A stretch of DNA of 64,000 bases from Dioscorea cayenensis subsp. rotundata (Eukaryota > Streptophyta > Magnoliopsida > Dioscoreales > Dioscoreaceae): contig NC_052487.1 of NCBI RefSeq assembly GCF_009730915.1, positions 2,728,001 through 2,792,000 of the forward strand. Reading direction: 5' to 3'. The position numbers and the translations under genes are program-made. Position 1 is the first letter of the stretch; every line of letters begins with the position of its first letter. Below, in pieces: positions 1 to 64,000 of the stretch. The notes under the pieces are model-generated. The model saw only the letters and a program-made list of their open reading frames with translations, had not been told where the DNA came from and searched no databases.

Positions 1-722
1 TATAAGGAAAGTTTATTTTATAAATAAATGCTCTTGTTTAGGTGTTTTATTTTTATTTTATAAAATAGTTATATATATATTTTTATAAAAACCAAATTAC
101 TGATTTTTAAAAAAACATAAAATTATCTCAACATTACTCTAAATAATAGATATTTGATTAAGCAAATAATTTCCAGTTCAAATTCTTTATATGTTAAAAA
201 AAAGTCTTATTGAGAGAATTTTACTCTCTTTGTTAGAACTCGCAATATTTCATTTTAAATTTGTTCAAAACTTAGAACTCTTAAAAAATTAGGAAGTTAA
301 AGATTTAAAAAAAATATAAAATATAAAATTATTTTCTTAAAAAGATTATTGTATGCAACTAAAATCATTTAAAAGAAGAAGAAGAAGCATGTGCACCTAA
401 AATGGCTCCTACTAACTACTTAGGAAGTGATATACATACACCAAAAGTTACAAAAAGCACGCCATAAAACACGCTCGTCGGTGAGTGGGGACACCCACTC
501 TCCCACGCTTTACTTATTATTCCCTCCTCCCTCTCATCCCTCTCTATCTACTCCTTCTCAAAGACTGGGAATTCTTCAAACCTTATCAAACTTTTACCAA
601 CTCCTCCCTTAAATATATAAATATATAAATATATATATATATATAGATACTCTCATATATTGTTCATACCCAATTTCCAATTCCAATTCTTTTATAGATC
701 ATTCACAAGAAATTAAAGCAAA
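1..722. other. AT-rich upstream region of the first gene
   Basis: No gene is seen. The stretch is AT-rich until about 430, then becomes C/T-rich (430-600), as plant core promoters and leaders often are. A run of TATAAATA-like sequence at about 609-645 lies roughly 100 bp before the ATG at 723 and could hold the TATA box, but it is also a simple repeat. The short frame at 427-612 has no recognisable protein character. Confidence 0.4.
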
Positions 723-1592
723 ATGGAGGTAAAGAAAGAAGAGAGCTCAACAAAGAAAGATTGGATGGTGAGTCCAAGGCTATCTTTCTCTCATGATATA
801 CCTCAAACCCAACTCTTACAATCCTTATCTTCTTCTTCTTCTCATGAATCTAATGATTCTCCTCCGGTGATCACCGATTTTGATTTTGATTTCACTACAA
901 GTTTAGAAATATCCACTCAAGAACCTTGCTCAGCCGACGAGCTTTTCTCCGACGGAAAAATCCTCCCTCTCCCTCTCAAACAAAAACCACAATCTGTCAT
1001 GACAACCAGAACATCAACATCGACAAGAACAAATGTGAAGCAAAACACGACACTGAAAGAAATAATTGATGACGACGACAACAACGAAGAAGAAGAGGAT
1101 CAGCAAAAGAAAGAGACGGAACGGAAACCGTTTTGGATGTTTGGACGCAGCGGAAGTGTAGGTAGCAACCGGACAACATCAATAGCAACAACGGCAACAT
1201 CAACAACAACAACAACAAAGCAAAAGAACAACAATATCTGCCCTTTCCGCCGCAGTAGATCAGCAGGATGCAGTACTGTCAAAACAAGAAACAAGAATTA
1301 TACCAATTACAATTACAAGAACACATTTCGGCCAATGGAATCAAATTCAAAGATATATTATTACTCAGGGATGAAGAGTTGGTCACATGGTGATGGAGTT
1401 AGGATAAATCCTGTTATCAATTTGCCAAGAGGAGGAAGCACTGCTAGTTCCCGCAGTAATGGTAGCAATAGTAGTTTCAATAGTAGCAATAGAAGTAATA
1501 ATTCAAGTATATTTGGATATCTCTTATGTAAATGTAGCACAAAAAGGATGGAGAAGGAGATGGAGAGGAGAGGAGTGACATGTTCTCCATGA
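723..1592 (+). CDS. plant-specific MAKR/DUF1645-like protein, 289 aa
   Basis: Single-exon frame from ATG 723 to a TGA at 1590-1592. The protein is hydrophilic and low-complexity (Ser, Asn and Thr runs, an acidic DDDDNNEEEE patch near residue 120). It carries short islands seen in a plant family related to DUF1645 and membrane-associated kinase regulators: SPRLSFSHDI near the N-terminus, SADELFSDGKILPLPL (about residues 71-86), KPFWMFGRSGS, the basic CPFRRSRSAG and VRINPVINLP. The SADELF..G.ILPL box is the strongest family sign. Such proteins are thought to be cytosolic or plasma-membrane-associated regulators, but function here is inference. No signal peptide or membrane segment is visible. 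The family name is from memory of motif patterns and is moderately secure; the gene call is firm because the frame is long and the islands are conserved. Confidence 0.75.
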   Translation: MEVKKEESSTKKDWMVSPRLSFSHDIPQTQLLQSLSSSSSHESNDSPPVITDFDFDFTTSLEISTQEPCSADELFSDGKILPLPLKQKPQSVMTTRTSTSTRTNVKQNTTLKEIIDDDDNNEEEEDQQKKETERKPFWMFGRSGSVGSNRTTSIATTATSTTTTTKQKNNNICPFRRSRSAGCSTVKTRNKNYTNYNYKNTFRPMESNSKIYYYSGMKSWSHGDGVRINPVINLPRGGSTASSRSNGSNSSFNSSNRSNNSSIFGYLLCKCSTKRMEKEMERRGVTCSP

Positions 1593-3163
1593 TATGAGTT
1601 TTTTTAATTTTAGTTTTATTTTTTAATTTGTTGAAGAAATGGGGGACAAGAAGAAGAGGTGCTCAAGGGTTGCAATGTGGGAGGAGAGTGATGGAAAGAG
1701 AAAGGTGTTGAGTTTTTTCTCTCTTTTTTTTCACATTCTTGGTTGGTATCAACATGGGCATGTTGGTGTGTAGTGTGGTTGGGAATCTGTGTCCAGCTTT
1801 TGTGCTTTCTTGTTTTGTTTGTCAGATTGGAGATATTTGGCTTCATCTTTTTTTAAAATCTTTTCTTCACTGTAAATTAACTGTTAAATTTTTCTCCTGG
1901 TTTTACTGATGCAAATATTATTTATGTACTTGAAAGATGCTCTTCATTTCACACATCAAATCTTGGAATAAACCAATTAATCAAACTCTGATACTTTGTC
2001 TTTGGTTTGAGAGAATCAATTTATGACTAAAATAAAATATGGAGATTTTGCAGTTGATGAGTTTTAATCAGTTTTTTTTTTTTTAAGCTGGTCAAGAAAT
2101 GCAGAAGTTCAACAATTTGGTGATGACTTGGAATGGAATTCTAAACCAGTCTGAGAAATTCTAAGGAAAAAAAATCTTAATTCTTTAGCCTTGAGCAGGC
2201 ATATTTGAATTGGTCTTAATTAAAGTCTTCTCTAACAATAATAATAATAATAATAATAATAATTGATTTGTGTGTAAATGATATGAGTTTAGTTTATGGA
2301 TGACCCACAGAGTAAGAATTTACAGGCTGGGTAGAGATTGTTATGAGCCAAGATGACCCATTGATAGTCCTATATGTTTCCTCTTGTGGGCCAAATTAGT
2401 TTCAATAAATGAATAATAACATGCAAGCCTCATCCTTCAATTAATCCTATTTATTTTAAATTTTGTCTTCATCTTAGCATTAATATGATAAGCTAATCAC
2501 ATGCTTTACCCATATTTACTATTTATTTAATTATGCATTAAATGGATAAAAAGTTAATCAAAAAATGGTTTTCTTGTACTTCTTTAATATCAAAATCTCA
2601 CATTTCTCCACATTTAATGAACAATGTCTTCTATTTTATTTTTTCTCGAGTTGTATTTTTTTTTTTTTAGTTAGTCATTATTTTTGTTAATTTTGTATTT
2701 TTTTAAAACAAAAAATTGACCACATATTTCTCTACTTTTAATGGATAATTCCTTCTACTTTATTTTCTCTCAAGTTGTATTATTTTTAAATCAGTTTCTA
2801 TTTTTTTAATGCATATGATTTATTTATTTATTTTTAAATATATATATACACACATAATGTGTGAGAATTTTCTTGAACAAACAATCAAGTCATCGTTTTT
2901 AGTTGTTCAATAACTTCACATGCTCACCTTCTTCAATGTTTAATCGTAAATATGCGAAGCATATGAATGAAGCTTAATAATCAATTGCCAACATTCTCAC
3001 ATGATAAAAATTGGAAGAAACAATAATTGCATGAGATTTGGTTGGTGTATTTGACAAAACTTATAAACCGAAAGCATTATCATATATATGTTACTCAACT
3101 TCTATGAATAGTCAGGACATTGAGAAAAATCCAAAAAAATATTTCAGAGTCAATATGATTTTA
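1593..3163. other. intergenic, no gene seen
   Basis: AT-rich sequence downstream of the first gene, including its likely 3' UTR (1593 to about 1980). An (AAT)n tract lies at about 2240-2262. I see no coding signal on either strand; the 76-codon minus frame at 1616-1846 looks random. Confidence 0.5.
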
Positions 3164-4128
3164 TCGGTTATTTTTTTAAAATACTACATTTTTTAAAAAT
3201 AAATAGCAAAATGCGCACTTAGATAATTACCAAAATGCGCACATAGTTTACTCTATACTATTTTTTTTTTAATTTAAAACTTTTAACAGATATTTTTAAA
3301 TTTTAAAATAAGTTGTTTTAAATATTATATTTACACTCTAGTACTTATAAATTTTTTAATTCAAATTCTTTCCTACAACTGTATTTAAATTTTGACAATT
3401 AAAACCTCCAGCTATCAGATGTTATGATGATCAAATTTACAATAGTAAAAAATTAGAATTCTAAATCTGCAACTGTCAATAATTATGGCAGTCAAATCTG
3501 CGGCCATTAGAAATTATGACAATTAAACCTGCAAAAGTTTGACAATTGTGATTTTTTTATCATTGTAGATTCAACCGTCATAATTTTTGACAGTTGTAAG
3601 TTTAACCATGATAACTACTAATAATTGTATATTTGATCGTCATAATTACTTACAGTTGTTGATTTAACTGTTGTGATTTTTTACGGTTGTAAATTTGACG
3701 GTTATAATTTCTGACAGTTGTAAATTTAACCGTCATAATTATTGACAATTACCGATTTAACTGTCATAATTACTAACAGATTTAAGAATTACAATTTTGT
3801 TACCGTAATAAATTTGACCTTCGTAACATCTAGTCATAACATCTAACAGATGCTGGTTTTAACTGTCAAAATTTAAATAAGGCTGTGGAAAAAAAATTTG
3901 ATTTAAAAAATTTATAAAAACCTAAGTGTAAAATAATATTTAAAAAACTGATTTTAAAATTTAAATATAAATCTGTTAACAATTTATCGTTTTTGGGGCC
4001 AACTTCAACCCATTTTCAGTTGAAAATAGCATGGATAGTACTAAGTGCGTATTTTTGGTAATTATCCATATAAATTCGCATTTTGGTATTTATTTAAAAA
4101 AAATATAATATTTTTAAAAAATAGCCGA
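3164..4128. mobile_element. fold-back / MITE-like element with about 85-bp inverted ends
   Basis: The left end (about 3164-3250, starting TCGGTTATTTTTTTAAAA) is an imperfect inverted copy of the right end (about 4045-4128, ending AAAAAATAGCCGA). Both ends hold the motif GATAATTACCAAAATGCGCA or a close variant. The interior from about 3400 to 3800 is built of degenerate 35-40 bp repeats around GACAGTTGTAAATTTAACC / GTCATAATT in both orientations. No transposase is present, so it is non-autonomous. I could not fix a target-site duplication, so the exact ends and superfamily (Mutator-like seems possible) are uncertain. Confidence 0.65.
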
Positions 4129-4644
4129 TTTGATCTCTTTTCGTTTTGTTTGAAGAAAAAAAATCCCAAAGAATTAGTGTATTTTTAATTATTAAATATT
4201 TAAATTTTATTCATCAACATGTAATATTTTAAATCCACTTATTTAATAGAATCAAAATAATAATAAATCCCTTCATCCATTGGATGATCTATTCTTTTGC
4301 AAGAGTTTGTTATGCTTCTTTGATTGTTTCTGTTTCTTTTTCTTAATACATGTGATTTATTTATTTTATTAAAAAAAATAATAATAAGGTGTTTACAATG
4401 TCTAATAAGATTAAAATTTAAATATATATGAAATTAACAAAAGTGAAAACATTATAAGCATTATATACTTTATAACCATGTATGTTTGACTAAGACACCA
4501 CCAAATCCAAACATTAACAATTTTTATTTGTCAATAATTATTATTTAAAAAATATATATTAAATTTCAAAACATTTAATTTTTATTAATATTTATTAAAT
4601 TAAATTTTAATCATTTTTTTTTCCAGATGTGAACAAACCACATA

Positions 4645-4765
4645 TGTCAAAAGACATACACAAGCTATAAGTTAATATCTCAATTCATTTGTGCATTTGA
4701 CAAAAACATAAATATTCTACACAAGAGATCTGATGCCAGTAAGCTAACAGTCTATTAACAACTTT
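4645..4765 (-). repeat. dispersed SINE-like repeat, copy on minus strand
   Basis: The reverse complement carries GGCATCAGATCTCTTGTGTA and GAATATTTATG, the same core as at 18480-18530, followed by a diverged tail. Confidence 0.5.
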
Positions 4766-5664
4766 AATTAATTATAATAAAAATTTCCCTTCATCCAATA
4801 TTTCAAAAAAAAAAAAAAAATCCTTTAATCACACACTGTAATCCCTAGCTAAATATTTATTGCATGTAATTGTTTTTAATTTGAGAGTGAAAACATATAA
4901 TATCAAACCAATTAAGTTGAGTTTTTTTTTAATTATTTTATGAAATATGGACAAGTCATAAGTAAGAGCATATAATAAATACCTCAATACACACTCTCAT
5001 TTTATGTGAATTAAAATTTGAACATTGCACATAAAAATAAATAAAATCTCAAATTCAGTAAAAGACAAACTAATATTTGGATTTATTATATTCACTGATT
5101 TAACTAATATTTAACTTCAATAATGATGGGGACAAACAGCAAACAATTCTTTATTTTTATTGTGCTGTGGAAAAATCTCTTCCTCTTGAAATGCTAAGAT
5201 AATATGGTTTTAAATTTATTTTTTTTTATTTCATATTTTTATGACACTACATTTTTAATGTTTATTTTTATATATAGATATCTTCATCATAAAAAAAATA
5301 TATAGATATCTTTGGTTTCTTTGGGATTCGGAGTTTTTCGGGGGGTTTTTCAAAGATTTTATTTTGGTCGTTTCTATTGATTTGTATTTTTTTTTTTTTA
5401 TAAATATTATTCGAAATGGTCAATATAAACCTTTTTGATCATTTAAAATTTATTGGCTTGAAATGTTGGACTAGTGAATATATTAACCACAAATATAATA
5501 TTAATTCTAATTTTTTAATTGAATGGATAATTAGAAATAGAATAAAAATCACCAAATACACTGGCCGCTCTAGGACCATGACAATATTTGGGAAAAGAAA
5601 ATTTAAGAAAAATTCTACCAAAAAATAAAAAAATAAAAATAAAAATTCAAACACTAAAATTATT

Positions 5665-5695
<31 letters not shown>

Positions 5696-5984
5696 TAGAC
5701 AAGAAAAACAGAAATCCACCAAAAACTATGTGAAAGAATTTTAAATTTTTGCAGTCTAACACACAAGTCAAATATAAACCTTTCTAATTCTTAGAATTTC
5801 CAACACCCAATATGCAATTTTTTTCAACAATTAAAATAATAAAGCCCAGAATAATTTTGATACAGACTATACAGTTATAAAGACAACATGCAAAAACCTT
5901 TTAAGATGAATGATTTATTGATTCGCATTAACCAGTCTATTTAATTCTTTGTATTAGTAAATAATTACCTGTTGACTGTTGAGG

Positions 5985-6840
5985 CATGTGCAACACACGT
6001 GACCATACAAATACCCACACAGAAATATTTCATAGAAGTTGAGAACTCAATTAAAATCAATAAAAATGTTTGTTGGTGGCATTTGTGGAAATTAAGAAGT
6101 AATTTAAAACAAACAAGATATTAGAAAAAGCTGTCAAGAATTACATGCACAAAGAAAATCAATACTGTAGTGCTAATTCAAGAAAGTTGCTAAAAAAACA
6201 CAAAAGATTCACTAAACATGACTTGCCAACTCAATTGTGGCAAGAAAAATCATGATGATAATTATTATTAGTAACATGCAACCCTAACTCATCATGCCCA
6301 TAAGTTTCAACCATGTCGATCAGAAAAATTGAGTCATTCTTTTCATTATTACTGCACTAAGTATGATGAAAAACCTACAAAATCTTAATGCTAAATACTG
6401 AATCTAGTACACCTTAAATTGAATAGCATAAACATCGAACTCAACCGAAATAAAAAGGGAGAGAATGAGGTAGAATACGTACCAAAAATGGAATGCACAG
6501 AATACATCAAATTCCTGGAAAGTTATTCAATGCATACCATATTCACAACATTAAGCTGAATCAAGAATTTTACAAAGCAAACAAAGTGAGAGGATTAAAT
6601 CAACTAAACACTATCTGTTGATCATCATTGTAAGCGTCTTTAAACGTGTCCTCAAATTCAGAAACACTTCAAGAAAGCATGTCTTCACAAATTGGCAAGT
6701 AGTAGCAGATTAATGGTATACATTATACATATGAACTATTAAATACAGCTAAATACCAGGACTAAGGGTCAGAAAACTAGATATGCAGGTCATTCACATG
6801 AGAAAAAATAATGACAAATCAAGTAAAAAGAAGAGATGAA
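5985..6840 (+). repeat. old direct duplication, copy 1
   Basis: This block matches 7765-8800 in order and orientation with many substitutions and indels. Shared landmarks in sequence are a stretch with AGAAAGTTG, TAAACATGACTTG, AATTGTGG and CCTAACTCA.CATG (6180-6300 against 7931-8050), CAACTAAAC.A..TGTTGATCATC (6600 against 8550) and CAT..GAGAAAAAATAATGA.AAATCAAG (6795 against 8745). No coding content is recognisable. Confidence 0.65.
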
Positions 6841-7196
6841 GAAGAAAACTCTATTGACCATCCATTATGCTCAATTTCAGTTAAAGTATCAACCAGAAAC
6901 AACAAGACATTCTATTGATCATTTTTTACTGTTTATTTTCTCAAACTATGGTGCATTGCCTTTACACATCTGCATTTCTTCAATTCTTTACAGTAAATAT
7001 AAGAATAACGTGGAATCAGATATCTTAAAAAGGGAAAACATCTAAATCGAGCTTGCTATCAATTTACAATCCATAACAAACAGTCTTTCACCAGAAGGCA
7101 GGTACTAACAATTGCATGAGATTTAATGAGTGCATATAGCTGCTTGACTGACATGAGTAACATTGATGAACCTAAACAGGAATTTTGAAGCTTTTG

Positions 7197-7438
7197 TCAC
7201 CAAACAACCCTTACCCATTCATGGCATCTCATCAGTAGATTGGAAATTCTACTCTCAAAAGAGTTAACCATGCTGCTTTCTTGTCCTTCCGCTTCATTCA
7301 AATCATAGACAACAGCACCCAAACCATCTGAAAAGAATGTTTAGTGGATGTTGTACAGGATCTTCATCTTAATAGTTCATGCACAATGGTGTTCACTGTC
7401 ACACAAACATGGCTGTTATTAGGTGTATCAGAAGATGA
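7197..7438 (-). other. two exon-like segments of an unknown gene or fossil
   Basis: On the minus strand a good acceptor (ATTCTTTTCAG) ends at 7328. It is followed by an open frame reading GLGAVVYDLNEAEGQESSMV and then FESRISNLLMRCHEWV, with a possible donor GTAAGG at 7214-7209, or a stop at about 7197-7199. Just upstream, after a CTGCAG acceptor, 7438-7361 reads SSSDTPNNSHVCVTVNTIV then HELLR and a stop. The composition looks protein-like, but I recognise neither piece, and no start exon is apparent. They could be terminal exons of an unannotated gene, part of the long 3' region of the neighbouring gene, or remnants. Confidence 0.25.
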
Positions 7439-7764
7439 CTGCAGTGCGATAAAAAGGGGTTAGTGCAACATGTTAAAAATAGCACATGAACATCTGCAAC
7501 TAAAGGAGAATCAAAGTCATGCTGCTCAAAGGATTGAAAAGAAAAGCTTGCGCAATTAACAGTTGGTAAAGTTGATCATGCTGAACTATTTGATCTTCAG
7601 ACCACAACAGAGTACCAAAAAACACAAGACAAACCTTCAGATGGATTGCAATCAATAAACGTTATTGAAATAGCAAATTAAGTAAAACACAAAACAAATT
7701 ATAGAAATAACAACAATGGCAAAATGTTAACAATAAATACTTCACACAGTTAAATTAGCCTTTT

Positions 7765-8800
7765 TGAAGTGCATGGCAAAACATTTCACATAAGTTGAAA
7801 GCCTACTGTACAACTCCATTTAAATGGTTTGTGGTAACACTTGTGGAACTCAAGAGACAAATTCAAATCTATAAGGAAAAACTGTTACAATTTATCAGCA
7901 CCAAAACAAGCAATAAAATAGTGCTAACACAGAAAGTTGGCCAAACAAAGGGTTCACCGGTTTAGTAAACATGACTTGAAGATTTAATTGTGGAAAGCAA
8001 TGAAAATATAACAAAAGTTACCAATCATGGAACCTAACTCACCATGAGTCCATGCCTGTGACTTTTCTGCAAGTCAACCAGAACAATCAAGAAAGTCACC
8101 AAGAGGACTTGTTCATTCACTTCATTATGACCAGAGGCCTTTCAAGGCAATTGCATTCAGTTTGCTAGATAACCTACAACCCTTACATAGGAAATATTGA
8201 ATTGGCAACTATTAAAATAGCAGAAATACTAAAATCAACAAAAGAAAGTACCATGGAGAAAAATGAAAGAGAATACATAACCAATACACAAACGACAAAC
8301 GACAAATCAGCAAACAACAAAAAGCTCATTCACTTCACTGATATTCTAGTTTCTCTTAAGAAAATCAAGTCCATAATGGTGCAAAATACATCAAATTCCT
8401 CATATGGTATTTGGTACAAACCATAATTAGGATGTAAGATGACCCCCCAAACACAAAAAGTATATATAGACTGTAGATAATAAGGTCGGAATTAACACAG
8501 CAAAAAATCGTAAATAATGATACCACAACAGCAGGAAGGTTGAATGAATCAACTAAACTATTTGTTGATCATCCACGTAAGCCATTTTAAAACTTCTCCA
8601 CAAATTGCCAATTAGCAGTTTCATTATACACACCCAGATCAAGGTGCAGTTACCATAAAAGGATTGAACAACCAATATGTGTGTGTGTGTGTGTGTGTAC
8701 CTGAATATCAGGACAAAGCCATATAAAGCTAGATCAACTGGCCATTCAAATAAGAAAAAATAATGAAAAATCAAGCAAGCAGAAGAGATAAAGAGGACAA
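7765..8800 (+). repeat. old direct duplication, copy 2
   Basis: Second copy of the block at 5985-6840, about 1.8 kb downstream. It contains a (GT)n tract at about 8677-8698 that is absent from copy 1. The identity is clearly visible but low, so the duplication is old. Confidence 0.65.
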
Positions 8801-9094
8801 CTCTTCGAGCACTTTTATTCAAAAATTTTTGGATTTACAGATAAACAGAGGGAGTACCAGAGAATTGAATCAACCAAGCCCACAACATTACATTATCAGC
8901 CAGCATACAGAACTCTGTAAATCTTCATCCCAAAGAACAAATATTTCTCTATCACAGCTTCTTGTCCTACTGCAAAGAATCATAAACCATCAGAAATCTC
9001 ATCTCCAAATCCCAAAACAAAGCCCTAAAAAAGACACAAATTCGTCAAAGAACCCAAAAAGAAGAAAAAAACAAGAAATCCAAAGATAGTCACC

Positions 9095-9813
9095 TTAATC
9101 ACTAATCTTGTACATGTCTAGTGTCACCTCCGATAACCAAAACGCGGGGTAAAGAGACTGTCAAAAAACTCATGAGAATTAGAATAAAAAAAAAATTAAC
9201 AAAACGAAAGCAAAGGCGATTTTTTTCCCAGCAATGAAGATCTTACCTCGAGCTGGCGCTGGACGACGCGAGGCCGCTTCTTGGGTCGACGAGGGGGCTT
9301 CGATCCCTTGAAGGCATAGTAATCCTCCTCGATCTCCTCTTTGGAGAGTGGCACGATTAACCTCCTCATCTCCCCGCCCTTCTGGGCCTTCTCTCCCCCA
9401 CCCTCCGATCTCAATCGTACCGTCCTCAAGCTGCCGCTCCCCACCTTCTCCATCCTCGGCGGCGACCGCGACTCCGTGTTCTTCACCTCCTCGCCGTCTT
9501 TCTCCATCGGAGCACTGCAAGCGGCGCGGCGTGTGCGAAGGTTCCACGGCCGACCTGGCGGAAACGAGGCCTCCTCCTCGGGGGCGGCGGTGGAGGCGGC
9601 GACTGCGGCAGCCGGAGGTGTGGATCCTGACGCTGGTTTCGTGAATCGGAAGGCCTTGGTGGAGCCCCAGCTCCCGGTGGGGAACGAGAAGTTGTGGAGC
9701 CGAGACTTGGAACTCGGAACCGGAGGCAAAGGTGGCGAGGCATGATGGATTACTCCCCGGTGATCTCCGAGCTCGGATTCATCGCCTTTCATGGCGATGG
9801 AGATCATCTTCAC
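9095..9813 (-). CDS. DUF1639 family protein, 209 aa, two exons
   Basis: Exon 1 runs from ATG 9813 down to 9247, where CTCGAG meets a GTAAGA donor. Exon 2 is only 63 nt (9157-9095), follows a TTTTTTGACAG acceptor and ends in TAA. The join is phase 0. The signature is the DUF1639 C-terminus: LSKEEIEEDYYAFKGSKPPR, then RPKKRPRVVQRQLE at the end of exon 1, and SLYPAFWLSEVTLDMYKISD from exon 2. The N-terminal half is Ser/Pro-rich and GC-rich, with an LHNFSFP box shared with the neighbour at 11787. The family is plant-specific and of unknown biochemical role; the basic RPKKRPR patch could be a nuclear localisation signal. Without exon 2 the conserved family end would be missed. It is divergent from its paralogue at 11787, with about 2 kb between their start codons. 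Confidence 0.88.
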
Positions 9814-11786
9814 GGCTATCGCCGGATTCCGGCGTGGGAAACGCCGGCGAACGACGGGAAAGAGACGGAAAACGGGAATAGAAGAAGAGGGAAGGGAGGG
9901 GTTGGCGTTTTAACGAGTGTTGGTAACATTACTCTCGAGTCCACGTTAACGATTCTTAAAGTTCGACGCACCACCTGTGTATTTGCTACAGACTTGGGAT
10001 ATGAAAAACCTCTAGCCTCTCACTATCTGCCACGTATAGGGCTTAGTTTAGAATACATCTTGGCGAAGAGAACGGCGGGGATGATCCAATGTGGGCTAGT
10101 TGCTACAGCGTGGTCATATAGCACGACACGTGTCTACAACACCTTGTATTGTTTGAGGGCCCCACTGAATACATGGGTTCAAAGATGTAGAGTTATTAAT
10201 TAATATTTTAGCTGAAGATATTATAATCAAGGTGTAATTTTATCTGAAGATATTGTAATAAGGTCTAAGTTACATTAATTAATATTTCTTATTTTATTGA
10301 TTTTATTATCTGTGGTCTATATATTTGTGTACATGATAATATTAATACACAACAATAATTGGATATCAATTCATTGTGGAAAAAGAAAACCACCAAAAAA
10401 TTTCATTGTCGCCACAATGAAAATGTGAGGGTACATCAGAATTTTTTTTCTATAAAAGTATATGCATAAATATGGTATTTAAGTGTTTATATGGTATATA
10501 CTACAGGAACAATACAATGGGTGTTTATAAATTATAAATTAACATACATGCAATTATATCATTATCAAAAGGGATGCATATATGCAAGTACAACATAATG
10601 ACAATGCTTTTTTAATTTATTAGCACACAGCTTTTTGACAAGGTATTTGTGTTTTTATCTAAAAATTATATTTAAATTTTAACTCATACAAAACAAGGAC
10701 ACATATATATTGAGATATTAATTTTATCAGTTTGTACAATTTTAATATGGTTTGTCCATATATTATAATTTAAAAAATAAAAATAAAAATAAACACACCC
10801 AGAGTGATGTTATTTTGAGAGTTATATATGTAAATTTCCATATGTATAAATATTTTAATATTAACACTCTCAAGCACATTAACGAGTTATAAAACCTACC
10901 CTTGTGCTTATTTTTTTTTAGCATTAGTAGTTACAAAGTAACAAATTTCATATTTTAATTCTTAATAAAAAAAAATTTAATGTAATAATTTAAAGAGGGA
11001 AAAACATGAAAATTATGAAGATATTATCATTATATATATTGACAAATGCGATAACATAGCTAGCTAGTCAGGGGTATATACAGACGAAGAATTGATCATT
11101 CAGTCAATACACCTTATTTAATGACACAACACTGAACGTGTGCAATGACATTTGAATTAGAGATATTGAAAAATTTTACATATTTTTCATAATGGAGTTA
11201 GTATCACTGGATTATGAAACCCTTTAGTTTACTGTTATATTTAAATAAAACACGTCTAAAATCATAATAAAATTTTAAATTCTATTAAATTTTTATGAAT
11301 AAAAAAATAAAAATACAAATACATACACATATATATATATATATATACAAATTTCCAGATAAAATAAGTTTTGAATTTTCATAAGTAATCTCATGTCTCA
11401 CATGATACGCACGTGACCCACATAGCAACAGTAATATTCAAACGGAGAAGAGGGAAAAAAAAAGAAAGAAACCCAACCTAAGAAAACGCCAAACCGATTC
11501 TAGCAACACCACCCAAGCCCACATAACGCGTTGCAACCAAACCACGAACCACTCGTGTATTCACCACGTGTCATCTCCTCGTCACGTCGCACACACCAAC
11601 AATACAACCCCAAACCTAATCCCGTTTCCCGATATAAAACCTCCTCCAGCGCGCGTATTGCCCCCGAGCCCACGTAACCTAAAGCCGCACACCCCCTCAC
11701 CGTTCCGCTCACCGTCGGTAACCGTACTCCGCCCATCTCGCTTAAAATCGAGGATCTGGTCACCGCCGCTTCATCGTCTCCGATCC
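9814..11786. promoter_or_regulatory. shared upstream region of two divergent DUF1639 genes
   Basis: This 2-kb gap separates two paralogues facing away from each other. Three ACGT-core sites of the G-box/ABRE class are visible: the 10-bp palindrome GACACGTGTC at 10125-10134, GCACGTGACC at about 11410, and CCACGTGTCA at about 11564-11573. ABRE/bZIP or bHLH binding is a known role for such sites; its use here is inferred. A TATA-like ATATAAAA at 11632-11639 lies about 150 bp before ATG 11787. The middle (10200-11400) is AT-rich with no gene. A short imperfect repeat containing TCTGAAGATATT / GCTGAAGATATT lies at about 10210-10260. Confidence 0.5.
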
Positions 11787-12474
11787 ATGGTGATGTCCGC
11801 CGACATCCCATCCCGGCCGCCGGATCCCTCCCCGCCGCCGCGCCTCTCCCGGATGCTCCACAACTCGTCGTTCCCAATCTTCAAGACCTGGGGCACTCAG
11901 CGTCTCCTTCGCTGCGCCAACGTCAACGGCAAAGGCGAGATCATCGAACCCCGTCCGAGATTCGCCCGGATCGGGTCGCCGGAGGAGGATGGGGACGATG
12001 AGGATGGGGATCGGGACCTGGAGGAGATGCGCGAGAAGCTGATGGTCCATGTCCGTGAAGCCGCCGGGAAGATGGAACTCGCCGGGGAACCGGAGGCGAC
12101 TCGTCCATGGACTCTTCGGCCGAGGAAGTCGGTGGCTAGGGTTTCGTCGATTGCGGAGCCGGATCTGAACCCTTCTACGCCGGCGAGGTTCTCTCTGACG
12201 CTCTCTAAGGACGAGATCGCCGAAGACGTCTACGCGATCACCGGATCCCTTCCCCGGCGCCGGCCACGGAAGCGCGCTCGTGCCGCTCAGAAGAAGCTCG
12301 ACGTGCGTAAATTACGATAATAACCTCCTGAAATTTCTTTTTTTTTCTTTTTTTTTTCAATTTTTTTTATCTTATAAAATTTCAAAATTTTTATTTTTTA
12401 TTATTTTTTAGGCGCTTTTTCCGGGTGGATGGCTCTCAGAGATCACGTTGGACTCGTACAAGGTTCCAGAATGA
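11787..12474 (+). CDS. DUF1639 family protein, 192 aa, two exons
   Basis: Exon 1 is 11787-12302, ending in AAGCTCGAC before a GTGCGT donor. Exon 2 is 12412-12474 after a TTTTTTTAG acceptor and encodes ALFPGGWLSEITLDSYKVPE then TGA. The join is phase 0, as in the paralogue at 9095. The conserved core is FSLTLSKDEIAEDVYAITGS followed by RRRPRKRARAAQKKLD. The frame is open upstream to 11568, but I chose ATG 11787 because it sits about 150 bp after the TATA-like box, has a CCATGG context and aligns with the paralogue's N-terminus. Exon 1 is strongly GC-rich with many CpGs. The paralogue shares the LHN.SFP box and both exon boundaries, so the pair arose by an inverted duplication. Role unknown; the basic RPRKRAR patch suggests a nuclear location. 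Confidence 0.87.
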
Positions 12475-15185
12475 AAAAGGACAAGGATTTGATGGTCAGA
12501 ATGGGAATGAAAATTTGATCCCAAAATGACCCTATAATTCTTCTTCTTATTATTATTATTATTATTATTGCTCTCTTCTAATTAGTCTATTAATAGGATT
12601 TTTTTTTTATTTTAACTTTCTTTTAATCGTTGTATCTTTGTTCTTTTGGAATTAGTGGACAGTGATAAAAGGGATAATATAAATTTTATTTTTGAAGTAT
12701 ATATATATATATATATGTATGATATATATCCCCTTGTTTAACCTTGCACTAACTTTGGTGATTGCTTGTTGTTTTTGTTGTTTTTTTTCTATGTTTTTTG
12801 GGTTGTACTAGTTTTAATTTTTATTAAATTAATGATTTATTTATTTTAGTTATATATATATAATTAATATCTGTATTTGTGCCTTTGATTTAAATTTTAA
12901 ATGTGGTGTTTCTAGCCCATTGTAAAAAACACATAAAAATTATTGTATATATATATTCCCATGTTAGCTTGGTAGGAAAAGTGGCTTCTATTTATTACTG
13001 CTTTTGCCAGAGATTTGACTGCTCATTGATGAGGGCGAGAAGTGATTGGTTAAACTCGAGTGATCATTCTTTTCATAATTCATTTTATTTATTATATTTA
13101 TATGGTAGATTATTATTATATATATATATATATATATATATTATGATAAAGTTGGTACTCTACGTACTAATGATGGCAATATTTAACGCCAAGTTTCTAT
13201 TTGATTTGTTTTTAAAATTGGTAATAATATACAAGACATATGTTTTATGTATGTTGATTTTATTTTTATTAATGTAGTCTTTGGGTGAAGTATATAATTG
13301 GCAAATTTGACGGTATTAAAAAATAATTATAGTTATAATTTGTAATAATAAAAGTATATTAAATTAACAAAATCACTAACCCTAAAATATCATGTAAACT
13401 TCAATAATTATACAATTGGAACAGCTGTCGTGGTGGAGAGAGACAGAGAAAAAGGTATTAGTATAAATGAAGTTGCACGGCTATGATTGATTGAGTTACA
13501 ATTATGATCATGATCTGAACCGCTGTGAAAAAGAGTTAATTAGATGGTCATCTGTGAACATTAATAGATGAAAAATTTACCAATGTTCGAAGATGCCTCA
13601 TATGTATAGATTTATATTTGTTATAATAACTACGAATCTAGGGTGTGTACAAGCGCAGAGTTAATATTTTAATACACTTATGCTCTCACCTTGATGAGAT
13701 GTGATTTAGAACAGTTTTCGGCAAGACAGAAGTATGATAAGTAAAGAATTTGGTACTAATAAATCAAAAGGCCATTAGTAATTATAATGTCTCATAAAAA
13801 TTATGATTAAATATAAAAAAAAAAATTAAAAAGCAGTAATATTGATAAATATATATATATATATATCATAATTAATATGGTTGTGCTTGGTCAGGTAAGA
13901 GAGGCGAAGACCGAGTCCGTGCTGGACATTCCCATATCGGGTCCCACATTGAATCCGTGTCCATTACTTTTGCCGGCTAAACTGTGTACTGTCAACGTGG
14001 CATTGATGGCAACAAACATTTTTTCATTTTTAAGTAATTTTAGGGATTTACAAATATACTAATCTTAGTTTTTATTTAAAGTAAAATTCTAAAATAAATA
14101 AATAAACTTCTTTGTCTTATTTACTAAGTAGAACATTAAAGACTTTTTGCATATACAAGTAAATATATATATATATTAATAAAATTGAAAAACCAAAATT
14201 TTATTAAAAAAATAAAGAGGAAACAGGGCAAATGCACAAAAAGAAGAAACAAAAAATAAAAAATGAACAAACTAAAATAGGTGAGAAATACAAAAATAAT
14301 AAAATAAACAACAAGAGCTAAAGAAAATAGCTGATTGGTGAAAATTATTATTTGGTAATACAGACCTATCCAAGCTGCAAGAGGGAGTAGACTACTCCAT
14401 GTCTAAATTATAATCTGTATCACCGGTGTAGTTCACAGTTCTTGTGCTCATGAAGATGAGTAGACTACTCCAAATCTAAATATTTTTACATAAAATTATA
14501 AAATAAATATGCACCACAATAATACCCCATTAATATTGTAAGTACCTCTTAAATTTTATCTATTGTTTATAATTTTTTTTCAAAAATATAAATAAGTTTT
14601 GACTTTTGACTTAAAAACGATAATGAAATATCAAATGGGTTATGTGATAGATTATTTTTTCTTCTAATAATTGTTATCATTTTTGGAAAAAATTTAAATT
14701 AATTTTTTGATTTACATAAATGACCTTGTTGTTTTACATATATTTCTACGGATTCTTTAAAATTAAACTATGGTTAAATAGCTGATGAAATGCTTACGCT
14801 AATGAGACTTACTAAATGCAATTATGAACAAATTAAGCGATTTATTATCCAAAAAAACAATGATGATTTCATCGAGTCACATCTTGAAAAACCTTAAAAA
14901 AAAAAATCAAATATGACATGATTATATAATTTATTTTAGATGGCGTTTTCCATCTTTTATCACATGAAAAGCTAGTCATTCTCATGGGACCCAACTGTAC
15001 GGTTAAACCTTTTTAAATAAAATAAATTATTTTTTTTGTATACATTAATAAATAAATAAAATAATTATATATATTAATTATTATTATTATAAGCTTTAAA
15101 CTTTAAAGTCGTTGTACAATGGAAAATTACTAAAAAAAAAATAATAATAATAATAATATAAATCACCGTTTAAGATCACGAGGCA
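12475..15185. other. intergenic, no gene seen
   Basis: AT-rich with (ATT)n at about 12544-12568 and several TA tracts. A slightly GC-richer patch at about 13890-14000 breaks the pattern but encodes nothing I recognise. The open frame at 12903-13277 consists mainly of Phe, Leu, Ile and Tyr from AT-rich simple sequence. Confidence 0.5.
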
Positions 15186-15975
15186 AATCGGACGGCTATA
15201 ATGTTCCCAAGATGAACACATTCATCTGTGAAACCATTGAAAAGCTCATCGTTCTCGTCGAGCTTCAAGACCTTCATTCGTTCGTCAATGGTGAAACCCT
15301 AGCCTTTGCCCTAAGATCAATAGCTACCACTCCTCTACTCGTAGCTTCCTCGCCCCTTTTCCTTGTCCTCAGCTTCACAGAGGCAGCAAGCGCCTACGTT
15401 TGTTCATCGTTGTCATCTGTGAATCCCTTGGAATCCACCGAGAGGTATATTTCTAGATTATATTGGATTTTTTCCCTCTATTTTTGGCGTTCTATTTGTG
15501 ATTTTCGCTTGCTTATTTTGTGAGCAAGCTGGAGTTTTGAGGAAGAAAATTAGAAAAGTGATTGTTTGGATTGTTCTGAAATTTCAATTTGTATACTCTG
15601 AATTTGGGTGGAATTTGTTTAAAAATTGATTCTTTCTTGCAGGTGATGATCAATAACATTACTTGTTTGCATTCTCTTGTGTAATTGTTTTTTTTTCTAC
15701 CAGATGGTTTATCAATGATTTTCATGTGTTTATGTAGTTAGAACACTGTATATGTTTTCTCTGGATTGCTTAAAGTTTGAGCAAACCTTTGATGATTTTT
15801 TCTCTCTCACCGGTGCTTGTTGGTTTCATGGACATTTATAGCAGTTTTAGAGCTCTCAGTGTTGTACGTTTGCTTGTCATATGATGTAATGTATGATTAT
15901 TTGGTAAAAGGAATTGATCATTACCCTCTAGACTTTATTGGTTCCCTCACATGAATCTAGCTTGACCATACATAA

Positions 15976-16335
15976 AGCAGGAGACATGCAGAGAACCGCA
16001 TTAGCATGATCATTTGTAAATGTTGTGAGAATTTAGACAAAATCCTTCAGCAGGAGGCATGAATGGACAGGTATCCAGCATGATCATAAATACATTTTCT
16101 GAGAATGTATGCAAAATCCTGCAGCAGAGACATGCATAGAACTGCATTTAAAATGACCATACATATGTTTTGTGAGAATGCTGGCAAAATCTTGCAGCAG
16201 GAGGCAGTCATTAACCAGCATATAGCATTATCAGCATCTATGCATGTTTCATACATGACTCATTCATTAGGAGACATTCATAGATCTACATCTAGCATAT
16301 CCATGAACTATCCGAAAATGTAAGCATAATACTGT
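15976..16335 (+). repeat. minisatellite, about 73-bp unit, five copies
   Basis: Units begin near 15978, 16050, 16124, 16197 and 16267, giving spacings of 72, 74, 73 and about 70 bp. Each has the layout GCAGGAGACATGCATAGA, then GCATTTAGCATGATCAT, then TGTGAGAATGTA.GCAAAATC. The copies are diverged from each other. The array lies inside the region of the decayed SAM gene. Confidence 0.85.
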
Positions 16336-17083
16336 AGGTGGATATATATATATATATACATATATATGGGGTTTTGATTTCATGTCATAAAGTGCATCAT
16401 ATGGGACCCGTGCCCAGTGAGCATTGGTGTGATGCCACAGCAAGCAAATGGACAATTACATTTTTGTTTTGTTCCCTGCGGGTTCTGCTCAGACAGCATG
16501 ACCTGTAGAATAATAAATCCCTAGCAACTTGTTTGAAGGAGCAGTGTATAGACCTTGAGCTATCTATTATCTATGAATTGGATTTTCTCTTAGTTGTGTT
16601 TGGTCAACATCTTCACCTTTCTTTCAGATAGCTTTCTTGCTTTATTGCTTTGGCTATATCTTCAGGAAGTTTCCGAAGAATGTAAAATGGAATGACAATT
16701 CCTTTTGAGAAAAAGGTCATGGTAATCATCAGATTCTGATTATTATTGATAATAATCTTGATGTTAAAACTCAATTGATTGTATTTGTTTTTTCTTCAAT
16801 TGTTCTAAAATAGTGGGGAAGACCAGAATTCTAAAAGATCCAGCTGTAAGTGGTTGCCAAAATAATATCCTTAAAATCTCTGAAAGTGCTAATGGTGCTC
16901 AGGGTTTGCTCTAAAAAACAAGGAATGTCTTTCCTTCTGTATCAAATTATAAGCATCTAAGAAGCTTGTAGTAGTGTCTGCTTCTGCACCTGAAGCTGGG
17001 GATAAGACGCAGGTGGTGATATGTCTAATAATAATTTCATTGACTTGTTTTAGCTAATGTGTCAACACAGTGTAGCTGCAATT

Positions 17084-17226
17084 CCACAATATAATATATA
17101 TGTATATATATAGGAAAGAAAGTATCTATTCTCTACCTCTCCACAATAATTCCACAATATAATATATATATATATATATGTATAAATATAGGAAAGAAAG
17201 TATCTAGTGTCTACCTCTCCACAATT
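17084..17226 (+). repeat. tandem duplication, about 70-bp unit
   Basis: Two adjacent copies of a block that starts with TTCCACAATATAATATATAT and ends with AGGAAAGAAAGTATCTA..TCTACCTCTCCACAA. They differ mainly in TA-repeat length, so the duplication is fairly young. Confidence 0.8.
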
Positions 17227-18146
17227 GATGCCTGAATATCTATGAAGTCAGTATGGTTTGTTGGATAAACTGAATGATTAGAATATCGAAAGATGAAGGC
17301 AAGTCTTGATGTGGATAGTTTTATAAACTAATAGGCCTTTATGTTTAATAATAAATATTTTACAGAATTTGTGTATAGGCTTCATGGGACAATTTCCAAA
17401 GGAACCAACACTGCTTATCTGTTCAACTCTTAAACATTTGCTGATGGAAAGATCATGTGCAACAATTATGCTTAAATTTGAATTCATTGTCACAAAATAT
17501 ATTATTCATAGAACTCTCTTGACTTGATCTTATTTCATCTTTTGTACAGTCAGAGGATTTGGCCCAGCTCACCTTTCAAGGAGAAAGGCAAACACTTCAC
17601 TTGATGTAATAAGATCCTTTCGCACTCTGCTGCAGTTACTAAAATGCTAACACACATGGATATGTTTTCTGTCTGCAGGTTAATATGGTCGTACTGAAAC
17701 TTCTGAATGATGATGATCTGAAATCTCTAGGACTGTCTATGGTAAAAAGATATCACTACTCTCACAGTTATCTAATTTTAGTCGATCTCATGTGTCATTT
17801 TCTTATTGATGTAGTTCATTGACATTCCACATTCCACAAGGCCTTAGAAAGAAAATCATTCTTGTTCTTGCTCCAAAGGTTAACATATGTGACAGTTACT
17901 AATTTTTCTGTTTTACTTGAATAGCCAAGCTGATAGATTGTAACTAGATGCAGCAAATTGATTGCTTTCTATCAGCACTGAATTCAGATTGATTTTATTT
18001 CAAAAAAAAAAAAAAATACTGTATTTCATCTGCTTTTGCTCTGTTTGTCTTGTCAATTGTGATGTTCTGCTTATTATTTCCTCAGTTGCTGTTAAATTCT
18101 TTTTTTTCTTATCCAATTCTCTTCATATGCATCTGTTTTCTTGGGA

Positions 18147-18270
18147 ATTAATATTGAGTTGATTTCTCATTTCCGTAGGATAATACACTTGTTGCAAAGG
18201 TCCATCTGAATTAATATTGAGTTGATTTCTCATTAACATAGGATCATACACTTGCTGAAAAGGTCCTTCT
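18147..18270 (+). repeat. tandem duplication, about 63-bp unit with splice-like ends
   Basis: Two adjacent copies of AATTAATATTGAGTTGATTT, CTCAT, then TAGGAT.ATACACTTG.TG..AAGGTCC.TCTG. Each copy holds a TAG|GAT acceptor-like and an AAG|GTCC donor-like site around a 21-nt piece, so this may be a doubled micro-exon of the decayed gene. Confidence 0.75.
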
Positions 18271-18419
18271 GTTGTCATGCTTCCCCTGTTTTGATGCACG
18301 GATTAATGTATTCATTTTCATTAATTTTTTTTTTATTTTCATTAGTTATGACTCTATGATGGGCCAACCGCCCTTTTAGCACTGAGCCCTTCCCACGGCG
18401 CAGACGAAGACCAAAAGTC

Positions 18420-18570
18420 GAATCCTTACATGAGAGTTAAAAAAATTATGATAAGAGTAAGATATAGAAATAATGTTAATGATCTCTTGGTTTATTGGCA
18501 TCAGATCTTTTGTGTAGAGTATTTGTATTTTATTGAAGTGACTTGATTCAAAACTCAACTCATACAGAGG
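18420..18570 (+). repeat. dispersed SINE-like repeat, copy on plus strand
   Basis: The core TTGGTTTATTGGCATCAGAT followed by CTTTTGTGTAGAGTATTTGT recurs in reverse orientation at about 4645-4765 and 31555-31650. A TCGAATCC B-box-like stretch lies at about 18419. Small size, dispersal and variable orientation suggest a SINE or MITE; the class is not proven. Confidence 0.5.
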
Positions 18571-18579
18571 TGAAGGCAC

Positions 18580-19680
18580 TGGTGTATTGAAAGATTAACT
18601 TCACATCTGTGAATGTCTCTCTATTTCAAAAAAACATTACCAGAGCAAGTAAAATATCATATATTATATATGCAACTAGTGCGATGGATGAGCATGGGGT
18701 TTAAAACAAGTTATATACACTCTCAAACAAACACTTCTATTTGTTTCTTTTTTTAGTGTGTGTTTTTGCGTGAATAAATAAGCAATAATGATTTATAAAA
18801 TTATTTCAGTAAATACGTTTTTTTATAGAAATACAATATCAATTAACTACATTATCAAATAATAAAAATACTAAAAATTTGTTACATACTTCTTTTCATA
18901 GTATACTTCCAAAATATGGAATGTTGGTGAGTTCATTCAAATATATCAACAAACCAAAAGATAAAATATATGAATTATATCAATTTTTTTAATAAAAATA
19001 AGTAAACCAAAATTAAAGAAAATGGTAATTAAAAACCGATAAATATAAGACCTAGTTACAAGGACAAAACACAAAAATATAATCCATCAAGTAAAACGAC
19101 ACAACAAAACTAAAAATAAATTTTAGTCGATATTAAGAATCATTATTATTTCTTAAGAATCAATTTAAACGGAATTAAAAAAACTCATGGCTTCTATTGA
19201 CTGGTAGGTGATCGATCAAGTACACAAGCTTAATTTTTTTGGTTTTTTTCTGGTCAGGGTTGTAGAAGCCTAGAGAAATAACATATAGATAATGTTTAAA
19301 ATAATAAAAAAATTTAAAATAATCCTAACAAAATGAACAATGACATGGAAAAAAACATGACTTTGATGAAAATTTGAACATAAAAACAGAGGAAACAAAA
19401 AAAATGGAATTATAAAAATTCACGAGGGTGTATTCACAAAAAAACCGCGTTTCGGAAACTTTTTCGGGAAAAAAAAAAAAAGAAAAATTTAAGGACAGCT
19501 CGCAAATTAAAAACACAATCCGATCTCAAGGATCTCGGCCTTCGCACTTCGATCAATCGATTCAATCCCCCTCGAAATCCATTGAATTTGTATCCTTCTC
19601 CGTGATTTGGTTTTCTTTGGATTGGATTCATGGAGCAGAGGTAGAGGAGGACTAGTGAAGGAGATCGAGATTTGGGGAAG
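18580..19680. promoter_or_regulatory. upstream region and leader of the ARG1-like gene
   Basis: AT-rich and without a recognisable gene up to about 19440. The last 200 bp (about 19490-19680) is less AT-rich with C/T-rich patches, like the 5' UTR of a housekeeping plant gene. No clear TATA box is seen. Confidence 0.4.
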
Positions 19681-22600
19681 ATGGAAGGCCCGTCGGCGCC
19701 GGCTCTCCGACGGGATCCGTATGAAGTGCTGAGTGTTTCGAGGGATTCATCTGACCAGGAGATCAAGACTGCTTATCGGAAGCTGGCTCTCAAGTAAAGC
19801 CCTTTTTTTTTTTTTTGAAGTTTTCTTTGCTTTTGAGATTTGATCTGGTGTCTGACTTTGTTGGCGTGTTTGCGATTTAGTGATATGTTTGTGATGAATG
19901 GTTGGTGTGGTGTTCAATGAGGAAATTTTTTGGGAGAATGATAAAAATGAGAGCTTTGATGGGAAAAATAGTTGGAAGGGTTGAGACTGCCTCTGAAGTT
20001 AATTGTTGTGAGTTAAAGATTTGTTTTTTTTCCCCTCTCATTTATTTTCGTATAATAACTTTGGAAATGATAAATTTCTGTTTTTTATTCTGTTAGATTT
20101 TAATTTTAGTTTGATTGGTGTGTATATGGATGCAAGCATCGAAGGTTTATATGTGTTTAACCAGTTTATTGCCCCTGATCATATGTAAGCAAGTATTTGA
20201 ATGGGATAGTTCATTTGTTTACTACTTTTGAGTGGAATGCTCATGTTGTGGGGTGTGCTGACTTTTAAAAGTATTTGTATGTGGATTGTAGAGAATTACA
20301 AGTATGTTATTGAACCCCAGTGGGAAATGCAGTAAGGTCCTGATTATAATGGATACTATAGGAAAATGACAATAATTCTCATCCAGTATTATGTCATTAC
20401 CAAAGTAAATGCAGATTTCCATGAGGTTCTGGTTTGACAAATTTTATTTAGTTCTTCAGATTGGGATTAGTTCTTTTTATGATACTAGATTTTCCCAGAA
20501 GTCATTAGCCCTTCATGCAAGGATATCTCATCCCAGTACCTCACAGACTGTAACCAGGATGAAGCATAGGAAATATTGCCACAATTATGGGAAGGGACTT
20601 GGAGGCCACAATTTATGGTATAAAAGAGAATGCAAACTGTAATGCTTGTTTTGGTGGAGTTTGTTGTATTTGCTATGTATATGAAACAAGGAACTGTAGC
20701 CTTGTGGTGAAGTTTTCTTGGTTACCCTTATGGTTATGCTGACATTTCTTTGGCTTATGGAGCAAAAATTTCCTTGAACATTCTACACTTTTTTGTGAGC
20801 GGGTGTTCCTATGTTCAATTCATGAGTTCAGACGGGCATTATTGATCTGCAATTAATGTCATGAAGCATTTCTGAAACAAATCTTCAAATTGAAAAATAA
20901 CTTTATGATTCAATCAGGTACCACCCTGACAAAAATGTCAGCAATCCTGAAGCTTCAGAGCTTTTCAAGGAAGTTGCATATTCATATAGCGTCTTATCTG
21001 ATCCAGAGAAAAGAAGACAATATGACACTGCTGGTTTTGAGGTGAAAGGCTGATTTGGTTTACCACCTTGTTTTGTTAAATATTGACTAAATAATTATGT
21101 AATGCATTTTGAAACATCCTAAATAATCTCTGTACACTTCCATTTAGTCATTGTTGAATGCTAGAATTCCATACATGCCTTCCATAAAAAAAGTTGTGTT
21201 GAAAAGTCTTATTTGTCAAAATTTGAGGGCACGGATAGCACTGCATTCAAGTGATATAGACCGTGAATATAGATTAGCTGTGTCCTTGGCTATGTAAGGT
21301 TTCAGAAAATTTAATGTTCCTACCAATACATAGTACATCAATTACTTTGCATATACTAATGTACTTGCATATAGAATTTATCAAATTCTTATACAATGTA
21401 TATACAGTTTTTTGATAAAATTTCAGCCCTTACATCTGGATATCTTGTTCTTTAAGGGACATGGGACTCCAAGTATTTGAAGATATAAATTATATAGCTT
21501 TCTTTATCAGATTTAATTATTTAAAATTTCGAGTGCGAATCTCCAATTTGTTCAAAGGCTGTAGTATTCAGGCCATTTTTTCTACTTATGCTGTTTTAAT
21601 TTGTTAATCCAATGAATATAGATGCTGCAGTAATCTGTATATTATTGTTGTCAATTATAATCAACAAAAGTGCTCTAATTCAGTAAGATGTGGCATGCTG
21701 TATAAGGCAAATGTGTTTTTCCTTTAAAATCATTCACTGTGAATTTATTTAAAAATACTGCTAAATATGTTTTTGCAGTTTTAAGTTTTAAGATTACGTT
21801 TGTATAGTGTTTTATGTTCTAGTGTTTGTTATGGCTTTTTGTAGGCTTTGGAAAATGATGGCATGGATATGGAGATTGACTTATCCAACCTTGGAACTGT
21901 TAACACAATGTTTGCAGCACTGTTCAGGTTTTGAAATTTATGAAGCACACATTTTGCTTTGCTTATAACTTTTTAAACCTTTATTTGACTTTATAAAAAT
22001 CTACAGCAAACTAGGTGTTCCTATTAAAACAACCATTTCAGCAAGTGTTCTTGAAGAGGCTTTAAATGGAACAGTCACAGTTAGGCCTCTTCCTCTTGGG
22101 ACATCAGTCAGTGGAAAGGTGCCTTATCTTTTCTGTAATGATCTAGTTAGTTGTCTTTGTGGAGTTGCAATTAAAATTTCTTTTTTTTGCAGGTTGATAA
22201 GCAGTGCGCTCATTTTTTTGGTGTAACAATTAATGAGCAACAAGCTCAGGCCGGAATAGTGGTCAGGGCTATATCATCTTCGCATAGTAAATTCAAGGTA
22301 CAGCTATTAAATATTGAAATCAAGTGGGTTATGTAATTTCCCCCCACTGAGTGATATAAGATTTGTCTGATAGAACATGATATTAAAAAGTTATGCGTTT
22401 CTATACTTAACTTTATTTGCTGTTTGTAACTACTTCCTGTCATCTCATACCAAATTTGTTTGTGGCAGCTTCTTTACTTTGAACAAGAAGCAACTGGAGG
22501 TTATGGATTAGCCTTGCAGGTAACTCTAATTGCTGATATAATCCAACGACAAAAAGTATTTAGTGTCAGTTTAAGCCCTAACAGGTTGGAAGCTTCTACA

Positions 22601-24264
22601 AGTATGAGATGGAAATGTTTGCCTGTGTTGCCCTTCAAGACACGATATTAATTCAATTAACTATAATGGCTCACTGAAGTCTGTCACTAAGTAGATAAAT
22701 TACTATTAGCATGGCATAATAGTTGACTAAAATTCTTCAATTGAAGGAATTGACCTGTGTCTTTTTATGAAGTGTTACTGCTTAATAACAGACGCCATCA
22801 TATCCTTGGATTCTTAAAATTATGCTCTAATGTGAGTACCAAAGTGAGGATTATATTTGCCACTGCATTTATTACTGACAGGAAGATAGTGAGAAGACTG
22901 GCAAGGTGACCTCTGCTGGAATGTATTTTTTGCATTTTCAAGTTTACAGAATGGATTCGACAGTGAACGCGGTTCGTCATACAATACCTTCAACTGCCAT
23001 ATGTCCCAACTGGGATGAAAAGTTTAGAAAACCTATTATAACAGCAAAAGTGAAAAATAAAAAGCTAAAAAAATAGTTTCTAATTTGTTGTAGTTAGCTA
23101 TGGCCAAAGACCCCGATGCAGCTTTCTTCAAAAGATTGGAAGGTCTCCAACCCTGTGAAGTTTCTGAATTGAAGCCTGGCACTCATATTTTTGCTGTTTA
23201 TGGTTTGTTCACTGTATCAGTTCTTCCAAATTAATTGCCAACATCTATGTTCATCTCATGGATCTCTTGAAAAATTTCTCAAGGTGATAACTTTTTTAAG
23301 CCTGCTGGGTATACGATCGAAGCTATGTGTGCAAGGCCATTTGAAGATATAACTGAGAAACTCAAGGAGATCGAGAGCCAAATTCTTAAAAAGAGGAATG
23401 ATCTTCGCCAATTCGAAACAGAATACAGAAAAGTAAGAGGATTACTTTTTCTAGATTGAATAGTGTAGCATAGATGCACCTGCTAAGTTCCTCTTTCTGA
23501 TCGTTCTACAGGCATTGGCACGGTTTCAGGAAGTCACAAACAGATACACCCAAGAAAAACAAGCTGTATGTTTTGATTATCATTGACATCTGTTTTTTTC
23601 CTCTTTCAAAGCAGTATATAAAGACTGATAGTTTGATAGGATCTCTAATCAGAATCAAGTGAATAAGCTACATAAATACAGAGTCTGTAAGAAGCTGATG
23701 ACTTTATACTCCTAGCATATTGTCATATCAATGCGAAAAATTTATATTCTTTGCTCAAATTTTCTTCGTTGAGTTATTGTACCGCAAAGGAATATTTCAG
23801 CGGCATTTACATTGCCATCCATCGGATACATTGAGATATTTATGTGGCTCTTTTTTTAACGCTTTCAGAGTAGTCTGATCGGATTTTGTTATATTAAGTG
23901 CCATTCAAACATAATAATATTGTCATATCATTGTTGAAGCTCATTTTGTTTTCTGAATTTCTTCAAATTATTAATCACGAATTGGTTTACTTTGAATGAT
24001 TTCTTATTTACCTGATGTTAAACCGGTCTGTTTGCGTTGATTGGCATGCAGGTAGACGACTTGCTAAAACATCGAGACAGTATCCATTCCTCATTTACCA
24101 CTGTAAGAACTATCACTAATTCCGGAGGCAGCACCAGCGGCAGCAGCAAAGCTCCTGACGACGAAGCTAGTATTGGAAGCCCAAGAGAAGATAAAACCCC
24201 GGACGGCCGGGATAAATCTTTCAAGAAGAAATGGTTTAACCTCAATCTAAGCAAGAAGGCCTGA
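19681..24264 (+). CDS. ARG1: ARG1-type DnaJ (J-domain) protein, 400 aa, 11 exons
   Basis: Exons: 19681-19793, 20918-21041, 21845-21927, 22007-22118, 22193-22297, 22469-22519, 22882-22971, 23094-23202, 23284-23432, 23512-23565, 24052-24264. All introns are GT-AG and the sum is 1203 nt, 400 codons plus TGA. The J domain spans about residues 14-76 with HPD at 40-42. Next comes the ARG1-specific middle ([20 protein letters not shown], then [18 protein letters not shown]), a coiled coil at about 275-345 ([20 protein letters not shown]) and the tail [13 protein letters not shown]. Order and wording agree closely with Arabidopsis ARG1 (ALTERED RESPONSE TO GRAVITY 1, about 410 aa), a peripheral membrane J protein of the endomembrane system and cytoskeleton needed for root and hypocotyl gravitropism. 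No broken exon or missing J-domain residue is seen. The closest alternative is an ARG1-like (ARL) paralogue. Confidence 0.95.
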
Positions 24265-25181
24265 CAGGTACCAAATAAAAAGAAATTATAAAAATAGAAT
24301 GACGATGAAATGAGGATCATTGCGAAGTTTTTACTTTCTAGTATCACACTTCATTAGTTAATTTCCGGGCGGTAATCCAGAAAATTCAACTAGTCTTCTG
24401 TTCAAAATGTAAATCAGTTAAAGGCTTCAACCTCCATTTCAGAGAGTGAAAAAGAAGGGTTCAACCACATTCATACATAAATATTTTTATTGTATCATTG
24501 GAGAGGTATTTTTCCTTATTTATGGTGGCTGATACCTGAATGAGCCCTGAAGAAAAAAAAAAAATCTCAATTTAGTATTTCATTTCTGTTCTTGTTACTC
24601 TTGTATCTCTATGTTTTGAATTATTTGGTTGTATCTAAACTTAGAAAAAATAACAATATCATTATTCTTCACTTCTTGTTTATTTATTCTTTGCTTCTTG
24701 TTGGAATTTGATGAACATAAAATATCATTCTTGTATATATATATATATATTAATAAAACAATATTATTTCATTGAGATGGAAAGGTTTTCCACTATTATT
24801 GGTGGGCAACCATTCTTAGATGCATTCATTAAAAATAATAATGCATGTTGCTTTTCTTTATATATATATATATAGTCCATATAATTTAATTAACATATAA
24901 AGTTGTAATAACTTGTGTAAGTGCTCCATTGAGGAGAAGTAAGTGCCACTTCATGTCTAATTTTGATAGGCTTGAAATGGTCATTCCACTCTAGATAGTA
25001 AAAATAAAATAAAAATTTATATAACTATGGTCCCACATATGAGTGTTTCTAGGACATTGCATTCCAATGAAAACCATAAAAATGTCATGATTTGATTGTT
25101 CATGTCACCCAATAAATAAATCTAAGAAACTTCTTTCCCTTCTTCCAAGCCATTCTCTAGTTGTTAATCTAATATCAATTA

Positions 25182-25217
<36 letters not shown>

Positions 25218-27052
25218 GAACATATAATTAAGGGTTATGATGGGGTTTAATTAATTTTAATTTTTGGGATTAGTGACAATGGGTCCCATGCTTAATTACC
25301 ATTCAATTTGGATGAGATTGACAAGGCAAAAAGCTATTCATAAAACCAAGCCACACTTTCTCTCCATATCTTCCTTTCTAGGATATGTTCCTTGATGGCC
25401 AAATCTTAAGGATGGAGACCTTCATGACTCTTTGGAAACCCACTTTTTTTCCTTTTTTAATTTGTCAAAAGATCATTAGTCCCTTAATGAAGGATTAGTA
25501 TCACAAATTAAAGTTGTGGATGGCTTTCAATTAAATGCAAGCTTCTAAGTGGTTAGTCCTAATTAATTAACTTTTCTAATGACTAATAAGTAAAATTGTA
25601 ATCCCTTTGTCTCTTGACTAGTTAAACAATGTTTATCTTATGGTGGACACTTTGTTTAGTGGTACTCTTTTTTATTTCTTATTTTGTTGCTTTCAAGTCA
25701 ATAATCATGTGTTTAATTCAATTTGATAATTAAGTTTGGTTATGATTTGATGCCTGTATTTCTCCAATTATATCAATCAAGGTGTATTATAAAACAAATA
25801 GGACCTAGTCAGCATAATTTGTCTCTATATCTCTCTCTAAATTAACTTGTGACTTGTAGTGTTAGTGGACAATGATTTTCTAATAATTCACTTTAATTTC
25901 AATTTTTTTTTTTGCCAAAAATAAATAAATAAATATTTTAAAAATTAAATAATTTAACTTAATCTGTAATCGACCAGTTTTTTAAGAGTTATAGACTCTA
26001 AACTAATTTGGGATGAGGTCCTGAGAATTTTTAAAAAGACAATCTTCTCTTAGTCTTTTTTTTTCACATACATAAAAAAATAAAGTCAAAATCACTTATT
26101 TAAATAATTTAAATATATATAGTTTGAATATCTTTTGATGGTTTAATTTAATTTGAATTTTTAGTCAAAATAATAAAAAAAAAGTTATAAAAACTTATAA
26201 TGTCATCAATTATTGCTAATTAATCTTGTTTTTTTTTGGAGGAAGGACAAGAACATTACCTAAAATACCTGCATTTGTTTGAAAGTCCATATCAAAACAA
26301 AGGGTCTAGTTAAGTCATTGTCCTTAAAAACATTCCATCAAAACTAGCTTTGGCAAGTCCATAACACTAATTAATAAGACAAATTAAATCAACTCCTAAG
26401 AATCAATGATACCTAATGCTTTATTTTTTTATTTTCTCCTTCCTAATTATAAATCTCATGTATAAATTAAATACCAAGCTTTTGTTTATATATTTAATTG
26501 ATACAAATCTTTGGTTGATCTTTATGTCTGCTATTTGTCACTTTGAATTACTTTTGACATTTATATATATATATATATAAAGAATGCAACTGTTATTAAT
26601 AACAAAGTTAATACAAAATTAATACTAACTGATTATAACAACCGATTATAATTAATATTCCAACTGTTTCATTTTTTAAAATTTAAATTAATGTTTATAT
26701 ATATATATATATATATCCAATGAAAGCATAGCACACCATCAAGCTTAGTTTGAACTCTTGCCGATCGACCAACCCGGGCCCACAAACTAACCAACATGGC
26801 CCCACTGAGATCTAACCAAAGATCATAAACCCTACCATTTATATATATATATATATATATAGGAAAAAAACATTTTAAAAAAAATAAAATATGGAAATAA
26901 AAACCAAACATCATGTAAAGAAATAGAGAAAAAAGGTTATCAAATTAAAGAATTTAATTTAAAAAAAAAAATTACAAAGTTCATTAATAATCCACTCATT
27001 ACTTAATTCATCATAATGAACCCAAACCCAACTAAACTGAGTTAAGAACGAG
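24265..27052. other. intergenic, no gene seen
   Basis: AT-rich with a (CA)n/(TA)n compound tract at about 25182-25217 and several TA tracts. The first 280 bp is likely the ARG1-like 3' UTR. The minus-strand frame at 26669-26914 spans two TA tracts and is not convincing. No RNA gene recognised. Confidence 0.5.
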
Positions 27053-27736
27053 TCACGAGCCAGCGGGTGCGAGACTCAAGTGCAAATCCAATCCAAACCC
27101 ATCATCACTTCCCCCCGGCTGCCCACCAGCCTCCACGTGTCCCGAATCGCCACCAAACCCACTGATCGAGTTCCATTGACCCGGCCGAGTTCTAAGATCC
27201 ATCGCCGAGTCAATCTCATCACTCGGCGAGAACGAGAACTGCTGCGGTGCCCGAACAGCGGACGGCATCGCACATCCATGTGACACGTGTATCGCCGGAG
27301 CAGCAGCGTGGGAGAAATAGATCCAACTCGGCGCGGTGGGGTCCACGGGGAACAGATGAGGTGGCGGTGCGAAAGCGGATACCATCGGGTTCCGCGGGTA
27401 CAACGTACCGGGCGGTGAGCGGTGAGCGGTCGCGGTGTGGTGCGCCGCCATCTGGGCGCGCTTCAGCTGTTGCCTCTCTTTCTTGTGCGCGTTCTGGTGA
27501 CCGCCCAAAGCCTGAGAGTTTGCGAACTCGCGGTAACAATACTGGCACTCAAACTTACGTTGCTCACCGGCGGTGGTCGTTGTTGACGACGGAGATCCAG
27601 CCTCCGGCGTTGCTTGGTGGTGGTGGTGGTGGTCCACGTCAGAGTCTTCTGAGACGTTGAAGCCAAAGATCTTGAGACATGGATTTGCAGAGCTGTTGCT
27701 ATTTGTCTTTGTTTGGCTTTGCATGGCTTCCATCAC
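27053..27736 (-). CDS. single C2H2 zinc-finger protein of the GIS/ZFP5-6-8 type, 227 aa
   Basis: Intronless frame from ATG 27736 to TGA at 27055-27053. One plant Q-type finger lies at residues 62-84 (C64, C67, H80, H84) with the QALGGH core and the extension [15 protein letters not shown], which marks the GIS/ZFP5/ZFP6/ZFP8 subgroup. The N-terminus has the KIFGFNVSE box of that subgroup, followed by a His run. The C-terminus ends in [12 protein letters not shown], an EAR-type LxLxL motif (about 216-222) that recruits co-repressors in known members. Related Arabidopsis genes control trichome and root-hair initiation downstream of gibberellin and cytokinin; the same role here is inferred. The gene is GC-rich. 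A second start, MEAM, one codon inside is equally possible. Upstream lie a (GA)n tract near 27812 and a long one at 28144-28193. Confidence 0.92.
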
Positions 27737-28139
27737 TGATTTACGTATATAATAATAATATATATAATAATAATAACAACAAGAACCTTAATATAGTTTC
27801 TGTTTCTCTGTGAGAGAGAGAGAGAAGGGAAGATGAAGATGGTGGAGTGGTGTTTATGGAGGGGAGGAAAGGGTTGTATTTATATGTGGAGACATGCAGG
27901 GTTATGAGAATATAATAAGGGTTTGTGAAGGAGAAGAGTCAAACCACCTCAACACTGAAGTGGAGTAGATAATGACACTGTGCTATATATTTATTTATAT
28001 ATATATGTTTAATATATTATATTATAAATGGGTAAGGGTTTGAGTGAGAGAAGGGAAGAGGAAGGAGAGGTAGAAAGAGATTAGGGTTTGGGGTTGGTTT
28101 TGTGTTGAATGAATTCAAAGATAAGGGTTTAGTGTACTT

Positions 28140-28143
<4 letters not shown>

Positions 28144-28193
<50 letters not shown>
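28144..28193. repeat. (GA)n microsatellite, about 25 units
   Basis: Perfect GA dinucleotide run of about 50 bp, about 400 bp upstream of the C2H2 start codon. GA tracts in plant 5' regions can bind BBR/BPC proteins, but nothing here shows that use. Confidence 0.9.
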
Positions 28194-28195
<2 letters not shown>

Positions 28196-28973
28196 TAGCT
28201 TGGTTTGATAAGACTCATGGGCATATATGTTTTGAGTGATTGATGGGAGTGAAAAATGTGGGGATTTAGGTAGGAAATAATGGAGAACAACAGGGAAAAG
28301 ATATATAAAGGACTTATGTGTTTCAAATATAACAAGTTATACGGACGATAATTGATCAACCTATGCATTGTAGGTGCATGGTCTTTCTCCCACTCTTAGG
28401 AGAAAAAATAGTAATAAAAATCAAATATGTAGATGTGTATTAATTATTCCAAGGTAGTTGTTTATTCATCCTTTCAATGTTTTTAATGATACTCAAGATG
28501 GTGGATTCCTTTTCTAATCAAGAGCTTGTACTATATATAATATACTTTGAATATATATATAGGACTATGTCTTTCCCAACTGATTATTTGATCAATATAT
28601 ATATATATATATATGTATGTATATAAACATCTATAACTCTCTCTCTCTCTTCAATGAGTTAGCTAGGAGGATTAGATTGGATATCTAGTCTCTCCAACCA
28701 AGAAAGGTGTTGAGTTTGTCTCCCTCATGGGAAGTAGTTGAGGTGACACGCTTGAACAACAGTCATGTTACCCATCCACCAATATAGCTTCTAGATTCCT
28801 TCCCTTAGGGTTGATTAAGCTAACCCTAATTCCATATAGTTTGTGATGTAGGGTACTATTCCAAGTTGGCCATACTTTATCATTTCAAGTCTTTGTCTTC
28901 CTTAACTTGTACCTCTTTGGCACACTTTAATTTTCTCTCTCCTTTGCTTCCCATCTTCCAAGCTTCAATAATA

Positions 28974-29008
<35 letters not shown>

Positions 29009-30749
29009 TTTGCAAATATTTAATTAATCTCAAGGTTAGGGTGTGTAAAGGGTTCAAAATCACATGCATGGTATGTCCACTCACATCATGGATGAATTAC
29101 TTAAGTAACTAACGAAGGACAAGATGCTCATGTTTTGAGCGACTTTGGAGAATGAGTGATCCAAATTGGAGGCTATTTATTGAGTTTCCTCTTATTTAAC
29201 AAAGTGGCCTTCACCATCCATTACAAGTCATTTCGTCTAAGACATCATGATCATGCTAAGTTATGTGATTAATCTATGGAAAAAGATAGCAACATTTAAG
29301 ATCACTAGAATCACATTTAGGTCCCACCATGTCCTTCTTTCCAAGGAAATATTTTCAATCTTGATAAGACATCCATTATATATATATATCTTGTTTTCTT
29401 ATAAGAATATATTAGAGATGAAATTAAAAAAAATAATGATAATAATAATGATAAAGCAAGAAACTATGGGCTAATAATGGAGTTGATAAATATATCTTTC
29501 TTTTAAAGTGTATGTTGAAAGCCTAATAGCAATCCAAGCAATGTGGCCATAGCTCTTAAAATAATGGCCAAGTATTCCAAGTGACATTACCTACTTCCAC
29601 TAAAGAAAATAAAGGAACAATGTTTGGGTGGATTTCACTTGAAGTCATGTGAAGTGATTCTCTAGGCTAAGTTTAATATAATTATTATTATATACATATA
29701 CATACATATATATATATACACACTTCATTTGATTAATGACATAGAAAAAGCTATTCCTAGGCCTTAGTTATATTAGTTTATATAACTAGAGTTCTAAGTG
29801 TTAAGGATTCCATAAATATGATCAATTTTAAAACAAGATTAATTAGTGTATCCGTGAATTAAGGTCCCTTAATGCACTTGAGACAAAGTCATATGCATTG
29901 CTCTATGGTGCTAGCTAAGAAGACAGATGGATTCACATGAAGATTAGAAGCTTTAATAAAGGGATAGTTAATTATATTTATGAGATTAGGAAACGTGAAT
30001 GCATTATATGATTAGACTGTTTGATATATTAAGGATTAATTAAGTCGGCAAGATGACGTGCATGCATTAGCGAAAAAGCTTAATTTGGATAAACTAATCT
30101 TGAAACTTTAGGCTCCAGTACTGATAGGGATTAATTAGGGTCTAATTAATAATAGAATTATTGTCTATAGTACATAAAGCTTGTTGAGAAACTTAATTAA
30201 GGTCAAAACAAGAACTTTGACAAAGATCGTATTTTGTTTAAGTGTTTGATAAGTAGGCCTTGGTGGTTGGTTTATCATATATATATATATATACATACAT
30301 ATATATATATTAACATTAGCTCCCCAAGCATGCTATATATATATATCTTTAATTTGAACTTTTCTTTAAGTCAGAAATAGTGGCAAAGCACTCTTTGAAA
30401 ATAAAATTACGCTGCTACTTAATAATTATGATTTCAAATCAATTACTATATATATATATAATAAGGTTTTATCAGACTCAAAATTATAATGATTCGATAT
30501 AAATGAATATTAGCACAAGTTCTCGCCTATCACAACATACATTTATTATTATTTTTTTTTTTAACACAAAATTCCCCAAGGTTGGGTTAACCATTGCCCG
30601 GGTTGCTCTAACAATTGATTCAAGTCATATTAAAATTTATTGCAATATATAAATTAGTGAATTTAATTTTTTATATAATTTTAACAGTTCAGTAAATAAA
30701 TAATAATTTTAGTACTGTTTAATAAATTATTAATGATATATTTAAGGTG

Positions 30750-30970
30750 GTTAACAAGCTCATGATTAAATTATCTGATAAATTAATCATGGCTTACACT
30801 ACTAATAAATCTTACACTCATATTAGAGTATATTTTAAAATTGTGACATCTAATAAATCAACTAACAAGCTCATGATTAAATTTTTAGCTATATTTATGT
30901 GTGTAATATTACCTATGGAATTGAAAATATTTAATTTGAATAAAATAACAACTAACAAGCTCATGATTGT
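30750..30970 (+). repeat. three spaced copies of a 17-19 bp motif
   Basis: AACTAACAAGCTCATGATT (first copy GTTAACAAGCTCATGATT) occurs near 30752, 30858 and 30950, with about 90-105 bp between copies. The sequences between also share short words such as AATAAATC and AAAAT, so this is likely an old, degenerate tandem array of a roughly 100-bp unit. Confidence 0.65.
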
Positions 30971-31554
30971 TCCAACAAAGATTAAATAAGGAATAAATTA
31001 AGATAATGAAAAATAATTATACATAATAGAAACATAGAATAGGGAATCAATTCCACCCAAAATTGAAACAATATAATTTGATTTTGTAAATCAAGGCTTA
31101 AAAAACTTAAAACTATATGCTTGGGCTGGGCCATTGAGCAGCAAATTATCTGTCTCATATGTTGATCCACTTGGCCCAAAATTTTTATTCATAAGACTGA
31201 GCTTTATCTACATTAGATGAACTTGAATTAATATAAAGAAATTAATTAAATGGATAGGAAGAGACCCGGTCATATACATTCGACGCACACTTATTTAATA
31301 GTCTAAGACAAAAATATTTAAATTATTATCATTTAAAAATTTTATTATATTTAGGAATGTTAATATCTTTTTTGGCTTTTCCCAATCAACTCTTTTATTA
31401 AATTGACTAAATATTTTTTTTTCCAAGTTTTATCTAGCTTGAATTCTACGCATTTACAGTGTTTGAGGTTTTTTTATTTTGGAGAAGCCGAAAGTTAAAA
31501 ATATGTAAACGTAGAATATATGTGCAAGCTCAATAATAACTATTGTGCTTTACT

Positions 31555-31650
31555 GTTATTGAGATTCAAACCCACTTTTTTAGTAAAGACACGAATATAC
31601 TACATAAGGGATCTCGTGCTAATAAACCAAGAGTTTATTGGCAAATGTTG
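31555..31650 (-). repeat. dispersed SINE-like repeat, copy on minus strand
   Basis: The reverse complement reads CTCTTGGTTTATTAGCACGA, GATCCCTTATGTAGTATATT, then GGGTTTGAATCTCAA. This matches the core at 18480-18530 and adds a GTTTGAATC B-box-like element. Confidence 0.5.
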
Positions 31651-32170
31651 TACCTTTTTTTTAATATATTATTTATTTTATTATTCATTTTTATATTTAA
31701 AAAAAAAAGGAAATCTTGATCATTAATCTACATTAGTAAGCTCTTCTATATAGATTGACACTCATCCATCTTCATCAAAGTTAAACATTAATGAATGCCT
31801 ACCAGCTAGATTCCAATGAATGTCAACAATTAACATAATCTGGAGCATAATTTTGTTGTTGACAACCACTAAATGCTTAAGAAACAATGAAATGTTATTG
31901 AAAAGAACACTCAAACTCTCTTCATAATCAAAGCCAATCCAAGTTAGATACATGTAATAAACATTCAAAAATAATAAATCCAAAATCTAAAGAAGAGATC
32001 ATGTTATTCAAAATTTCCAATAAATTGTATATAACCTACGTACTATACTAGCTATCACAACAACAATAAGCGTGCAGCCGTGCAATTGACTCCCATATAA
32101 AAGATAGAAAGTTTTATTTTACCAAAGCTGGGTTGAGAATTAATTAGGGGTGCACGGATTGTCCACAATG

Positions 32171-32202
<32 letters not shown>

Positions 32203-32253
32203 ACTTCAATTCATCATCTCCTTCAAACAAAGTGAACAAATTAAGATCATTAA

Positions 32254-32592
32254 TTAACCATACCTTCTTGCAACCATGCTTCCAAATTTTCTCAACTCTG
32301 CCTTATTACCTGGCCTTGGTGTCATAACTTGAACTTCCTTCTTTGAAGAAATGGGTGCCATGTCATTAGCTATTGCTTTCTCCTCCCTCCTTAACACTAC
32401 ATGCAATAATGAAGATGGTGGTGGTGATTGTTTGAGCATTATTTTTGCCTTTGTTCTAAGTTTTTGCTCTCTCAATTCGGCATAAACCGAATACATCGGT
32501 CCATGATGTATCGGTACTAAGGCCGGAGATAAGTATGGTTTGTACTCCGGTGTGAGAGGAGGAAGATGGTTTTTATTTCTTTGCTTGGCCAT
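32254..32592 (-). CDS. small plant protein of unknown function, 112 aa
   Basis: Frame from ATG 32592 to a TAA at 32256-32254. The protein is basic, with PPLTPEYKPYLSPALVPIHH, then GPMYSVYAELREQKLRTK, and a KFGSMVARRYG end. I recognise a general resemblance to small plant-specific proteins but no named domain; no signal peptide or membrane segment is seen. The coding composition stands out from the AT-rich flanks and the ATG follows a plausible CCTAACC leader, so I accept it as a gene. The telomere-like repeat directly before the ATG (32593-32620) is part of its 5' UTR or promoter. An intron-containing longer form cannot be excluded. Confidence 0.6.
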   Translation of the reverse strand: MAKQRNKNHLPPLTPEYKPYLSPALVPIHHGPMYSVYAELREQKLRTKAKIMLKQSPPPSSLLHVVLRREEKAIANDMAPISSKKEVQVMTPRPGNKAELRKFGSMVARRYG

Positions 32593-32620
32593 GGTTAGGG
32601 TTAGGGTTAGGGTTAGGGTT
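32593..32620 (-). promoter_or_regulatory. telomere-like tract (TTAGGG, 4.5 units) abutting a start codon
   Basis: The plus strand reads GGTTAGGGTTAGGGTTAGGG and continues for one more unit. On the gene's own strand this is AACCCT repeated, ending one base before the ATG. Short AAACCCTAA telo-boxes are common in plant promoters and leaders, but here the period is six bases rather than the usual plant seven. Confidence 0.85.
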
Positions 32621-33960
32621 GTGATGTCCTTTTATTGCATGGATAGTTTATCTTTTTGTTTTGTTTTAACTTGTTTTTGACTTGTTCTTTGGCCGGCTTT
32701 TTGTAGTTTACCTTCATTAATTAAATTATTAAATTGGGCTGTATTGTAATAATTAAGTTGGAAAATATAAAGTTGAATGTAGAACGTCCCTTTAGTCTTT
32801 TATATATATATGTCTAGTTTGTATTAAAGATCGATGAATTAATTGCTTTGAATACATAAAACAAAAATATTCATAAGAGAACCATAACATTTAACTAAAG
32901 TTAATATTAAAAAAAACATCCCAAAAAAATTTAAAGAAATAAAAGTAATATTTATCTGTCAATCTAGTATTCATAATCAATATATAATGTATTAAAAAAA
33001 TGTTTTAAATGACTTGTTAAAAATCATGTGATTTTATTTAAACCAAATCTTTCAAAAACATAGTGTAGAGTGTAGACAAGTGTACCATGTCCCAAGTCAA
33101 TAATTTCTTTTTTTTTAAAAAAAAAAACAAACTATGGTAGGAAAAGAAACATTAAAATCCATTAGTACGTGGAAGCATACAACCAAAATTCACCATGTGT
33201 TATTAATTTTATTATTATTATTATTATTATTATTTAATATTAATATTAACCAGATCCAGTTATTACTTTTGGATGTTGAAATTAATAAAAAGACAAGAAC
33301 TTGAAAACAAAAAATGTACATACATGTGAAAGTGTCTCTGCTTCACCAAAAAAGTGTCCAATTCACTCTTGACATGAAAACTCACATGTTTCCCCTGCTG
33401 TGTCAAATTCATATTTAATTAAATAAAAAAAGATTATCTTCAATTAAAACCATTTAAAAAAAAAAGGAAAACTGATAAATAATGATATAAAACCAGTGAA
33501 TATAATATTTGGATGAATCCATGGGCCATGGCTTGTTCACATCTATGAAAATAAATAAATAAATAAATAAATAAATAGCATATATAAAAGGTTATGTTAG
33601 AGAGACTGAGAGTATTTCAGTGAAGAAGGGCAACTAATATATACACTGGTCCAATTCACATTGTTTTGGATGCATTGGCTTTGTGGACCATTTTCACCAA
33701 ACTCTTGTTTGCATGGGTCCACTTGTTTCATTTTGGCTTCACCTTTAACTTCTATATATATATATATATATATAATATAATATAGTTCTTATCAGTGGAT
33801 TTTTTTTTAAAAAAAAAAAATAATTTGTATAAATAGCACTAATTTGGTCTGCAAAAGAAAATGTGATATTTAAGAATATTAGTGAGAATATATTGTTTTG
33901 AGATAAAAGTTGAATTTTTTTTTTTGCATATATATATATATATATATAAGGGAACCTAGT

Positions 33961-34094
33961 TGTCCTGTTACATCCAACTAAATACTTAATTAGTTTGTAA
34001 ATAATCCTGTAAATCATTTAAGATTTAAATCCTCTTACATCCAACTAAATATTTAATTAGTTTATAAATAGTCTTATAAATCATTTAAGAATTA
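33961..34094 (+). repeat. tandem duplication, about 66-bp unit
   Basis: Two adjacent copies of TTACATCCAACTAAATA.TTA, ATTAGTTT.TAAATA.TC.T and GTAAATCATTTAAGA or a close variant. A few substitutions separate them. Confidence 0.85.
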
Positions 34095-34471
34095 TATAAG
34101 TGAAGATATATATATATATATAAAACATAATAAATTAAAAAATTATATTATATTAATTTTAATAAATATTAATTAATTTCAAAGTTGGAAAATAATTTGA
34201 AAAATAAGTAAGTTCACCTAGTTAAAATCCAGTGTAGAGCTCAACCAAGCATTAAATGTGCACATACACGTACACACGTGACACTTAAATAAATAAATGC
34301 AAAGAAAATTATTCTTATAACACCATAGTTGGTATTTTATTTTTGTCCAAAATCAGGATACAGGATTAACATTCTTCATAATAATAATAATAATAATAAA
34401 AGCATTGGAATTAATTTAATAACAAGGGTGGATGGAAAGTCAAAGAAGTATATTTTGGTATCGTTAAGGTA

Positions 34472-34722
34472 GAATATTTTATTTAGTCTCTCTAATATAG
34501 TCAATCTATTAATATGGTCTTTCTAATATGATTTGTCCTTAGGAGGTCCTTATATTTTAATTTTTGTGAAATATAAGTCCTTATAAAGGTCTGGGACAAA
34601 TTATATTATAGAGAGGGACTTATTATTTTTAAAAATTAAAATATAGAAACTTCTCCGGAACAAATCATATTAGAGGGACTAAATGGACAAATTGACTATA
34701 TTAGAGGGACTAAATAAGATAT
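34472..34722. mobile_element. MITE with long inverted ends, copy 1
   Basis: About 250 bp. The left half (TATTTAGTCTCTCTAATATA, GTCAAT, GATTTGTCC..AGGAGGTCC) is the inverse of the right half (CTTCTCCGGAACAAATCATA, TTAGAGGGACTAAATAAG). Nearly the whole element folds into a hairpin and there is no coding capacity. Related copies lie at 36258-36513 and 39508-39740. Target-site duplication not resolved. Confidence 0.8.
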
Positions 34723-36257
34723 TTTTTTTTTAATGAAATTAAATATATATATATATATAAAATTTTGGATTTGGAGGATGTGGTACACTACTTTTCTGCT
34801 TCTTTTTGTAATCTTGTCCAAGTCTTTCAATGTGAGTGTTCTGTGCTCTTGTCTGTGCTCTTGCATCACTTCCGAGGATTTGTCCCTGGGAAAGGCGGTT
34901 TTGAGGAATCGTTTTTGGGGAAACGGTTCTTGTGGTGAAACGAATTCTTGTGGTGAACGAATTGTGAGGAAAATAAAATAAAATGAAAAATTTTATTAAA
35001 TTTTTTTATATATATATTTTTTAAATTTTCAAAATTATCTCATCTTAAATTAAAAAAAATGTACATATCAATTAATTACTATTTCATCAAGGACAGTTTT
35101 TTTAAAATAAATATTTGTTATATACGTATAATTTAGAACTTGAGAAATTAATTATTTAAGCGACCCAAACTAATTAATGAGATTTTTTAATTTTTTACTT
35201 TGCTAAACTCACCAAAATATAAGTAGTTTCATGTATAATTAAATAGTTAGTTAATTCAAACTAATTGAAATAAGTAAATTGAAGTTAGGCTAAACTCACT
35301 AGTGTTAAAAAACAATAAAAGGGATGACAATTAAAAATAACTTTATTAAATTTTACTTAATACAATATTAGAAATAAAAGTGCTTAAATTATGGAGAGGA
35401 TTAGAGTATTCGAAAAATTAAAGAAATATTTTTTGGTGACAACTTTATAGTTAAGTTAGCTAATTAATACTCATAATTATTCACTAAATTAGCATTGTGA
35501 CTTGGGTTTGGGAAACGCATCATGATGTGAACTAGTTTCTAGATTTTAAGAAAACAAAAAGGCCAGTATTAAACAAATTATATTAATGATTTAAGTAAAT
35601 CATTATATATATATATAGATATATATGTTTTAATCCTTTTATTTCATGTAATGGATGGCATGATTTCACAAATTATATTAGTTTTTAATTTATTTAATAT
35701 ATTATAAAAATAACTAAAACAAAACATGCTAATGCAATTCAAATATTGTTCACTATGGTTTTTATTTTTGGTGAATTTTTTATTTTTTTTCTTAATGTTT
35801 CTCTTATACTCACTGAAATCAATTTTTTTTTCTAATGGTTATCTATTCCCTAGGCAGTCGTTTCATGATCAGTTATTATATTTGTTGTTTTGTATTATTA
35901 AATTATAATTTATTCACTTTATTTAAAATAATTAAATATTAAAAAAAAGGAAAAAATAAATATATTTATGTGCCTCACAAACAAATTTAATATAATGTAG
36001 AAAAATATCGTTATTTATAAACATTAATTTTTAAAAAGAAAAAAAAGAGAGAAATAAAGTTTATAATAATAATAATAATATTTGGGAGTGTGTAACAGTG
36101 TATATAATATTGCAGGGGGAGACAAAGAACTGAGCAAACGATGGAGATGTTTCTCTGCTATCCACCTCGGCACCTCCCAATAAACTTTTATTTTATTTTT
36201 TTAAATTAATAGCTTAGCATGTATATAAGCCAAAACAACAACAATTAACAATGAGTA

Positions 36258-36513
36258 GAATACCCTATTTAATCTCTTTAATATAGTCAATTTACACTTT
36301 TTATCCTTCTAATATGTTCTGTCTCTAGGAGGTTCCTGTATTTTAATTTTTGAGAAATATAAGTCCTTTTCTTTAATATAATTTGTCCCTAGGAGGCTCT
36401 TATGAAGATTTACATTTCACAAAAATTAAAATACAGGAATCTCCCAAAGATAAATCATACTAGAGGACCAAAATAATAAATTGACTATATTAGAAGGACT
36501 AAATACCTATTCC
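36258..36513. mobile_element. MITE, copy 2 of the same family
   Basis: Starts near TACCCTATTTAATCTCTTTA and ends near AGAAGGACTAAATACC. It shares the inner AGGAGG.TCCTGTATTTTAA and its inverse AAAATACAGGAATCTCC with copy 1. About 255 bp, non-coding, hairpin-forming. Confidence 0.8.
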
Positions 36514-38217
36514 ATAACAGGCTACACAAATTCTCCAACTCCACTTCCACTATTTGGGTCTTTTATCTCCTGTTTAATTTCTAGAAATTTAATTAGTTAT
36601 ATTTGTAAGTAAATTAATAATATAACGAGCATATCTACTATAAATATGCAAAGTATTGTTTGATTTTGGATTGTTTTGAATTGTTATTTCTATTTAAAAC
36701 CAGAGATTCGTTTTTTTAAAATTTGACTGGTCAATTAGCTGTATTGGTGTCAAGATTTTTTTGTTTTTGTTTTTTGTAACTAACAAAAAAAAAACTATTT
36801 AATTTGTACTTTATCTCACTTGATTTTGTAGTCTGCCTTTACTTATAAGAAGTTAATATATATATATATATAAATCTAATTTTTATAATTTTTTTATCAA
36901 GAGTAAGTTTTTATTATCATACCAACGGTCTCTGGGTCAATTATTATCGGGTCTTTTACGTAAGGTGTTTAGAGAAGATTCGGGATAGAAGCTCATGTCC
37001 TACGCAAGATAAAAGTACGCGGGTCAGTGTTGAGCCTTATTCCTTACACGTGCACGTCCCTAGGGTCCCTAGGGTTTTGGTGCTTGTAGCCTTTCTAAAA
37101 TTTTTTATTATTATTATAAACTTATATTAAAACAAAAACCAACTAAATATAATTAAGAAACACAATTGTGTTTGAGTTGAGTATCATCATTGCAGAATAA
37201 AACACCATTATAAACAAGCTAATTTTTTTTTATTAATATAAAATAATTTTACGTGTTTTTAATTTTAAATAAATATGCTCATTTTACTATAATTTCTAAA
37301 TAAATAAATAAATAATAATACAATGAAATTAATTCTCAAAATATTGTCGACATCAAAATATTATCGACAGTAATCATGTTGCGAGTTTTCGTGACTCATC
37401 CTATTCTTTTGATTTATAAATGTCAATTTTTTTTTAAAAAAAAACGACAAGTGTCTGTCTCAGCGTGTGAGTATGGACCGTAATATCACTCATATACAAA
37501 TTTATTTTTAGTGATGCTAATCACTTGAATCGGGTGGTTTTGATAAAATGTCAATCTATATTGGTTTGATTGTAATTGAAATTTCACCCAAAAATAATTT
37601 ATGCAGCTCAGTTGGCCAGGGGCAAATAGAAGTGTAATTAATTATTACGTAGTTAATATGTTGTAAAATATTTATCAATTTCATGATAGATAATTTGAGT
37701 ATTAAATATAATTAAAATGTACGAATGAAATTTCATACACTAGTTATGCTTCATCATTTCAGGGTAATCCATTCCTTCCTACACGAATGTGTAATTTACA
37801 CAAGCAAAATTAAAATAACAGATAATATTATTATTAAAAATTATAATTAATGTCAATGATGGATAAATGCAGATATTATAAAATTATTAACTTATTTTCA
37901 AGCACAATATAAATAAAAAAAATATAGATAAAGATATGTAAGTAACTTCTATTAAAATATTATCTAAAATTATAATATTATTTGTACATCTATATTATTT
38001 TTTAATTAGATTTAGAAAAAAATTAATTAAATAAAGGGCAAACATAAATACATTGTTTCAAATAGTTTCTTTAAATTAACTTTATAATCACAAAATACCA
38101 CGTAAATAACTTTTATAGAGTAATGATAGCAACAAATATTATTCTCAAAAAATTTTATAAAAAATGTTAATTAATGACAACAAATAAAAACCAAAAATAA
38201 ATATGTTCATATAGGTT

Positions 38218-38262
38218 TTTTTATGAACAAATTATATTAGAGAGACTAAATAAGTATTATAT
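38218..38262. mobile_element. MITE end fragment of the same family
   Basis: Contains AACAAATTATATTAGAGAGA followed by CTAAATAAG, which matches the right end of the copy at 34472-34722. The rest of the element is absent. Confidence 0.6.
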
Positions 38263-38591
38263 TATACACACTTGTATAAGGGTGTATAAGTAATTTTCCA
38301 TTAATATTATTTTCTATTTAAAAAAAAACATAAGATTAATCCAACAAATGAGGTGACAATTAGTTCATTTCCTGATTTTCATAACAAATAAATATATTGC
38401 ATGAACGTAGCATAATACATGGGAAAAGACACCACGGCAAATGGGATCATTCCGTTTCCTTCCCGTTCAGTTGTAACCGTTCACTCAAACTGCTTCAAAG
38501 AAACGGTTCACTGATTAAAAGCCTTTTTCCGCATGCACCCCTTCTTCTTCTTCTTCCTTCTTTTCTTCTTTGCAAAACCTAAATCAGAACA

Positions 38592-39281
38592 ATGGCTAGA
38601 ACAACAACAACCAGCATGGATCATCATCATTCCCAAAACATGATCCCAATTGACTTCACTCCTCCTCCAAAACCTTCGAACAATCATCATTCCATGTTGC
38701 AGCAATGCCTCACAAATACAACTGGCATAAACATAATCAATGGAAAGCCGAAGTCTAGGAGAAAACCAAACCCCAATAGCCCAATACTCTCCGGCAACAC
38801 GGCAACACCGCCGTGCACAGAATGCGGCAAGCACTTCACTTCTTGGAAGGCCTTGTTTGGCCACATGAGATGTCACCCGGAGAGACCTTACCGAGGGATC
38901 AACCCCCCTCCGGCCCTCTGCAAACCACTTTCATTGGTTTCTTCAAACAGTAGTTTCACTGCAGATGAGTTCGACGTCGCTAAAAGCCTGATAATGCTCT
39001 CCAATGGCCCTCCATGCTCTTCAAGGTTTGCATGCATGAGTTGCATGAAAGGGAAACGTAAAGGGAAGAAGAGTTTGTGGAAGGAGATGGTTGGGTTGAG
39101 TTCTAGTCATAAGCGAGGGCATTTTTGGGACTTAAACTTACCACCACCTTTGGATGATGGTACCCTTGGCCTTGTTTTTGAAGGGCCTTCTTCTTCTTCC
39201 TCTTCTTCTTCTTTCTATTATCATCCTTCAAACCTTAACCCTAACCCTAATCTTGGTCTGGACTTGAAGTTGGGGATTTGA
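38592..39281 (+). CDS. single C2H2 zinc-finger repressor of the ZAT/DAZ type, 229 aa
   Basis: Intronless frame from ATG 38592 to TGA 39281. The finger at residues 75-95 (C75, C78, H91, H95) has the variant core SWKALFGHMRCHPER followed by YRGINPP, typical of the ZAT1-4 / DAZ group rather than QALGGH. Two EAR repression motifs follow: WDLNLPPP (about 178-185) and the C-terminal LDLKLGI (223-229). In Arabidopsis, DAZ1 and DAZ2 of this group act in male germ-cell division, and other ZATs act in stress responses; which applies here is not decidable. ADEFDVAKSLIMLS (about 123-136) is a second conserved box of the group. The upstream leader (38530-38590) is C/T-rich. Confidence 0.9.
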   Translation: MARTTTTSMDHHHSQNMIPIDFTPPPKPSNNHHSMLQQCLTNTTGINIINGKPKSRRKPNPNSPILSGNTATPPCTECGKHFTSWKALFGHMRCHPERPYRGINPPPALCKPLSLVSSNSSFTADEFDVAKSLIMLSNGPPCSSRFACMSCMKGKRKGKKSLWKEMVGLSSSHKRGHFWDLNLPPPLDDGTLGLVFEGPSSSSSSSSFYYHPSNLNPNPNLGLDLKLGI

Positions 39282-40193
39282 AATTGTTTGGTTACCTTAT
39301 TATATCTACATGGTTGTTTGTGATTCCTTCATTTTGATTTTGTTTGTTTGTTTAATTGTATCATGTCTTGCAAAGTGGGGCATGAAGAAATGATCCGTAT
39401 TAATGAGAAATGTATGTGATACTTTTGTGGTCAATAAAACCATATTATTTCTTTGATTTTATGAGCTGCATTGTTAACATGGAGTCATTGGAAATTCTCC
39501 TTTTCGCCCCCCTCTAATGTCATTTGTCATTTGAAATCTCTAAATTTTAATTTTTATGAAATATAAATATTTTTTTTTAATATAATTCGTCTTTAGGTCT
39601 CTCTTAATATAATTTATCTCTAAGAGGCTCTTATATTAGAGAAAAGGAGAGAGGGATTTATATTTTTTATAAATTAAAATACAGGGACTTTTTAGAGATA
39701 AATCATATTAGAAGGACCAAAATGATAAATTGATTATTTTATCAAATAAAAAAATTGTATAAATCCATATTATTTTAAAAGAAAATTCAGATTAAAGACA
39801 AAATCACATCCTTTTCCAGTTGACTAATCCTTCTCTTCATTTCCTCAAACCAAGTGAACTCCCAAAAAGTTTGCCATCTGCCGTCACTTCAGTAATAGCC
39901 TTACCTTCCTTTCATTCCATCCATGGAGAAGAAGATGGCTTTGCTTGCAAGTGAGTGTCCTCTGCTTTCCAAGCTTCTGTCTTTGTTGCTTTAAACTTAG
40001 CATCATCACCATCTTCTCTGATTTTGGTTCTTTGATGCCTGAGTTGCTGCTTTACAGCTCTTTGGCTTCTTTTTCTCCTCAATGGCAGCTGCTTGTGTGT
40101 CAGTAGGTTGGTAGATCTCCCTTTGGGGGTTGTTTGCTTTGTTTTCTGAGGTAAAGGAAGGAGCTTTTTGTGGTTACTGAGGAGTTGAAGAGA
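39282..40193. other. intergenic, with a MITE copy and the leader of the TRM gene
   Basis: Downstream of the C2H2 gene there is a diverged MITE (39508-39740). From about 39800 to 40193 the sequence is C/T-rich and then G/T-rich, and is probably the promoter and 5' UTR of the TRM-type gene. The minus frame at 39912-40517 is the antisense of this leader and exon 1, not a gene. Confidence 0.5.
39508..39740. mobile_element. MITE, diverged copy 3 of the same family
   Basis: The right half (AAAATACAGGGACTTTTTAG, ATAAATCATATTAGAAGGAC) matches copies at 34472 and 36258. The left half is more diverged and includes a doubled CTCTTA-type segment. Confidence 0.65.
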
Positions 40194-43100
40194 ATGGGGA
40201 GCATGGCTATGGTGGAGAAGAGGTCTGGGCAACAGCAGCAGAGAAGGGTTGGTGGGTGTGTTGGCATTTTCTTTCAGCTCTTGGATTGGAACCGGAGGCT
40301 TGCAAAGAAGAAGCTTTTCTCTCGCAAGCTCCTTCCTCCTGGTAAAGCTTGGATCTTTCTTGGTTTTTCTCTGTTTTTTTTTTTTGTTCTTTTGCTTTTG
40401 GGTAGTGGAATGGATCTTCAAAGTTGTGTCCTTTGGTTGTTGTGTTTTTGTTTCAGTTGGTGGTGTGAAGAGGGTTTCCAAGAGGTTTGGGGGTGATGAA
40501 AAGATGCCTACTTCCAAGCTGAAATTGGTAGAAAGATTTTATCTTTTCATTTTGGTTTTCTTTACTGTTTGATTTTAGTTTGGAGCGAGTGTTGATATGA
40601 AGTATTGTTTTGGGTTTGTTTGAAATTGTTATAGATTGCGGATGAGAACTGTGGAGGTTTTCCAAACTCTAATAAGAAATCTGATGCTAAACAATCCTTT
40701 GGTTTGTGTGACGATGATGATGGTGGTGATGTTGGAAATGGGATGAAAACTGCTGGGCTTGTTGCTAGATTGATGGGTTTAGAGACAATGCCTGTTGTTT
40801 ATCAAGAGAAACCAAGAAAAGCATTGGATTCTGAGTTGTATTTTGATAGGGATGAAAGCTGGGATTGTTCCAGGCTTGATCAGGATCTTTGCACAGAGAT
40901 GGGTGGGAATGGTAAGATTGATTCCAGGCCACAGAAGATTCAGAAGACAGGAGGGTTCTTGGAGAAGCAGACAGTGAATGCTTCTCGGTTTAGCTCCGAT
41001 GCTTTTCGGTTCAACAAGAGCATGCTGGCTGGATCGAAGAAGCAGCATCATAAGCTCCCGACGCCTGTTAAGAGCCCGAGGACACTCCCTAGGAGGAGCA
41101 CAGTGAGGTTGATGGAGGCTGCAACAAAGATCTTAGACCCCGGGTCTCATGCTAGGAATCGAGCTCTTACTTACATTGGCTCGGCAAGAGCCAGTGGTGG
41201 TGTGCAAGGATCAAATGTTGGTTTATTATCAAGAAATGTGAAGGATTCAGTTGTTGGATCTTGTAGGAGTTGCGGTGGTTTGGTTGAAGTTCCAGGGTTG
41301 CGGTTGGGTGAGTGTGGTTCTTCTACTTCGGATTTTAGCAATGCTTCTTGTTCTGATGTTGGGTATGAAGATATCGGGATCAAGCCACTTGATAAAGTGG
41401 CCTCTCTTGTTGATCAAGTTAAGACTAATGCAAAGAATAGAGCTTCGGACAATGTAGAAAAGAAGTACAACATTGTTGAAGTTCGAGAACAAAGGAAGTG
41501 CGAAGAGGATGCCATCCCAAAACCCGGCCCTAAGGTGAAAAATTTGAGGCAAAATCCGGTGCCATCTATCAAAGGTAAAGTTAATGGCAAGCAAGATGGA
41601 AGAAGGTATCCCAACGAGGTGAATCGGGCCAAAGATTTCATATCTTCCAGTAAAAATTTAAACAAGACCACTGTTACACGGCCGACCAAAGCAGTAGCAA
41701 CAAGCCATAAGATGGTTGGGATGGAGAGAAGTGTTGGCGGGAAGCATTTGATTCGGAAGCGAAGACCGGCTGGAGGCTTGCAGAATGAAAATTTGTGTCT
41801 AAGCAATTCAAAATTACCACAAGAGAGAATTGCTAAAGGGATCACTACCGAACGTTCTATCAGTCGGAATCGTATCAAGAGTGAGGTAAGGAAGAGGGCA
41901 GATGGTGATAGTACCTCTGGTAGCAAGGGTAGTGATGCATTCTCTTTTACATTCACTGCTCCAATGAGACATGGTTCAAGTTCTTCTTTGTATAAGGGGA
42001 TGGCCGAGAAGAGTAGGAGCGAAGATAAACATTCAGGCGAGTTCTTGAATCCAAAGGCATCATCACCCGAACGAAAGAATGGTGACTCGACATCTCAAAG
42101 AGCAACACCTTTGAGAGGTGATGCACTGAGTAGTCTTCTAGAAAAGAAAATCAGAGAACTGTCATCGCTGGATATGGATGAGTTAGCAAAAGGGGATGCA
42201 AATTTAGGTAGGTCTACTGCTTCGATTCTTGAGGAGCTTATCTCTGCACTTACGACAGGAGCTCCATTACCTCAGAAAAATTCTGATTGTTGCATGGATG
42301 AGCATAGTGTAACAAGCAATTCTTGTCATGACTCTGACGAGTTACAGAATCAAGTAGTTGCCATTACCAAAAGCCTTCAGGTATGTTAAATTATTGTTGG
42401 AAATTGCAAATACTCTCATTTTGAAACTAATACTTGATCTTATGTTGTTTTTCTGGGTGTTACCGCTAGAGTGACTTGCCAATCCTCATGGTTTAAATTT
42501 ATAACACTGAAGTAAAGTATTTTGTTTGTCTACTTATTGCATTGATTAATGGTGTCTTTGATCCTTTGATGCGTATCTTTTCATCAGCAGTGCATTCATT
42601 TTGTGAATTTTCTTGAAATCTAATGGACTCCATTCTGTTCAACTAGAAAAAAAAAGATATGTTGAAACATACCTATTGTGTGCTTCATTGATGCCTAGTT
42701 ACATTTGTTATCATTCTGCTGATTTTTCATTCTTTCTTCAGGAAAAGGAACAATCTGTTTTTGCTGCTGCATCTCCGGCCTGTGAAAATGATCAGTGTAG
42801 TCCAATCTCTATTCTCAGAGTTTCATTCTCCAATGAGGGTTCTTTATCTGAAAGTCCAAATGGTAGCTCAGGTATGCAGTGGTTGCATGTTCATTTTTTG
42901 AATTCTGGAATTAGAGTTTTTTTACTTGATCTGCGCAAGCATTTAAAATTCTCTTTTAATTTAACCTTCTGCATGTGATTATTTCCAGGATGCAAACCAG
43001 AAGTGAGGCTCACAGAGAGCTTTAACAACAATACACTCCAATTGGACCTTGACAGTGATCTTTTGGATTCGGCTACTTCAGTAATTAGTGAAAAGTTTGA

Positions 43101-43632
43101 AACTCAAAAGAGTCAGCAGTCCATGAATAAGTTCCATCCTACCGGCAATGTGTACTCAGTAAGCAAACTAATTGATGTGCACAAACCCATATCAGATATA
43201 GAATTGCTGCTGGACAACATTTTCTTTGATCAATCAAATGGGAACACATTTCTTCTCAACATATTAGAATCCATCCTCGAAGCTTTTGGTTCTTGCTTCA
43301 GAGAGTACGATGAACCTAATGCGGTTAGGAATTTCCTGTATGACTGCATTATGGAATGCCTGCATTCGAAAACTGGTTGCAAAGCATTGATGAGATCGTG
43401 CCAGTTCTTCAGCAGAAATCGATTGAAGACTGAAATTTTTGAAGAGATTAGAAGTTGGCAGAGCTTATCAGGGAAAAACACCGACGACATTATCGCAAAG
43501 GAAATGAGCCGATCAATTGAGAGATGGACGACATGTGAAGTCGATGCTTTTGAGACAGGCATTGAGATTCAAACTGACATCCTTCAGTTACTGGTTGATG
43601 AAGTTGTTGTTGATTTGTGCCACGGAAGCTAA
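40194..43632 (+). CDS. TRM-type (TON1-recruiting motif) protein, 912 aa, five exons
   Basis: Exons: 40194-40341, 40457-40527, 40635-42380, 42742-42871, 42989-43632; GT-AG introns and 2739 nt in total. The N-terminus (GGCVGIFFQLLDWNRRLAKK) and the KRFGGDEKMP box are typical of one TRM clade. The DUF3741 motif KTAGLVARLMGLETMP lies at about 111-126, and the long basic Ser-rich middle is probably disordered. The C-terminal DUF4378 domain (about 755-905) runs from SKLIDVHKPISDIELLLDNI to DILQLLVDEVVVDLC. TRM proteins bring TON1 and PP2A to cortical microtubules and set division plane and cell shape; that role is inferred. Upstream in-frame codons start only at GTG 40170, so the first ATG is 40194; ATG 40203 is an alternative. 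The gene is convergent with the DUF761 gene 183 bp downstream. Confidence 0.9.
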
Positions 43633-43815
43633 ATTTTGTTTCACTTGTGACATGGTGTACAAGGATTGATGTTCTTTCTGATTTTGTGACATAAACTAGT
43701 CTTTGTTTGATTGAAATCAAATCATGAATGAAAAACAAATATCAATAAGAAATGAATTATAAATCAACAAACAGGTAAACTAAAGCAAACAAAACCGCAA
43801 CTTGCACAGCATAAA

Positions 43816-44253
43816 TCAAAACAATGCAGAGAGAGAATGTTGTCTCTGAATCCTCATCTCCTTGTAAAACATCTCAATGAACTTCTCAGCTCTAGTGTCC
43901 ACTGAATCTTCATCATCCTCTCCAGCAAGCTCTAATGGCTCAGGTGACTCAAAGTCCACAACATCAGCAGTCAAAGAAAAGGACTCCAAAGCACTAGAGT
44001 CAGTGAAACCAGCTCTACCACCACAGAGAAAACAAAGGAAATGAAGACTTCTCTTCTTTACAGGCACCCTTCTGGAATGCTGAAAGAGTGGAGTACTAGA
44101 AGGAGAGAACTCATACTCTCCAACATAGGCATAGTTATAATGCTTGAGAAGCCTAAAACTCTTGGGTTTCCTCACTTTGCTCATTGGAGTGATGGAATGA
44201 GCAATGAGGTCCATTGCTTTCCTTAGTATTGGAGTACTCCTCTTCTTCTGCAT
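43816..44253 (-). CDS. DUF761 family protein, 145 aa
   Basis: Intronless frame from ATG 44253 to TAG at 43818-43816. The C-terminus SVDTRAEKFIEMFYKEMRIQ then RQHS is the DUF761 signature (usually VD.RAE.FI..F...LR.QRQ). The N-terminus is basic (MQKKRSTPILRKAMDLIAHS) and an acidic patch LAGEDDEDS precedes the domain. Family members are small plant proteins, some described as cotton-fibre-expressed; biochemical function is unknown. Length and layout are normal for the family. It sits tail to tail with the TRM gene. Confidence 0.85.
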   Translation of the reverse strand: MQKKRSTPILRKAMDLIAHSITPMSKVRKPKSFRLLKHYNYAYVGEYEFSPSSTPLFQHSRRVPVKKRSLHFLCFLCGGRAGFTDSSALESFSLTADVVDFESPEPLELAGEDDEDSVDTRAEKFIEMFYKEMRIQRQHSLSALF

Positions 44254-44616
44254 GGTGGTTTTCCAATGTCTACAGAGGAAATCAATGAAGAAGCAGAGGA
44301 ATTATGGAGGATGGGGGGTTATAAGGGAGAGGTGCATGGGAGGAAGAGGTGGTGGGATTGTGGAGCTGGAAAAGGGAAAGAGGAGGTCGGTGGGTTTGTT
44401 TGTTTGTTTGCTTTTTTTTGGTTTGCTTTTTAATGGAGCGTGTATTGTTGAGAATTTTTAAATTTTTAGTAGCCGTTGCTGGTGCTATGAACAACACAAT
44501 GGCCTGGAAAACCAACCTGGCACACTACACTCTATCTGATTCATTGTTAGCCACATAATTAACACTTGCTGTACTTGGTTTCATTCTGAAATTATATATA
44601 TGTATATATGTAAATG

Positions 44617-44898
44617 TGGAAAATTATAGGGCCCAGGGCCTGGCCCGATTCCTTGAGTTTATGGGCCAAGTGGAGGGAGAATATGATTTTGTAGTCCTAC
44701 ATGAATATTGTGTGAATGAATGGATACTTTGCATGTATTATTAATTCATTATTATTAATGTGAAATATTGTGTTTGTATTTATTAATATTAATTCAATTA
44801 AGCTATATAAGGAGAGAAATTGCAAGGCATTAATTTGGGATTTAATGCATTGCATAAATGAGTGGTATATAAGAAGAGAGAAGAAAGAAGAACATGCC
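44617..44898 (+). promoter_or_regulatory. promoter module of subtype-1 neprosin genes, copy 1
   Basis: The block begins GGAAAATTATAGGGCCCAGG and runs into the coding start. It recurs before two other genes (48513-48796 and 54768-55062). It contains GCTATATAAGGA (about 44803, roughly 90 bp before ATG) and a second GGTATATAAGAAG (about 44864). The first is the likelier TATA box because it is kept in all three copies at the same distance. Confidence 0.7.
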
Positions 44899-46602
44899 AT
44901 GATTGCTAAGATGTTGAAGATGATGGTGCTAGTGTTTATATTTCTTTGCTGCCTTCTTCTTCTTCTTCTTCTCCCTAGCTTTGGTTTCACTATTGATGAG
45001 GATCTGGAGCTTCTCAACAAGCCAACAATGAAGACTACTGTAGTGGTAATTAAGTAGTTAATCATTATTAACACCAAGTAAAATTCATTTTTGTTTAGTT
45101 CTCTGATTTTCATCTTGATATATATTATCATAGGATGATGGAGATATATATGATTGTGTGGACATACACAAGCAACCAGCATTTGATCATCCATCTCTAA
45201 AGAATCATAAAATTCAGGTCCTTTATTCTTCTTCTTCTTTCTTTTACTGCTACAGTGCTACTCTTCTTTTATTATATATAAATTATATCTGCAGTTAAGG
45301 CCAAGTTCTTATCCAGTTGGACTATTTGATGATAAATCATCATCAACAAATAGTACTACATCAACAGAAATTGGATTGCCAGATGGAGGTTGCCCTTCAG
45401 GAACAGTACCAATAAGAAGACATACAAAAGAAACTCTCATGAGAATGAAATCATCTTTGAAGAACATGAACACTCCATCAATGCACAATGGTACAAATAA
45501 TGAATTGCACCATCAGGTACGTTAATCATTAAACCAAATCTTCATTAGTTTCACACTTTATATATATCAAACTCACATTGATTGCATGTATGTATGATTT
45601 CATGAAATGTTGCAGCGGGCAATATACATCACCAGAAAAACACTATCAGAATTTTATGGTGCATCAGCATTCATTGATGTTTATAGCCTTCCTTTAACCA
45701 AAACGTGGCAAGTCAGCTCAAGCTATATTTGGATAATAAACAATGAAGATGATGATCAAATAAACACTATAGCAATTGGATGGACAGTGAGTCTCAAACA
45801 GTTCATTCTCTTCTTAAATATTTCTTAGACTCATAATTGTTAAAAATCTAATCTAGTTTTACTGTCACAGGTATCTAATGAAAGCTATGGAGATACAAAA
45901 ACCAGACTAACTGCTTCTTGGACTGTATGTTTAATTATCAAATCATTAAAATTAATACATTAAGTGAAGTAACAAATTTTACTTTATATTTTTTCAGATT
46001 GATAACTTTCAAGAAACAGGATGTAGAGATACATCATGCCCAGGCTTTGTTCAAGTTAGCAGAGGACTGCCACTGGGCATTCCTATAAAACCTCTATCAA
46101 CATATGGAGGCACACAGTATGGTTTAAACATCCTTGTTTTCAAAGTAATAACACTACCTCCATTTTTATAATTATATTAGTGTTCTTAATTTTTATTTGA
46201 ATTTCAATTAATGTTATTAATTTTTAACAGGATCCAAATACTAAGAATTGGTGGTCTTTTCTTCACAATAATCGAATTCCAATAGGCTATTGGCCTAATG
46301 AAATTTTCACTAATTTGGGTGCAAAGGCTAATAAGCTTAATTTTGGAGGAATTGTTGGGTACTTGGATAGCCCGGATAAGCCACCAATGGGAAGTGGCCA
46401 TTATCCAATTGAAGGTACTAGAAAATCATGTTTTTTCAGTAATGTTAAATATGTGGACAACGAAAACATAATACATGATTTAGATTCAGAGAATGTGTTT
46501 CCCTTTTCAAGTTTAAAAGAATGTTATTATGTTGGGCCTTATTCAAAAATGGGTAGCCAACTGGGTAATATGTTCTTCTTTGGAGGTCCGGGATATTGTT
46601 AA
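44899..46602 (+). CDS. neprosin-domain (DUF239) secreted protein, gene 1 of cluster, subtype 1, 398 aa
   Basis: Exons: 44899-45045, 45134-45217, 45295-45516, 45616-45786, 45871-45924, 45998-46144, 46231-46602; all introns are GT-AG and phase 0, 1197 nt in total. A hydrophobic signal peptide ([20 protein letters not shown]) is followed by the neprosin activation-peptide region ([20 protein letters not shown], then [11 protein letters not shown] and [11 protein letters not shown]) and the neprosin domain from about residue 152. That domain includes [47 protein letters not shown] and the end FFFGGPGYC. Neprosin is a glutamic prolyl endopeptidase; the two catalytic positions, normally Glu in EAGW and GGE, read A204 (AIGW) and I316 (GGI) here. 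So proteolysis of the usual kind is unlikely. ATG 44911 is an alternative start. Confidence 0.88.
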
Positions 46603-48512
46603 AGATATTTATAATATTCGTTATGTTGTATGAGTTTTATTGAAGTTTTTAAATAAAAGATTGTTTAATTGGATATCTGGTTATGAAAGTTTTCTGTAAT
46701 TATTTTTACATATGCGACAAGTGTATGTATATTCAGAGAAAGGAGGGTGCATATAGAAAGCAATACAAATTCACCTGTATGCCTTCACCCGACCAACATA
46801 TAATTGAGTTGTAAACCCACATTAACAACTAAAGACCCTTTTGTATCATTACGCTCGGCTCATTTTTAACTTGAACGATGAAAGTCTTGCAGCCAACACT
46901 TACGTAGTGGAGTCGGTGCCATTGGCAAAGGCCTTTTGACAATTTTTTTTAATTATTCCGATTAAAGTTTTCATGGTTGTTTGCTATGGATTGAAATAAA
47001 AGTATATATGTTTAAAATAAAATTTTGAAAATGTACTTAAAATGTCACTATGTCATTGATTTTATATTTGTTTCTTGATTAAGATTGTATAAAAATTAAT
47101 CTTTAATTAATCTCATGTTGTTTAATGGGCAGCACTTGAGGTGCCAAAATATTCAAGCATAATATTTTTGTTTCACTAGTATTTTTTATTTTTGATGGCT
47201 CCACTGGTTGTTCTAGTAAAATGAAGATTTTAGTTTTAATAAAAAATTTATGATAATTTTATTTATAGGATTTATTAGATTTTTTTATATTTCTGATTAT
47301 AGAAATATAATAAATATTTAAGAGAATATTAAAGAATAAATTGTAAAAATTCCCTTTTTTTTTTTTTCTTATCAGAGTCTTGTAATTTTTAAAAATTTAC
47401 ATTCCAAATAAAGTGTATTATATTTTAAAGCAATTAAAGAAATAAACATCCCTTCATTATGTGGTTGCAGTTGGCTGGACAATATAATCTCCTTACTATG
47501 AATTTTTTATAAAATAAAATTGAAATTATATTTATAAGGAAAAAACCATCTTGAAAGAACTATTTTGCTAGAGGATTAATAGTCAAGTAGTATTAATCCC
47601 ACTGTAAAAGACATGGTATGGGACTCAAGTTCAAATCCCTTAAGAAACAATAGTGGTAACAATCTCCAATGTGAGTTCGAGCTTGCTATCTGAGCCCCAT
47701 GTTGTCAAGTGAGAACATGTTTATTGGATGAATTACAAAACATGCCACATTTATTCAAAAACCTATAAGCTTCCAAATCAGCAACATTTACTTATCCAAG
47801 CTAGATATTATCATCATTCTCTAATTAAAAAATTAAACTAATTAATAAATGTATTATGTGGTTAATTTACTTTTAAAATAGAACCATTATCCCTCGATAG
47901 TTGCATACTTGCATGGTAGGGTAGATTTATCTCTAAAATATTATTCAAGTCATCATAATTGGGGATAGTCCGTGTTTTAAAGTTGGAGATTTCATTATGT
48001 ATGATGTAATTATTTTTATTTTGAGGGGTTGATTTTATTGATTGTTAAAGATATATATATTTTGGCATTGTTGTTTTTTTAATTTTTTTTATTGTAGATT
48101 TTATTGTTTTTATTATTTTTAGATTTTTTTTAGGTTTATGTTTGGGTTCAAGTTCTGCAAATTTTTCTTTGTAAAAATCAATAAACCTAAGGAATTAGTA
48201 AATGAGTGATTTCATGAGTTTGCAAATTTTTTATTTTTGATAATTTTATCATGAAATAAATTGAAAAAATTATTGATAATTTGTTATTAAGAAATTTGGC
48301 TTTTGAATCTATGAGATAAAAAATAAATTTATCTTTACTTGAAATGGAGAGCTTTTAATAATTATTATGAAAATAGTTTGATGTGTAGGCAATGTATTCC
48401 ATTAGTATCAAATATTTTTAAAGTTGGAAAGATTATAATTTTAAGAAAACTTCACAAATTCTGAGGACATCCTAAATGACGAATTGCTTATATATATATA
48501 TATATATTAATC
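46603..48512. other. intergenic relics between neprosin genes 1 and 2
   Basis: About 46998-47315 matches the region before gene 6 (61464-61700), as a subtype-1 downstream flank. About 47785-47875 matches the upstream module of subtype-2 genes (57500-57580, 61870-61960). About 48120-48440 matches the downstream flank of subtype-2 genes (54385-54700, 61000-61310). No coding part of a subtype-2 gene lies between. A GC-richer block at 46727-46945 has no counterpart after the other subtype-1 genes, and 47575-47715 looks SINE-like (AGTTCAAATCCC). Confidence 0.65.
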
Positions 48513-48796
48513 TGGAAAATTATAGGGCCCAGGGCCTGAGCCTGGGCCCAATTCCTTGAGTTTGTGGGCCGAGTGGAGGGAGAATATGATTTTGTAGTAG
48601 CACATGAATATCATCTGAATGAATGGATGTTTTGCATGGAGTATTATGAATCCATTAATGTGACATGTTTTGTTTGCATTTATTACCATTAATTCAATGA
48701 AGCTATATAAGGACAGAAATCATAAGGCATTAATTTGGGTTTTAATGCATTGCATGAATGAGAGTGGTATAAAAAAGAGAGAAGAAAGAACTTGTC
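48513..48796 (+). promoter_or_regulatory. promoter module of subtype-1 neprosin genes, copy 2
   Basis: Same module as 44617-44898, with a longer GGGCCTGAGCCTGGGCCC stretch at the start and the TATA-like AGCTATATAAGGA near 48700, about 95 bp before the ATG. Confidence 0.7.
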
Positions 48797-49008
48797 ATGC
48801 CTGTTAAGATGTTGAAGATGATGGTGCTAGTGTTTATTTTTCTTTGTTGCCTTCTTCTTCTTCTTATTCTCCCTAGCTTTGGTTTCACCATTGATGAGGA
48901 TCTGAAGCTTTTCAACAAGCCAACAATGAAGACTAGTACTATAGTGGTAAGTAATTAATCATTATCAAGTAAAATTCATTTTTGTTTAGTTTTCTAATTT
49001 TCATCTTG

Positions 49009-49039
<31 letters not shown>

Positions 49040-50562
49040 CATAGGATGATGGAGATATATATGATTGTGTGAACATATACAAGCAACCAGCATTTGATCA
49101 TCCTTCTCTAAAGAATCATAAAATTCAGGTCCTTTCTTCTTCTTCTTCTTCTTCTTCTTCTTCTTCTTCTTCTTCTTTCTTTCTTTCTTTTACTGCTGCT
49201 CTTCTTTTATTATACATAAATTATATCTGCAGTTAAGGCCAAGTTCTTATCCAGTTGGACTATTTGATGATAAATCATCATCAACAAATAGTACTGCATC
49301 ATCAGAAATTGGATTGCCAGATGGAGGTTGTCCTTCAGGAACAGTGCCAATAAGAAGACATGCAAAAGAAAATCTCATGAGAATGAAATCATCTTTGAAG
49401 AACATGAAGATCAAGAACACTCCATCAATGCACAATGATACAAATAAAGAATTGTACCATCAGGTTAATCATTAAACCAATTCATCAGTTTCACAATTTA
49501 ATTATATACATCAAACTCACATTTATTGCATGTATGTATGATTTGATGATGTTATAGCGGGCAGTATACATCACCAGAAAAGAACTATTAGATTCATATG
49601 GTGCATCAGCATTCATTGATGTTTATAGCCTTCCTATAACCAAAGAGTCACAAGTCAGCTCAAGTGCCTATATTTGGATTGAAAACAATGAAGATGGTGA
49701 TCAAATAAACAGTATAGCAATTGGATGGACAGTGAGTCTTAATAAATAACACTTCATTCTCTTAAATATTTCCAAGAACTCATGATTGTTAAGAATCTAA
49801 TCTAGTTTTATTGTCACAGATATCTAATGACAGCTATGGAGATACAAAAACCAGACTAACTGCTTCTTGGACTGTATGTTTAAATATTATTTTTTTTATC
49901 GTACCATTAAAATTAATACATTAAGTAACAAATTTTACTTTATATTTTTCAGAATGATAACTTTCAGGTAACAGGATGTAGAGATATAACATGCCCAGGC
50001 TTTGTTCAAATTAGCAGAGAACTGCCACTGGGCATTGCTCTTAGACCTCTATCAACATATGGAGGCACACAATTTGGTTTACAAATCCTAGTTTACAAAG
50101 TAATAACACTACCTTCATTTGCATCGATCATTATATTATTTTTTCTTAATTTATGTTCAAATGCCAATTAATGTTATTAATTTGTTACAGGATCCAGTGA
50201 CTAAGAATTGGCTTCTTTTTCTTAAAAGAGACCAAATTTTTATAGGCTATTGGCCTAGTAAAATTTTCACTCGTTTGAGTTCAAAGGCTAATAAGCTTGT
50301 TTTTGGTGGAGTTGTAGGGTACTTAAATAACCAAGATAAACCACCAATGGGAAGCGGTCATTTCCCAATTGAAGGTAGGAATAAAGCATGTTTTTTCAGT
50401 AATATTAAAAATGTGGACAAACAAACCAAGATACAAGATATAGATTCAGAGATTTTGTATCCCTTTTCAAGCTCAAGAGAATGTTATTATGTTGGGCCTT
50501 ATTTAGAAACAGGTCCTGGTCTTGGTGATATGTTTTTCTTTGGAGGTCCTGGATATTGTTGA
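48797..50562 (+). CDS. neprosin-domain secreted protein, gene 2 of cluster, subtype 1, 403 aa
   Basis: Exons: 48797-48946, 49045-49128, 49233-49463, 49558-49731, 49820-49873, 49953-50099, 50191-50562; 1212 nt, all boundaries as in gene 1. The signal peptide [20 protein letters not shown] is nearly identical to gene 1. Catalytic positions read A209 (IAIGW) and V321 (FGGVV). Exon 3 is three codons longer than in gene 1 ([10 protein letters not shown]). The motif [12 protein letters not shown] and the end FFFGGPGYC are intact. Intron 1 carries a (TA)n and intron 2 a (TTC)n tract (about 49135-49176). No break is seen, so it should encode a full secreted protein. The same non-catalytic argument applies. 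Confidence 0.88.
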
Positions 50563-50799
50563 AGGTATTTGTAATAGTTGTTATGTTGTATGAGTTTTAT
50601 TTAAGTTTTTGAATAAAGGGTTGTTTGGATGTTTGGTTAGAAAAAATTTCTATAATTATTGGGATTAATTTTTAAGTGCAGGTTTGCTTTGGACTGAATA
50701 ATAAAAGTATATACATTTAAAATAAAATTTTGAAATATGTACTAAAAAATATATATTTTTTTTTAACTAAACTGGATATTTTTATGAATATCTAATTAA

Positions 50800-50945
50800 A
50801 AAATTAGACTAATTAGCAAATAAATTAGACGGTTAATTAGTTCATAAAAACAGGATAAAAATCTTACTGTTATAACTAATAATTAAATTATATATAAAAC
50901 ACACTATAAAAGGATGAAACATTACAAAACTAAAATATCATCAGG
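50800..50945 (+). promoter_or_regulatory. upstream module of subtype-2 neprosin genes, pseudogene copy
   Basis: It contains TTAGACTAATTAGCAAATAA and GGTTAATTAG.TCATAAAA, then ACACACTATAAAAGGATGAA about 35 bp before the ATG at 50946. The same block precedes the genes at 57670 and 62068, where the downstream element reads ACACACCATAGAAAG and ACACCATACTT, so the TATA match is best in this dead copy. Confidence 0.6.
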
Positions 50946-51186
50946 ATGATGAAGATGGTGCTAATATTTGTTTGCCTTCATCTCCCATCCTTTGTTCTAA
51001 GTTCAGAGCACAATCTCACCATTGATGACGACTTTGAGATTGAGAGACAACTCAATCTTCTCAACAAGCCAACCATTATATGTTCATAAATAATTAGTTA
51101 ATCATTCATTATCTTATCATTCTAATCGTTCTATTATTATTAATATTATCATTAGTACTAATCACTAGGAAAATGGGGACATCTTT

Positions 51187-51389
51187 TGTCTCCATTTTTT
51201 TTTTTGGGAAAGAGAAGCGAGGCGAACCCACTAGAGACCCAGAGACATGCACAAGCCTTGATGAAATAAATGGGGATGGGGCTGCGCTCACGTCGGCGTT
51301 AGAACCACCCATACACAACCACTATTCATAACTCTCAGAAATGTGCCCTCAGCCGAGAATCGAACTCTCACCACTCATGTCTCCATTTT
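51187..51389 (-). mobile_element. SINE insertion with 12-bp target-site duplication
   Basis: The sequence TGTCTCCATTTT stands on both sides (51187-51198 and 51378-51389). The insert reads in minus orientation: it starts with GAGAGTTCGATTCTCGG, a pol III B-box-like stretch, continues through GGTTCTAACGCCGACGTGAG and CTGGGTCTCTAGTGGGTTCG, and ends in an A-run (T-run on plus, about 51194-51205). Size about 180 bp. The poly(A) end, B box and TSD together mark a tRNA-derived SINE whose A-box end is short or lost. Confidence 0.85.
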
Positions 51390-51854
51390 ATTAAACCACC
51401 AGTTTTGGTATTCTTGAAATACCAGGGGCTCAAATATTCCCATCAAGGGATTTTGGATTGCATTAGATGATAATCTAGTCAATTATATTGTTGTTAGATG
51501 GGATAAAATATTATTATTATTATTATTTATAATTTTTTTTCTAATTATAATAAAATATTATTATTATTTATAATTTTTTTCTAATTATAATTTTTATTTT
51601 TATTTTTATTTTTTGTAAATTTAAATTAAACTCTTCAAAAAAATTTAAGACATTCATATGTGTGGTGTTATTTATTCACATTGGGGAAAAAATTAAATTA
51701 AATTGAACAATCTAAACTAGAAATATATGATCTGGAGTATTAAACCAAACAACTAGATAGGCTTCTTTCGGATTTTTTTCTTTTCTTTCATTATTGGTGT
51801 ACTATATATATATATATATATATATATGCAATCTCTCCTATCTAATCATCTATG

Positions 51855-51882
51855 AGTGTGAGTGTGAGTGTGAGTGTGAGGC
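51855..51882 (+). repeat. (GAGTGT)n short tandem repeat
   Basis: Four to five perfect GAGTGT hexamers inside intron 4 of the neprosin pseudogene. No counterpart in the related genes. Confidence 0.85.
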
Positions 51883-52466
51883 CACATTAGGAGCCAATCA
51901 TAGAGGGCACATGTATGTGTGACTACCAAAAAGACCCTAAAATATTTATTTATTTATTTTTAGAAAATAATTGGAATTCATAATTAATCTTAAAGTTTTG
52001 GAAAATAATTGAAACCAATATTTATTTTTAAATTTATTTCACCCATTTCATTATTATTATTATTATTATTATAAAAAATTTATGTCATATCAATTAAAAA
52101 AATTTACTAATTTTTCTTAAAATATTATTTATTTAAATGTTTCATTGTGTTTATAATTTTTTTTAGTTTTAATGTTGTTTTATTTGTATATAGGTAGATC
52201 CAAATATTAATGGAGATAAAAATACTAGGCTAATAACTGGTTGGACAGTAAGCTCTCTCATAATTTTTTATTTTATTTGATTTTTTTTATTTTATTCCTT
52301 AATTATTTACAAATGAAAATTTTAACCTTTTTTTAATTTTAATTTTTTTTTATTTTTAAGAATGATAGTTTTAAAAGCACATAATGTATAAACTCTGCAT
52401 GCCTGTCATTGTTCAAGTTTGCAAAGATTAATTTTCTTATTTTCTAACATATAAATATCATATTTA

Positions 52467-52511
<45 letters not shown>

Positions 52512-52965
52512 CTTCTCATTAATTTTTTTATGTAATGTAATTTGTTCTATTTATATGAAATATATTTTGATTGTTATTAATAATAAATTAAAGGATTAGT
52601 TATTTAAAAGGTCCTTGGATATTTTGATGTTCACCATTTTCTTGATGATTAATTTTTAAATTTAAAAATAATACTTAAAAGGTAGGGATATTTTGGAAAA
52701 TGAAAATATGGGAGATTCTATATCAAACTGAAATTTTTTTTCTAGAGATAAATTGTTAATTTCTTCTAATTAAATCTATTAAATTTAGAAGAAAATTAGA
52801 GCATCTCACCAACTCTTTCAATTCCCTGGAAAGTCCTTTAATTTATCAAATCCCCAAACCATCCTTAATTTTTAAAATTTTTATTTTTATATCTAAATTA
52901 AATTAAAATTACAAAATTATCTATATCTTATTCCTTCAGCTCAATTATTAAGAGTACAGATGAGA

Positions 52966-53578
52966 TAGACCTGTCAGGTTCGGGCTGGGCTTAAGCCATA
53001 ATTACTAAATTTTAAACTTGTTCAAACCCGGTCTGGCCAAAAAATCTAAGTCTTAATCCTTGCCAGAACCCGTCCAAATTTAATGATCTCTACTCAAAGC
53101 CCGCCCAAACCCACTCAAATAGGTTTGTTATCAAATAATATGTAAGTTATAAAAAAATTAACAATAATATTAATATGTAAATATGACCAAATATTATTAT
53201 ACAAAACACTTAAAAATTAAAATAACAAATATTTATTCAATTACAACAACTAAAATTCAAATCATTATAATCAATGGTAATCAACAATAAATATATATTA
53301 TGTAAATATATAGAAAACTAATTAATAAATAATCAATGGCAATTCAAACCATTATATATATAAGTATATACATACAAAATTAATTAATAAATATATTTTA
53401 TAATTTGGACCGGACGGGGTGGCCGGGCTTTTAACAATGAAAACCAAACCTAGTCCATTTTTAAAATAGGTTTCTGTTTTTTGTCCTAGGCCCGGACATC
53501 GGGTCTTATATATTTGTCTAAACTCTCCCATTTTTGCCTTCAAGTTTAGGAGGGTAACTTGGCTCTTGGACAGATCTA
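52966..53578. mobile_element. hAT-like non-autonomous DNA element, about 610 bp
   Basis: The left end TAGACCTGTCAGGTTCGGGC and the right end (reverse complement TAGATCTGTCCAAGAGCC) are imperfect inverted repeats. Inner parts are rich in CCCGGTCTGG / GGCCCGGAC words in a GC content unlike the flanks. AGTACAGA occurs just outside both ends (52953-52960, 53579-53586), as expected for an 8-bp hAT duplication, though on the left it is separated from the end by five bases. No transposase frame. It lies in intron 6 of the pseudogene and is absent from the intact gene at 57670. Confidence 0.6.
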
Positions 53579-54384
53579 AGTACAGACTAAGGCAGAAAAA
53601 ATTTCAAATAATAAAAACAAGAAAATAAATAAAAAAACCAAGATGATCATATATATCATATATATATATGATCAGAATCAGAATATAGATGAGCTTTTAA
53701 TAAATTTTGTAAAATTTGTGAATTAAAAAATCCTTCATATATATATATATATATATATATGATTAAATTTAAATCCTCTCATATATTTGAAAAAAATATT
53801 TGGTTTTTCTTTTTATATGTGACCCATAGGTTTCAGTCTCCCTTCTCTCACAATTTTTTTCATCAGCAAAGATTTCAATTTGAAACTATTTGCTTAATCA
53901 AACAAACATCTGCTAATACACTTGAGAAAAAAATTGAGCCTTGAGTAATATATTAAGCATTTTTTATAGCATCAAATGACTATAAATTGGTGGTTTTTTT
54001 ATGGTCATGATAAAAACCTAGTAGGTTATTGGTCTAATAATTTATTCACCACTTTAGCTCAATACAGTACTAGATTCGAGTTTTGCAGCACTTTATACCG
54101 AGATGCCACATTTCCTTGGATGAGAACTAGTCATTTTTCAGATAAAAATTATAGTAAGTCGCACCTATTTCAAATGGTGAAATATGCTGACCATGATTCA
54201 AAGTCAAATGATTTACCATTAATTGAGGGAACTCCAAGTTCATATAGTCCATGATATAAGAATGAAGATTTTAGTGGGTCTTATAATACTGATAATTATT
54301 TTTATTATGAGGGCATGGTGGCATTCATAATTGAAGACATTTACTCTGTAATTTTTTTATTTTTTTATTGTACTTATTATTTTT

Positions 54385-54767
54385 AGATTTTTTTTTTAGG
54401 TTTTTGTCAGCGTTCAAGTTTTACAATTTTTTTTAGTAAAAATCAATAAACTGAAGGAATTAGTGAAGGGGTGATTTCATGAGTTGCGATTTTTTATTTT
54501 TTAATAATTTGATTATATAATAAAATACAAAAAAATTTCATAACTTGTAAGTAAAAAAATATTGTTTTTGAATATATGATTAGATAAAAAATAAATTTAT
54601 CTTCATTTGAAACAGAAAGTTTTTAATAATTATTATAAAAATAGCTTGATGTGTAGGCAATGTATTCCATTAGTATTAAATATTTTAAAAGTTGAAAAGA
54701 TTTTTTTTTTTTTTGAAATTTTTATAAAATAATATCTAGATTATGAATTGGCTATATATATAAACCC
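54385..54767. repeat. downstream flank of a subtype-2 gene (cluster repeat)
   Basis: It shares GTAAAAATCAATAAAC.GAAG, GGTGATTTCATGAGTT.GC and TTGATGTGTAGGCAATGTAT with 48120-48440 and 61000-61310. Present after the pseudogene, after the intact subtype-2 gene, and once with no gene before it. Confidence 0.75.
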
Positions 54768-55062
54768 TGGAAAATTTTGGGGCCCAGAGCCTGGCCCAAT
54801 TCGTTGAGTTTGTGGGCCGAGCGGAGGGAGAAGATGATTTTGTGGTACAACATGAATATATAATGTGAATGAATGGATACTTCATACCTTGCATATATTA
54901 TTAAATTTAAATCATTAATGTGAAATATTGTGTTTGTATTTATTAATATTAATTCAATGAATCTATATAAGGACAGAAATTGCAAGGCATTAATTTGGGA
55001 TTTAATGCATTGCATAAATGAGTGGTATATAAGAAGAGAGAAGAATTAAAGAAAAACATGTC
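54768..55062 (+). promoter_or_regulatory. promoter module of subtype-1 neprosin genes, copy 3
   Basis: Third copy of the module at 44617 and 48513: GGAAAATTTTGGGGCCCAGA at the start and ATCTATATAAGGACAG near 54961, about 100 bp before the ATG. Confidence 0.7.
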
Positions 55063-56833
55063 ATGCATGCTAAGATGTTGAAGATGATGGTGCTAGTGTT
55101 TATATTTCTTTGCTGCCTTCTTCTTCTTCTTCTCCCTAGCTTTGGTTTCACCATTGATGAGGATCTGGAGCTTCTCAACAAGCCAACCATGAAGACTACT
55201 ATAGTGGTAAGTAGTTAATTAATCATTATTATAAGTAAAATTCATTTCTGTTTTGTTTTCTGATTTTCATCTTGATATATATTATCATAGGATGATGGAG
55301 ATATATATGATTGTGTAGGCATAAACAAGCAACCAGCATTTGATCATCCTTCTCTAAAGAATCATAAAATTCAGGTCCTTTCTTCATCTTCTTCTTTCTT
55401 TTACTGCTACTCTTCTTTTTTATTCTATATATATATATATATATATGTCTGCAGTTAAGGCCAAGTTCTTATCCACTTGGACTATTTGATGATAATTCAT
55501 TATCATCATCAACAAGCAGAACTACATCAATAGAAATTGGATTGCGAGATGGAGGTTGTCCTTCAGGAACAGTACCAATAAGAAGACTTACAAAGGAAAA
55601 TCTCACGAGAATGAAATTGTCTTTGAAGAGCATGAAGATCAAGAACACTCCAATGTACAATGATACAAATGAAGAATTACACCGTCAGGTCTATCATTAA
55701 ACCAAATCTTCATTAGTTTCACACTTTATATATATAAAACTCACATCGATTGTATATATATATGTATGATTTCATGATGTTATAGTGGGCATCATACATC
55801 ACCAAAGAAGAGCTATCAGAATCATACGGTTCATCAGCATTCATTGATGCTTATAGCCTTCCTTTACCCAAAGAGTGGCAATTCAGCTCAAGCTATATTT
55901 GGATAGCAAACAATGAAGATTATAATCAAATAAACACTATAGCAATTGGATGGACAGTGAGGCAATTGGATGGACAGTGAGTCTTAATAAATCACACTTC
56001 ATTCTCTTCTTATATATATATTTCTAAGAAGTCATAATTGTTAAGAATATGTAATTGTAATTCTAATTTTACTGTCACAGATATCTAACGACAGCTATGG
56101 AGATACAAAAACCAGACTAACTGCTGCTTGGACTGTATGTATAGTAATTCATTTATTTTATTTTATTTTATTTTTGAATCATTAAAATTAATACATTAAG
56201 TTAATCAACAAAATTTACTTCAATCTTTTTCAGATTGATAACTTTCAGGAAACAGGTTGTAGAGATACATCTTGTCCGGGCTTTGTACAAATTAGCAAAG
56301 AACTTCCACTGGGGGTGGTTATTCAACCTCTGTCAACATATGGAAGCACACAGTATGGTTTAAACATAGTTGTTTTCAAAGTAATAATTCTAACTCCATT
56401 ATCATAATTATAGTATTATTTTTATATTTGAATGGCCATTAATGTTATTAATTTGTAACAGGATCCAGAGAGTCAGAATTGGTGGTTTTTTCTTAAAAAA
56501 GATAAAATTCTAATAGGCTATTGGCCTAATGAAATTTTCACTCTTTTAAAAGCAAAGGCTAATCAACTTGTTTTTGGTGGAGTTGTTGGGTACTTAGATA
56601 ACCCGGATAAGCCACCAATGGGAAGTGGTCATTTCCCAATTGAAGGTACTAATAAATCATGTTATATCAGTGATATTAAAAATGTGAACGAAGAAAACAA
56701 AATACAAGATTTAAATTCAGAGAATTTGTATCCCTTTGTAAGTTCACAAAAATGCTATGATGTTGGGCCTTATTTAGAAACAGGTGGTCCTCTTGGTAAT
56801 ATGTTCTTTTTTGGAGGTCCGGGGAATTGTTGA
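55063..56833 (+). CDS. neprosin-domain secreted protein, gene 3 of cluster, subtype 1, 401 aa
   Basis: Exons: 55063-55206, 55291-55374, 55455-55688, 55786-55956, 56081-56134, 56234-56380, 56462-56833; 1206 nt, phase 0 joins. Signal peptide and activation-peptide region are as in gene 1. Exon 4 starts with TGG (WASYITKEE) where genes 1 and 2 have CGG. Catalytic positions are A207 (IAIGW) and V319 (FGGVV). The end is FFFGGPGNC. The end of exon 4 is duplicated: a 20-nt unit at 55942-55961 repeats at 55962-55981, giving two donors. Only the first (GTGAGG) keeps the frame; the second (GTGAGT) adds 20 nt and would shift it. So output may be reduced by mis-splicing. Confidence 0.85.
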
Positions 56834-56971
56834 AGATATTTGTAATATTTTTAAAGATGTATGAATTTTATTGAAGTTCTTGAATAAAGGGTTGTTCACT
56901 TGTTTGGATGTTTGAATATGGAAATTTTACTTTTTGACAAATGCCGCAAATTTTTATAATTATAATTATTT

Positions 56972-57056
56972 TTTGCTTTGTTTAAGTTAGCAAAGATACG
57001 CCTCTCCCATACAATGGCACTCAACATGGCATTTAACTCTATATTTTCATAGTAAT
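56972..57056 (+). pseudogene. fossil of exon 6 of a subtype-2 neprosin gene
   Basis: TTGCTTTGTTTAAGTTAGCA followed by AAGATACGCCTCTCC and TACAATGGCACTCAACATGG matches exon 6 of the gene at 57670 (59575-59676), with a gap of about 25 nt and altered bases near the end. It also keeps the following GTAATTTTCTTAA donor side. No other exon of this copy is recognisable around it. Confidence 0.75.
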
Positions 57057-57669
57057 TTTCTTAATTTTTTTCTTCTTTTTAATTTTTTTAATAAATATAT
57101 TTAAAAAATTTGGGTTTTTTTTTTTTTAGAGGGATGAGATTATTAAAAAAAATAATTAATTTGTAAATCTCTATGAAAAAACCAAATTACCCTTCTTCAA
57201 TTTGATAAATTACTATAATGTCTTTTTAAAAATTAATTTCATCTTTCATATTATTATTTTTTTCTCTTATTTTTTTTAATGTGTCCATTGAAGATTAATG
57301 TCTTGAGTTCATCTCAAGTTCAAGTCTCACAGACACATGTATCATAATGGATCCCCGAGGTGAGTTTGGGGCTAAAAACACTGGTTGAATGATCAATTCA
57401 TGACCTATGTGCACGACCCCTAAATAATAGTGCTGGTAGCATTTGTAAATTATATTTATATTAGAGCACAAATCAGCAAACATCAATTTATACAAGCTAG
57501 ATATTGTCATCAATCTAATTGAAAAATTAGATTAATTAGCAAATATATTAGGTAGTTAATTAGCTCCTAAAACCAGGATAAATATCTGATTGTTATAACT
57601 AATAATAAAATTATATATGAAACACACCATAGAAAGAAGAAACATTACAAAACGAAAATATCATCAGAG
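57057..57669 (+). other. upstream region of neprosin gene 4
   Basis: 57281-57450 carries CAAGTTCAAGTCTCAC, a B-box-like stretch, and could be a SINE remnant. From about 57490 the subtype-2 upstream module begins (TAGATATTGTCATCAATCTA, TTAGATTAATTAGCAAATA) and runs to the ATG at 57670. No clear TATA box; ACCATAGAAAGAAG lies about 40 bp before the ATG. Confidence 0.5.
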
Positions 57670-60600
57670 ATGACGAAGATGGTGCTAATCTTTGTTTGCC
57701 TTCTTCTCCCATGCTTTGTTCTGAGTTCAGAGCACAATCTCACCATTGATGAAGACTTTGAGATTGAGAAACAACTCAAGCTTCTCAACAAGCCAGCCAT
57801 CAAAACCATAGTGGTAAGTTTATAATTATTAATTAATCATTAATTTATCATTCTAATCACTCTATTATTATTAATATTAACATTAATACTAATAACTAGG
57901 AAAATGAAGATATCTTTGATTGTGTGGATATTAACAAGCAACCAGCTTTTGATCACCCATCTCTTAAAGATCATCAAATTCAGGTCTCTTCTTTCATTCC
58001 TCTGTTCCTTAATTCATTATAAAATAATAAACATATGTATATTTATATGATATATTTGTTTTCCTGCAGTTAAGGCCAAGTTCATTACCAGTTGGATTAT
58101 TTGATAATGATATGATTAAATCATCATCAAGAATAAAATCAATGGAAGTCGGATTGCATGAGAGTTGTCCATCAGGAACAGTACCAATAAAAAGGGTTGA
58201 AAAAGAACAACTCATTGGAATGAGATCATCTTTCAAACAATATAAGATCAGGCCCTCTTCTTCTTCTAATGTTAATGATGATGCTTCTACTACTCAGAGG
58301 GTAAATAAAATAAATTTTTATTATATCATATGATTTAATTACTATTATTATTTTGATGTGTTTATATATATTAATTAATTTTTTTAATATTGTTAATCAG
58401 TGGGCAACAATACATACTCCATATAAACCATACCACCAGTTTTGGTATTATGGTGCTTCAGGATTAATGGGTATATATGGTTTCCCTGGAATGCAAGACA
58501 CTCAATTCTCATCAAGTGGATTTTGGATTGCAAATGATGATGATCTAGGTCATATCAATCACATTGTTGTTGGATGGGCTGTGAGTTTCTTCTTCTTATT
58601 ATTCATAATTTTTTTCCTAATTATAACTGAATTTTTTTTTAATGTTTTTTTTTTAAATTTAAACTTAACACCCAGTGATTGAGAAATTAAGGTATTTAAC
58701 TCCTATGTATGAGCTTGAGAATTCTACTACCTCCTAATGCGTGATTGAGGTTTAAAATAAGATACTCAACTTGCCTGCCAAGTCCCTGGTTTTGCTATGG
58801 GTAGAGTTTAGATTTAGTTTATTTATGGAATAGTTCTATAGTTATGTGCATAGTGCTGCACGGTATATGAAACCAAACATAAAAATTTCTCTAATTCTAA
58901 AACAGGGAAGATGACTTCTAAAATAAGTATATATGTGATAGCTAGTCCATATTATAAATAATAATATATTATTATTATTATTATTATTATTATTAAAATC
59001 TAATAATAAAAAAAGAAAGGAGATGTTTTATTGTTTGGATTGGATTTGATTTTTTCCACCACAAATGTTAAAGGAACCAAATCATTAAAAATAATTTAAG
59101 ATATATTTGTTTTTACAAATAAATGTAATTCATAATTAATATCATCTATATTTAGTTTACCTATAGTTTTGGAAAGTAAATGAAACCTATATTAATTTTT
59201 ATATTTATTTCAAAATATTTCAAAATTTAGTATTATTATTATTATTATAAAATTTGTGTCATATCAATAAGATATTTAATATTTTTCTTCTTAAAATACT
59301 ATTTATTTAAATGCTTAATTGCGTTTATTATTATTATTATTATTATTATTTTAGTTTTAATGTTGTTTTATTTGTCTATAGGTAGATCCAAAATATAATG
59401 GAGATAAAAATAGCAGGTTAATGGCTGGTTGGACAGTAAGCTCTCTCATCACTTTTTTTTATTTTATTTTCTTGATTTTTTAAAAATGATAAATTTAACA
59501 TTGTTATTTTAATAATAATTGTTTTTTAGTGTGATGATTTTAAAAGCACCGGATGTATGAACAATGCATGTCCTGGTTTTGTTCAAGTTAGCAAAGATAC
59601 ACCTCTTGGTATTGCTATCAGTCCTGTTTCCACATACAATGGCACTCAGCGTGACATTGAACTTTTTGTTTTCAGAGTAATTTTCTTAATCTTTTCTCCT
59701 TTTTATTTTTCTCAATAAATATATATCATATTATTATTATTATTTCTCATTAATTTTTCTAATATGATGTAATTGTTCTATTTATATAAAATTTATTATG
59801 ATTGTTAGAAATAATAAGTTGAAGGATTAGTTATTTAAAAGTACTTGGGTGTTTTCACGTTCACCATTTTTCTTGGTGATTTGTAAATTTTAAAAATAAC
59901 ACTATAAAAGTAGGGACATTTTTGAAAAGTGAAATTTTATAGAGATAAAATTCGTGGTTTCTTCTACATTCAATTTATTAAAATTAAGAAGATAGTAACA
60001 AGTAGTCCCTCCAACTCCTTCAATTCCTTAAAAAACCCTTTAAGTTTATCAAATCCCTAGAACATCCTTAATTTTTAAAATTTTTTACTTTTAAATTCAA
60101 ATTAATTTATAACATTACCCTTACCTTATTCTTCACCTATTAAAATGTTAAGAGCACATAAGTGGATAGGAAAAATTCTAAAGGACTAAAACTTACATAA
60201 GAAGGCAAAGGGACTATATGATTAGAATGAAAAATATATTAAAAAAAGTTTATTAATTTTTTTTAATTTATAAATTCAATAGTGCTATATATACATGATT
60301 AAATTTAAACTCTGTCATGTATTTGAAAAAATACTTTTTTTTCGTAGACGACCTATTGGGAGCTATATAAAGGAGAACAATAGGTTTTTTTCCACGATAA
60401 TTTCAATTTGAAACTACTTACTTAAGTGCACCAAACCAATATTGATTGTAGATTTGAATTCACAAACACTTACTTTAGCAAACCAAACTTCTGTTGATAT
60501 ATTTGAAAAAAAAATATTTAAGGGTTGAGTAATATAATTAAACATTTTTTTTTTACAGGATCCAACGACTTTAAATTGGTGGTTTCTTTGTGGACCTGAT

Positions 60601-60930
60601 AAAAAATTAGTAGGTTATTGGCCAAATGATCTTTTTACCACCTTAGCTCAATATGGTACTAGACTTGAATTTGGTGGCACTGCTGAATATATTGGCAACT
60701 CAGTATTTCCGCCAATGGGAAGTGGACATTTTCCATATGAAGGTTATAGTAAGTCATGCCTGTTTCAAAAAGTGAAATACATTGATGGTGATTCACGGTC
60801 AGATGATTTACCATTACTTGAGGGAACTCCACGTTCAGATAGTCCATGTTATAAAGCTGGAGATTTTACTGGGTCTGATAATGCAAATAATTATTTTTAT
60901 TTTGGGGGACCTGGTGGCATTGATTGTTGA
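57670..60930 (+). CDS. neprosin-domain secreted protein, gene 4 of cluster, subtype 2, 403 aa
   Basis: Exons: 57670-57813, 57900-57983, 58070-58300, 58401-58580, 59382-59435, 59530-59676, 60559-60930; 1212 nt. Exon boundaries match subtype 1, but introns 4 (801 bp) and 6 (882 bp) are long. Signal peptide MTKMVLIFVCLLLPCFVLSS, then EHNLTIDEDFEIEKQ, activation-peptide region [20 protein letters not shown], and the neprosin domain with [53 protein letters not shown] and the end FYFGGPGGIDC. Catalytic positions read V209 (IVVGW) and T321 (FGGTAEY); E323, two residues on, is the only nearby acid. It is the one intact subtype-2 gene in the window. Confidence 0.88.
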
Positions 60931-62067
60931 CAAGCTCTAGCCTATTTGTATTGTTACTTATTTTTATTATTATGGTGTTTATTGTTTTTATTATTATTAT
61001 TATTTTTTAATGTTTTTGTTTGAGTTCAAGTTCTCAATTTCTTAAAAAAAACAATAAAATGAAAGAATTAGTAAATGGGTTATTTCATGAGTTTGCAATT
61101 TTTTTTTTTTTGTTAATTTGATTATAGAATAAATTGCAGAAATTCTTGACAACTTGTAATTAAGAAATAAGGTTTTTGAATGTATGAGATAAAAAATAAT
61201 TTTATCTTCACTTGAAATAGAAAGTGTTTTATAATTATTATAAGAATAGTTTGATGTGTAGGCAATGTATTCCATTAATATTAAATATTTTAAAAGTTTG
61301 AAAGATTATTTTTTGAAATTTTTATTACAAATAAATGATGAATAATATATAGATACATATGCAAGGATTTATTCTTGAAAGGAGAAAAAAATAAATTAGT
61401 TACAAAATTGGTTTTAATTGTGTTTGATTTCAATTTTTCTTGAAAACATAACAAAATTTAAAATAGAAGTATATATATAAATTAAAATTTTGAAATATGT
61501 ACTTAAAAAGGTCACAATGTGATTATTTCTTGACTAAGATTATATAAAAACTAAACTTTAATTAAGCTCAAAATTTTTTTTTGGTGGGCCTGCTGTTTGT
61601 TCTAGTAAAGTACAATTTTTGTTTTTAATAAAAATAAATGATAATTTTATTTATAGAATTTATAAGAATTTTCTGTTTCTGATTCTAAAAATATAATAAG
61701 CATTTATCATATTATTTTATTTTCTATAAATATAATCATAAAATAAAATTTTTAATTTTATATTTATCATAAAATAAAAAGGCATTGTGAAGGTAATTAA
61801 CAGTTAATCATTAACTCCCAAATCAATCAATCAGAAAACAATATGTTGTTTTCTGATTAGCTTGATATTATCCTCAATCTCTAATTGATATTATCATCAA
61901 TCTCTAATTAAAATATTAGACTAATTAGCAAATAAATCAGGTGGTTAATTAGCTCATAAAAGCAGGATAAAATCTCATTGTTATAACTAATAATAATAAA
62001 ATGAAATTGTATAAAACAGACACCATACTTAAAAAAGAGAAAAACACTACAAAACTAAGTATCAGAG
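60931..62067. other. intergenic relics between neprosin genes 4 and 6
   Basis: 61000-61310 is the subtype-2 downstream flank. 61440-61700 matches the subtype-1 downstream flank (46998-47315, 50690-50745), although no subtype-1 gene precedes it. 61850-62067 is the subtype-2 upstream module with an internal doubling of GATATTATC.TCAATCTCTAAT. No coding exon is visible. Confidence 0.65.
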
Positions 62068-63547
62068 ATGATCATGAAGGTGGTGGTAATCTTTATTTCT
62101 CTTCTTCTCCCAAGCTTTATTCTAAGTTCAGAGCACAATCTTACCATTGATGAAGACTTTGAGATTGAGAAACTACTCAAGCTTCTCAACAAGCCAGCCA
62201 TCAAAACCATAGTGGTATGTTTACAATTAATTAATTAATCATTCATTATCTTATCATTCATATCACTTTATTATTATTAATATTAACATTAATACTAATC
62301 ACTAGGAAAATGGAGATATCTTTGATTGTGTGGACATTAACAAGCAACCAGCATTTGATCACCCATCTCTCAAAGGTCATCAAATTCAGGTCTTTTTTCA
62401 TTCCTCTGCTCCTTAATTCAATATATAATAATAAACATATGTATATTTATATGATGTATTTGTTTCAATGCAGTTAAGGCCAAGCTCATTACCAGTTGGA
62501 TTATGTGATAATGATAAGATTAAATCATCATCAGGAATTAATTCAATGGAAATTGGATTGCAAGAGAGCTGTCCATCAGGAACAGTACCAATAAAAAGAC
62601 TTCAAAAAGAAGATCTCATTGGTATGAGATCATCTTTCAAACAATATAAGATCAGGCCCTCTTCTTCTAATGTTAATGATGATGCTTCCAATCAGAGGGT
62701 AAATAAAATAAATATTTATTGTATAATATGATTTCATTGTTATTATTATTTTGATGTGTTTATATATTAATTACTTTATTATTTTTTTAATGTTTTTGAT
62801 GATTAGTGGGCAACAATGCATACTCCATTAAGACCAGAGTATCAGCACTGGTATTTTGGTGCTTCAGGATATGTGGGTGTATATGGTTTTTCTGAAATGC
62901 TAGAGACTCAAGGCTCATCAAGTGTTTTTTGGATTGCAAATGATGATGATATCAATAAATCCAATAATATTGTTGTGGGATGGCGTGTAAGCTTATTATT
63001 ATTATTATTATTATTATTTATTCATGATTTTTTTTTCCTAATTAAAATTATAATTTTTTAATTGTTTTTTATAAAGTTAAATCAACCCTGCAATGAACTA
63101 GTTATATATGAGGTCGTAAGTTCGACTTTTTAGCTCCCAATGTGTAGTAGGATTTAAAATAAGTATGTGGCTCGTCTACATTGTCAAATATATATATATA
63201 TATATAATCAACAATTTAAATTTTAAAATATGGTTTAGAGTACTAAAATAGACAACTATAAAGATTATAAATGTTTTATTGTTTTGATTGAATTTGATTT
63301 TTTTTTAATGTCACTTTAAAAAAAATAAAATAAAATGTTTATTTTATTTTTACAAATGATTGGAATTCATAATTAATATGATCTATATTTAGTTATTTAA
63401 AGTTTTGGAAAACAATTGAAAACTTATTTATTTCTAAATTTATTTCAAAACATTTCAAAATTTATTATATAATAACAAGTCTATGTCATATTATTTAAAA
63501 TATTTAATAATTTTTTCTTAAAATATTGTTTCTTTAAATGCTTTTAT

Positions 63548-63588
<41 letters not shown>

Positions 63589-64000
63589 AGTTTTAGTGTT
63601 GTGTTATTTGCATATAGGTACATCCAACAAATAATGGAGATAAAAATACCAGGCTAGTGGCTGGATTTTGGACAGTGACGCTCTCATCATATTTTAATTT
63701 TTTATTTTATATATTTTTATTTTGTTGAATTAATTAAATATGAAAATTTTAACATTTTATATAATAGAATGATAATTTTCATGCAGGATGTATAAAACTC
63801 ATGCATGCTGCTTTGTCAAGTTAGCAAAGATATACCTCTTGACATTATTATCAGCCCTGTTTCCACATACAATGGTGCTCAATATACCATTGAACTCTAT
63901 GTTTTCAGAGTAATTTTCTTACTCTATATATAATTAATGTTTATCTTTATATTTATTATTATTATTGCTTCTCATTATATAGCTGTTTTTATAAAATGTA
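62068..64000 (+). pseudogene. neprosin-domain gene, subtype 2, frame lost in exon 6, runs off the window
   Basis: Exons seen: 62068-62214, 62306-62389, 62474-62698, 62807-62986, 63618-63674, 63768-63909; exon 7 lies beyond the window. Exons 1-4 are open and close to the gene at 57670: [55 protein letters not shown]. Exon 5 has one extra codon (GFWT for GWT) and a weaker GTGACG donor. Exon 6 is 142 nt instead of 147; the loss near 63800-63820 removes the second Cys of TGC...C and leads to a TAG in frame. So it is probably a recent pseudogene, or a truncated protein of about 265 residues. The position of the first catalytic Glu reads V (IVVGW). Confidence 0.75.
63546..63588. repeat. (ATT)n microsatellite in intron 4
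   Basis: About 14 ATT units. Similar (ATT)n runs lie at the same intron position in the related gene (59327-59351), so the tract predates the duplication. Another long run is at about 52469-52510 in the pseudogene. Confidence 0.85.

Follow-up and report, generated by a model that had tools for sequence, protein, structure and literature searches.

Four complete neprosin-domain genes (W1-W4) stand in tandem in a window of 64,000 nucleotides from Dioscorea cayenensis subsp. rotundata (contig NC_052487.1, positions 2,728,001 to 2,792,000), and in each of them the codons for both catalytic glutamates of neprosin are replaced. We consider it reasonably probable that these genes belong to one ancient clade of neprosin-domain proteins without the glutamate dyad (dyad-less proteins), in which catalysis was lost a single time and which was then shaped by the birth and death of genes for secreted, non-cutting, probably binding proteins.

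Gene models in the window

Spliced gene models were built with our own protein-to-genome aligner and re-checked for W1-W4. Each of these four genes consists of seven exons; all introns are in phase 0 and bounded by GT-AG, and the open frames encode 398-403 aa (Table 1). The initial annotation had described clean splice sites in four genes, and this stands for the GT-AG ends throughout W1-W4, but the exon-4 donor of W3 is doubled by a tandem duplication, and the second donor, if used, leads to an early stop. Likewise, the annotation had counted five genes, of which four are complete, while the copy at 62068 (W5) is a pseudogene: besides the broken frame of its exon 6, its exon 7, past the end of the window, carries many frameshifts and one stop (locus L046). 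The doubtful donor of W3, the dead W5, and a stop inside the activation domain of another locus, L018, all weigh against the reading preferred here. The interval between W2 and W3 holds broken neprosin remnants. TATATAA lies at -95 (W1), -93 (W2), and -99 (W3) from the start codons, further TATATAA-like matches also being present, and no element of this type was found before W4.

Table 1. Coordinates of neprosin-related features, given as positions of the window.
Feature	Coordinates	Strand	Details
W1, dyad-less neprosin gene	44899-46602	+	exons 44899-45045, 45134-45217, 45295-45516, 45616-45786, 45871-45924, 45998-46144, 46231-46602
W1 key codons	45772; 46351	+	A204 (site 188); I316 (site 297)
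W2, dyad-less neprosin gene	48797-50562	+	exons 48797-48946, 49045-49128, 49233-49463, 49558-49731, 49820-49873, 49953-50099, 50191-50562
W2 key codons	49717; 50311	+	A209; V321
W3, dyad-less neprosin gene	55063-56833	+	exons 55063-55206, 55291-55374, 55455-55688, 55786-55956, 56081-56134, 56234-56380, 56462-56833
W3 key codons	55942; 56582	+	A207; V319
W4, dyad-less neprosin gene	57670-60930	+	exons 57670-57813, 57900-57983, 58070-58300, 58401-58580, 59382-59435, 59530-59676, 60559-60930
W4 key codons	58566; 60679	+	V209; T321
W5, pseudogene of the dyad-less clade	62068-64000	+	site 188 = V; exon 6 frame broken (63768-63909)
Tandem duplication, 20 nt, perfect	55942-55961 and 55962-55981	+	doubles the W3 exon-4 donor
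Broken copy, exon 1 remnant	50937-51041	+	W4-type by eye
Exon-5-like remnant	52194-52247	+	a degraded stretch resembling exon 6 comes next, near 52361-52430; read by eye
Exon 7 remnant with in-frame stop	53979-54314	+	CST at the GGE motif position
TATA-like element ctatataagg	44803-44812 (W1); 48703-48712 (W2); 54963-54972 (W3)	+	read from sequence

The N-terminus is hydrophobic and, judged by eye, resembles a signal peptide. Whole-protein Pfam domain scans took in W1, W4, and L013. PF03080 (Neprosin) and PF14365 score 217.7 and 97.9 bits in W1 and 211.3 and 79.8 bits in W4, against curated cut-offs of 22 and 39.2, so both proteins are members of the Neprosin domain family and chance is not an issue. 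The six disulfide cysteines are present in W1-W4, and the pairs in W1, assigned after those of neprosin, are C57/C110, C235/C240, and C373/C398.

Catalytic sites mapped on crystallised neprosin

With the numbering of the neprosin chain verified (E188 and E297, spacing 109), a HMMER alignment of W1 to neprosin chains 9qr8, 7zu8, and 7zvb (best E 5.4e-56) places A204 on E188 and I316 on E297, and exon 7 of W3, aligned alone, places V319 on E297. Sites 188 and 297 read A/I in W1, A/V in W2, A/V in W3, and V/T in W4. The motifs first read from the unspliced sequence, namely AIGW in W1-W3, VVGW in W4 and W5, and GGI, GGV, GGV, and GGT in W1-W4, all recur in the spliced models, and the 112 residues from A204 to I316 fit the 109 of the neprosin pair as had been claimed. 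The proposed equivalence of the two sites to E188 and E297 is confirmed by the alignment to the crystal chains, which is clear enough to rule out misalignment.

Site 173, a Gln in neprosin, reads Y, Y, Y, and G in W1-W4, and W175 is retained in all four. Y136 appears not to be retained, in a linker that aligns poorly and that also holds the other helper and plug residues, H134 and K118. The lysine plug K118 was set aside as a retained feature because of this poor alignment, and a retained post-proline processing site in the linker was dropped as well: inspection by eye shows Pro-Ser in W1, W2, and W4, but not in all relatives. The subsite-shaping residues 171, 206, 208, 220, and partly 169 are also altered in dyad-less proteins.

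The published account of neprosin describes E188Q, E297Q, Q173A, and W175A as each inactive, Q173A totally so (PMC9343461). W1-W4 are without three of these four essential residues. The same account gives no intact mature protein for the E188A and E297A mutants (PMC9343461), so low stability is a further possible consequence of the Ala that W1-W3 have at site 188. Within the dyad-less clade, the alignment columns contain no new invariant acid, His, Ser, Cys, or other nucleophile. The alignments were also searched for a different conserved active-site Glu, which would speak against the pseudo-enzyme reading of the initial annotation, and no new conserved Glu or Asp appeared in the clade. With both glutamates and Q173 replaced, the pseudo-enzyme reading gains support, and the W proteins are probably of this kind. 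C219 and C224, disulfide-bonded in the neprosin structure, are invariant in 28/28 rows of the family alignment.

A dyad-less clade across the genome

A cluster made wholly of such proteins had been thought notable in itself, a view that does not survive a genome-wide table of the two sites. Among the 24 neprosin domains of the genome in which both sites are readable and no stop or frameshift occurs, 15 lack the pair, five are E/E, and four are E/D; the dyad-less loci are spread over several contigs, and the same table rules out a loss confined to the W cluster. The 17 dyad-less rows of the alignment (W1-W4 and 13 others) form one clade, with support 100/99, in three trees; for one of these, 17 columns covering cleft and signature were removed and two bacterial E/E sequences, each retaining E188, E297, Q173, and W175, were added as outgroups. 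Q168, P311, and P312 are found in 17/17 dyad-less rows vs. 0/11 E/E and E/D rows. W1-W4 show every defining feature of the clade (Q168, P311, P312, no E188, and neither Glu nor Asp at 297). The clade also contains many broken relatives, and those departing from the signature are L036, L039, L040, L043, and L044 at 312 and L026 at 168, 297, and 312. The E/D paralogues (L025, L028, L032, and L034) form a clade of their own (support 100/100).

Repeated independent losses in this genome are not favoured, given one clade in three trees; for this genome, the trees suggest that the loss of the dyad was one event in one clade. The weights of the Pfam profile, in which Glu remains the best-scoring of the letters tried at both sites, suggest, indirectly, that the dyad-less type is common in other genomes. 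Farther afield, none of 25 pattern matches in viral contigs was a relative, and two peptide patterns run on bacterial and archaeal genomes gave one relative among 65 candidate stretches. Family searches around the bacterial/archaeal seed genome were positive in 1/398 genomes of its phylum, this being the seed itself, and in 2/15 genomes of its taxonomic family, the seed included.

Cleft conservation and selection

In the E/E proteins, identity is higher in the cleft than outside it (0.88 vs. 0.56; permutation 0.0002), whereas in the dyad-less proteins the order is reversed (0.23 vs. 0.45; permutation 0.0026, cleft lower). Because sites 188 and 297 define the classes, the counts were repeated without them, and the result persists (E/E 0.86 vs. 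0.56, 0.0020; dyad-less 0.25 vs. 0.45, 0.0068), which rules out an artefact of the two defining sites. With Q173 removed as well, the effect weakens to 0.016 for the 17 rows, 0.041 for the W clade, and 0.066 for the C1-type clade.

Over the domain, dN/dS is 0.06 in each of two E/E pairs, 0.14-0.19 in E/D pairs, and 0.32-0.82 in dyad-less pairs, or 0.32-0.46 in dyad-less pairs at a matched dS of 1.0-1.4; doubtful upstream exons as the source of this contrast are ruled out by the domain-only recount. The 13 deeper dyad-less pairs lie at 0.33-0.54, with intervals below 1. The W1-W3 pairs lie at 0.59-0.86, with the interval reaching 1 in two of three, and constraint on the protein sequence of W1-W3 is weak. 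About 208 substitutions fall among these three genes, and since 4.2-4.6% of random substitutions create stops, about nine stops would be expected, and none is seen. Their exon length differences preserve the frame, and their introns are 14-18% diverged, close to dS. The earlier suggestion that selection acts on fold and not on catalysis holds in part: the three retained disulfides and the retained frames speak for constraint on the fold, but the protein sequence of W1-W3 is, as noted, weakly constrained.

Interpretation

Under the single-loss reading, glutamic-peptidase catalysis would have disappeared before the clade expanded, and the clade would then have grown by tandem and dispersed duplication. 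Its products would carry a hydrophobic leader, an activation domain, and a beta-sandwich domain. Lacking Q173 and both glutamates, they would be expected to have neither neprosin-type peptide cleavage nor the ability to mature themselves, and they probably reside in the apoplast either as full-length pro-forms or after cleavage in trans. Released from catalysis, the former substrate cleft now changes more rapidly than the remaining domain, a pattern compatible with the retuning or diversification of a surface that binds a ligand, a peptide, a partner enzyme, or a molecule from a pathogen. Against this, the raised dN/dS and the variable cleft also fit plain relaxation without binding, and the retention of W175 and of the overall fold leaves room for other chemistry. 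A broader version, which we hold to be rather unlikely, would make these proteins a plant-wide secreted recognition family whose groove was disarmed once and then became a hypervariable ligand-binding groove at rapidly evolving contacts, e.g., pollen-pistil or plant-pathogen.

Relaxation also underlies the idea that the W cluster consists of decaying duplicates, under relaxed selection after loss of function and with frames intact mainly because they are young. The W1-W3 ratios and their intervals, the intron divergence near dS, and the many broken copies within the clade agree with this, as does an Arabidopsis table of pseudogene-rich families in which the DUF239 row reads 34, 48, 0.708, taken here as 34/48 loci (PMC3521719). 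We nevertheless judge it unlikely in view of the missing stops on the W1-W3 tree, the frame-preserving exon changes, the deeper pairs with intervals below 1, and the 15 uninterrupted dyad-less domains, whose clade has long branches.

The two-domain make-up that W1 and W4 share with the E/E paralogue L013, together with the trans activation reported as possible for neprosin (PMC9343461), would suit a role in regulating active paralogues, in which dyad-less proteins, by binding substrate or E/E proteins, would act as competitors, inhibitors, or decoys. This overlaps with our preferred explanation, but the altered subsite residues make binding of neprosin substrates doubtful and neprosin is described as running as a monomer (PMC9343461), so we find it quite improbable. 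Very improbable, in our view, is that the dyad-less proteins are still enzymes, whether by a relocated or different active site, by other hydrolase chemistry, or through W175 or C219/C224. W175 is indeed present in W1-W4, and C255 and C260 of Arabidopsis LOTR1, which by their spacing would match C219/C224, are reported as required for complementation (PMC8794472). However, C219/C224 form a disulfide in neprosin and are invariant in dyad-less, E/E, and E/D rows alike, the only clade-specific invariant columns are Q168, P311, and P312, and the dyad-less cleft varies more than the remainder of the domain.

Neprosin-domain genes are described as numerous in plants, with 43 in Arabidopsis, and as often annotated as peptidases (PMC8794472). 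Annotators could split the family into two kinds by Q168, P311, and P312, and in this genome the dyad-less clade outnumbers the true enzymes. It also makes it possible to study the evolution of a peptidase groove after catalysis has been lost. Arabidopsis DUF239 genes are reported as enriched among central-cell genes, alongside defensin-like and SI-S1-like proteins (PMC3266888); these genes may or may not be of the dyad-less kind, and a recognition role merits testing. Five signature peptides had no match in the literature text searched, and no neprosin relative without the Glu pair was seen in the titles and abstract starts among the matches listed, although a 2022 in-silico study of the Glu pair may describe them.

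Comparison with known systems

The nearest known system is the glutamic prolyl endopeptidase neprosin of Nepenthes (PDB 7zu8, 7zva, 7zvb, 7zvc, and 9qr8), to which the alignment of W1 spans nearly the whole chain. The W proteins share with it the activation and beta-sandwich domains, three disulfides, W175, and the GW, GYWP, and MGSGH motifs, but differ from it in the replacement of E188, E297, Q173, and Y208, and where dyad-less proteins have Q168, P311, and P312, neprosin has D168, T311, and Q312. The same domain pair is reported for LOTR1 and 42 other Arabidopsis proteins, the HOLO family, of which 34 have predicted signal peptides and eight are encoded at consecutive loci on chromosome 4; LOTR1, described there as a putative protease, was detected solely at full length and is functional as such (PMC8794472), which is in favour of the reading preferred here. 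Within the same genome, the E/E paralogues L009-L013 are of the same family and domains (L013 by domain scan) and have kept the cleft, at the low dN/dS given above for two pairs. The E/D paralogues resemble the dyad-less proteins in their altered site 297, which is D, but retain E188, Q173, and E168/T311. Pseudoenzymes are proteins that have lost catalytic residues and kept the fold, and the W proteins, as homologues of an enzyme without its catalytic residues, would be counted among them, with loss of activity predicted from their sequences.

Gene models and catalytic residues of the cluster

The window (C17:2728001-2792000; assembly of 584,211,761 bases in 2249 contigs) is plant-like in gene content and structure. 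It was modelled with a purpose-written spliced protein-to-genome alignment, which gave four full neprosin-domain genes, W1-W4, each with seven exons and with phase 0 introns having GT-AG ends, and a fifth, W5, whose frame is broken in exon 6 and again in exon 7 outside the window. The initial annotation had described clean splice sites in four genes, a description that needs amending at the duplicated exon-4 donor of W3: the first donor (GTGAGG) is the one used in the model, and use of the second (GTGAGT) leads to a premature end of the frame. W1-W3 have in common a TATA-like element 93-99 bases upstream of the start codon. The non-neprosin open frames beside the cluster have no evident link to it.

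Features located in the window and in other stretches
Feature	Coordinates	Strand	Basis
Gene remnant	50937-51041		Spliced alignment
Gene remnant	53979-54314		Spliced alignment
Exon-5-like stretch	52194-52247		Read by eye
Perfect 20-nt tandem duplication over W3 exon-4 splice donor, two competing donors	55942-55981
Open frame, cluster neighbour	40635-43632	+	Pfam matches VARLMGL and DUF4378
Open frame, cluster neighbour	43816-44301	-	Pfam match DUF761
Second same-clade group, ~160 kb further on: L016, L018, L022, L023 (in trees), L030 (exon 7 only)	C17:2949400-2988900	-
Neprosin homologue, 439 aa, gammaproteobacterial MAG	L051 895-2214

Sites are numbered as in the crystallised Nepenthes neprosin chain, in which the residues named in PMC9343461 were found at their numbers, except 206 (F in the chain, Y in the paper's text). 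W1 aligns to this chain with an E of 5.4e-56. At 173/175/188/297, W1 reads Y-W-A-I, W2 and W3 both Y-W-A-V, and W4 G-W-V-T. The reported replacement of both catalytic glutamates is thus borne out (188/297 being A/I, A/V, A/V and V/T), and the observation is stronger than first stated because Q173 is also replaced. In the same paper, each of the changes E188Q, E297Q, Q173A and W175A abolishes the activity of neprosin and each of H134A, Y136A and Y214A lowers it by ~80%, while intact mature protein was not obtained for E188A and E297A (PMC9343461). By analogy with these mutants, W1-W4 very probably lack neprosin-type catalysis.

Neprosin classes across the genome

A search of the genome with PF03080, the Pfam Neprosin domain, gave 88 matches at exon level, from which 42 stretches were fetched (20 + 10 + 12, one being the W5 tail); eight weak places were left out (C17:5445508, C18:23839522, C15:9314071, C19:22585421, C12:7370542, C1:26234453, C1:13479822 and C1:13473542). 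The class count takes the 24 models with 188 and 297 readable and the last 244 residues free of stop or frameshift. Five are E/E at 188/297 (L009-L013), four are E/D (L025, L028, L032, L034), and 15 are neither, i.e., dyad-less (W1-W4, L014, L017-L024, L027, L031). Upstream exons are doubtful in several models; that of L031 begins within exon 4, and L018 has a stop codon within the activation domain. Models without site 188 (L030, L033, L035) were excluded and read V, Y and Y at 297; L015 and L016 are interrupted, yet were included in the trees. No Glu at 297 was found among the other broken copies where the site is readable; in L026, 297 is D and 188 is S. Two fragments, L048 and L049, resemble the E/E type.

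In a 27-row tree, the 17 dyad-less rows form one side of a branch (support 100/99), a grouping that holds after adding L051 as outgroup. Support was again 100/99 without 17 cleft and signature columns and with a second bacterial row, L053, a 282 aa open frame from a genome of the same family as L051. Since both bacterial proteins carry E188 and E297 (as well as Q173 and W175), E/E is likely the ancestral state. The dyad-less clade does not include Nepenthes neprosin, whose position among the E/E rows is not settled by the tree, and only 46% of bootstrap trees (reduced columns) unite the E/E rows. When 398 genomes sampled from the phylum were searched for such bacterial homologues, the one match was the seed genome itself. 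The cluster is not the special case that had been suggested; dyad loss marks an old, large clade.

Conservation and substitution rates

Q168, P311 and P312 occur in 17/17 dyad-less rows and in 0/11 E/E and E/D rows, and no other column qualified in this comparison. The bacterial proteins read E, T, D (L051) and V, G, E (L053) at these sites. Cleft conservation was compared between 14 residues called cleft or catalytic in PMC9343461 and the remaining columns; poor alignment excluded H134, Y136 and K118, and the test was rerun without 188 and 297 because these sites define the classes. Cleft conservation in dyad-less rows is the reverse of the E/E pattern.

Cleft/rest identity, with permutation values in brackets (for dyad-less rows, for identity as low)
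Rows	All 14 residues	Without 188, 297	Without 173, 188, 297
E/E (7, including bacterial and Nepenthes)	0.88/0.56 (0.0002)	0.86/0.56 (0.0020)	(0.0024)
E/E, this genome (5)		0.90/0.68 (0.014)
E/D		0.79/0.67 (0.14)
E/E and E/D	0.63/0.49 (0.066)
Dyad-less (17; second test same with 15 uninterrupted rows)	0.23/0.45 (0.0026)	0.25/0.45 (0.0068)	(0.016)
W clade	0.33/0.53 (0.014)	0.33/0.53 (0.024)	(0.041)
C1-type clade	0.44/0.65 (0.010)	0.49/0.65 (0.048)	(0.066)

Whole-model dN/dS (Nei-Gojobori, 21 chosen pairs) was 0.12 and 0.10 for E/E pairs, 0.22, 0.13 and 0.15 for E/D pairs, and 0.33-0.54 for 13 dyad-less pairs; the three further pairs were W1-W2 at 0.86 (0.61-1.31), W1-W3 at 0.72 (0.50-1.13) and W2-W3 at 0.59 (0.44-0.91). 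Because upstream exons are doubtful and dS of the E/E and E/D pairs is 1.0-1.9, all pairs were recounted on the last 225 codons, giving 0.06 and 0.06 (E/E), 0.19, 0.19 and 0.14 (E/D), and 0.32-0.50 (dyad-less; 0.32-0.46 at dS 1.0-1.4), with W1-W2 (0.82) and W1-W3 (0.69) above that. The E/D paralogues (on C5 and C17) form a separate clade, more constrained than the dyad-less one, that keeps E188 with D at 297 and may represent a Glu/Asp form of the peptidase; in L032, 175 is T.

Slow decay of the dyad-less genes, above all W1-W3, is a possible alternative. Among W1-W3, exon 4, the exon with site 188, has a pN/pS of 1.22, and the other exons have values of 0.40-0.95. Their tree holds ~208 substitutions (pairwise counts summed and halved), and with 4.2-4.6% of changes forming stops, about nine stops are expected and none is present; together with the high dN/dS, this argues that frames are maintained in W1-W3 even as their sequence diverges rapidly. 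On these sequence data we think it fairly probable that dyad-less proteins combine absence of neprosin-type catalysis with a binding role, an assessment that the recounts of the domain (cleft without 188/297, last-225-codon dN/dS) leave unchanged.

Relatives in other plants

The following literature passages do not type the Glu pair. They describe 42 Arabidopsis homologues of LOTR1 with both of its domains, eight in consecutive loci on chromosome 4 (PMC8794472), and enrichment of DUF239 among central-cell genes, alongside defensin-like and SI-S1-like proteins (PMC3266888). A pseudogene table of Arabidopsis accessions has a DUF239 row of 34, 48 and 0.708, which may mean 34 of 48 loci (PMC3521719), and a T-DNA line of one DUF239 gene showed no nematode phenotype, downstream mRNA still being amplified (PMC6430479).

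Single changes in the L012 domain were scored against PF03080 (baseline 288.6 bits). Changing the catalytic sites has a modest cost: at 297, V -1.8, D -2.0, T -2.1, R -1.9, I -3.1 and W -4.1; at 188, A -1.8, S -1.4, T -2.0, V -2.7, I -3.1, Q -0.2 and W -4.2; and Q173A -2.2, Q173Y -2.8 and W175T -3.2. Glu was the best-scoring letter tried at both 188 and 297. Structural controls were mostly costlier (D200V -5.3, D212V -4.3, G296V -7.4, G190V -5.1, C219V -7.0, M313V -4.7), the exception being T210V (-2.7). The dyad-less signature gains score (E168Q +0.7, T311P +1.1, Q312P +0.4; all three +2.2), and non-signature changes lose it (T311V by 3.2, E168V by 2.2). Given background residue frequencies, Q and E would have similar frequencies at 168, and P would occur up to twice as often as T or Q at 311 and 312. 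Both kinds thus seem well represented in the profile, an indirect pointer, since profile weights are smoothed, to dyad-less-type proteins in other plants. The small cost of E188Q suggests that a Q188 subgroup may exist in the family, which would resemble the eqolysins with their Gln/Glu catalytic pair.
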